Shown here: positions 1 to 41,165 of the stretch, in pieces
Layout: the number at the start of each line of letters is the position of its first letter
Numbering within the stretch: the stretch's first letter is position 1
Source of the DNA: Ruminiclostridium sp.
GTDB lineage: Bacteria > Bacillota > Clostridia > Oscillospirales > Ruminococcaceae
Reading direction: 5' to 3'
Length of the DNA stretch: 41,165 nucleotides
Assembly (NCBI GenBank): GCA_017465545.1
Contig: JAFTVY010000053.1
Span: 1-41,165, forward strand
The notes under the pieces: model-generated
The model's database searches: none
The model's input: the letters and a program-made list of their open reading frames with translations, nothing else
What the model was told of the DNA's origin: nothing
Translations under genes and position numbers: made by a program

Positions 1-250
1 ACTTTATATTATATCATAACCGCAGGTTATGATATAATCGTCCGATCCGCAGGGAGCAAATCTCCGATTTGCGAATCTGCGAGGACATTTAAAATAAGTA
101 TATAATAAATGCCTTGCATTTATTATATCATAACCGCAGGTTATGATATAATCGTCCGATCCGCAGGGAGCAAATCTCCGATTTGCGAATCTGCGAGGAC
201 ATTTAAAATAAGTATATAATAAATGTTTACATTTATTATATCATAATACG
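1..250. repeat. Tandem 114-bp hairpin-rich element, two copies plus a partial third
   Basis: The block at about 11-111 recurs almost unchanged at 125-225, a period of 114 bp, and the start of a third copy is seen at about 231-246. Each copy holds a perfect inverted repeat (TATCATAACC / GGTTATGATA with a 3-base loop), then a second hairpin (GCAAAT / ATTTGC) inside outer arms CGCAG / CTGCG. The junction between copies forms a 12-bp stem with a 3-base loop (101-112 / 116-127). There is no open reading frame. It may be a mobile or REP-like element that runs past the left edge of the window. Confidence 0.85.
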
Positions 251-282
251 GCTGTTTTTTAAACAGTTTTTTCAACCCGAAA

Positions 283-308
283 AGGGACTGAACAAACGTT
301 CAATCCCT
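283..308 (-). terminator. Probable terminator of the minus-strand gene ending at 300
   Basis: An 11-bp stem with one G-T pair (283-293 / 298-308) overlaps the stop codon. On the minus strand it is followed by a short T run (CCCTTTT). The fit is good but not perfect. Confidence 0.55.
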
Positions 309-1175
309 CTTTTCCATCTCCGAATCTATCTGGTCTATCCCTTTGAAACTAATTTCCGGGAATAATTCCTTTATTTTCCCCCACGTGGTATATCCGAGAA
401 AGCAATCTGTAATTTTCTTTATTTCTTCGTCGCTTTCTATCTTTATGGTTTCAATCCCTACCTGTCTGCTAAAGGCGTCTACGGTCAGGTCTTTTTCGTA
501 TCCGCATCCAGCGTCGACGATATAAAAGGCGTATATCGTTTTATTGTAACAATTCAATGCCCCCTGAATATGGCGGAGCATCTGACAACGATGCTCATCT
601 GCATCAGACAGATGTCTGGTCTTGTCGGTAATGCCTGATTCTGTCCATTTGCCCTCGCAGAGTATTATATAATCCTCGCCTTCTATCAGAATATCGGGAG
701 CTGAGTATCCCTCAAACATAAACCAATAGCGCTTGTTTTCTGCCATATTATCATAGCTTGCCTCAAGCTGGGCTATAGCTTGTTTGCAGGCTTCTTTTCT
801 GACTTCTTCGGGTGGGCGGTTGCCCTCCTTGTCATCCCCGTAAAACAGTCTGCAACGCTCGTCGATTGTCTCTGAGCGTGTTTCAAAATCCTTTTCTGCA
901 AGATATCTGATAAGCTTCTCAAGATGCTTTTTCGGTGGCTTGAGACGTTTTTCCTTGCAATCCTCTTTGTCACCATCGTAATAGCACCTCTCAGGCTTGC
1001 CAAGAGTTCTGCCGATTATTTCGCCAAGCTTTTTTTCGCAGAGCGGTTTACCTTCGGAATCGATATGCGATATAATTGGCGTATTCTTCAGAAATTCCTG
1101 AAATTTCTCGGAGTCGTTTTCAATCAACGTCATAAGTGGTCTTACTCTGAAAACAGAGCTGTTGTATTTTCCCAT
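300..1175 (-). CDS. Hypothetical protein, possible PD-(D/E)XK nuclease-like
   Basis: A 291-residue soluble protein that I do not recognise as a named family. The start at 1175 (MGKYNSS) is preferred to the upstream ATG at 1208 because AGGAAGG lies 8 bases before it. In the middle is PDILIEG, then hydrophobic residues, then ILCEGKW. This D...ExK arrangement on two strands is what PD-(D/E)XK nuclease-fold proteins show. The N-terminal part is rich in Lys, Glu and Cys (ERCYYDGDKEDCKEK). It stands alone, with no methylase or helicase beside it, so a restriction role is not supported by context. The nuclease assignment is inference from one motif. Confidence 0.5.
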   Translation of the reverse strand: MGKYNSSVFRVRPLMTLIENDSEKFQEFLKNTPIISHIDSEGKPLCEKKLGEIIGRTLGKPERCYYDGDKEDCKEKRLKPPKKHLEKLIRYLAEKDFETRSETIDERCRLFYGDDKEGNRPPEEVRKEACKQAIAQLEASYDNMAENKRYWFMFEGYSAPDILIEGEDYIILCEGKWTESGITDKTRHLSDADEHRCQMLRHIQGALNCYNKTIYAFYIVDAGCGYEKDLTVDAFSRQVGIETIKIESDEEIKKITDCFLGYTTWGKIKELFPEISFKGIDQIDSEMEKRD

Positions 1176-1486
1176 ATTGATACCTTCCTTTTTTGTTGTT
1201 ATCATCATTATAATGTATGAGCTGTCCTATTATCTGTACTTGCAATGCTTATAGCCTGCTTTATAAGCTGATTATTTTCAGCAGAAATTGACACATTCCG
1301 CTTAGTTCTCGTCAATTATGTATTGCAATTTTTCGCCATCTGATATTATATAGTCTGATATAATAATTATATCAGCAATCCCGTATTTTTTCAATAGTTG
1401 TGACCTGTGTAGGCGTGATAAAAATAAATCAGGAAAGCGCAGAGTGATGCGGCTTTCCTGATTTTTTATATACTTAGTCCGATTTA
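1176..1486. other. Intergenic stretch with an inverted repeat, no gene
   Basis: No coding potential was seen. It carries a 9-bp inverted repeat, CTGATATAA / TTATATCAG, at 1355-1375 with a 3-base loop, and a partial copy of the same word at 1340-1347. It may be an operator or promoter element for the gene ending at 300, but no clear -35/-10 pair was identified. Confidence 0.4.
1426..1467. terminator. Terminator downstream of the 1487-2086 gene
   Basis: A perfect 13-bp stem (1426-1438 / 1452-1464) with a T-rich flank on either strand. It lies about 20 bp after the stop codon of the minus-strand gene. Confidence 0.75.
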
Positions 1487-2086
1487 TTATGCCCAGGGGT
1501 CCTCTTCTACGGGGATACGGATGTCAGCAAGGCACTGGATATCGTTTAAGAACCACTGACCTGTTGAGGGCTTCTTTCTCAGCTTGATGGGGCGGGGGTT
1601 ATCTGCGCCGCCGCTTGTAACGTAAAGAGTTGCCCAGTTTTCCTCGTCAAAGGAGTAGGGATTCTCACTTACCTGAATCGTATAGGGTGTGGTGGGCTTG
1701 TAGCCGTTTTCGGGAGTTGCACCCACAAAGAAGGAGAAGGTCTTGTAGAATTTGCCGTTAAGACGCTCCTTGATAAAGCCCTTTTCGTAAGTACTTACCT
1801 CTGCCGGGCCTTTGAGGAAATTAAGCATTTCTATGCAGGCGTCGGGATTCTTTTCATAAGCGCAGAGTACGGCAATGGTAAGAGCCGTTGTCTTGAAGGC
1901 AGAATCAAGAGAAGCCTCGGGCAGAGCCTGTAATTCAGCTAAATTAGTGGGCAGAGCGTTAAAGGTAAAGCATTCTGTATAGTTTCTGCCCTTGCCTACT
2001 GAGGAAGAAGCATTGCTTACCGCCTTTGCCGCCTCGCTCTTGACAGCGTTTCCCGCTGATTTCATAATTGAATCAAATAATCCCAT
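1487..2086 (-). CDS. Conserved hypothetical protein (DUF6935-like)
   Basis: A 199-residue protein without a signal peptide. The N-terminus (MGLFDSIMKSAGNAVKSEA) is an amphipathic Ala/Ser-rich helix, followed after residue 35 by a compact alpha/beta domain. It has a typical C-terminal stretch with NPYSFDEENWA, a GGADNPRPI strand turn and a WFLNDIQCLADIR ending. I recall similar proteins under a domain of unknown function (probably DUF6935), but cannot confirm this. It is the second gene of an operon: AGGAGG sits in the 3' end of the upstream gene and the gap is 4 bp. No function is proposed. Confidence 0.6.
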   Translation of the reverse strand: MGLFDSIMKSAGNAVKSEAAKAVSNASSSVGKGRNYTECFTFNALPTNLAELQALPEASLDSAFKTTALTIAVLCAYEKNPDACIEMLNFLKGPAEVSTYEKGFIKERLNGKFYKTFSFFVGATPENGYKPTTPYTIQVSENPYSFDEENWATLYVTSGGADNPRPIKLRKKPSTGQWFLNDIQCLADIRIPVEEDPWA

Positions 2087-2090
2087 TTTC

Positions 2091-2549
2091 TTAGTCCTCC
2101 TTGATAAATCTGAAATTTAAAAAATTAAAGAATCCGTTTTCGTCAATTGGCTTTACCCAGCCGTCAACTTTTTCGTCATAGATTTCACCCTCTATGCCCG
2201 AATCCATCCACAGCTCCCCGTTACGAAGCTCCCACTTCAAAGGCTCGTCAACGATAGCACCGTCCATGATCTTTATTACACCTGCCGCTACCGCTCTGTC
2301 GATTTCCTCCTGAGACACCCCTTCGGGTAAGGCTGTCAGCATATAAAGATTGCCGTCCTCGCATATCTTTATGTGTGTGCCGATCATTCTCTTACGCTCT
2401 CTTATCTCATCTGCCACCGCTTCTTCGTCGCTTTCGTCCACGTAGGGCATAGGCGAGTTCAGATATTCCTCGGGGCTGAGATACTTCGGCATATTATCGT
2501 CGTCAAAGACCATAACGGAATGAAACTTCCATTTTCCTATGTAGCTCAT
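2091..2549 (-). CDS. Conserved hypothetical protein, lipocalin-like start
   Basis: A 152-residue acidic cytoplasmic protein. The start at 2549 (MSYIGKWKFHS) is chosen because AGGAG lies 8 bases before it; a longer frame to 2597 has no ribosome site. The opening GKWKFHSVMVFDDD and later KWELRNGELWMDS look like the first and later strands of small lipocalin-like or ligand-sensing domains, where G-x-W marks the first strand. It is co-transcribed with the 1487-2086 gene, its stop lying 4 bp before that start. The function is unknown; the lipocalin idea is weak inference. Confidence 0.55.
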   Translation of the reverse strand: MSYIGKWKFHSVMVFDDDNMPKYLSPEEYLNSPMPYVDESDEEAVADEIRERKRMIGTHIKICEDGNLYMLTALPEGVSQEEIDRAVAAGVIKIMDGAIVDEPLKWELRNGELWMDSGIEGEIYDEKVDGWVKPIDENGFFNFLNFRFIKED

Positions 2550-2838
2550 AGCTGTTTCTCCTTTGCTTTTACGGAATTCTTGACTAAATTCCGCCAATGT
2601 GATAAAATAAATAAATAATCGGGTGGTTCCTGCGACTGTTGGCGCATATGCAGGAACGTTACAGAGTACCCATAGTGAGGCAGGATATATACTCTCTTTT
2701 ACCCTTACGGGATTTATAATAGCATAAAATTCACTTTGCTACACTACCCGAATAATAAAAAAAGGGTAGGAAAAGTAGTAATTTACGTATAAATAAGAGC
2801 AGGTCGGGTGGTTACCCGTACAGAAAGGTAATATAATT
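2550..2838. promoter_or_regulatory. Divergent intergenic region with repeated TCGGGTGGTT
   Basis: The region separates the minus-strand operon from the plus-strand SBP/regulator pair. The 10-mer TCGGGTGGTT occurs at 2619-2628 and again at 2804-2813. The second copy is part of a short inverted repeat (CGGGT-GGTT-ACCCG), and ACCCG occurs also near 2748. An 8-bp stem, GTTCCTGC-type / GCAGGAAC, lies at about 2625-2655. The repeats could be operators for the LuxR-type regulator at 4216. No confident promoter hexamers were identified. Confidence 0.35.
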
Positions 2839-4206
2839 ATGAAAAAAACAGCTTGTTTGATATTGGCTTTTATAATAATGGCGGTATGTCTGTCCGCTTG
2901 CTCGGACAAGACAAGGCCGGACGCTGACGATCCCGTAACGCTTACCATGTGGCACGTTTACGGCAGTCAGACAAAATCTCCCCTCAACGATGCCATTGAC
3001 GAATTCAACGAAACCGTCGGTAAGGAAAAGGGCGTCACCGTAAACGTAGTATCGGTTACCAGCTCCTCGGCAATTGATAAGGCTATAGCTTCTTCCGTAA
3101 AGGGTGAGCCGGGTGCGGAAAAGCTCCCCGACCTGTTCACGGCATATCCGAGAGTGGCGGAGATAGCAGGAGAGGAAAGACTCCTTTCCTGGAATGAGTA
3201 TTTTTCTGAGCAGGAGCTTTCTATATTCAGGAAGGAATTCATATCCGAGGGTTATTTCGGAGATAAGCTTCTTATGTTGCCCGTGGCAAAATCCACAGAG
3301 GGGCTTTTCCTCAATAAGACGCTGTTTGACAGATTCAGCGCACAGACGGGAGCTACCACGGATATGCTCGGCACCTTTGAAGGACTATTTTCTGTCGCAA
3401 ACAGCTATTATGACTGGTCGGGCGGACAGAATTTCACACAGATAAACGATTTTTATAATTACGCCTATACGGGAATGAAGGTCTATGGCGACGAATTCAT
3501 AAAGGATGGAAGGTTGAATCTTGATTCACCTGCCTTTGAAAAGGTGTGGCTGATGCTTGGCGAAGCGGCAATCTACGGTGGAATATGTCTTGATGACGGC
3601 TATGCCGCCGCCCGCTGGAAGACTGTCGAAATAATCTCCAACACAGGCTCGACTGCAGATATTCTGTACCAGCCTGAGATGGTGTTCTACCCCGATAATA
3701 CGACTGAAAGCATAACCTCCTTGTCCTTGCCTTATCCCGCTTTTGCTGAGGACAAGCCTGCCGCCGTCCACCGTGGCGGAGGACTCTTTACGATAAAGAA
3801 CGAGGACGAGCGCAAGAATTACGGCGCATATATATTTGCAAAGTGGCTTACCGAAAAGGAGAATAACCTGAGCTTTGTCACAAAAGCAGGCTATCTGCCC
3901 GTTACCGACGAGGCTTTTGAGACGCTTTTTAAGGATACTTCCATTGTGGAAAACGAAAGCTATCGTGGACTTTACGAAATGACAAGCGTTATGCTGAAGG
4001 ACTATGAGCTTTATTCACTTCCGCTTTACAGCGGCGCTTCTGAAATACAGAATGATTTTGAGCAGAACGTAAAGCTTGTGCTACGCTCTGCCCGTAATCA
4101 TTATCTTGAAAGAGCCGGGACCTCCGACGATAAGCAGGCTCTTTCAAAGGAGCTTGCAGTATCCTCCCTTGCAGAGCTGAAAAAGCTCTGCGCACGGGAT
4201 ATGTGA
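2839..4206 (+). CDS. Extracellular solute-binding lipoprotein (ABC family 1)
   Basis: A 455-residue lipoprotein. The signal peptide ends in the lipobox LSAC (Cys21), so it should be lipid-anchored outside the membrane. The mature start, VTLTMWHVYG, is the first strand typical of family 1 sugar-binding proteins of ABC importers, and the length is normal for that family. The Trp/Tyr-rich middle (SYYDWSGGQNF) is consistent with a sugar site. AAAGG lies before the ATG. No permease or ATPase gene accompanies it; the next gene, 9 bp downstream, is a membrane-bound regulator. I therefore infer that it presents a ligand to that regulator, or serves a transporter encoded elsewhere. The ligand is unknown. 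Confidence 0.85.
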   Translation: MKKTACLILAFIIMAVCLSACSDKTRPDADDPVTLTMWHVYGSQTKSPLNDAIDEFNETVGKEKGVTVNVVSVTSSSAIDKAIASSVKGEPGAEKLPDLFTAYPRVAEIAGEERLLSWNEYFSEQELSIFRKEFISEGYFGDKLLMLPVAKSTEGLFLNKTLFDRFSAQTGATTDMLGTFEGLFSVANSYYDWSGGQNFTQINDFYNYAYTGMKVYGDEFIKDGRLNLDSPAFEKVWLMLGEAAIYGGICLDDGYAAARWKTVEIISNTGSTADILYQPEMVFYPDNTTESITSLSLPYPAFAEDKPAAVHRGGGLFTIKNEDERKNYGAYIFAKWLTEKENNLSFVTKAGYLPVTDEAFETLFKDTSIVENESYRGLYEMTSVMLKDYELYSLPLYSGASEIQNDFEQNVKLVLRSARNHYLERAGTSDDKQALSKELAVSSLAELKKLCARDM

Positions 4207-4215
4207 GGGCGGAAT

Positions 4216-5871
4216 ATGAAAAAATTTAAATATATGGACGTAAGGGGTATTATAAAGCAGTCCAGAGCCGAGGGAGTGTCTATGCGCAGAAGATTTGCCG
4301 TCTACGCCTTTTCGGTAATCTGTCTGTTCCTTGCGATTATAATACTTCTGCTGAATCTGTTCGGTATACTGAATCTCACCGACAGACAGATTATGAGCGA
4401 TCTTGACGCAAGGCTTTCTGCCTGCAGTGAAAAAATCATAGGCAATTGCGACGAGCTGGCAGCCTGCGCTATATCCTTTTCAGGTCAGCTTGAAGACTCT
4501 GTCCGTGTTTTTCTGGCAGAAAAGGATCTCTCCTTTGAGGAGCTTAAAAACGATCCCGACGCCATTGACAGCCTGCAGGACGTACTTTATGACTCAGTCT
4601 ACCTCAATATGCAGGTTGCTCCCGCCAGCGGCGCCTTCTATATCCTTGATACAACGGCAAACAGCAATTCCCCCACCGAGCTTTTCAGCGGAGTTTATCT
4701 GAAATACATAAACCTCTGCTCCGAAAATACCGTAAATAACGATTTTTCCATTTACAGAGGTTCCTTTACGACCGGTAAAAGCAAGGATATAATTTTCCAC
4801 AGCGGCTGGAAGAACGAAAGCAGTACGGATTTCTTTAAAAACTGCGATGAGGTATTTTCCGACGGAACGCATTTTGTGTTAAGCTCCGTTGTTGAGATTC
4901 CCGATACCTGGGAAAAGGCAAGGTATATCTACGTGCCGATAAGAGGGTACAAGGATGAAATTATCGGAGTATGCGGCTTTGAAATAAGCGATCTGCTGTT
5001 TCAGTTATCCTACAAGACCGAGGACGGGCGCTGGGGTAATGAAATATGCGGTCTTATCGACGAAAGGGACGGAGGATATTCGGCACAGTTCAGCACCAGC
5101 AGATATAATAATACAGACAGCGTATCCGTTACGCAGGAAAGAGGCTCACAGCTTTTTGACTTCGGTAATGAAAAATGCGTGGGTGTGACGAAGGAGATAG
5201 TTTTAGGTAAGGACAGCTTCAGTGTTGCCGTAATGCTCCCCGAAGCACAGTATGACGGCTTTATCAGAAAGGGACAGCTCAATATTCTTTTTATTTTTCT
5301 TATTGTAGCATTGCTTGCCGCAGTATGCTGTATCTTTATGAGTAAGAAATACGTATCCCCCTTACTCAGAAAGCTTGAGCAGGTAAAATCAAAGGAGAAC
5401 GGCGGCGAACAGCTTCACATCCGTGAGATAGACGACCTTTTCGCCTTCCTTGAGGAAAGGGACGATTATTACGAAAAACAGCTTGAAGAGCTGGAAAGTG
5501 CAAGACGGGGCGCCGAAGAAGAGGCTCGCAGGGCAAAGGAAGAATATGAAAAGGCGGCGGAAAAATACGAGCTTGCCAAAAGTGAAATAGACCGCCTTGC
5601 CGAGAAGCACAGCGACGAGATAGTACCTGAGCAGTACAGCTACTTTGTGGAAAATCTCAGTATGCTGACTCCTGCGGAATACAGAATTTACGAGCTGTAT
5701 CTTTCGGGAAAGAACGCAAAGCAGATTGCGGAAATTCTCCACATCACCGAAAATACTCTCAAATATCATAATAAGAATATCTACAGCAAGCTGGGAATTT
5801 CATCCCGCAAACAGCTGCTACGCTTTGCCGCCCTGAAACAGCATCGGGACGGAAAAGAAGACTGGACGTAA
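4216..5871 (+). CDS. Membrane-bound LuxR-type one-component regulator
   Basis: A 551-residue protein with this order: a short cytoplasmic N-terminus, TM1 at about residues 27-51, a large extracytoplasmic domain to about 354 that resembles Cache-type sensor domains in layout, TM2 at about 355-377, a charged coiled coil at about 418-465 (EEARRAKEEYEKAAEKY), and a C-terminal LuxR-type helix-turn-helix at about 484-538 (LTPAEYRIYELYLSGKNAKQ, ITENTLKYHNKNIYSKLGIS). There is no histidine kinase or receiver domain, so the signal would pass straight from outside the cell to a membrane-tethered DNA-binding domain. It overlaps no other gene but starts 9 bp after the binding-protein gene, clearly in one operon. 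The Cache label is inference from topology; the HTH is clear. Confidence 0.85.
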   Translation: MKKFKYMDVRGIIKQSRAEGVSMRRRFAVYAFSVICLFLAIIILLLNLFGILNLTDRQIMSDLDARLSACSEKIIGNCDELAACAISFSGQLEDSVRVFLAEKDLSFEELKNDPDAIDSLQDVLYDSVYLNMQVAPASGAFYILDTTANSNSPTELFSGVYLKYINLCSENTVNNDFSIYRGSFTTGKSKDIIFHSGWKNESSTDFFKNCDEVFSDGTHFVLSSVVEIPDTWEKARYIYVPIRGYKDEIIGVCGFEISDLLFQLSYKTEDGRWGNEICGLIDERDGGYSAQFSTSRYNNTDSVSVTQERGSQLFDFGNEKCVGVTKEIVLGKDSFSVAVMLPEAQYDGFIRKGQLNILFIFLIVALLAAVCCIFMSKKYVSPLLRKLEQVKSKENGGEQLHIREIDDLFAFLEERDDYYEKQLEELESARRGAEEEARRAKEEYEKAAEKYELAKSEIDRLAEKHSDEIVPEQYSYFVENLSMLTPAEYRIYELYLSGKNAKQIAEILHITENTLKYHNKNIYSKLGISSRKQLLRFAALKQHRDGKEDWT

Positions 5872-5876
5872 AAAAT

Positions 5877-5903
5877 CCCCGCCGTAAGGCGGGGTTATTT
5901 TAT
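5877..5903 (+). terminator. Rho-independent terminator after the regulator gene
   Basis: The stem CCCCGCC / GGCGGGG (5877-5883 / 5888-5894) with a GTAA loop is followed by TTATTTTAT. It begins a few bases after the stop codon at 5871. Confidence 0.9.
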
Positions 5904-5933
5904 AGGTTGAGACAAAGGTGAAGTGCGAAATGG

Positions 5934-6046
5934 GCATATGGTTTCAGCGTTATTACAGGACTTCTTTTTTGCGGTTTGTGTGGGATTTTATTTTCTGATT
6001 CTTTTCTGAATTTTTGCTTTGAGTGCTTCTATTTTCTCTTTTCTTT
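5934..6046. repeat. Duplicated block, 3' end of zinc-ribbon gene A and downstream DNA
   Basis: This stretch is almost identical to 8367-8479 (offset 2433). It covers the last part of the gene plus more than 50 bp of non-coding DNA beyond the stop, so the duplication is of DNA and not of the gene alone. Confidence 0.9.
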
Positions 6047-6458
6047 CAATTTTATTTTTCGACTTCTCGATTTTCACAAGCTCATCGAGTTCAAATATTG
6101 TTTTGCAGTCGGGGCATTCATAATAATAGGTTATAAATTTGATATTTCCTACAAGGTATGAATCGAAAGAGAAAAAATCATAATTTTTCGCCTCTTCCGA
6201 AAAAGAATTAACAACTTTCTCTCTCTTTTTTTTGATAAGCAAACTGCAACAATTGGGGCAGTTATGATTTTTTAAAATAAAGAACGGTGAACTATTAATA
6301 TTGGTTTTGGTGCCGTGGATTATGATTTCCTCGCCATTACTACCATCTTTTCTCGGATCGTATTTATCGGCGATTTCACACAATTTATCTACACCGCTTT
6401 CGACTACACTATTTGCCTTTTTGTATAGTCCGACTAATTTTCTTGTCATTCCATCCAT
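5988..6458 (-). CDS. Zinc-ribbon protein A, paralogue of 8421-8879
   Basis: A 156-residue protein of unknown function. The start at 6458 (MDGMTRKLV) has AAGGAG 7 bases upstream; the earlier ATG at 6482 lies before this ribosome site. It has an N-terminal helix (residues 1-35), a conserved DPRKDGSNGEEIIIHG segment, two CxxC pairs (CPNC and CPDC, separated by about 50 residues) that can form a zinc ribbon, and a Lys/Glu-rich C-terminal helix ending KAKIQKRIRK. The first and last parts are nearly identical at DNA level to the paralogue at 8421, while the ribbon core differs. It is the last gene of the island in its direction of transcription. Confidence 0.75.
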   Translation of the reverse strand: MDGMTRKLVGLYKKANSVVESGVDKLCEIADKYDPRKDGSNGEEIIIHGTKTNINSSPFFILKNHNCPNCCSLLIKKKREKVVNSFSEEAKNYDFFSFDSYLVGNIKFITYYYECPDCKTIFELDELVKIEKSKNKIERKEKIEALKAKIQKRIRK

Positions 6459-6497
6459 GTCACCACTCCTTACTAAAAGCATAACTATACCCGTACA
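6313..6497. repeat. Duplicated block, 5' end of zinc-ribbon gene A and its ribosome site
   Basis: These 185 bp match 8734-8918 with about three mismatches. The block covers the first third of the gene, its ribosome binding site and about 40 bp upstream. Confidence 0.92.
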
Positions 6498-6550
6498 TGA
6501 AATGTATGCACCGCTTCGGTAATTCCGCGAATTTCCTATGCTGTCATAGA

Positions 6551-7006
6551 TTATTGCTCTTTTGTTACATATTCAGAAATCAATGCCTCAAACTGCTCTT
6601 TATCAAACACATTGAATCCGGCATAGAACGAGAGCTTGTCTTTTTCGCTGATATATTCGGATTGTCCGCAATGATTTATTAATTCGTAGCTTCCGTTTTT
6701 GTAACTTATCTTAATAACCTTGTCCTCGTCTTCTGTGGAATCAGGACCGACAGGATCGCCAAAATAGATATAACATCCTACTGAACGGAATTTCTCTAAA
6801 AAACCATCTTTATCGTCTACGGTTTTTATATTGGTCTGAATAAGCTCTGAGCTATCATTATACGAAATTTTTACTATAGAAATAGCGTCTATGTTTTCTT
6901 CAGAATCTATAAACTGATATTTTTCGCTGAATCTGACTTTGCAGGCAGAAAAACTAAAACAGACTGCTAATACCAATAGTAGTGACGTAATCCTGTTTCT
7001 TTTCAT
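6551..7006 (-). CDS. Small lipoprotein of unknown function
   Basis: A 151-residue protein. The signal peptide (MKRNRITSLLLVLAVCFSFS) ends in the lipobox FSAC with Cys22, so it is probably anchored on the outer face of the membrane. The mature part contains VKISYNDSSELI, a CYIYFGDPVGPDS segment and alternating strands and turns. No known family was recognised. AAGGAG lies before the ATG. It lies between zinc-ribbon gene A and a remnant of a membrane-protein gene and probably belongs to the same minus-strand transcript. Confidence 0.7.
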   Translation of the reverse strand: MKRNRITSLLLVLAVCFSFSACKVRFSEKYQFIDSEENIDAISIVKISYNDSSELIQTNIKTVDDKDGFLEKFRSVGCYIYFGDPVGPDSTEDEDKVIKISYKNGSYELINHCGQSEYISEKDKLSFYAGFNVFDKEQFEALISEYVTKEQ

Positions 7007-7036
7007 ATTATCACTCCTTAACTCGATAAATGCATA

Positions 7037-7088
7037 TTATTTGCTTTTATCTATCCCATTCGGTATGCGACTTATAATCTGAGATTCT
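7037..7088 (-). pseudogene. Remnant of the C-terminus of an 8926-9417-type gene
   Basis: On the minus strand this reads SQIISRIPNGIDKSK and a stop. The intact gene at 8926 ends QIISRIPNVIDKYK. The DNA at 7046-7081 matches 8935-8970 at 34 of 36 bases. Only the last codons remain, so an earlier copy of that gene stood here and was lost. Confidence 0.8.
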
Positions 7089-7096
7089 GATACCGC

Positions 7097-7723
7097 TTAT
7101 TTAAATTCCGACTCGTCGCAATTTGTGGGTAATATTATTATTTTCTGTAGCTTACAAAGCTCGCTTATCACTTTCTTTAAGTGTCCCTGATAGTACTTTC
7201 CCATTTTCTTGCTTATCCAGGGGAAGCAGAATATATCTTTCCCGTACGCACAGCCTATCGCACACATAGAACGCCATTTTTCATTGCCGCAGTATCGTAC
7301 CTGTCTGTCAAGCTGTTCCAGTGAAAAAATCTGAACAATTTCATTTGCTGTCATTTTATTATCGGTTGACGATATTCCGTTTTCTATCAGGCTTTTTACT
7401 TGTTTTTTGCTTTTGAACAGGCTATAACATTCATCAATATAGCATATAGATCCGGAAATGTCATTCAGAGAAATTCTTTTATCTTTAGCAACAATTTCAG
7501 GCTCGGACTCAAGCATAAAATCCTTTGGTCTTTCGCTGTACATAGATAAAAGATAACTTATTGCCCAGCTTTCATCTATATCTCCCTTCAGAATATTAAG
7601 TCCCGGCGAGAAATGAAATTCTTTATTATCAATAGTTGTGTCACAGGTATAACGTGATGACCTGCATTGTACGTACCCGTCCTGAGTTATTGAAAATCCG
7701 TTTTTTATATCATATCCCATCAA
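7097..7723 (-). CDS. Degenerate ABC ATPase-like protein, probably not catalytic
   Basis: A 208-residue cytoplasmic protein whose layout follows an ABC ATPase but whose key residues are changed. In the place of Walker A is GLNILKGDIDESW with no GxxGxGKS/T and no P-loop lysine. In the place of the ABC signature is RYCGNEKWR (compare LSGGEKQR). In the place of Walker B is KDIFCFPWIS (compare PDILLLDEPTS), so the catalytic Glu is missing, and the H-loop position reads IILPTN. The start is TTG at 7723, 7 bases after GGAG; an ATG at 7720 is the alternative. It overlaps the stop of the upstream membrane-protein gene, so the two are coupled. I infer a regulatory or structural pseudo-ATPase; the motif alignment was done by eye. 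Confidence 0.65.
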   Translation of the reverse strand: MMGYDIKNGFSITQDGYVQCRSSRYTCDTTIDNKEFHFSPGLNILKGDIDESWAISYLLSMYSERPKDFMLESEPEIVAKDKRISLNDISGSICYIDECYSLFKSKKQVKSLIENGISSTDNKMTANEIVQIFSLEQLDRQVRYCGNEKWRSMCAIGCAYGKDIFCFPWISKKMGKYYQGHLKKVISELCKLQKIIILPTNCDESEFK

Positions 7724-8316
7724 TGTTCAATCTCCTTTTCTCCGTCACAAACCAGATAAATATCATCTGCATACTCTTTTACGTAAGCAAAAAAAATATC
7801 GCTGTTTTCTTTATAAAAGACTTTGCTCACAACGTCTCTTGTGTCGCTTTTAAGCTCTACGTTACTTGCGTCAGAAACCAGAACACCCGTTATATAAAAA
7901 TCGTCTGTGTTGTTTATCTTGAAAATATCCAGTGCATAGTTTCCGTCAAGCTTTCTATCGGTGAGGGTATATCCATAAAACGAAGTCAGCATATAACCCT
8001 TTTCGTCCTTCAGAAGAAAAATCTGCGAATATGTATTACTATCCTTCTTATACACCACCATAGACGAGCTTTCGCCTTCTACAACGTAATCATATTTACC
8101 CGTTTCCACGTAGGAAAAAGCCTGTTCAGGCGTGTCAAAGCGGATAAAGGCGTTTTCTACCGGGAATATTGATATGATAGAAGCAAATGCGACAATTGAT
8201 ACTATAGTTATGATAACAACCGGCTTTTTTTGCAGAAGCTTCTTTTTGTTAAGTACAATTAGTATCGGAATAAAAATTATGGCTGAAATTACAAGTCTGA
8301 TTAAGATAAATAACAT
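7720..8316 (-). CDS. Small membrane protein with extracytoplasmic domain
   Basis: A 198-residue protein with two N-terminal membrane segments (about residues 2-22 and 33-52, separated by the basic NKKKLLQKK) and then a soluble domain of about 145 residues containing PEQAFSYVETGKYDYVVEGE and SMVVYKKDSNTYS. With both segments crossing, the soluble domain would be on the same side as the N-terminus; orientation is not certain. No family was recognised. The stop codon overlaps the start of the ABC-like gene, which suggests that the two products work together. A shortened copy of this gene's 3' end is found at 9434-9508. Confidence 0.7.
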   Translation of the reverse strand: MLFILIRLVISAIIFIPILIVLNKKKLLQKKPVVIITIVSIVAFASIISIFPVENAFIRFDTPEQAFSYVETGKYDYVVEGESSSMVVYKKDSNTYSQIFLLKDEKGYMLTSFYGYTLTDRKLDGNYALDIFKINNTDDFYITGVLVSDASNVELKSDTRDVVSKVFYKENSDIFFAYVKEYADDIYLVCDGEKEIEH

Positions 8317-8366
8317 TTTAAATTACCCCGTTGTCGCTTACTGCATAATCTGAAACTATTTAATGT

Positions 8367-8479
8367 GCATATGGTTTCAGCGTTATTACAGGACTTCTTT
8401 TTTGCGGTTTGTGTGGGATTTTATTTTCTGATTCTCTTCTGAATTTTTGCTTTGAGTGTTTCTATTTTTTCTTTTCTTT
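8367..8479. repeat. Second copy of the 3' duplicated block
   Basis: Partner of 5934-6046. It contains the end of zinc-ribbon gene B and the same non-coding DNA downstream of its stop. Confidence 0.9.
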
Positions 8480-8879
8480 TTTCTCTTTCGAGAAGTATCA
8501 ATTCTACGTTTTCGTATACGGCTTTACAACCGGTACACTCAAAGTAGTACGTTACAAATTTTATATTACCTACAAGATATGTGTCAAGTGATGAGAAATC
8601 ATAATTTTTCGCTTCTTCTGAAAATGAGTTTACAATCTTTTCTTTTTTCTTGACGGCTAAAATGGCGTTACACTTTTCACAATAATGCTTTTTATGAAAG
8701 AAGTATGGAGTTCCATAACGCTGATATGACGTACCGTGGATTATGATTTCCTCGCCATTACTACCATCTTTTCTCGGATCGTATTTATCGGCGATTTCAC
8801 ACAATTTATCTACACCGCTTTCGACTACACTATTTGCCTTTTTGTATAGCCGGACTAATTTTCTTGTCATTTCATCCAT
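8421..8879 (-). CDS. Zinc-ribbon protein B, paralogue of 5988-6458
   Basis: A 152-residue paralogue of gene A. The start at 8879 (MDEMTRKLV) uses the same AAGGAG site. The N-terminal 50 residues and the C-terminal KAKIQKRIRK are the same as in A, and NSFSEEAKNYDF is shared in the middle. The two CxxC pairs are kept but with different surroundings (CEKC and CTGC against CPNC and CPDC), and the charged linker before the last helix is shorter. Conserved ends around a diverged core suggest gene conversion at the ends or selected change in the ribbon. The function is unknown. Confidence 0.75.
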   Translation of the reverse strand: MDEMTRKLVRLYKKANSVVESGVDKLCEIADKYDPRKDGSNGEEIIIHGTSYQRYGTPYFFHKKHYCEKCNAILAVKKKEKIVNSFSEEAKNYDFSSLDTYLVGNIKFVTYYFECTGCKAVYENVELILLEREKRKEKIETLKAKIQKRIRK

Positions 8880-8918
8880 GTCACCACTCCTTACTAAAAG
8901 CATAACTATACCCGTACA
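8734..8918. repeat. Second copy of the 5' duplicated block
   Basis: Partner of 6313-6497, with about three mismatches in 185 bp. It includes the ribosome site and first third of zinc-ribbon gene B. Confidence 0.92.
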
Positions 8919-8925
8919 GTAAAGC

Positions 8926-9417
8926 TTACTTGTATTTATCTATCACATTCGGTATTCGACTTATAATCTGTATTTTTGTAACGTTTTCCTTATTGACTGT
9001 TATTTCAGGCAGTACAATCATATTATCAATCAATATCCTGGACATTGATTTTGTGTTGACTATTCTTTTTGCCTTTTTCTCATCTATCGTTTCTGAAGAA
9101 ATCACCCAGAAGCTATGTCCGTGTATGGTTAAACAGCGACAGGCATATTTCAGCTCATCCCACGGTACAAATATATGTCCTTTATTTTTATCACCTGTTA
9201 TCCGCAAGCCTTCTGCTTCAACTTTCAATACGAGCTTTGAACTGTCATAAAGCTCTTTAGCGAGGACAATGAAGAGTATCGCAACGATGGGCAACAATAT
9301 ATTGCTAATTTTAAAATCGTGCAATAAATATCCGAAGAGGATCAGAAGAAAAACAGATTCCGCTATCATAATGTAAGCAAAGACAGCGTTTGATTTCTGT
9401 AGTCTGTATTCTGTCAT
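8926..9417 (-). CDS. Membrane protein with possible bacterial PH-like domain
   Basis: A 163-residue protein. The start at 9417 (MTEYRLQKS) follows GGAGG by 10 bases; the in-frame start at 9441 has no such site. Two membrane segments at about residues 14-35 and 40-58 are followed by a cytoplasmic domain with LKVEAEGLRITGDK and HIFVPWDELKY. This strand pattern, with a W-D-E-L turn, is common in bacterial PH-like domains attached to a membrane hairpin, but the match is by eye. It lies upstream of zinc-ribbon gene B in the same direction; its C-terminal DNA recurs as a remnant at 7037-7088. Confidence 0.65.
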   Translation of the reverse strand: MTEYRLQKSNAVFAYIMIAESVFLLILFGYLLHDFKISNILLPIVAILFIVLAKELYDSSKLVLKVEAEGLRITGDKNKGHIFVPWDELKYACRCLTIHGHSFWVISSETIDEKKAKRIVNTKSMSRILIDNMIVLPEITVNKENVTKIQIISRIPNVIDKYK

Positions 9418-9433
9418 AGCGTCGTTACCTCCG

Positions 9434-9508
9434 TCAACCACCGATTTCTACCTTTTCTCCGTCACAAACCAAATAAATATCATCTGCGTAATCTGAAGCT
9501 ATTTATTG
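9434..9508 (-). pseudogene. Deletion remnant of a 7720-8316-type gene
   Basis: The minus strand reads YADDIYLVCDGEKVEIGG and a stop, close to the end of the intact gene (YADDIYLVCDGEKEIEH). The DNA at 9451-9490 matches 7734-7773 with two mismatches. The match then continues into 8343-8365, which is the DNA upstream of the intact gene. The gene body is therefore missing exactly between two CTGCATA words (7767-7773 and 8341-8347 in the intact copy). Confidence 0.8.
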
Positions 9509-9849
9509 CTTCTACATATAATATCGGAAACCCCGCCCGTTCTGTTAGATGAAATTTTAAAAAATTTTCATTTTGTAGACTGTGCCAATTCACAGCCTTT
9601 ATTTTTGTGCAATCTGCCTTGATCGGGATGGAAAATCAGGGCGTCTCACCACCGACGTTGCGGAAAATATATCCTGATTTAATAATATCATACCTAAAAT
9701 TGTAAGTCAAGAAAGCCTGCGGAACAAAGCTATTACGCTTACTGCCTTTTTACGGCGTTTTTCTTTGTGGCTGTTGTAGTCGGCTGTTGCCGTACATATG
9801 GATACAGGCTGTATATTTCATCTTTCAGGAAATTTTCAGACAAAATTTA
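9509..9849. other. Intergenic region with an unrecognised foldable segment
   Basis: No gene was found. A possible nested structure lies at 9633-9680: outer arms AAATCAGG / CCTGATTT (9633-9640 / 9673-9680) enclose CGTC / GACG (9642-9645 / 9654-9657) with a purine-rich internal segment. It does not match a riboswitch class that I can identify. A weak AT-rich inverted repeat (ATGAAATTTT / AAAATTTTCAT) lies near 9552-9576. Confidence 0.35.
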
Positions 9850-9878
9850 TTGACTATCCTTTTATTTTAAGGTACAAT
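9850..9878 (+). promoter_or_regulatory. Sigma-A-type promoter for the ECF sigma operon
   Basis: TTGACT at 9850-9855, a 17-bp spacer, and TACAAT at 9873-9878. The start codon of the sigma gene is about 150 bp downstream, which leaves a long leader. Confidence 0.75.
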
Positions 9879-10029
9879 AATTATATATGTGCGTCGGGAT
9901 GATTGATAAATAGTTATTATGCACAAAATTACAAAGGAAATTTCTACGTAGACTTTTGAAACTTTTGAACGAAATCTGCCTACTACAATTATGGTAGGTG
10001 ACAAAGCGAGGTGAGCCGAAGGGCGCAGC

Positions 10030-10575
10030 ATGAGTCACAAGGACGATACAGCGAAATATTTTGACGAGGTGTACGAGCAGACCATAAAGGCGGTAACCCG
10101 CTTTATAGTCAGCAAATGCAGTAGCTTTGAGGACGCCGAGGATATGGTACAGAGCGTTTATACAAGGTTCTACCAGCGTATATCCCAGAAGGGCTACGAG
10201 GATATAGAAAGTCCTGAGGCTTTTCTTATAAATATAGCAAAATTCGAATGCAAGACTTATTTTTCCGTAAAGAAAAAGAATGAAAAAATATCCTCCTTTT
10301 CAGATTATTCCGAGGAGGAAATGGTAAATATAGAAGCACAGATGTCAAAGCCGCAGAAATCCCTTGTGGATATTATGTGCAATAAGCTTATGGCAAAGAA
10401 GATATTTGACGACATCGTGAAAACGGACGAAGTGACGGGACAGATATTCTACCTGCATTTTGCCTGCGATATGAAGCTTGAGGACGTGGCGACAGCACTT
10501 GACGTAAGTCTGTCAACGGTAAAGAATAAGCTCTACCGCACCATTGAGCGGCTGAGAAAGAAATACAGATTTTAA
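10030..10575 (+). CDS. ECF-type RNA polymerase sigma factor
   Basis: A 181-residue sigma-70 family protein of the short ECF type. Region 2 is at about residues 10-80 (FEDAEDMVQSVYTRFYQRI, then SPEAFLINIAKFECKTYF) and region 4 at about 120-178, with the helix-turn-helix LEDVATALDVSLSTVKNKLY. The linker (residues 85-118) is acidic. AAGGGCG precedes the ATG. The gene that follows by 22 bp encodes a single-span membrane protein, the usual arrangement for an ECF sigma factor and its membrane anti-sigma. The upstream promoter looks like a vegetative one; no autoregulatory ECF promoter was recognised. The regulon is unknown. Confidence 0.9.
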   Translation: MSHKDDTAKYFDEVYEQTIKAVTRFIVSKCSSFEDAEDMVQSVYTRFYQRISQKGYEDIESPEAFLINIAKFECKTYFSVKKKNEKISSFSDYSEEEMVNIEAQMSKPQKSLVDIMCNKLMAKKIFDDIVKTDEVTGQIFYLHFACDMKLEDVATALDVSLSTVKNKLYRTIERLRKKYRF

Positions 10576-10597
10576 TCTTACGAAGGGAGGCTTTATT

Positions 10598-11479
10598 TTG
10601 AACGAAAAAGATTTTTACAAACAGCTTATGAGTGAATATTCATTCGATCACGAAAAAATAAAAAAAGCCGCTATGGGTAAGATTACACAGTCAAGCTCAA
10701 AGAAAACCCCGATGAAGTGGATAGCTACCGGATGTGCGGCGGCTGTGGTTGCGGTTACTATCGGTACGGTAGGAATTATAGCGGCGACCTCAGGCGGAAA
10801 TCCCGTGACGGTTACTCCTACTACCTCCATTTCGATAGAGGAACGCTTCAAGCTTGCTTTAGAGGCTTATGAGAAATCAGACCAGAACACCGAGGACGTA
10901 TTCCTTTACGTAACCTTTATGCATACCGAGACTCCTTCGGCTATGCAGGATATTCTTGCCCGTGCGGACGGTACGGGAGAAATAAAGGTAATAGAGGTAT
11001 ATAATGCCGATAATACCTGCGTCAGCGGTAGCGCCAATATCAAGGAGCTTTTCGAGGCTGACGAGGAAACTATAGTAGCGGTAAAGATAAGATGCCCGGG
11101 AAACTTTATAAAAAGACTTTCCCGAGATAGGGAGGTGTATCTTGTAGAAACTGAAGAAGCCTTTGAAAACGGTAGCTTCAGCGCAATAGATACAACCGTA
11201 AGCAACCCCACACCGCCCGAAACAAGCACCGACAGTACGGAAACCTCCACCCCTGAAGAGGATACAAGCTCCTCAACAGAGCAGACCTCACCGCCTCCCG
11301 TGGTGGGCGATACGACTCCCGTAAAGGAAGAGGAAGATTCAGAGCATCCGGGACAGTCGGAGCCGGTCGTGACAACTCCCGTGACAGAGACGACAGAGCC
11401 ACCCGTGACGGAGGCAACGGATATTCCCGAAACGGAAGCTCCCGTAACTTCCGCTCAGACCGAGAGCGTAACAGAATAA
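10598..11479 (+). CDS. Single-span membrane protein, probable anti-sigma partner
   Basis: A 293-residue protein beginning at a TTG with GGAGG 7 bases upstream. It has a short cytoplasmic N-terminus (residues 1-40), one membrane segment (about 41-64, Ala/Val/Gly-rich), an extracytoplasmic domain to about residue 195, and a tail of about 95 residues that is almost only Thr, Pro, Glu and Ser (ETTEPPVTEATDIPETEAP). The cytoplasmic part is too short for a normal zinc anti-sigma domain and has no Cys/His pair, so the anti-sigma role rests on gene order. The Thr/Pro tail may be cell-wall-spanning or glycosylated. Confidence 0.7.
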   Translation: MNEKDFYKQLMSEYSFDHEKIKKAAMGKITQSSSKKTPMKWIATGCAAAVVAVTIGTVGIIAATSGGNPVTVTPTTSISIEERFKLALEAYEKSDQNTEDVFLYVTFMHTETPSAMQDILARADGTGEIKVIEVYNADNTCVSGSANIKELFEADEETIVAVKIRCPGNFIKRLSRDREVYLVETEEAFENGSFSAIDTTVSNPTPPETSTDSTETSTPEEDTSSSTEQTSPPPVVGDTTPVKEEEDSEHPGQSEPVVTTPVTETTEPPVTEATDIPETEAPVTSAQTESVTE

Positions 11480-11785
11480 GATAACAGACCTGCGGATTAT
11501 CTCCGCAGGTTCAGACTGAAGACAAACTCACGCATCGCAAAAATGCGTAAAATTTTGCACTTGTCTTGCGAATATATAAAAATATCGATAAAAGTTCAGG
11601 GAAGCCGAAGACGGCTTCCCTGAAGCATTTTTGCTTACTTCGTCATCCGCCCCTCAACGTACTATATGTACGCCTGTCGGGACGGCTTCCTCGTCTGCGT
11701 GCGTTTTTCATCGTCTGACAGCGTGTAGACAAGACTTTGTCTACACGCTGAGACCTGCGGATTATCTCCGCAGGTTTTTATTTAT
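11480..11785. other. Hairpin-rich spacer with two copies of a 25-base word
   Basis: No gene was found. Four inverted repeats stand in series: 11488-11510 (9-bp stem), 11595-11624 (13-bp stem, AAGA-type loop), 11658-11672 (CGTAC-TATAT-GTACG) and 11719-11750 (14-bp stem), and then 11753-11775. The first and last share the word ACCTGCGGA-TTATC-TCCGCAGGT. Only the last is followed by a good T tract. The central part looks like a REP-type intergenic element. Confidence 0.65.
11753..11782 (+). terminator. Rho-independent terminator before the lipid operon
   Basis: A 9-bp stem ACCTGCGGA / TCCGCAGGT with a TTATC loop, followed by TTTTTATTT. A copy at 11488-11510 without the T tract lies just after the stop of the preceding gene. 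Confidence 0.85.
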
Positions 11786-11809
11786 GCTTCCCGACAGTCT
11801 GAAGCTCTG

Positions 11810-11870
11810 CCGTTATCCGATAACGGGATTCCCTTCTTATGTTGAAATCCGACAGTTTTTGTGATATAAT
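11810..11870 (+). promoter_or_regulatory. Promoter and upstream palindrome of the seven-gene operon
   Basis: TTGAAA at 11842-11847, a 17-bp spacer, and TATAAT at 11865-11870. Upstream, the palindrome CCGTTAT-CCG-ATAACGG (11810-11826) ends 15 bp before the -35 box and may be an operator or activator site. Confidence 0.75.
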
Positions 11871-11909
11871 GTAAAATGGTTTATTATGTATTTACAGAAA
11901 GGGTATTTT

Positions 11910-12503
11910 ATGGAACAGCTTGCGGAAATGTACGTCACCTTGCTACCCGTCATACTTGCAGGGGTTTTCAATATGGTATGGTGCAAAATAAGAGTCTGCG
12001 ATTTTCTTAAAAAGCCCGTTGACTTCGGTAGGAATTTTCCCGACGGAAGAAGAATCTTCGGAGATAACAAGACCTTTAAGGGCTTTATCGGAATGATAAT
12101 TTCAGGAGCAATCTTTTCTGTAGCGTGGGGACTTATTTCTTACGGTAACGAGACTCTTACAGCCTGCAATTATTTTTACAGAAATTATGATAATTCCTTT
12201 TTATATAATCTGCTTACGGGAGCGCTTTCAGGCTTTGCCTATGCTCTTTTTGAGCTACCCAACAGCTTTCTTAAAAGAAGACTTGGTATCACTCCGGGAA
12301 AGAACGATATAAGAGGAATAAAAAGAGTACTTTTCGTATTCCTCGATCAGGCGGATTCGGTTTTCGGATGTGTGCTTGTGGTATGCATCTTCTTCCCCTT
12401 ACCCGTGTGGTATTACTTTGTATACGTGCTGGTAGGTGCAGTAACGCATATTATTTTCAATATGCTTTTGTACTTCTGCCACCTGAGAAAAAATATGTTC
12501 TGA
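11910..12503 (+). CDS. CarS-like CDP-archaeol synthase family protein (CTP-transferase)
   Basis: A 197-residue multi-pass membrane protein. The start at 11910 (MEQLAEMYV) follows AAAGGG at a normal distance; the in-frame ATG at 11886 lies before that site. The motifs are those of the DUF46/CarS family, relatives of CdsA: FGDNKTFKG at about residues 50-58, NSFLKRRLGITPGK in the second half, and the following FLDQADSVFG. In archaea CarS moves CMP from CTP to a phosphorylated ether lipid to give a CDP-lipid. In this operon it precedes PssA, which uses a CDP-lipid. The lipid acceptor here is unknown; it need not be an archaeal one, since CarS-like proteins also occur in bacteria. Confidence 0.8.
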   Translation: MEQLAEMYVTLLPVILAGVFNMVWCKIRVCDFLKKPVDFGRNFPDGRRIFGDNKTFKGFIGMIISGAIFSVAWGLISYGNETLTACNYFYRNYDNSFLYNLLTGALSGFAYALFELPNSFLKRRLGITPGKNDIRGIKRVLFVFLDQADSVFGCVLVVCIFFPLPVWYYFVYVLVGAVTHIIFNMLLYFCHLRKNMF

Positions 12504-12519
12504 AGGAAAGGATATATAA

Positions 12520-15027
12520 ATGAGTATTTACAGTCTTGAAGAAAAGCTGAGCGTGACTGACGTCGGCAATAAGGCGGCTTTTCTTTCCTTGATGAAAGGC
12601 GAAGGCTTCAGAGTTCCTGCAGGTATCGTTTTATCAGACGAAATTTTTAAAAAGACTATCTGCGGGAGCGATAACAAGCAAAAGGCAGACGAGCTTCTTA
12701 AAGAGCTTAATGGGGACAATGCAAGGGAGATTTCCGAAAAGCTTGCCATGCTTTATTCCTCCCTTGCCCTATCCGACGAAGTAAAAACAGAAATCGCCGA
12801 AAAAACGGATAGCAGAAAGAGGTATGCGGTACGAAGCAGCGGCATAAAGGAAGATCTTCAGGGCTTTTCCTTTGCGGGACAGTACGATACCTTTATAAAC
12901 GTAAGCGGAGCTGAAGAAATTTCAGCGGCGGTTATAAAATGCTATCTTTCGGCATATTCGGAAACTGTGCTTTCTTACCTTGCGACAAACGGAATATCCA
13001 CCGATGAAATCGGTATGGCGGTCATTGTTCAGGAAATGGTAGACTCTGATATAAGCGGAGTAGCATTCACGGTAAATCCCACTAGCGGCTGTGATAAGGA
13101 GATATTCATCGAAGCCGCAGGCGGTCAGGGTGAAAATCTTGTAAGCGGAAAGGTTGCCGCCGAGAGATATTCCTATAACTGGTGGAATAAGGAGCTTACG
13201 GCATCCTCAGGCAGTCTGCTGACAGCGGACAAGGTAAAGGAGATAGCGGAAACCGCACTTTCTATCCAGCAGTATTTCGGCTATCCTTGTGATATTGAAT
13301 TTGCCTATAAAAAGGACGCTCTCTATATCCTTCAGGCAAGGGCGGTAACAAAGATTCTCTATAACGATATAAAGGATCAATGGTCAACTGCGGACTTTAA
13401 GGACGGCGGTGTTTCCGCTACGGTATGTACGCCCTATATGTGGAGCCTTTACGAATACATATGGGAAAGCGAGCTCAGAAAATTCCTTATAGAATCTAAG
13501 ATTCTGACGCCTGCCGAAGTCAGCAGAAAGCTGGGCGATATGTTCTACGGTCGCCCCTACTGGAATATGACTATTGTAAAATCTGCTATGGCTAAGGTCC
13601 CTGGGTATAAGGAGAGGGACTTTGACAGCGAATTCGGTGTAAAGATAACCTACAGCGGCAACGGAAATACAACCTCAATAAATCCGAAAAGTATATTCGG
13701 AATAATAAGAATTGCTCTTGCACAGAAAAAAATAGTCGGAGAAAGAAGAGAGAATGCCGAGGCTCTGAAGTCACAGCTTCTTGATACCTATTCTGCTTAT
13801 TTTGCCGATAAGGATAAGACTTTTTCCGCTGATGAAATAAAGTCGAAATGGCGACAGCTTATATTTACCGATTATCTGAAAAGCGAAAGCACCTATTTCA
13901 GACAGATTTTTATCAATACCATCCATCAGTCCTTATATAAGGATAAGATCTTAAAGCATACCACAAAGGGCGGATATTTCACCCTTATAGGTGGTCTTGA
14001 TAATATATCCCATCTGCTCCCCTTCTACAGCATATGGGAGATAAGCAGAAGGATAAGAAAGGACGAAAAGGCGCTTTCCTTCTGGAATGATACTCCCGCT
14101 GATGTGATAGCGGCAAAAATCAGCGAAGCACCCTTCGGTGATATGATTTTAAAATATATCGGGGATTACGGCTACCACTCAAAAAAGGAGCTTGACGTAA
14201 CCTACCCCTCTTTTTACGAGGATATAAACGCTATAATAAACGACGTTAAAAGTACCTGTGCTTTAGGTGACGAATGCTCTCCAGAAAAGGATTCACTGCG
14301 CCTGCGAGAGGATTTCAGTAAGGAAATGGAGCAGGTAAAGGGAAAAATCTCTTCATCAGCGTACAAGAAATTTGAAAAGAACGTAACTGAAATGAGAAGT
14401 ATGCTCTGGTGGAGAGAAGAATTCAGGGACGTTTCCACAAGATTCTACTGCATAATAAGAGCCTATACCTTAAGGCTTGCGCAGACTCTTTATGACGAAG
14501 GGGTGATCCGGGATAAAGAGGATATATGGTTTACCAAAATTGAGGACGTACGAAGCTTTCTTGACGGCAAAATTTCAAAGGAAGAGCTTGCTGAAATAAT
14601 AAAGAGGAATAAAATCTATTACTCTTCCTTTAGAAATTTCCAGAACGAAAATGAAATCGGTTCTGCCTTTCAGGGTGCCGTTTCAGGTCAGTCCGACAAG
14701 GCGCTCAGCGGTATAGGTTGTTCTTGCTACAAGGCGACGGGAGTTGCAAGGGTAATAAGCTCCCTTGACGAGACGGACAGACTGTGCGAGGGTGATATAC
14801 TTATAACAAAATTCACCGATACCGGCTGGACAAGTCTTTTTGCAAAGCTTGGCGGAATCGTTACCGAATACGGCGGAATGCTCTGCCATGCCGCAATAGT
14901 TTCAAGAGAATACGGCATCCCCTGTGTAGTATGTGCGGAAAATGCAACGAAGCTTATAAAGGATGGCGAAACTATTACGATAAACGGAGAGACCGGCGAA
15001 ATTATACTTGGTGGTGAAAAGAATTGA
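12520..15027 (+). CDS. RPH-like phosphotransferase 1 (PEP-synthase-type N- and His domains)
   Basis: An 835-residue cytoplasmic enzyme. The N-terminal ATP-grasp domain of PEP synthase/PPDK type is clear (AVRSSGIKEDLQGFSFAGQ, then VIVQEMVDSDISGVAFTVNP). A middle domain of about 400 residues has no match that I can name. The C-terminal swivelling domain carries the phospho-acceptor His790 in GGMLCHAAIVSREYGIPC. There is no C-terminal PEP/pyruvate TIM barrel. Order and length match rifampicin phosphotransferase, which uses ATP to phosphorylate an alcohol, giving AMP and phosphate, better than PEP synthase. The substrate is unknown. In this operon it could phosphorylate a lipid alcohol. It starts 16 bp after the CarS-like gene and overlaps pssA. 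Confidence 0.8.
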   Translation: MSIYSLEEKLSVTDVGNKAAFLSLMKGEGFRVPAGIVLSDEIFKKTICGSDNKQKADELLKELNGDNAREISEKLAMLYSSLALSDEVKTEIAEKTDSRKRYAVRSSGIKEDLQGFSFAGQYDTFINVSGAEEISAAVIKCYLSAYSETVLSYLATNGISTDEIGMAVIVQEMVDSDISGVAFTVNPTSGCDKEIFIEAAGGQGENLVSGKVAAERYSYNWWNKELTASSGSLLTADKVKEIAETALSIQQYFGYPCDIEFAYKKDALYILQARAVTKILYNDIKDQWSTADFKDGGVSATVCTPYMWSLYEYIWESELRKFLIESKILTPAEVSRKLGDMFYGRPYWNMTIVKSAMAKVPGYKERDFDSEFGVKITYSGNGNTTSINPKSIFGIIRIALAQKKIVGERRENAEALKSQLLDTYSAYFADKDKTFSADEIKSKWRQLIFTDYLKSESTYFRQIFINTIHQSLYKDKILKHTTKGGYFTLIGGLDNISHLLPFYSIWEISRRIRKDEKALSFWNDTPADVIAAKISEAPFGDMILKYIGDYGYHSKKELDVTYPSFYEDINAIINDVKSTCALGDECSPEKDSLRLREDFSKEMEQVKGKISSSAYKKFEKNVTEMRSMLWWREEFRDVSTRFYCIIRAYTLRLAQTLYDEGVIRDKEDIWFTKIEDVRSFLDGKISKEELAEIIKRNKIYYSSFRNFQNENEIGSAFQGAVSGQSDKALSGIGCSCYKATGVARVISSLDETDRLCEGDILITKFTDTGWTSLFAKLGGIVTEYGGMLCHAAIVSREYGIPCVVCAENATKLIKDGETITINGETGEIILGGEKN

Positions 15028-15632
15028 AAATGATACTGGGCTATTATAATAAATCGGTAATACTTACCTATATAGGAGCGGCATCGGCGGTACTGGGAAT
15101 GGTACTTTCCTTTTCGGGAGCAATGAAGCTTGCCGTACTGTGCCTTATCGTATGCGGAGTAGCAGACCTTTTCGACGGAATGATAGCAAGACGTTGCAAG
15201 AGGACTGAAGCGGAAAAGGAGTTCGGGATACAGATAGATTCTCTTACCGATATGGTGAGCTTTGCGGTATTTCCCGTTGTGCTTTCTGTCGCTATGGGCA
15301 ATACGGCGTGGTATCATATTCTGATATATATAATTTACCTGCTTGCGGCTATAACGAGACTGGGCTATTTCAACGTATCCACTTCTACCGAAGCGGTAAC
15401 TGAATTTTACACGGGACTACCCGTTACCTTTGCCTCGCTGATAGCTGTATCGGCTTATATAATAGGCAGTATTTTCAGTATCACACAGATAATTCTGCCT
15501 GTCTGCCTTTTTGTTACCGCTCTTCTTTTTGTTCTTAAAATAAAGATTGCAAAGCCAAGGGGTATTGCCTACCTGCTTTTAGGACTTCTTGCTATCGGTC
15601 TTGCGGTAGCTACTGTTTTTATCGGTGGTTGA
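15024..15632 (+). CDS. pssA: CDP-alcohol phosphatidyltransferase, phosphatidylserine synthase type
   Basis: A 202-residue membrane protein with about six hydrophobic segments. The CDP-alcohol phosphatidyltransferase signature is complete at about residues 50-77: DGMIARR, then eight or more residues to G, then D-x3-D (FGIQIDSLTD). The later RLGYFNV and TGLPVT match the PssA branch, which joins L-serine to a CDP-lipid and releases CMP. The start is TTG at 15024, overlapping the previous stop; an ATG at 15030 is the alternative. The next gene is a PS decarboxylase, which supports serine as the substrate. The lipid half may be ordinary diacylglycerol or the product of the CarS-like enzyme. Confidence 0.88.
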   Translation: MKMILGYYNKSVILTYIGAASAVLGMVLSFSGAMKLAVLCLIVCGVADLFDGMIARRCKRTEAEKEFGIQIDSLTDMVSFAVFPVVLSVAMGNTAWYHILIYIIYLLAAITRLGYFNVSTSTEAVTEFYTGLPVTFASLIAVSAYIIGSIFSITQIILPVCLFVTALLFVLKIKIAKPRGIAYLLLGLLAIGLAVATVFIGG

Positions 15633-15633
15633 T

Positions 15634-16512
15634 ATGGCACAGATTTACGACAGAAAAAACGGCGCTTACTATGAAGATAAACAATACGGCGGTAAGGCAC
15701 TTAAATTCCTTTACGGAAATCCCTTCGGCAGAATAATTCTGCGGCTGTTTATAGTGGGTAAGGGCTATTCAGAATTTAATGCAAAAAGGAATTCTACAAG
15801 AAAATCAGCAGAAAAGATAGCTCCCTTTGTAAAGGAATACGGCATTGTCATGAGCGATTTTGAGGATAGAGAGTATATATCCTTTGCAGATTTTTTTACA
15901 AGAAGGTTACGTGAAGGGAAAAGAAGCTTTTCGCAGGATAAGATGGATTTTATATCCGTTGCTGACAGCAAGCTTCTTTGCTACAGAATTACAGAGGATG
16001 GCAAGATACCTATAAAAAACAGCATCTATACCGCAAAGGAAATCATAGGCGAAGAGTTTACGGAGGACTTTTACGGCGGGTACTGCCTTGTTTTCAGACT
16101 CACCGTTGACGATTATCACAGATATTGCTTTTTCGATAACGGAAAACTTATCAGCGAGAGATATATAAAGGGAAAGCTCCATACGGTAAGCCCGATTTCA
16201 TCAAAAAGGTACAAGGTCTTTTCTGAAAACTGCCGAAACGTATCCTATATAGAGACGGAAAATTTCGGTGCTTGTTATCAGGCGGAAATCGGTGCTTTGC
16301 TTGTAGGTAAAATAATGAATCACCATATAGTGCATTTTTCAAAGGGCGAAGAAAAGGGCTATTTTGAAATGGGCGGTTCTACCTGCGTTGTTATGGTAAA
16401 GAAGGACGCTATAACGATAGATAGCGATATACTTGATAATTCCGACAAGGGGATTGAAACTAAGGTTCTTATCGGAGAAAGGATAGGCAAGAAAAATGTT
16501 AAAGCGACTTAA
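15634..16512 (+). CDS. psd: Phosphatidylserine decarboxylase proenzyme
   Basis: A 292-residue pyruvoyl-type decarboxylase that turns a phosphatidylserine-type lipid into the ethanolamine form. Family motifs in order are FADFFTRRL, DDYHRY, GKLHTVSPIS, and GALLVGKI. Then comes MGGSTCVVM, with the self-cleavage site between Gly248 and Ser249 that yields the pyruvoyl group on the small C-terminal subunit. The length fits the Firmicutes-type enzyme. The ATG at 15634 is taken as the start; a GTG at 15625 is possible and overlaps pssA. The 3' end overlaps the UbiA-like gene by 17 bp. In archaea a homologous enzyme acts on archaetidylserine. Confidence 0.9.
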   Translation: MAQIYDRKNGAYYEDKQYGGKALKFLYGNPFGRIILRLFIVGKGYSEFNAKRNSTRKSAEKIAPFVKEYGIVMSDFEDREYISFADFFTRRLREGKRSFSQDKMDFISVADSKLLCYRITEDGKIPIKNSIYTAKEIIGEEFTEDFYGGYCLVFRLTVDDYHRYCFFDNGKLISERYIKGKLHTVSPISSKRYKVFSENCRNVSYIETENFGACYQAEIGALLVGKIMNHHIVHFSKGEEKGYFEMGGSTCVVMVKKDAITIDSDILDNSDKGIETKVLIGERIGKKNVKAT

Positions 16513-17395
16513 TATTTATTTTAAGGAGATGTACCCGTTTATTCCGAGGCTACTTCTTGGGTTTATAGTATTCGGAGAAATCTATTTTATCCTGCTTCTT
16601 AATTACGGCATTACGGAATTTTCTCTTGGTATACAGGAGATAGTAGGCGGAATAACCATCTTCGGCTTTCTGATGTTTTTACGTATAGCCGACGATTTCA
16701 AGGATTATGAATCTGACAAAAGGCTTTTCCCTGACAGAGCGTTTCCCAGCGGGAAGGTACATAAAAAGGATTTGAATATTGTTGTTGCCGTGGATCTTGC
16801 GGTTATGACAATACTTAACGTTATTTTTATGAATAATATATTCTTCTATCTTTTCCTTATGGCTTACGGTGTGCTGATGTCCTTATGGTTTTTCCAGAAG
16901 CACAAAATCAGCAAGAGCCTCCCTCTTGCACTGGTGACGCATAACCCCGTACAGATGGTGCTGAATCTTTATATCATTTCCTTCTGCTGTATCAAGTATA
17001 ACCTTCAGCCCTTTACGCTGACCTCCTTTTTAGTTCTTATGACGCTTTATTTTCCTGCGCTTATATGGGAGATTGCAAGAAAGATACGTGCGCCTGAAGA
17101 CGAAACGGAATATACCACCTATTCAAAGCTTTTCGGTCATAAGAAGTCAACGCTGTTTATCCTTATACTGACGCTCGTTGATATAGTTACGAATCTTTTC
17201 CTTGTTATAAACCTCAATATAATCGGATTTGTCATCCTTATTATAAACGTTGCCGTAATGACTGCAGAGTTTATCATATTTATAAAGGATCCTAAAAAAT
17301 TTAAGCTTGTAACAAGAGTTGAAATATACACCTACATAACCGAAGCGACAATGCTTCTGATAATTCCCGCCTATATGATATTTGGAAAGATATGA
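16496..17395 (+). CDS. UbiA-family membrane prenyltransferase
   Basis: A 299-residue protein with about eight or nine membrane segments. The first Asp-rich motif of the UbiA family is clear (RIADDFKDYESDKRLFPDRA, Asp residues at about 66-74, with FPSG after it). The second motif position at about 191-202 reads WEIARKIRAPEDETEY, where the common DxxxD form is partly replaced by Glu. UbiA enzymes move a prenyl chain from prenyl diphosphate to an aromatic ring or, in archaea, to geranylgeranylglyceryl phosphate. The acceptor is not known here. The gene overlaps psd and the next gene, so it is translationally coupled with head-group enzymes, which suggests a lipid acceptor over a quinone. Confidence 0.82.
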   Translation: MLKRLNIYFKEMYPFIPRLLLGFIVFGEIYFILLLNYGITEFSLGIQEIVGGITIFGFLMFLRIADDFKDYESDKRLFPDRAFPSGKVHKKDLNIVVAVDLAVMTILNVIFMNNIFFYLFLMAYGVLMSLWFFQKHKISKSLPLALVTHNPVQMVLNLYIISFCCIKYNLQPFTLTSFLVLMTLYFPALIWEIARKIRAPEDETEYTTYSKLFGHKKSTLFILILTLVDIVTNLFLVINLNIIGFVILIINVAVMTAEFIIFIKDPKKFKLVTRVEIYTYITEATMLLIIPAYMIFGKI

Positions 17396-19779
17396 GTATA
17401 TTTATAACACAAGAAAATTTCAAAGAGCATAAAATCGGCAAAAAGGCACAGCGACTTTTTGAGCTTAAGGAAAACGGCTTTAACGTGCCTAAGCTTTTTT
17501 GCGTAAACGAAATACCGGATGAAGAACAGCTCCTTTCATTTTTAAAAGAAGGAAGGGAGTTTTCGGTGCGCTCGTCAGCCTTATGCGAGGACTCGGCAGA
17601 CCATTCCTTTGCGGGACAGTTCGACAGCTTTCTTTTTGTAAAAAAGGAGGAGGTGTCTGACAGAATAAAGGACTGCTTTTTGTCAGCCGAAAAGGAAAAC
17701 GTCCTTTCCTATTGCAAGGAAAACGGAATATCACCTGACGCTATAAAAATGACGGTAATAGTTCAGGAGATGATAGACGCTGATTATTCCGGCGTTATAT
17801 TCTCGGCAAATCCGCAGGGAATATTAAACGAAACCGTCATTGTAACGGGAACAGGAACGGGTGACAACGTGGTGGAGGAAAAGTCCGACGTCACCACCTG
17901 CTACTATAACAGAACAGACAGAAAATATTATGCAGAAAAAAACAGCGACAACGCTCCCGATATAAAGGACGGGCTTATAGAAGAGCTGGTTGCTTTATGC
18001 GAAAAGGCTATGCCGATTTTCGGAAGGCTTATAGACATTGAGTTTGCCATAAAGGATGATGAAATATTTATCCTGCAGGTAAGACCGATAACTACTATTA
18101 ATGATAAAGCTCCCCTTATCCTTGATAACAGCAATATTGTCGAAAGCTACCCCGGAATATCCCTGCCGCTCACCGTTTCCTTTGTAAAGGAGGCGTACGG
18201 CGGAGTTTTCAAGGGACTTGCAAAAAGGATCCTGCATAGCGAAAAGCTGGTAAACAGCTATAACGATACCTATTACAATATGACCGGCTCGGCAAACGGC
18301 AGAGTGTATTATAAGATAAGCAACTGGTACACCCTTCTGTCATTTCTGCCTATGTCGAAAAAGATAATCCCCATATGGCAGGATATGATGGGTGTTGCGG
18401 AAAAATCCGTAGACAGTAAAGAGGTAAGGCTTTCACCCTTCAGGAGAATCGCCACCTATTTCAATATTATTTCTGAAGCCTTTGGGGTAAGAAAAAATAT
18501 GGAAAGGCTTAACGCCTGCTTTCCTGCAACGGAAAAATATTTCAGGGATAATTTCACGGCGGATATTACTCTTGACGATATAAAGAAATTATATAATGAA
18601 GTTTCTGACAAGCTTTTATCTGTATGGGATATAACGCTTTTAAACGACCTTTACGCCTTTGTTTTCACGGGACTTTTAAAGTCGGAGATAAAGAAAACCG
18701 GTGCGGAAAATTACGAAAAGAAGGTAAACGGATATATAAGCGGCATATCCAATATAGAGAGTATGAAGCCTATAAGGGCGATGATAAGGCTTGCCGATTA
18801 TGACAGAGCGGTACTTGATAAGCTTAGTAGTATAAAGGATGAAAAACAGCTTATAGAAAAATTATCCGATTATCCTGAATTTGAAAAGGGCTTTTACGAA
18901 TATATCTCCCTTTACGGCGACCGCTCACCTGAAGAACTGAAAATGGAGACTATCACCTTCAGAGAAAGTCCTTTACTGCTTATGAAGAAGATCAGCGGGC
19001 TTTCCTCCGATAAGGAGATATTTGAGAGGACGAAAAGCTCTCTGCTCTCAGAAAAGGAAAAGTCATCCGAGGATATAGCCACCGACATAAAAAAGCACAG
19101 AAAAAGAATCGGATTTTTTGCGAAAAAGGCTTCTGTCGGAATAATGAACAGAGAAATTTCCCGTCTTAACAGAACGAGAGTTTACGGAATGGTGCGCTCT
19201 ATGTTTTTAAGAGCAGGCGAGATTTTCTTTGAGGAAGGTAAGATTTTTGATAAAAGGGATATTTTCTATCTTACAAAGGAAGAGATCTTTTATGGTGAGC
19301 CTGACAGCTTTGCAAAGCTTATTGATAAAAGAAAGGCTGATTATAAGAGCTTTTACGAGCTACCTGCCTTTTCAAGGATAATTTTTTCCGAAAAGGAATT
19401 CGATAAGAAATTAGTCAGCACCGCCAAGGTAAGCGAAAATCTGTCGGAGGAAAAAACGCTTTTCGGTACTCCCTCCTCAGCAGGGATAGTAACGGGAGAA
19501 GCGGTCGTTGTAAAGGACGCCTGCAATCCGCCTGATACCAAGGGTAAGATAATCGTTGCAAAAATGACGGATCCGGGCTGGGTATTCCTGCTGTCGGATT
19601 CTAAGGGGATAATCAGCGAAAAGGGTTCGCTCCTGTCTCATACCGCCATTATTTCAAGAGAGCTTAAAATCCCTGCCGTTGTGGGGGTAAAGAACGCCTC
19701 TCTGCTTATAAAGGACGGCGATATAATAGAGCTTGACGGTAACAGCGGAGCAATAAGAATATGCGGAAGGAAGTGGTAG
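17392..19779 (+). CDS. RPH-like phosphotransferase 2
   Basis: A 795-residue paralogue in architecture of the 12520 gene. The ATP-grasp motifs are present (SVRSSALCEDSADHSFAGQ; VIVQEMIDADYSGVIFSANP), then a long middle domain that differs from that of the first enzyme, then the His domain with His750 in GSLLSHTAIISRELKIPAVV. As in the first enzyme, no PEP-binding barrel is present. Having two such enzymes with different middle domains in one operon suggests two separate phosphorylation steps or two substrates. Start and preceding stop overlap as ATGA. The reaction (ATP to AMP plus phosphate with an alcohol phosphorylated) is inferred from the rifampicin phosphotransferase family. Confidence 0.78.
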   Translation: MSIFITQENFKEHKIGKKAQRLFELKENGFNVPKLFCVNEIPDEEQLLSFLKEGREFSVRSSALCEDSADHSFAGQFDSFLFVKKEEVSDRIKDCFLSAEKENVLSYCKENGISPDAIKMTVIVQEMIDADYSGVIFSANPQGILNETVIVTGTGTGDNVVEEKSDVTTCYYNRTDRKYYAEKNSDNAPDIKDGLIEELVALCEKAMPIFGRLIDIEFAIKDDEIFILQVRPITTINDKAPLILDNSNIVESYPGISLPLTVSFVKEAYGGVFKGLAKRILHSEKLVNSYNDTYYNMTGSANGRVYYKISNWYTLLSFLPMSKKIIPIWQDMMGVAEKSVDSKEVRLSPFRRIATYFNIISEAFGVRKNMERLNACFPATEKYFRDNFTADITLDDIKKLYNEVSDKLLSVWDITLLNDLYAFVFTGLLKSEIKKTGAENYEKKVNGYISGISNIESMKPIRAMIRLADYDRAVLDKLSSIKDEKQLIEKLSDYPEFEKGFYEYISLYGDRSPEELKMETITFRESPLLLMKKISGLSSDKEIFERTKSSLLSEKEKSSEDIATDIKKHRKRIGFFAKKASVGIMNREISRLNRTRVYGMVRSMFLRAGEIFFEEGKIFDKRDIFYLTKEEIFYGEPDSFAKLIDKRKADYKSFYELPAFSRIIFSEKEFDKKLVSTAKVSENLSEEKTLFGTPSSAGIVTGEAVVVKDACNPPDTKGKIIVAKMTDPGWVFLLSDSKGIISEKGSLLSHTAIISRELKIPAVVGVKNASLLIKDGDIIELDGNSGAIRICGRKW

Positions 19780-19780
19780 A

Positions 19781-20845
19781 ATGTATTTTGTAAAAAGGGT
19801 AACGGAAAGTGAATATGAGGATTTTTTGTCCTTGCCGTCACGTATCCATAAAAAAAATACGCTTATGCAAAAGCGCTTTGATGAAATTGCACTTCTCAAA
19901 AATAATCACGTGCTGAGCAGGTATTTCAGCTTTACAGCCTTTCTGTGCTATCTTGACAATAAAGTGGTGGCAAGATGTGCGGTCACGATATATCCTTACA
20001 AGGAAGAGGCTTATCTCGGCTTTTTCGATAGTGAGAACGATACAGAAGCCGTAAGGACGCTGTTTCAGACGGCAGAAAATTATGCGAAGAAAAACGGAGT
20101 ATCAAGGCTCACAGGCCCCGTTGATGCAAGCTTCTGGATAGGCTACAGAATGAAATCGGATAAGTTCGATGAGCAGTGCTTCTTTTCAGAGCCCTACGGC
20201 AAGGAATATTATCCTGCGCTGTGGAAGGAATGCGGATATGAAATTTCGCAGGTGTACGTATCCAATATATATAAAAAGCTTTCAAAGACGGAAAACGATG
20301 ATAAGGATTATAAGCGTAGATACGATTATTTAGTGAAAAAAGGCTACAGCATAGTTTCTCCTAAAAGAAGCGACTGGGAGGGGACTGTAGGCGAGGTCTA
20401 TAAATTACTGATCAAGCTGTACAGCGATTTTCCCGTGTTTTCCCATATCACCGAGGCAGAATTCAAAGAGCTGTATAAAAGCCTTAAAACAGTCCTTGAT
20501 TTTTCTATGGTAAAGCTGGGATATAAAAACGGAAGGCTTGTAGGCTTCTTTATCGCCGTACCCGATTACAGAAACAGATTATGCGGAAATATCGGACTTG
20601 CTGAAATTCTGTACTTACTGAAAAATCGTATAAGAAGCGAAAACTATATACTTCTCTATATCGGTGTTGACGAAAATCACCTGGGGCTGGGTTCGGGTTT
20701 ATCTCAGGCGATGTTTGAGGAGCTACGGAAAAAAAGTGCCTCGTCAATAGGCGCACTTATAAAAAAGGGCAAGGTCTCGGAAAAATATATCGACAAGAAA
20801 ATTCTCGGTCAGAGAGAATATATTCTGCTTGAAAAGCGGATATAG
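19781..20845 (+). CDS. GNAT-fold acyltransferase-like protein (YghO-like)
   Basis: A 354-residue soluble protein. The first half contains YLGFFDSENDTEAVRTLF, SRLTGPVDASFWIGYRM and PYGKEYYPALWKECGYE. This order (GFFDS..., GPxD..., YYxxLxxxxGY) is the one I know from YghO-like GNAT proteins, a group that includes the bacterial ceramide synthase of Caulobacter. The second half has a GNAT-type core, VKLGYKNGRLVGFFIAVP, and a GLGSGL turn for CoA or pantetheine. It would move an acyl group to an amine or similar acceptor. It is the last gene of the operon, one base after the previous stop and just before a terminator. The family match is by eye. Confidence 0.65.
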   Translation: MYFVKRVTESEYEDFLSLPSRIHKKNTLMQKRFDEIALLKNNHVLSRYFSFTAFLCYLDNKVVARCAVTIYPYKEEAYLGFFDSENDTEAVRTLFQTAENYAKKNGVSRLTGPVDASFWIGYRMKSDKFDEQCFFSEPYGKEYYPALWKECGYEISQVYVSNIYKKLSKTENDDKDYKRRYDYLVKKGYSIVSPKRSDWEGTVGEVYKLLIKLYSDFPVFSHITEAEFKELYKSLKTVLDFSMVKLGYKNGRLVGFFIAVPDYRNRLCGNIGLAEILYLLKNRIRSENYILLYIGVDENHLGLGSGLSQAMFEELRKKSASSIGALIKKGKVSEKYIDKKILGQREYILLEKRI

Positions 20846-20850
20846 AAAAT

Positions 20851-20886
20851 GGGATGTAAAAACGACGTTTTTACATCCCTCTTTTA
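20851..20886 (+). terminator. Terminator of the seven-gene operon
   Basis: A perfect 13-bp stem (20851-20863 / 20867-20879) with a GAC loop, followed by TCTTTTATT. It also lies just after the stop of the convergent glucanase gene and may serve both directions. Confidence 0.9.
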
Positions 20887-20890
20887 TTAC

Positions 20891-22285
20891 TTATTGTGCC
20901 AGCTTTGTGGATAGATCCTTTATGAGCGCCGCATCGTCAGGATTTACTATCTTGTATTCCGTTCTTGAATAGAAATGGCTGTTTGTATCCCATATAACGG
21001 GTACGAAGCCTTCGTCAAGAAGTCTTTCGAGTACCACCTTAAGACAATCTGTGGAGGTCTTTTTGTTCTTTACGGAAGAATCCATATTGTTTTTAGGATA
21101 GTTTGAGGTCGTTTCTCCCATGAATACGGGAATACCCTTATCTGTAAAGGCTTTTTTCAGCTTGCCGCACTGATCGTCTATGTAGTTAAGCCAGTCCTGA
21201 CCGCCTATCTTGTTCCACCAGTACATATTGTTATCCACGTAATGCACCGATACCATCAGTCTGTCAGCTACACTATCGGTGGGCATCTTGAATTTGCTAT
21301 CTGTTGTAAGGTCGATATTTGTCCAGTAGCCTGATACTATAAGTACACGCTCGGCATTGTTGCCACCTGTTTTTCTTACGGCATCCACAAAGCACTGATT
21401 CATTGTGTTTGTCATCTTGTAGCCATCGCTCTTTGATACCTCTACAAGCTCGCCCTTATCGTTGAACTGATTACCGCCTAAATATTCGTTATAGCCTTCA
21501 AATACAAGAGTAGGGCCGTAGTCCTTGAAATATTCCGCAATCTGTGTCCACAGATGGGTGAATATTCTTTCGCATTCGTCAATATCGTTTCTGCGGATGA
21601 TGAATTCGTCAAAGTGGTGGATGTTGATAACTGTGTATAAGCCTTCGTTCTGGCAATAGTCAACGATTTCCTTTACTCTTGCAATATAGTCTGCATTGAT
21701 AGTCCATGTACCGTCGTTTGCCATCATATTGCCCCAGAAAACGGGGATTCTTACCGTGTTGAAGCCAGCCGCCTTCATACCGCTTATTACTTCCTGAGTG
21801 GTTTCTACACATTCCCAGCATACCTCGTAATCCTTGGGAGTGTTGTTGCCCACAACGGGAATCCACTCGAAAGTGATTTTCTCACAATCGGTAGCTTCAT
21901 AAGCTTCCATTGTATTACCAAGGCTTATACCCAGTCCCATATCCTTTGCCACCTCGTTTGCGGTGGGGAATATGATGGGTTCAGAATTTGGAGCTTCTGT
22001 TTCGGGAGCAGACTCCGTGGTAGTTTCGGGAGGTGTTGTAGCAGACTCCGTAGTAGTTTCGGGCGCTTTTGTAGTAGATTCCGTGGTAGTTTCGGGTGCA
22101 GAGGTTTCAGTCATAGAGCTTTCCTCCTTAGAGCTGTCCTCAGAGCTTTCGTCGTTCTTATCCTCAGTCATTGAGGAAGTAACAGAGCTTACGTCGGATT
22201 TGTTTTCAGAGCTTGTATCACCTGAAGAGCAAGCGGTGAAAAGCAATGCCGTACATAAAAGAAGAGAAATAAGTTTCTTTTTCAT
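20891..22285 (-). CDS. GH5 family glycoside hydrolase, lipoprotein
   Basis: A 464-residue lipoprotein (lipobox FTAC, Cys19). After a Ser/Asp/Glu-rich stretch comes a Thr/Glu/Pro linker (residues about 60-97, repeats of APETTTES type) and then a GH5 catalytic domain from about residue 110. The likely acid/base is Glu267 in FEGYNEYLG and the nucleophile Glu391 in VFMGETTS; FNTVRIPVFWG and VINIHHFDE are further GH5 marks. The family cuts beta-1,4-glucans or mannans. No dockerin or CBM is present, so it is a cell-surface enzyme and not a cellulosome part. It lies 91 bp after the other GH5 gene, and the two share an identical leader and signal sequence. Confidence 0.88.
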   Translation of the reverse strand: MKKKLISLLLCTALLFTACSSGDTSSENKSDVSSVTSSMTEDKNDESSEDSSKEESSMTETSAPETTTESTTKAPETTTESATTPPETTTESAPETEAPNSEPIIFPTANEVAKDMGLGISLGNTMEAYEATDCEKITFEWIPVVGNNTPKDYEVCWECVETTQEVISGMKAAGFNTVRIPVFWGNMMANDGTWTINADYIARVKEIVDYCQNEGLYTVINIHHFDEFIIRRNDIDECERIFTHLWTQIAEYFKDYGPTLVFEGYNEYLGGNQFNDKGELVEVSKSDGYKMTNTMNQCFVDAVRKTGGNNAERVLIVSGYWTNIDLTTDSKFKMPTDSVADRLMVSVHYVDNNMYWWNKIGGQDWLNYIDDQCGKLKKAFTDKGIPVFMGETTSNYPKNNMDSSVKNKKTSTDCLKVVLERLLDEGFVPVIWDTNSHFYSRTEYKIVNPDDAALIKDLSTKLAQ

Positions 22286-22299
22286 TGCAGTTTCCTTTC
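22206..22299. repeat. 94-bp leader repeat, copy 1 (in the 20891-22285 gene)
   Basis: Identical to 23695-23788. It covers the ribosome site, start codon, signal peptide and lipobox of this GH5 gene. Confidence 0.93.
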
Positions 22300-22376
22300 A
22301 TTTATATTTATATCTGGATACGTTTTGGTGTAGTGTGGAAGCGTTGAGTAAACGCCGGAATCAGCGTATTATAGCT

Positions 22377-23774
22377 TTAACCACAGGCGTTCATAATAAT
22401 ATCGATTATCTCGGGGTATTTTTCGCTGTATGTATTTCTGTCAAACAGAGCCATTGCACCGGTGTCCCACCAGAAACATTTTATTTCATATTCGGAAGCA
22501 CAGCTGAAAAAATGCTCCACATACGCTTTTCTTGTGGCTTCGTTATCTTTAAAATCAGCACCGCATTCTCCGACAATAACAGGCACGTTGTGTGATTGTG
22601 AAAAAGCTGATAATTTGCTGAACAGCTTTTTTATATCTTCTTTTTCTCTTTTGCTACCCCATTGATCCGTCGGTTCAGTATAATCAACAGAAGTCCAAGT
22701 GAACGGCTGTGGGTCATAATTGTGCACCTGGATAATAAGATGACCTTCTGTACTGTCTGTCGGAAGTACGAAGTTCTCAAAGGCTCCGTCACCGCATGCT
22801 CCGGAATATATCTGCACCATAAGATTTCTCTGTGCATTATTACCGCCTGTTGCCCGGACTACATCAACAAAAAGCTGGTTAAAGTCATTGTGTGCTTTAT
22901 ATTCCTCAGGACTGCCGGCACCACCCCAATGGCCATCGGCGTCCAGCATTTCATTGAACCCCTCAAACATCAGTTTGTCGCCATAATCCTTAAAATGAAC
23001 AGCAATATCACGCCACAACGCTGAAATCTTATCGTGGTACTTTTCATAGCATTCAGGTGTTGCACGTATCCAGCCGCCGCCGGCATCATGATGAACGTTT
23101 ATTACGCAATACATATCCTGATGAATAACGTAATCAACCACCTGCTGCACTCTTGCAAGCCATTCAGAGTCGATATTTCCGCTTTCATCAATATGCTCGT
23201 GCCACGTAACAGGAATACGCACCGCATTAAAGCCAGCCTCTTTTACAGCGGCTATAAGCTCAGGCTTTGTTACAGGGTTGCCCCATGCTGTTTCATAATT
23301 TTCAGGCTTGCCCTCTGAATAAAGACCTATCCACTCACCGTTACTTTCAAGCGTGTTACCTAAATTCCAGCCGACTTTGATATTATTAATCGTCTGTAAA
23401 GCGGTCGGGAATATAACAGGCTCAGGCTCGGGAGCTTCTGTCACAGGTACTGTTGTAGCAATCTCTGTTGTAGTTTCGGGTTCCTTTGCAGTCGTTGTAG
23501 TTTCGGGTTCTTTTGTAGTCGTTGTAGTTTCGGGTTCCTTTGTAGTCGTTGTAGTTACAGGTTCTTTCGTAGTGGTTGTAGTTTCAGGTACAGAGGTCTC
23601 CACCATAGACGTTTCCTCCTGCGAACTTTCTGCAGAACTCGCATTATTTTCTCCAGTTACAGATGAAGCTGAAGAGCTTACATCTGATGTGCTGTCAGAG
23701 CTTGTATCACCTGAAGAGCAAGCGGTGAAAAGCAATGCCGTACATAAAAGAAGAGAAATAAGTTTCTTTTTCAT
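22377..23774 (-). CDS. GH5 family endoglucanase-type hydrolase, lipoprotein
   Basis: A 465-residue lipoprotein (lipobox FTAC, Cys19). The start at 23774 is fixed by the ribosome site and by identity with the leader of the neighbouring GH5 gene. A Thr-rich linker with four KEPETTTTT-type repeats leads to a GH5 domain from about residue 122 (WNLGNTLE, FNAVRIPVTW, VINVHHD). The acid/base is Glu275 in FEGFNEML and the nucleophile Glu403 in VIVGECGAD. The sequence style is that of subfamily 4, which includes endoglucanases, xyloglucanases and lichenases; the subfamily is inference. It probably heads a two-gene transcript with the 20891 gene. Confidence 0.9.
   Translation of the reverse strand: MKKKLISLLLCTALLFTACSSGDTSSDSTSDVSSSASSVTGENNASSAESSQEETSMVETSVPETTTTTKEPVTTTTTKEPETTTTTKEPETTTTAKEPETTTEIATTVPVTEAPEPEPVIFPTALQTINNIKVGWNLGNTLESNGEWIGLYSEGKPENYETAWGNPVTKPELIAAVKEAGFNAVRIPVTWHEHIDESGNIDSEWLARVQQVVDYVIHQDMYCVINVHHDAGGGWIRATPECYEKYHDKISALWRDIAVHFKDYGDKLMFEGFNEMLDADGHWGGAGSPEEYKAHNDFNQLFVDVVRATGGNNAQRNLMVQIYSGACGDGAFENFVLPTDSTEGHLIIQVHNYDPQPFTWTSVDYTEPTDQWGSKREKEDIKKLFSKLSAFSQSHNVPVIVGECGADFKDNEATRKAYVEHFFSCASEYEIKCFWWDTGAMALFDRNTYSEKYPEIIDIIMNACG
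23461..23600 (-). repeat. 27-bp coding minisatellite in a GH5 linker
   Basis: About four tandem units encode KEP(E/V)TTTT(T/A). Variation in the last base of codons is low, which suggests recent expansion. Confidence 0.8.
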
Positions 23775-23788
23775 TGCAGTTTCCTTTC
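23695..23788. repeat. 94-bp leader repeat, copy 2 (in the 22377-23774 gene)
   Basis: Identical to 22206-22299 over ribosome site, start codon and signal peptide; the sequences differ immediately outside. Confidence 0.93.
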
Positions 23789-23817
23789 CGTTATATCTTA
23801 CTATATTCACTTTTTTA

Positions 23818-23847
23818 AGTATAGCACCAAAAAAAGTATGATGTCAA
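23818..23847 (-). promoter_or_regulatory. Sigma-A-type promoter for the GH5 pair
   Basis: On the minus strand TTGACA (23842-23847), an 18-bp spacer, and TATACT (23818-23823), about 44 bp before the GH5 start at 23774. It lies between the lacZ stop and the GH5 gene, so the glucanases can be expressed apart from lacZ. Confidence 0.7.
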
Positions 23848-23852
23848 TATAT

Positions 23853-28302
<4,450 letters not shown>

Positions 28303-28344
28303 ACTCATACCTCCCTGTGATTTATATTCTTATTTTATCCCCAC

Positions 28345-28373
28345 TTGACATTAAAGTCAATAAGCGATATTAT
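28345..28373 (+). promoter_or_regulatory. Promoter of the AraC-type gene, with inverted repeat
   Basis: TTGACA (28345-28350), a 17-bp spacer, and TATTAT (28368-28373). The -35 box is part of the inverted repeat TTGAC-ATTAAA-GTCAA (28345-28360), a possible operator within the fucosidase/araC divergent region. Confidence 0.65.
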
Positions 28374-28455
28374 TATAATATAACGATTTGAACATAAATA
28401 TAAAATTTTTATTATACGTTCTACCGCAGAAAATAAGAATCAAGGAGAATAACGA

Positions 28456-29265
28456 ATGGTTTTATACTATGATTTTCCCATCATCCGTTCTGAAGGAGAA
28501 TTGCCCTTATACCTTGTGGAAATGGGGATAAATATAAGAGAAGAGCATTTTATAAGAAAAGAGGGCTATAAGCAGCCCCAGATAATATATTGCACCAAGG
28601 GTAGCGGTACGCTGATACTTGACGGCAAAAGCTATATAATAAAACCCTCAATGGGATTTTTTCTGCCTGCAGGTTATCCCCACGAATATTATCCGAATGA
28701 AGAAATATGGGATACCCATTGGGTGATACCCGGAGGTAGCGGTGCAGAGCAGATCATGAAGCATTTCGGATTTTTAAAAGCGGGAGTATTTGAAATATCT
28801 GAAATAAAAACGCTGGAGCATCATTTCCGCAAAATGCACGAAGCTATAAGAGATGACAGTATTTTCGGAAACTACCGTGCCGCAGGCTATCTTTACGATT
28901 TTCTTATAGAGCTTTACAGAGTAACGTCCTCAGCGGCAACGAGGAAAATAACAAGCTCCGCAGTCCTGAAAGCATTAGATTATATAAACGCAAATTATAG
29001 TAGCTGTGTTACGATGGAGCAGTTATGCTCGGTAGCAGGGGTGTCACAGCAGCACCTGTGCAGACTTTTCCGCTCCGCTCTTGGCTCACGCCCGATGGAA
29101 TACGTAGCAAAGCGCAGAATACAGACCGCAAAGGAGCTGCTTAATTCTTCCGATTATTCGGTTGATGAAATATCCGAAAGGGTGGGCTTTTGTTCAGGTA
29201 GTTATTTCTGCAAGCTGTTTAAAAGATACGAAGGGATGACACCGACACAGTTTCGCAGAGGTTGA
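28456..29265 (+). CDS. AraC-family transcriptional regulator
   Basis: A 269-residue protein. Residues about 10-95 form a cupin-type sugar-binding domain (PQIIYCTKGSGTLILDGKSY, then FFLPAGYPHEY), and residues about 168-268 the two AraC helix-turn-helix units (CVTMEQLCSVAGVSQQHLCR and YSVDEISERVGFCSGSYFCK, ending with TPTQFRRG). AAGGAG lies before the ATG. It is transcribed away from the fucosidase/lacZ operon and is the obvious candidate activator of that operon in response to a sugar or oligosaccharide. Confidence 0.92.
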   Translation: MVLYYDFPIIRSEGELPLYLVEMGINIREEHFIRKEGYKQPQIIYCTKGSGTLILDGKSYIIKPSMGFFLPAGYPHEYYPNEEIWDTHWVIPGGSGAEQIMKHFGFLKAGVFEISEIKTLEHHFRKMHEAIRDDSIFGNYRAAGYLYDFLIELYRVTSSAATRKITSSAVLKALDYINANYSSCVTMEQLCSVAGVSQQHLCRLFRSALGSRPMEYVAKRRIQTAKELLNSSDYSVDEISERVGFCSGSYFCKLFKRYEGMTPTQFRRG

Positions 29266-29318
29266 TAGTAAATTTTACTTTATAAATGGTAAAATATATC
29301 CTTATACGGGCGGTTTTA

Positions 29319-29347
29319 TTGACAAAGCGTACTGCAGGTGGTAAAAT
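29319..29347 (+). promoter_or_regulatory. Sigma-A-type promoter for the EAL gene
   Basis: TTGACA at 29319-29324, a 17-bp spacer, and TAAAAT at 29342-29347, about 43 bp before the start codon. Confidence 0.7.
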
Positions 29348-29389
29348 GATATATAGCATATAACCTTATAAAAGCGGAGATGAAGTTTT

Positions 29390-31087
29390 ATGAGCAGTAA
29401 TATCTGCAGTAAAAATTTTATAGAATTTTATAACAGTATAGAAAGAATAGGACTTTCTCCCGACGAGATAGCACAGAGTGTAAAGGAAAGTCTTCCTCTT
29501 ATAGCAGATGATATATATCTTGGCAGGATGGAATGTAAATTCTATGCGCCTCCCACACCCTTTGAGAGAAAGGGACGTGAGGCCGAAATGGTACTGTATG
29601 AGCATGAATCAGGCTATAACGATGAGCTGTTTTTCCGTGAATATTCCACCAGCAACGGAGCGAGCGTAGCCTTTAAGGTAAACGCCGTAAAGGGACACAG
29701 CTGGAACGATGAGGAAAGAGAATACGTTGAATTTGTCTGCAAGAATATCTTTGCTATGTGCGGCAGAGCAAGGCTGGCTGAAGTTATAAATAAGAGCCTG
29801 TCTGTTGATTTTACCACGGGACTGCTCAGCCTTGGCGGTTTTATGTCCACGGGTGCCGCTCTTTTTCATCAGGGACAGCTCCGGGATTATACAGCAATGT
29901 ATATTAACATAAAGAATTTCAAATATATAAACGGTCAGATAGGAAACAAAAACGGCGACCTTATCATAAAGGAATACGCCCTTGCTTTAAGCGGAATGCT
30001 CCTTGACGATGAATATGCCGCAAGACTCGGCGGTGATAACTTTACTCTCCTTATCAAAAAGGAAAGAAGAGACGTAATTGCCGAGGGACTTTCCTGCATC
30101 AGTATAAATACAAAATATGGCGGTATGGAGCATCATCTGAATATTTCTGCCCGTATCGGTATGTACGATATAATGCAGGGCGACGAAATGCCTCACGTTA
30201 TGAACTGTATTTCTGCCGCTATAGGTATGGCGAAAAGAAGAACAACAGAGGACGTTGTGCTTTTCAGTCAGGCAATAGTAAGCCGCATGGCAAGGGAGCA
30301 GGCGATAGCTACAGATTTCCCCTTTGCTATAAGGGAAAGGGAATTCGTCGTTTATTATCAGCCTAAGGTTGACGTAAGAAACCATGAAATATGCGGCTGT
30401 GAGGCTTTAGTGCGCTGGCTGAAGAACGGCAAGCTGGTGCCACCGCTTGAATTCATCCCTCTTTTTGAAAGAGATGGTAGTATATGTACTCTTGACTTCT
30501 ACGTTCTGGACCAGGTCTGCAGGGATATAAGAAAATGGCTGGATGCAGGCGTAGAGCCGGTTACCGTATCGGTAAACTTTTCAAAGATGCATCTGCAGAA
30601 TCCTGATATTGCACAGCAGATTCTTGACGTGGTGGATAAATACGGAATAGAGCACAGATATATTGAAATAGAGCTTACCGAGATGTCGGATTTCAGCGAC
30701 TATGACGCAGTAAAGAAACTTGTAAGTGCAATGAAGCATAACGGAATTGTGACTTCGATTGACGATTTCGGTACAGGTTATTCTTCTCTTAATCTGCTTA
30801 CCGACTTTATGTTCGACGTGGTAAAGCTGGATAAATCCTTTATCGATAACGTAATAAAGAACGGCAGCAGAACCGATGAAATAGTAGTGCGCAATATGGT
30901 AAAGATGTTAAGAGAATTAGATATGAAAACTGTAGCCGAGGGCGTCGAAACTCCCGATCAGGCAAGATTCCTGAACAGTATCGACTGTAGCGTAGTGCAG
31001 GGCTATCTTTATGACAAGCCTTTATGCGAGGAAGAATTCTTCGAGAGATTAAAGACAAGAAGATATGCAGGAAAAATAGAAGTATAA
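29390..31087 (+). CDS. Cyclic-di-GMP phosphodiesterase with degenerate GGDEF domain
   Basis: A 565-residue soluble protein. Residues 1-140 are a sensor-like region of GAF-type length. Residues about 145-300 are a GGDEF domain with RLGGDNF in place of GGDEF, so cyclase activity is doubtful. Residues about 310-560 are an EAL domain with all key motifs: CEALVRW, the metal-binding N of SVNFS, ELTE, DDFGTGYSS, KLDKSFI, AEGVET and QGYLYDKP. It should hydrolyse c-di-GMP, perhaps with the GGDEF part binding GTP as a regulator. No membrane segment is present. It is a single-gene unit with its own promoter and terminator. Confidence 0.92.
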   Translation: MSSNICSKNFIEFYNSIERIGLSPDEIAQSVKESLPLIADDIYLGRMECKFYAPPTPFERKGREAEMVLYEHESGYNDELFFREYSTSNGASVAFKVNAVKGHSWNDEEREYVEFVCKNIFAMCGRARLAEVINKSLSVDFTTGLLSLGGFMSTGAALFHQGQLRDYTAMYINIKNFKYINGQIGNKNGDLIIKEYALALSGMLLDDEYAARLGGDNFTLLIKKERRDVIAEGLSCISINTKYGGMEHHLNISARIGMYDIMQGDEMPHVMNCISAAIGMAKRRTTEDVVLFSQAIVSRMAREQAIATDFPFAIREREFVVYYQPKVDVRNHEICGCEALVRWLKNGKLVPPLEFIPLFERDGSICTLDFYVLDQVCRDIRKWLDAGVEPVTVSVNFSKMHLQNPDIAQQILDVVDKYGIEHRYIEIELTEMSDFSDYDAVKKLVSAMKHNGIVTSIDDFGTGYSSLNLLTDFMFDVVKLDKSFIDNVIKNGSRTDEIVVRNMVKMLRELDMKTVAEGVETPDQARFLNSIDCSVVQGYLYDKPLCEEEFFERLKTRRYAGKIEV

Positions 31088-31091
31088 AAGA

Positions 31092-31123
31092 AAAAAGACA
31101 GGTACAAACATACCTGTCTTTTT
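31092..31123. terminator. Bidirectional terminator between convergent genes
   Basis: A perfect 13-bp stem AAAAAGACAGGTA / TACCTGTCTTTTT with a 6-base loop. T tracts are found on both strands, so it serves the EAL gene and the ABC operon from the other side. Confidence 0.92.
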
Positions 31124-31131
31124 GTATTCAG

Positions 31132-33336
31132 TTACCACATATAAAAACTAAAGCCTGAAAAATCAACCTTATCATTATTCTTTTCTCTGTCTGCCTTTAT
31201 TTCGGCTATAAGGGCAGAAGCCTTTTCCATTTCCTCTGCCTTTATGCCGCAGGTAAGACCTATAAAGGCGTCTACCGTACCAAACTCGGCAACGTAGGGC
31301 TGATCATAGGCATCGTGTCCGTATTCGCCAAAATCGATAAGCGACATAAGCTCCTTTACCTTTTCGTTTTCAAGGTCCTTGTTTCTTATATAAAGGAAAT
31401 ACTCTGACTGGGATTTTGACCTGAAATCATAATCTCTGTCACCGATAACCGCATATATCCTGTCTTCGGGGGAAACCTTGCTTGTATCACTATAGAAGAA
31501 GAGATATTCATCGCTTTCGTAGTTTAATTCATCCCTTAACACCTTAAGTATATTTTCCATACCTTCCCTGACGTAGATTCCGCCGAAGAACATTTCCATA
31601 TCCTCGTTTGTCCAGGCAAAGCCGACTGTTCCGATAGCTTCGCCTTCAACAAGGGTGCCTGCCTTCGAATCGAGTCTTATAGCGTCAAGAAGTGCCTTCA
31701 TTCCGTTTTCTGACAGACGGTCTGCTCTTATCGTGCCTTTATCATTAACAATAAACGTGCCGCTTATATCGTTTATGCCTTCTTCCTTTGGCAGAACCTG
31801 TTCAACGGCTGTGGCAGAGGTCAGCATAGCTCTTCTGAGCTGAGCTATATACTGTCCCGTTCCTTCAGAGGAGTCGATATAGCTTCTGAGAACCTTTTCA
31901 CCGTTTTTCAACTTGTAGTTTATAGTGAACATATAGCCTGTACCGTATTTCTGCTGGACGCATTTATGGTGCAGAGAGGTTACAAGCTCTATATCCTTTT
32001 TATCGGTAAGGGTGATAATGTTTTCAGACTGTATGCCGGTTACAAAATTATCTACCTCAATACTTTCTATTTCGTCTAAGGTCGGCACGTAACGTGCCAT
32101 GCCGAAGGCGTCGGAAAAGGCAATGCCGACAAATACCGTAAAGAATACCGCCGCCGATACGCCGAAGTGTAAAAGAAGTCGTGGGAGCTTTTTAATATTC
32201 TTATAATAGGGGAGCTGTATTGCAAGGTAGATTGCAAGTGCGATTATTAAGCCGATTACTGCTCCGGGGATATTTAGCGAATTAATATAAGAGTTATCTG
32301 ATACGATGACCGCCACCGCAAGGGCAACGAAAAGCGTGATTGTTATTTTATAGACTATTTCTATTGCAAAGAGTCTGCCTACGTTTTCTGCCTTTCTTTT
32401 TACCATGCAGAAGTATGCACCGATGAAAAACAGAACACTTGTTGCTATATGGGTGATTATAATGCTTAAAGGTATATCGAGTATCTGCGCACCCTCATGT
32501 CCGATATGGATGAGAGCGTAATAGAATTTATCCCAGCCTGTTTTAAGCATACCAAGGGGAGCTATATATCCGGGAATCATTTCAACAGCATCCCATTCCA
32601 GTATACCGAATCCTGAGTTTATAACAAGGAAGGATACGTATATACCGATACCCACAAGGATAGCAGGGACTAACAGGCTGAAAATAATACTGCTTACCTT
32701 TTTACCCGTACAGCTGGCAAAGAAAAGGGAGGAAAAATATATTCCGATAACGGCAATGATACCTATAGTTGCCGAAAAGATAAAGAAATCATAAGGGTAG
32801 CATAAGGCAAGCTTTGCTATACCGGGAATGCCTGCGCCCTTTACAATGGTTTCATATTTTGATATTATATCCGCTCCCTTATCTATAAAGATAAGACCGC
32901 CCGAAAAGTTCAGTATAAGGGGTAAAAGAGAAATTATTGCTCCGACTATGGCGTCTGCAAAAAATCTGCTTTTTTCTGATACAGGCAGACTCAGATACAT
33001 ATCGCTGTCATATCTTCTGTGATTGTAGCTCATTAATATGGTCGGGGTAATAAGGCTTATAACCGCAATTACACCAAAGACTAAAACACAGATTAAGAAT
33101 GCGCTTTCCGAGGTGCTTATAAACTGATTTATCGCAGTTTCAAATTCGTAGCTCTTGCGACTTTGCTCTGTTGAATTTATCACAAGGTTATAAAGTCCCT
33201 CTATTGTCGATGACGTAATAATAGCCATCAGAGGCAGAGCCAGTATATTCGCTACAAGAGAAACTATCAAAAGCACCTTATGTTTTAATAGCTTGTAGCC
33301 AAGATATCGTGAGAAATATGAATTTTTAGCCTTCAT
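31132..33336 (-). CDS. ABC-associated large membrane protein 2 (permease-like)
   Basis: A 734-residue membrane protein. It starts with YFSRYLGYKLLKHKVLLIVS and a first membrane segment, has about nine or ten segments in the first 415 residues, and then a soluble domain of about 310 residues after the last segment (VFFTVFVGIAFSDAFG). It is a paralogue of the gene at 33363, with the same N-terminus and the same domain order, and both end in E-K-N-x-D-K-x-D-F. It follows a GntR regulator and ABC ATPase in one operon, the pattern of YtrABC-type systems. The soluble part may lie outside the cell. The substrate is unknown. Confidence 0.75.
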   Translation of the reverse strand: MKAKNSYFSRYLGYKLLKHKVLLIVSLVANILALPLMAIITSSTIEGLYNLVINSTEQSRKSYEFETAINQFISTSESAFLICVLVFGVIAVISLITPTILMSYNHRRYDSDMYLSLPVSEKSRFFADAIVGAIISLLPLILNFSGGLIFIDKGADIISKYETIVKGAGIPGIAKLALCYPYDFFIFSATIGIIAVIGIYFSSLFFASCTGKKVSSIIFSLLVPAILVGIGIYVSFLVINSGFGILEWDAVEMIPGYIAPLGMLKTGWDKFYYALIHIGHEGAQILDIPLSIIITHIATSVLFFIGAYFCMVKRKAENVGRLFAIEIVYKITITLFVALAVAVIVSDNSYINSLNIPGAVIGLIIALAIYLAIQLPYYKNIKKLPRLLLHFGVSAAVFFTVFVGIAFSDAFGMARYVPTLDEIESIEVDNFVTGIQSENIITLTDKKDIELVTSLHHKCVQQKYGTGYMFTINYKLKNGEKVLRSYIDSSEGTGQYIAQLRRAMLTSATAVEQVLPKEEGINDISGTFIVNDKGTIRADRLSENGMKALLDAIRLDSKAGTLVEGEAIGTVGFAWTNEDMEMFFGGIYVREGMENILKVLRDELNYESDEYLFFYSDTSKVSPEDRIYAVIGDRDYDFRSKSQSEYFLYIRNKDLENEKVKELMSLIDFGEYGHDAYDQPYVAEFGTVDAFIGLTCGIKAEEMEKASALIAEIKADREKNNDKVDFSGFSFYMW

Positions 33337-33362
33337 AATCTGATCCTTTCATTTTTTCGTTA

Positions 33363-35507
33363 TCAGCCGAAAAGAAGACAGTCTGTAAAATCGGGCTTAT
33401 CACCGTTCTTTTCTCTTTCTGCTTCTATTTCCTTTATCAGCCTTTCAGCTTCGTCGGCATTTTCTTCTGAAACGTACATAGATATGGGGGATGCATTTAT
33501 TGCAACGTGATAAGGCTGTGAAAGCATGTAGCTACTAAACTCCATAAGCTCAAAAAGTGCCTTTATCTTGTCGTTTTCCTTATCCTTGTTTCTGATATAG
33601 AAGTTTTTATCCGTTGAAGAATTATCAACTGTCAGATTTTCTATAAACATACAGATAGAATCAGGCTCTGCGGCTTTTTCGGAGGAGGCGTAGAAATGAT
33701 TGTAGCGTGCGTAAACGTAATTTTCCTTGTTTTTAAGAACGGAAAGTATGTTTTTACAGTTTTCTGTTACATCTATCATGAAATTATTAAAGCTTTCTTC
33801 ATTTGACCAGAAAAGTTCGGCAGCACCTATCACCTTACCGTTTGTAAGATTCTTGGCGTTGCTATCAAGCTTTATAGCCTCCATCAGCTCTTTTGTACCT
33901 TCTTCGGAAAGTCCGCTTGCGGTGAGGTCTTCTTTAAGAACAAAGCTACTCTCTACGCCGGAGATCTCTCCGCCGAATATCTGGTCTATAGTAGCAGGAG
34001 AAGATAAAAGAGTGTTTCCTATTTCCTTGCCCAGGTCTACGTGTACGCTAATAGCGTCTATATAGCTTCTTGAAACTACAGTGCCGTTCTTCAGCTTATA
34101 GGTAATTCTGAACTGGTGGCCTGTCTCTATGTTATCATCAACACACTTTTTATGAAGCTGTGACACCATCTCTATATTTTCTTTATCGGTATAGATAAGA
34201 CCGTCACGGTTAATGAAGCCTGTATATGATTCGCCCACGGTAACGGACTGGACTGCATCAATATTGGGGATATAATTTCCGTAGCCAAAGCCCTCGGATA
34301 ATCCGATGAGGGTAAAGCCGCCGAAGGCTATAGCCGAGGTCAGTACAAGATGTAAAAGGTGCATCGGTATTTTCTTTATGCTCTTGTAGTGGAAAAGCTG
34401 TAGAGCCATATATATTGCAAAGAGTATAAGGATAGAAACTGCAAGTCCCGACTGGTTATTTCTGAAGGATACCACCAGCAGACCTACAAAGCATACCACA
34501 AGAAGAGTCATTACCACCTTGTATATAAGCTCTATTGCAAAGGGCTTGCCGGTGTTTTCCGCCTTTCTCTTTTTAGTGCATATATAAGCGGCAAAAAGCA
34601 GTAAAAGGCAGATTATTATTGCGGAAATTATAACTGATACGGGGAAAGCGAGAACCTCAGGCACCATTTCAGAGGATACCGTACGTGCCTTTGTGAATCT
34701 GCCCATACCTGCAAAAAGCGTGCCGAAAACGGGCATATGCGCAGGAATATTTTCAAGCTCAGGCCAGCTTGTTATTCCCCGTGTGGTATTTAAAATTAGG
34801 GTAACGAGATTATTGATAGTGAGTAAAGCAACAAGGGGAGTAGCTAAAGAATATATAATGCTTTCCGCTCTTCTACCGGTACAGCAGGTAAAGAAAAGGG
34901 ATGTGAAATATACCGCCGTTACTGTGATTATTCCCGTAGTTGCCGCAAAGAAAAACGTATCGTAGGCATTACATACGCATATGTGACCAATATCCGAAGT
35001 GATTAAAGTGTTAAATAATTCGTAGTGTTCGGATGATATGCCTGCCGCCTTCTGTATGAATATAAAGCCGCCGAGGAAATTGATTGCAAGCGGCAATACA
35101 GCTATAACAAAGCCTGCAAGAGAGTCGGCTAAAAATCTGCCCTTTGTGGATATCGGCAGACTTAAATACATATCCGAATCGGAGCGCTTGCTGTTGTAGC
35201 TCATAACAACCGTAGGTGCGGCAAGGCTGATGATAGTCAGGGCGGCAAATACGAAGATGCAGATTACAAATGCATTTTCCGCACTGCCTGCAAGATTTTC
35301 AAGTGCAGTTCTGGTTTCAAAGGAAAGGGGAGCTTCTTCAGTAAGATTTGCCAGAATATTATATATTCCCTCTACCGAGGATGACGTTATAATAGCCATC
35401 ATAGGCAGAGCAAGGATATTAGCCACAAGGGAAACTATTAAAAGCACCTTGTGTTTAAATAGCTTGTAAAAGAAATAACGGGAAAAATATCTGTCAGTCA
35501 ATTTCAT
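33363..35507 (-). CDS. ABC-associated large membrane protein 1 (permease-like)
   Basis: A 714-residue paralogue of the 31132 gene. It shares YFSRYFFYKLFKHKVLLIVS and the DSDMYLSLPIS segment between membrane helices 2 and 3, with about nine or ten membrane segments in the first 410 residues and then a long soluble C-terminal domain. The 5' end overlaps the 3' end of the ABC ATPase gene by 14 bp, so translation is coupled. Two related membrane proteins with one ATPase suggest a heterodimeric permease. Similar proteins in Clostridia carry a domain of unknown function (I recall DUF6449, not confirmed). Confidence 0.75.
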   Translation of the reverse strand: MKLTDRYFSRYFFYKLFKHKVLLIVSLVANILALPMMAIITSSSVEGIYNILANLTEEAPLSFETRTALENLAGSAENAFVICIFVFAALTIISLAAPTVVMSYNSKRSDSDMYLSLPISTKGRFLADSLAGFVIAVLPLAINFLGGFIFIQKAAGISSEHYELFNTLITSDIGHICVCNAYDTFFFAATTGIITVTAVYFTSLFFTCCTGRRAESIIYSLATPLVALLTINNLVTLILNTTRGITSWPELENIPAHMPVFGTLFAGMGRFTKARTVSSEMVPEVLAFPVSVIISAIIICLLLLFAAYICTKKRKAENTGKPFAIELIYKVVMTLLVVCFVGLLVVSFRNNQSGLAVSILILFAIYMALQLFHYKSIKKIPMHLLHLVLTSAIAFGGFTLIGLSEGFGYGNYIPNIDAVQSVTVGESYTGFINRDGLIYTDKENIEMVSQLHKKCVDDNIETGHQFRITYKLKNGTVVSRSYIDAISVHVDLGKEIGNTLLSSPATIDQIFGGEISGVESSFVLKEDLTASGLSEEGTKELMEAIKLDSNAKNLTNGKVIGAAELFWSNEESFNNFMIDVTENCKNILSVLKNKENYVYARYNHFYASSEKAAEPDSICMFIENLTVDNSSTDKNFYIRNKDKENDKIKALFELMEFSSYMLSQPYHVAINASPISMYVSEENADEAERLIKEIEAEREKNGDKPDFTDCLLFG

Positions 35508-36396
35508 AATTGTAGCCTGCCCCCTTCATTTCGTAAATGAATATTTCTTCAAGAGATAAGGGTATAATATCGCAGAAACGGGCGTTTTTGCCCTCCATTG
35601 CCTTTTCGATATCCTCGGTGCTACCCTTTACTACAAGGGCGGTAACGCTACCGCTTGACTTCAGGGACAGAATCTCGATATTATCACTATCCGCAAAATC
35701 TTCCTTGCTTACTTCTTCAGGGAAGGAGGTCTGCACCTTATGGATATTACCCTTTACGCTGTCAAGCTCACGGCTGAAAATTACCTTGCCCTCGTGGATA
35801 AGTCCTACGGTATCGCAGAATTCTTCAATTTCCTTTAAGTTGTGGGAGGAGATTATAACGGTAACGCCTCTGTCAATGATAGCGTCGATAAGCATCTGCT
35901 TTACCGCATATCTCATAGCTGGATCCAGTCCGTCAAAGGCTTCGTCAAGGAGCAGATATTCCGTGCAGGCTGAAAGTCCGCAGATGACTACCGCCTGTCT
36001 TCTCATACCCTTTGAAAAGTCGGAAAGCTTTTTATCTAAAGGAAGCTTCAGTATCTCCCAGAGAGAATTAAATACCTCTTCGTTATAGGTCTTATAGAAG
36101 GTCTTTACGAAATCCTTCATCTGTAAAAGAGTCATACCTGTAAACTGGGCGGTATCGTCGCTGACAAAGAATATTTTTTCTTTGAGTGCGGGGTTATCGT
36201 AAACGGGAATATCGTCAATGGTTATACTGCCACTATCCTGAATATATATGCCGGATAAAAGTCTTAAAAGAGTGGATTTGCCTGCTCCGTTGGAGCCGAG
36301 CAGACCGTAGGCACAGCCCTTTTCTATTTCAAGGGTGAGGTTATCAAGCGCATTCTGTGCTCCGAATTTTTTGGTAACGTTCTGAATCTTAATCAT
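35494..36396 (-). CDS. ABC transporter ATP-binding protein (YtrB-like)
   Basis: A 300-residue ATPase with an intact nucleotide site: Walker A GSNGAGKST at residues 34-42, signature FSKGMRRQ (the form usual in exporters of the YtrB/BcrA group instead of LSGGQ), Walker B YLLLDEAFDGLDP, and H-loop IISSHNL. The C-terminal 80 residues are an extra alpha/beta region. It begins 7 bp after the GntR gene and overlaps the first permease-like gene. Probably it powers an exporter or works in cell-envelope stress response, as in the B. subtilis ytr operon; this role is inferred from gene order. Confidence 0.92.
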   Translation of the reverse strand: MIKIQNVTKKFGAQNALDNLTLEIEKGCAYGLLGSNGAGKSTLLRLLSGIYIQDSGSITIDDIPVYDNPALKEKIFFVSDDTAQFTGMTLLQMKDFVKTFYKTYNEEVFNSLWEILKLPLDKKLSDFSKGMRRQAVVICGLSACTEYLLLDEAFDGLDPAMRYAVKQMLIDAIIDRGVTVIISSHNLKEIEEFCDTVGLIHEGKVIFSRELDSVKGNIHKVQTSFPEEVSKEDFADSDNIEILSLKSSGSVTALVVKGSTEDIEKAMEGKNARFCDIIPLSLEEIFIYEMKGAGYNYEID

Positions 36397-36403
36397 AGTG
36401 CAG

Positions 36404-36769
36404 TTACTCCTTTTCTCCGATATTTTTAATGATATTTATAAGCTCCTCGGTGTTTAGTCCCTTTTTAAGAGCCTTTGTCACAGCTACTGTAAAGTCCTCT
36501 GTGGCGGACTGTCGCAGCTCGTCCTGATAATCGGCTCTGCCCTTTACGTAGCTACCTTTACCCGGGAGCGAATAGGTAAAGCCCTTCTGTTCTAAAAGCT
36601 GGTACACCTTCTGAACAGTATTGGGGTTTATGGCAAGCTCCCTTGCCACCTCTCTTACCGCAGGGAGCTTTTCGTTTTCCTTTAAAGCTCCGCTTATGAT
36701 AAGCTCTGATATATGTGTGAAAAGCTGTTCGGATATCGGCGTACCACCCGATATTTGAATTGCAAACAT
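36404..36769 (-). CDS. GntR-family regulator, YtrA subfamily
   Basis: A 121-residue protein. The N-terminal winged helix (residues about 10-75: PISEQLFTHISELIISGALK, LPAVREVARELAINPNTVQK, GKGSYV) is typical GntR, and the C-terminal part is only about 45 residues, which is the mark of the YtrA subfamily. It is first in an operon with an ABC ATPase and two membrane proteins. A perfect 10-bp inverted repeat immediately upstream overlaps the likely transcription start, so autorepression is probable. Confidence 0.93.
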   Translation of the reverse strand: MFAIQISGGTPISEQLFTHISELIISGALKENEKLPAVREVARELAINPNTVQKVYQLLEQKGFTYSLPGKGSYVKGRADYQDELRQSATEDFTVAVTKALKKGLNTEELINIIKNIGEKE

Positions 36770-36808
36770 ATTTACTTCCTTTCAGATTACAGATTTACTA
36801 ATGCATTA

Positions 36809-36867
36809 AACTGTACTATCTGTGTTAGTACAGTTAGGATTATAGCATACAGTTTATGATTTGTCAA
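36809..36867 (-). promoter_or_regulatory. Promoter and operator of the GntR/ABC operon
   Basis: On the minus strand TTGACA (36862-36867), a 17-bp spacer, and TATAAT (36839-36844), a perfect consensus. Directly downstream lies the inverted repeat AACTGTACTA / TAGTACAGTT (36809-36818 / 36826-36835) with 7 bases between, placed over the expected start of transcription as a repressor site would be. Confidence 0.85.
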
Positions 36868-36905
36868 TAGTTTTGTAAAATTTTTTTGAAATGGTGACGT
36901 TGTAG

Positions 36906-36932
36906 CCCCCAACCCCCAGACCCCCTTCCCCC
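36906..36932 (-). other. Potential G-quadruplex
   Basis: The minus strand has four runs of five G with loops AA, TCT and TT. The same DNA can form a competing 10-bp hairpin (36921-36930 / 36936-36945). It lies about 40 bp upstream of the -35 box of the GntR operon. Confidence 0.7.
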
Positions 36933-36945
36933 TTAGGGAAGGGGG

Positions 36946-37189
36946 AATACATGGGGGCTCGCCGCCCCTGTGCCCTGCTTGGGGCAAAGCCCCAAACCCC
37001 GTTTATACCGGCATTTGTGGGCTATTTCTAAAATGTGTTTACAACAATGTTGTTCTCCCGCCGTTAACGAATCTTTGCAAATCGCATTCTTTAAAAAGGC
37101 GGAATTGGGAGCGGCGGCACGCCGTCAAATTTCAATATCATATTTCCCAAATTCCGCATATACTAAAGAAACCGAAAGGAGTGGTATTT
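36946..37189. other. Intergenic region before asnB, GC-rich repeat and structured leader
   Basis: No gene was found. The left part is C/G-rich with a short stem (TTGGGGC-AAA-GCCCCAA, about 36979-36995). The right part can fold into a 12-bp bulged stem (37099-37110 / 37145-37157) which encloses CGGCG-GCA-CGCCG (37112-37124). There is no T-box or known riboswitch motif. Confidence 0.5.
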
Positions 37190-39016
37190 ATGTGCGGTAT
37201 AGCAGGATGGATAGATTATAAGGAGCTGTCTTTTCCCGAAGAAAAAATTATAAAAATGACGGATACTATGATACCGAGAGGCCCCGACAGCGGCGGCGTT
37301 TATATCGACGAGGTGTGTGCCTTAGGACACAGAAGGCTTGCCGTTATTGACGTGGCGGGCGGTGTTCAGCCTATGAAAATCGGCGACTACATAATAGTCT
37401 ATAACGGGGAATTATATAATACCGGGGAGATAAAAAGGGAGCTTAAAGCTTTGGGACACAGCTTCAGGTCGATGTCGGATACAGAGGTGCTTCTTACCGC
37501 CTTTATCGAATGGGGAGAAGCCTGCCTTGAAAAGCTCAACGGCATATACGCCTTTGCTATATGGGACAAAAAAGAAAAACAGCTCTTTATCGCCCGTGAC
37601 AGAATGGGTGTAAAGCCGTTTTTCTATTATGAATATAATGGCGGAATTATCTTCGCTTCGGAAATAAAGGCACTTTTAACTCATCCGAAAATCCCTCATA
37701 TCATAGACAGAGAGGGCATTGCGCAGATAACGTTATTAGGCCCTGCAAGAAAGGGCGGTAGCGGTGTAATAAAAGGGATAAAGGAGCTTGTGCCGTCGGA
37801 ATGCGGCTTTTTTAACCGCTACGGACTGAAAAAGCGCACCTACTGGAGCCTTCGTGCCTGCCCTCATACCGAAACGCCTGAGGAGACGGAGGAGCATATT
37901 GCCTTTTTAATAAAGGACGCCATAAAAAGACAGCTGGTCAGCGACGTACCCTTATGTACCTTTTTGTCAGGCGGGCTTGACAGCAGTATCATAAGCGCAA
38001 TTGCGGCAAAGCAGTATAAGGAGCAGGGAAAGGTTCTTACCACCTATTCTGTTGACTATGCCGATAATGATAAAAATTTTGTGGCAAGTGCCTTCCAGCC
38101 TGATATGGATGCGCCCTGGATAAGGGAAATGTCAGAGTATATCGGCTCAGAGCACAGGGATATAGTTCTTGATACCTCGGATATAGTGGATGCGCTTTAT
38201 CCTTCAACACTTGCGAGAGATCTGCCCGGTATGGCGGATGTGGACAGCTCGCTTTTACTTTTCTGCAGAGAGATAAAAAAGGATTATACCGTAGCCTTAA
38301 GCGGAGAATGTGCAGATGAGATCTTCGGCGGTTACCCCTGGTATCATAATGAAAATATTTTATATCAGTCGGGATTTCCCTGGGCGAAAAGCACCGAGGA
38401 CAGAGCAATGCTTTTAAAAAGTGGCATTTTAGGTGATATAAAGCCTGCCGATTATCTGACCTATTGTACCGAAAGCACCCTTAAAAATACCGATTATCTT
38501 GATACCGACAGCAAGAAGGACAGACGTATGCGTGAGATGTTCATGCTTAATATCTACTGGTTTATGCAGACCTTACTTGACCGTAAGGACAGAATGAGTA
38601 TGGCGACGGGGCTTGAAGTGCGAGTACCCTTCTGCGACCACCGTATAGCGAAATACGCCTATAATATCCCCTGGGAATTAAAGAGTATCGGTGGCAGGGA
38701 AAAGGGACTTATCCGCAGAGCGATGAACAGCATTCTGCCCCACGACGTACTGTGGCGTAAGAAATCCCCCTACCCCAAGACTCACAATCCTGAATATCTG
38801 AAGGCGGTAATAGCTAAGCTCCGTGAGATATTACGGGATAAGAACTGCCGTATCACGGAGATTTTCGACAGAGACCGACTGCTTGAGCTGTGCGACGATC
38901 CTGCGATATTCAAAAATAACTGGTACGGTCAGCTTATGACCGCACCCCAGACCTTTGCCTATATAATCCAGACGGAATACTGGATGCAGGCGTATGACAT
39001 CGGGGTAAGTGTATAG
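37190..39016 (+). CDS. asnB: Asparagine synthase, glutamine-hydrolysing
   Basis: A 608-residue two-domain enzyme. The start at 37190 gives MCGIAGW, putting the glutaminase nucleophile at Cys2, and AAGGAG precedes it. The class II amidotransferase domain has GHRRLAVID, VYNGELYN and SDTEVLL. The synthetase domain has the pyrophosphatase-type loop FLSGGLDSS at about residue 258, and LSGECADEIFGGYPWY and the LEVRVPF segment further on. It makes asparagine from aspartate, glutamine and ATP. It looks like the housekeeping type by length. An inverted repeat follows at 39031-39058. It may share a transcript with the next three genes. Confidence 0.93.
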   Translation: MCGIAGWIDYKELSFPEEKIIKMTDTMIPRGPDSGGVYIDEVCALGHRRLAVIDVAGGVQPMKIGDYIIVYNGELYNTGEIKRELKALGHSFRSMSDTEVLLTAFIEWGEACLEKLNGIYAFAIWDKKEKQLFIARDRMGVKPFFYYEYNGGIIFASEIKALLTHPKIPHIIDREGIAQITLLGPARKGGSGVIKGIKELVPSECGFFNRYGLKKRTYWSLRACPHTETPEETEEHIAFLIKDAIKRQLVSDVPLCTFLSGGLDSSIISAIAAKQYKEQGKVLTTYSVDYADNDKNFVASAFQPDMDAPWIREMSEYIGSEHRDIVLDTSDIVDALYPSTLARDLPGMADVDSSLLLFCREIKKDYTVALSGECADEIFGGYPWYHNENILYQSGFPWAKSTEDRAMLLKSGILGDIKPADYLTYCTESTLKNTDYLDTDSKKDRRMREMFMLNIYWFMQTLLDRKDRMSMATGLEVRVPFCDHRIAKYAYNIPWELKSIGGREKGLIRRAMNSILPHDVLWRKKSPYPKTHNPEYLKAVIAKLREILRDKNCRITEIFDRDRLLELCDDPAIFKNNWYGQLMTAPQTFAYIIQTEYWMQAYDIGVSV

Positions 39017-39030
39017 TCCAGAGTCATGGT

Positions 39031-39058
39031 GGGCGGACTGTTTTGCAACAGTCCGCCC
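39031..39058 (+). terminator. Strong hairpin after asnB, attenuator or weak terminator
   Basis: A perfect 12-bp stem GGGCGGACTGTT / AACAGTCCGCCC with a TTGC loop. There is no T tract after it (TACTTG), so it may stabilise the asnB message or only reduce read-through. Confidence 0.55.
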
Positions 39059-39112
39059 TACTTGAAAATCCTTCACGTTTATTATATAATATATAAAGAA
39101 AGAAGGCGGAAT

Positions 39113-39460
39113 ATGAAAACACGAAAAGAGGCTATTGCCTTCTGTCTTACCCTTCCCGACGTGTACGAGGATTATCCCTTCCACGATGACAACTGGACGC
39201 TGATGCGCCATAAGGGTACGGCAAAGACCTTTGCAACGATATATGAACGTCAGGGTAATATCTGGCTGAATCTGAAATGCGATCCCCTGCTTACGTCAAT
39301 GTGGCGTAGCGCCTTTTCTTCAGTCATACCCGCCTATCATATGAATAAATATCATTGGAATTCGGTCATCCTTGATGGCACAATTCCCGATAAGGATATA
39401 GAGACGATGATAAGAGACAGCTACAAGCTGACCTGTAAAAAGCCAAAGGAGAAAAAATGA
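39113..39460 (+). CDS. MmcQ/YjbR family protein
   Basis: A 115-residue protein of the MmcQ/YjbR fold (compact, cysteine-poor, related to DNA-binding CyaY-like folds). The signs are the opening RKEAIAFCLTLPDVYEDYPF, the WTLMRHKGTAKTFATIYERQ strand pair, LNLKCDP, and the end MNKYHWNSVILDGTIPD with an IRDSYKLT helix. The start at 39113 has AAGGCGGA before it. The family is common next to unrelated genes and its role is not settled. The 3' end overlaps the Nudix gene as ATGA, so the two are coupled. Confidence 0.85.
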   Translation: MKTRKEAIAFCLTLPDVYEDYPFHDDNWTLMRHKGTAKTFATIYERQGNIWLNLKCDPLLTSMWRSAFSSVIPAYHMNKYHWNSVILDGTIPDKDIETMIRDSYKLTCKKPKEKK

Positions 39461-39969
39461 GGAAATTATTCACAATTGATTTGAAGGATTATGACGAAAG
39501 TCATCCACGCTCAAAAAGGACATCGGCAAGGGCGATAATCATAAAAAATAAACTGCTTGCTATGGTGTACAGCGAGAAATATAAATATTATAAATTCGCA
39601 GGCGGCGGTATAGAAAAGGGCGAAAACCCCGTAGCCGCCCTTATAAGAGAGGTAAGGGAAGAAACGGGACTTGCCGTTATTCCGGGTACCGTAAAGGAAT
39701 ACGGCGAGGTGGCTATAATCCGCAAAAGCGATATATTAGATAACACCATATTCCGTCAGGATAATTTCTATTATCTTTGCGACGTGGCAGAGGGTAAAGA
39801 AAATCAGAAGCTTGACGATTATGAATTGGAATCAGGCTTTACCCTGCGTTACGTAAGCGCTGACGAGGCGATAAGAAGAAATCGTGAAGAATCAACCACA
39901 GACGACGTATATATGATAGAAAGAGAAAGCAGAGTGCTGGAAATATTAAAAGGAGAATTTGATTTATGA
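39457..39969 (+). CDS. Nudix hydrolase
   Basis: A 170-residue enzyme with a complete Nudix box, G-x5-E-x7-REVREETG-L, at about residues 50-72 (GGGIEKGEN then REVREETGL). The family hydrolyses nucleoside diphosphates linked to another group. The N-terminal RTSARAIIIKNKLLAMVYS is the usual first strand pair. The substrate cannot be told from sequence. It overlaps both neighbours by a few bases, so it belongs to a coupled three-gene unit. Confidence 0.9.
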   Translation: MRKLFTIDLKDYDESHPRSKRTSARAIIIKNKLLAMVYSEKYKYYKFAGGGIEKGENPVAALIREVREETGLAVIPGTVKEYGEVAIIRKSDILDNTIFRQDNFYYLCDVAEGKENQKLDDYELESGFTLRYVSADEAIRRNREESTTDDVYMIERESRVLEILKGEFDL

Positions 39970-40922
39970 AAATAGTTTTTGCAGACGCCGATACTTTAGG
40001 TGCGGATATTTCTCTTCAGAAATTCAGCGAATTCGGAGAAATTGACGTATACGGCTTTACAAGACCGGAACAGCTAAAGGAAAGATGTAACGGCGCAGAC
40101 GTTATCATTACGAATAAGGTCTGCGTAAATGAAAAGACCTTAGGGGAAAATCCTACCGTAAAATTTGTGGGCGTTACCGCAACGGGTACAAACGTAATAG
40201 ATTTTGACTATACGAAAAAGCACGGTATTACGGTAACCAACGTAAAGGGATATTCTACCGAGTCGGTGGCACAGCATACCTTTTCGCTTCTGTTCTATCT
40301 TTTAGAAAAGAGCCATTACTATGACAGCTACGTAAAGCAGGAAAAGTACGTGGAAAACGAGCTTTTCAACCACCTGGGACAGACCTTCAACGAGCTTTGC
40401 GGTAAGACCTGGGGTATTGTGGGACTTGGTGAGATAGGCAGAAGAGTAGCGGATATTGCGAAGGCCTTCGGCTGTAAGGTTATCTACTACTCCACCTCTG
40501 GAAAGAATAATAACGAAAACTATACCCGTGTGGATTTTGATACTTTGCTCAGTACCTCCGATATAGTTTCCGTCCACGCTCCTTTGAATAAGGATACTGA
40601 AAATCTGTTCGGAAAAGACGCCTTTGACAAAATGAAAAAGAATGCAATTTTCATAAACGTGGGCAGAGGTCCTATAGTGGATGAGCAGGCGCTTTATAAT
40701 GCTCTTTGCGACGGACAGATAGCCGGTGCAGGTCTTGACGTGCTGTGCGAAGAGCCTATGTCGGGAAATAATCCTCTGGTGCAGTTCAAGGACAGCAACC
40801 GCCTTATAATTACTCCCCATATCGCCTGGGCAACGGTTGAAGCAAGACAGAGACTTATCGAAGAGGTTTATCTTAACCTGAAGGCGTTTACTATGGGTGA
40901 AAAGAGAAGTGTAGTGGAATAA
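39966..40922 (+). CDS. D-2-hydroxyacid dehydrogenase, NAD-dependent
   Basis: A 318-residue enzyme of the D-isomer specific 2-hydroxyacid dehydrogenase family. The NAD-binding GxGxxG motif is GIVGLGEIGRRV at about residues 149-160. The catalytic triad is placed as expected: Arg in INVGRGPIVDE, Glu in LDVLCEEP, His in ITPHIAWAT. The N-terminal part VTATGTNVIDFDY is typical of the glycerate / hydroxypyruvate group. The likely reaction is reversible reduction of a 2-keto acid; the exact substrate is open. It overlaps the Nudix stop as ATGA and is followed by a strong terminator. Confidence 0.9.
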   Translation: MKIVFADADTLGADISLQKFSEFGEIDVYGFTRPEQLKERCNGADVIITNKVCVNEKTLGENPTVKFVGVTATGTNVIDFDYTKKHGITVTNVKGYSTESVAQHTFSLLFYLLEKSHYYDSYVKQEKYVENELFNHLGQTFNELCGKTWGIVGLGEIGRRVADIAKAFGCKVIYYSTSGKNNNENYTRVDFDTLLSTSDIVSVHAPLNKDTENLFGKDAFDKMKKNAIFINVGRGPIVDEQALYNALCDGQIAGAGLDVLCEEPMSGNNPLVQFKDSNRLIITPHIAWATVEARQRLIEEVYLNLKAFTMGEKRSVVE

Positions 40923-40928
40923 AAATAT

Positions 40929-40959
40929 CAGCCCCTCCTGAGAGGGGCTGAATTATTTT
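40929..40959 (+). terminator. Terminator after the dehydrogenase gene
   Basis: A 9-bp stem CAGCCCCTC / GAGGGGCTG with a CTGA loop, followed by AATTATTTTATT. It also stands at the end of the convergent partial gene. Confidence 0.9.
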
Positions 40960-40978
40960 ATTAAGTGCTTTGTTCAGC

Positions 40979-41165
40979 TTACTTATTTGTAGTACCACTT
41001 ACGTTTACGTAAGCACCATAATAGGCTGTACCGCCTGCAACGTTATAGGTTGCTACTCTGAACTTATAGGTTGTACCCTTCTTAAGACCTGCTTTGCGGT
41101 AGGTTACTGTTGCATTTGAAGTAACCTTTGCAACTCTTACCCACTTGCCGCCTGAGTACATTTCT
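40979..41165 (-). CDS. Fibronectin type III domain protein, C-terminal part only
   Basis: Only the last 61 codons are in the window; the 5' part lies beyond the right edge. The visible end matches the second half of a fibronectin type III domain: KAGLKKGTTYKFRVATYN is the common L-x-x-G-T-x-Y-x-F-R-V pattern of strands E-F, followed by AYVNVSGTTNK. Such domains are frequent at the ends of secreted cell-wall or carbohydrate-active proteins in these bacteria. No dockerin or anchor follows; the protein ends in Lys after the last strand. Confidence 0.75.
   Translation of the reverse strand, partial: EMYSGGKWVRVAKVTSNATVTYRKAGLKKGTTYKFRVATYNVAGGTAYYGAYVNVSGTTNK

Follow-up and report, generated by a model that had tools for sequence, protein, structure and literature searches.

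A recurrent seven-gene operon of Clostridia and its probable product, an unusual membrane lipid with an ethanolamine head

Seven genes in a 41,165-nucleotide stretch of DNA from Ruminiclostridium sp. (the window; source genome 2.6 Mb, 97.7% completeness) most likely form a conserved assembly line that builds an unusual membrane lipid with an ethanolamine head. The explanation that we favor, with slightly more confidence than doubt, is a two-module pathway, in which one set of enzymes would build a lipid backbone and a second set would add its head. That the operon product is something other than ordinary diacyl phosphatidylethanolamine (PE) is a firmer expectation, which we regard as probable. 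Related assembly lines are found in many anaerobes. The pathway recurs in gut and rumen Clostridia, and its carriers include the named strains Pseudobacteroides cellulosolvens ATCC 35603, Butyrivibrio sp. INlla14 and Ruminococcus flavefaciens YRD2003, so that its product can be sought directly. Should an ether or ceramide-like lipid be made, this would be relevant to host signaling and to the way in which the lipid divide is inferred from bacterial UbiA and CarS genes. Among the titles and abstract openings listed in literature searches, none describes such an operon.

The operon consists of seven intact, head-to-tail open reading frames (11886-20845, forward strand), spaced by +16, -4, -8, -17, -4 and +1 nt. 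In order, these encode a CarS-like CTP-dependent cytidylyltransferase (11886-12503; PF01864, 1.7e-18); RPH1, an RPH/PEP-synthase-like phosphotransferase and putative lipid-alcohol kinase with PPDK_N and PEP-utilizers domains (12520-15027); a PssA-like CDP-alcohol serine transferase (15024-15632; PF01066, CDP-OH_P_transf, 1.1e-12); a Psd-like pyruvoyl serine decarboxylase (15625-16512; PF02666, PS_Dcarbxylase, 2.5e-46); a UbiA-like membrane transferase of a distinct subfamily (16496-17395); RPH2, a second RPH-like phosphotransferase with the same two domains (17392-19779; NF004882, 846.6 bits, cut-off 850); and a GNAT-fold acyltransferase, which profile alignments place among relatives of CerS/YghO (19781-20845; Pfam GNAT, 20.5 bits, cut-off 20.7). 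The UbiA-like protein has no Pfam match and scores 425.9 bits against the NCBIfam model NF010118 'prenyltransferase', below the cut-off of 443; the present reading calls into question both this label and the label 'phosphoenolpyruvate synthase' of the nearest models. A sigma-70-type promoter, recognized by consensus match only (TTGAAA-17-TATAAT, 11842-11870, forward strand; 11 of 12 matches, with TG before the second hexamer), precedes the first gene; the region has 32 such promoter-like sites, against 19.4 expected, and this one ranks first. An intrinsic terminator of 13 pairs (20851-20879, forward strand) follows the last gene, its 53-nt fragment having a folding energy of -18.7 kcal/mol (z -7.1). 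The initial annotation had described a seven-gene operon with one promoter and one strong terminator, and both signals and all seven frames are indeed present and intact where it placed them; its tight packing also holds, except that one overlap measures 17 nt where at most 16 bp had been given. Since gene content and order recur in other Clostridia family codes, the operon is more than a chance arrangement. None of the seven proteins has a PADLOC match that would suggest a defense system.

How these genes recur was read from a genome-collection scan that returned 576 stretches with the pattern, 501 of them with UbiA relatives; synteny was taken from the best 80 of the 501, and the loci analyzed comprise these 80 and further stretches from other genomes. 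By record title, 76 of the best 80 come from Clostridia (the other four are named only as "bacterium" or Bacillota), and many carriers are from ruminant or other animal guts. Within the best 80, RPH2 starts at most 300 nt 3' of the UbiA gene in 74 of 76 loci with enough sequence; the two exceptions are L063, whose overlapping genes the rule missed, and L061, with other DNA in between. The GNAT gene comes next in 62 of 65 testable loci, and an acyl-AMP ligase is present in 33 of these 65. The GNAT rule failed in L061, which has the gene further on, and in L062 and L073, where the UbiA-RPH2 pair has no GNAT nearby. Upstream, the 53 loci with 6 kb of sequence contain CarS (41), Psd (32), PssA (27), DgkA (22) and RPH1 (19), and in L045 PssA is fused to Psd. 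Among these best 80 of 501 loci, the co-occurrence of the seven families that the initial annotation had suggested looking for is seen as modules. The best-supported reading is that the loci resolve into modules, with UbiA-RPH2-GNAT, often accompanied by an acyl-AMP ligase, as the backbone module; no such ligase was found within the source window. In broader samples, the UbiA protein matched two of 147 genomes drawn from the window's order (the source genome and one weak match), and NF010118 matched 11 of 391 drawn from the class, nearly at full length in seven, source genome included.

The position of RPH1 offers a molecular clue to its function. Among the window, L016-L021 and L026-L105, 61 loci bear CarS, and 55 of these are testable, with 400 nt or more of sequence 5' of that gene (L018 and L027 are one contig, and neither is within the 55). 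Every one of the 55 has exactly one of RPH1 (26 loci) or a DgkA-type kinase (29 loci) beside CarS, and none has both. RPH1 lies directly 3' of CarS, and DgkA lies before CarS or overlaps its start; 24 of the DgkA genes were identified by ORF call and five short ones by HMM only, and the kinase matched PF01219 (DAGK_prokar) in both examples tested. On a UbiA tree of 68 rows, the exchange occurred at least twice. Specifically, L097, with DgkA, falls inside a starred clade of 16 in which all other rows have RPH1, and a single genus code includes both forms (RPH1 in G551 and G367; DgkA in G557, G552, G554 and G558). The 55 loci are thus not independent, because the swap needs only about two events. 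From its operon position, RPH1 is most likely a DgkA-equivalent kinase that phosphorylates a lipid alcohol, a step that we consider well supported by this placement; for RPH1, the mutual exclusivity supports the earlier suggestion that the added phosphotransferases act on a lipid alcohol. Like RPH and PEP-synthase-like enzymes, RPH1 and RPH2 both contain ATP-binding and phosphohistidine Pfam domains with a conserved His: His790 of RPH1 is invariant in 13 aligned sequences, and the phosphohistidine motif pattern occurs in 29/31 RPH1 and 82/83 RPH2 full-length sequences, the RSS motif being less general (68 of the 83 RPH2 sequences). Unlike RPH, they score far below the cut-off of 999 for the rifamycin-inactivating phosphotransferase equivalog NF041857 (292 bits for RPH1, 195.6 for RPH2), and RPH1 occupies the place of a lipid kinase. 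As such, lipid-alcohol kinase would be a new and testable role for an enzyme family known from drug inactivation and PEP synthesis.

The available data is compatible with the following model. In the backbone module, RPH2 would phosphorylate a hydrophobic alcohol with ATP, the nature of this substrate being a guess. The UbiA-like enzyme would then move the alcohol chain onto a small polar acceptor, of the glycerol or amino-alcohol type, and the GNAT enzyme would attach an acyl chain, supplied by the neighboring acyl-AMP ligase where there is one, to yield a two-chain alcohol akin to diacylglycerol or ceramide. In the head module, RPH1 (or DgkA elsewhere) would phosphorylate the free hydroxyl of this alcohol, CarS would form the CDP-lipid, PssA would attach serine, and Psd would decarboxylate the serine lipid to a phosphoethanolamine lipid. 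The CarS, PssA and Psd steps are inferred from family knowledge. Among full-length sequences, 42 of 43 PssA proteins keep the CDP-alcohol motif and 52 of 54 Psd proteins keep G[GS]S[TS]. The protein families support the original proposal of a dedicated lipid pathway that runs from activation through serine transfer to decarboxylation. More tentatively, the product might represent a new class of two-chain lipids, in which RPH2 would (pyro)phosphorylate a non-isoprenoid or scavenged alcohol, the UbiA-fold enzyme would couple it to a polar acceptor without drawing on endogenous prenyl diphosphates, a CerS-like acylation would follow, and the heads (phosphoethanolamine or BtaA-type) would be swappable.

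A rather unlikely version of the backbone module, and one compatible with the two-module pathway as a special case of it, is an archaeal-like prenyl ether route, in which the UbiA-like enzyme would move the cell's own polyprenyl diphosphate to glycerol phosphate and give an archaetidylethanolamine-like lipid or a prenyl/acyl hybrid. The archaeal pathway to archaetidylethanolamine (DGGGP synthase, CarS, Ass, Asd) likewise combines a UbiA-type enzyme with CarS-type CDP activation, CDP-alcohol serine transfer and decarboxylation, and among solved structures in the PDB the UbiA profile comes closest to DGGGP synthase (6m31, E 5.4e-6), followed by chlorophyll a synthase (E 0.002). PMC9385802 gives the DGGGP synthase motifs as D-x3-D (motif 1), Y-x5-K (motif 2) and three Asp (motif 3). 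Motif 1 is kept as D66-x3-D70, both residues being among 88 invariant columns in 42 aligned UbiA sequences and the pattern being present in 82 of 87. Motifs 2 and 3, judged by conserved alignment columns, are not: Y124 and K137 are invariant at another spacing, and the three Asp are replaced by E192, R195, K196 and E203, all invariant, with D202 nearly so. The head enzymes also score below archaeal cut-offs, namely CarS against the CDP-archaeol synthase equivalog NF003114 (79.5 bits, cut-off 148), PssA against the archaetidylserine synthase model NF038087 (81, cut-off 240) and TIGR04217 (64.6, cut-off 200), and Psd against the archaetidylserine decarboxylase model TIGR00163 (80.1, cut-off 111.75) and PRK00723 (246.2, cut-off 371). 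Also unlike the archaeal pathway, the source operon has RPH enzymes and a CerS-like GNAT, with DgkA exchange in relatives. The archaeal analogy of the initial annotation therefore survives in the order of steps by family and in UbiA motif 1, and is weakened by these scores and by motifs 2 and 3. Bacterial prenyl-glycerol ethers have a precedent in the heptaprenylglyceryl phosphate pathway of Bacillus PcrB/AraM. On this route the operon product would likewise be a bacterial prenyl-glycerol ether, although neither PcrB nor AraM is among the operon's family matches (for the PcrB/AraM pathway, see PMC9179154). Further in its favor, an ORF that BLAST-clusters with HMG-CoA reductase adjoins the U-RPH pair in L015, and L025 contains RPH, a divergent UbiA (weak match: probability 74%, E 2.8e-5), CarS, PssA and an HMG-CoA reductase-kinase fusion. 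The fusion itself (L025:6131-8902, reverse strand) is a protein of 923 residues that combines HMG-CoA reductase with an ecdysteroid-kinase/APH-like domain; the RPH, CarS and PssA genes are its neighbors.

The supply of isoprenoids provides a separate line of evidence on this route. The source genome has one PF00348 enzyme, one UppS and one IspH, and five of the six operon carriers in family code f63 (G551, G552, G554, G557 and G558) have all three isoprenoid families tested. The sixth, G367 (98% complete), carries the operon CarS-RPH1-UbiA-RPH2-GNAT-ligase-PssA-Psd, and a search of its genome gave no match to PF00348, PF01255 or PF02401/IspH. Across f63, PF00348 is absent in 9 of 22 genomes tested and PF01255 in 7 of 22, and all nine genomes without PF00348 are also without IspH (the IspH search covered 14 of the 22). 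An assembly gap in G367 is unlikely, because eight relatives also have neither PF00348 nor PF02401, and isoprenoid synthesis seems to have been lost in G367 and these relatives. The eight operon genes of G367, compared with L054, show dN/dS values of 0.11-0.22, and the operon is under purifying selection. The UbiA-like enzyme can thus persist where one would not expect endogenous polyprenyl diphosphate, unless alcohols are scavenged, which makes prenylation from the cell's own isoprenoids doubtful. Elsewhere, the operon carrier G412 (79% complete) has PF00348 and PF02401 matches and none to PF01255, and carriers show no clear difference in extra E-prenyl synthases among 19 genomes, with one PF00348 copy in 16, two in G506 and G339, and none in G367. 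The search for prenyl diphosphate genes that had been proposed as a check is thus positive for the source genome and for five of the six f63 carriers and negative for the sixth, G367; together with the altered motifs 2 and 3, the G367 result weakens the earlier suggestion of a prenylated product. That the transferred chain is an isoprenoid is possible, with the balance leaning against it.

Salvage would reconcile a prenyl chain with G367. In this variant, which again falls within the backbone module as one form of it, RPH2 would phosphorylate an environmental prenol (phytol, farnesol or polyprenol) for the UbiA-like enzyme, which would account for the fixed UbiA-RPH2 pair and for its retention in G367, and the probable role of RPH1 would already be one case of an RPH-type enzyme acting as a lipid kinase. 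Phytol would be plentiful in herbivore guts, and animal guts are the origin of many carriers by record title; against the variant, which we consider unlikely, E. yurii and P. cellulosolvens are carriers that we take to be non-gut isolates.

We hold it to be just as unlikely that the operon makes ordinary PE from recycled diacylglycerol and that UbiA, RPH2 and GNAT are unrelated to this task. RPH1 or DgkA together with CarS, PssA and Psd would be enough to convert diacylglycerol to PE, the PssA and Psd families and motifs are those of the bacterial PssA-Psd pathway (PssA scores 71.2 bits against bacterial pssA TIGR00473, cut-off 107), and the operon Psd is the only Psd match found in the source genome. 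However, the operon differs from that pathway in having its own lipid kinase, a second cytidylyltransferase and a linked backbone module. Specifically, the source genome has its own CdsA, which is separate from CarS and adjoins UppS, so that the operon CarS is a second CDP enzyme and would be redundant for ordinary PE; furthermore, UbiA, RPH2 and GNAT are linked, and two carriers, G412 and G414, have another Psd elsewhere in the genome. A caveat of the initial annotation, that flanking genes might be missing in relatives with the same pair, is borne out in part, in that G031 and G095 of the same family have a Psd-family match and no UbiA match; three genus-mates without UbiA have no Psd match, and Psd is present in two of five other family members.

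Within the two-module pathway, head and backbone modules can part. Psd and CarS were searched for in the source genome and 29 carriers without PssA or Psd in the locus, genomes of the carriers being of unstated completeness; of these 30, 22 have a Psd and 17 match PF01864. In each of the 14 sampled carriers whose CarS lies within or close to a locus that has no PssA or Psd, another contig encodes a Psd. Among the other 15, CarS is clear in one (G524) and weak in one (G533, perhaps CdsA), and Psd is present in seven; seven of the eight without a Psd match still have GNAT beside UbiA-RPH2, and in six of these seven the search gave no CarS match either. That the GNAT role does not need Psd is the best-supported reading of this pattern. 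Related loci (L015, L022-L024, L168 and L169) combine a U-RPH pair with a GNAT of this kind (by profile check on L022 only), an acyl-AMP-ligase-like protein and a DUF3419 (BtaA-type) protein, BtaA being a betaine lipid synthase; the window's operon has no such gene. These loci also encode a 440-residue membrane protein that resembles CTP-dependent lipid kinases by eye and has no family match in two examples, and no Psd was found in the three genomes of L022-L024.

The initial annotation had suggested that the GNAT enzyme could acylate an amine. N-acylation of the ethanolamine head was dropped, given that GNAT persists beside UbiA-RPH2 in seven of eight sampled genomes without a Psd match. A 47-sequence GNAT profile aligns with the Roseomonas protein in the CerS position (hhalign E 4e-14, 312 columns) and with a Rubrobacter protein (E 2.3e-23, 307 columns); the profile has no meaningful match among solved structures, and the motif GPVDxSFW occurs in 56 of 74 GNAT sequences. 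The Roseomonas cluster includes an aminotransferase, a DAG-kinase-family protein, a CDP-alcohol transferase, LptF/G, nucleotidyltransferases, an acyl-AMP ligase and an SDR, and the Rubrobacter relative adjoins an aminotransferase-family enzyme; read from their annotations, these neighbors would be sphingolipid genes. The Caulobacter sphingolipid genes form a cluster of such kind, with CC_1154 as CerS (PMC11324152). By these alignments, the GNAT is kin to the bacterial ceramide synthase CerS/YghO, with an acyl-AMP ligase often nearby as a further likeness, and this kinship makes the backbone a likelier site of acylation than ethanolamine. It would also lead one to expect an amine acceptor, which counts against the two-module pathway. 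A ceramide-like product, for which GNAT would N-acylate a long-chain base from another source before the head module converts it to ceramide phosphoethanolamine, draws on the same kinship and on the ligase in 33 of 65 loci, yet is very unlikely, given that no serine palmitoyltransferase or other long-chain-base synthase lies within the operon or was noticed in the 45 largest neighbor families (judged by cluster labels and one example's first residues each), and that UbiA and RPH2 would be left unexplained.

Plasmids gave little sign of spreading the gene, with one match to the window's UbiA in 72,556 plasmid records; a class-B UbiA has 17 plasmid matches, 16 of them from Streptomyces clavuligerus. 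On two Streptomyces plasmids, RPH-like, AfsA-related and isoprenylcysteine-methyltransferase-like genes occur together (L153:9409-16087 and L154:4669-9423), in L153 followed by a partial UbiA-like match; the neighbors of the Streptomyces RPH (AfsA) and of the Rubrobacter tropicus or Haladaptatus RPH show no clear link. In the window, the DNA just 5' of the operon (10030-11479, forward strand) encodes a sigma-70-family factor and then a protein whose tail is rich in Thr, Pro and Glu and which, judged by eye, has a single membrane segment. Further upstream, 5988-6482 and 8421-8903 (reverse strand) are a related pair of ORFs of ~160 residues (119/160 aligned residues identical). Beyond the terminator, two tandem related proteins (20891-22285 and 22377-23810, reverse strand; 189/434 aligned residues identical) share a lipoprotein-like N-terminus and a Thr/Glu-rich linker, and are followed by genes for a beta-galactosidase (GH2), an alpha-L-fucosidase and an AraC-type regulator (23853-28308, reverse strand, and 28456-29265, forward strand).
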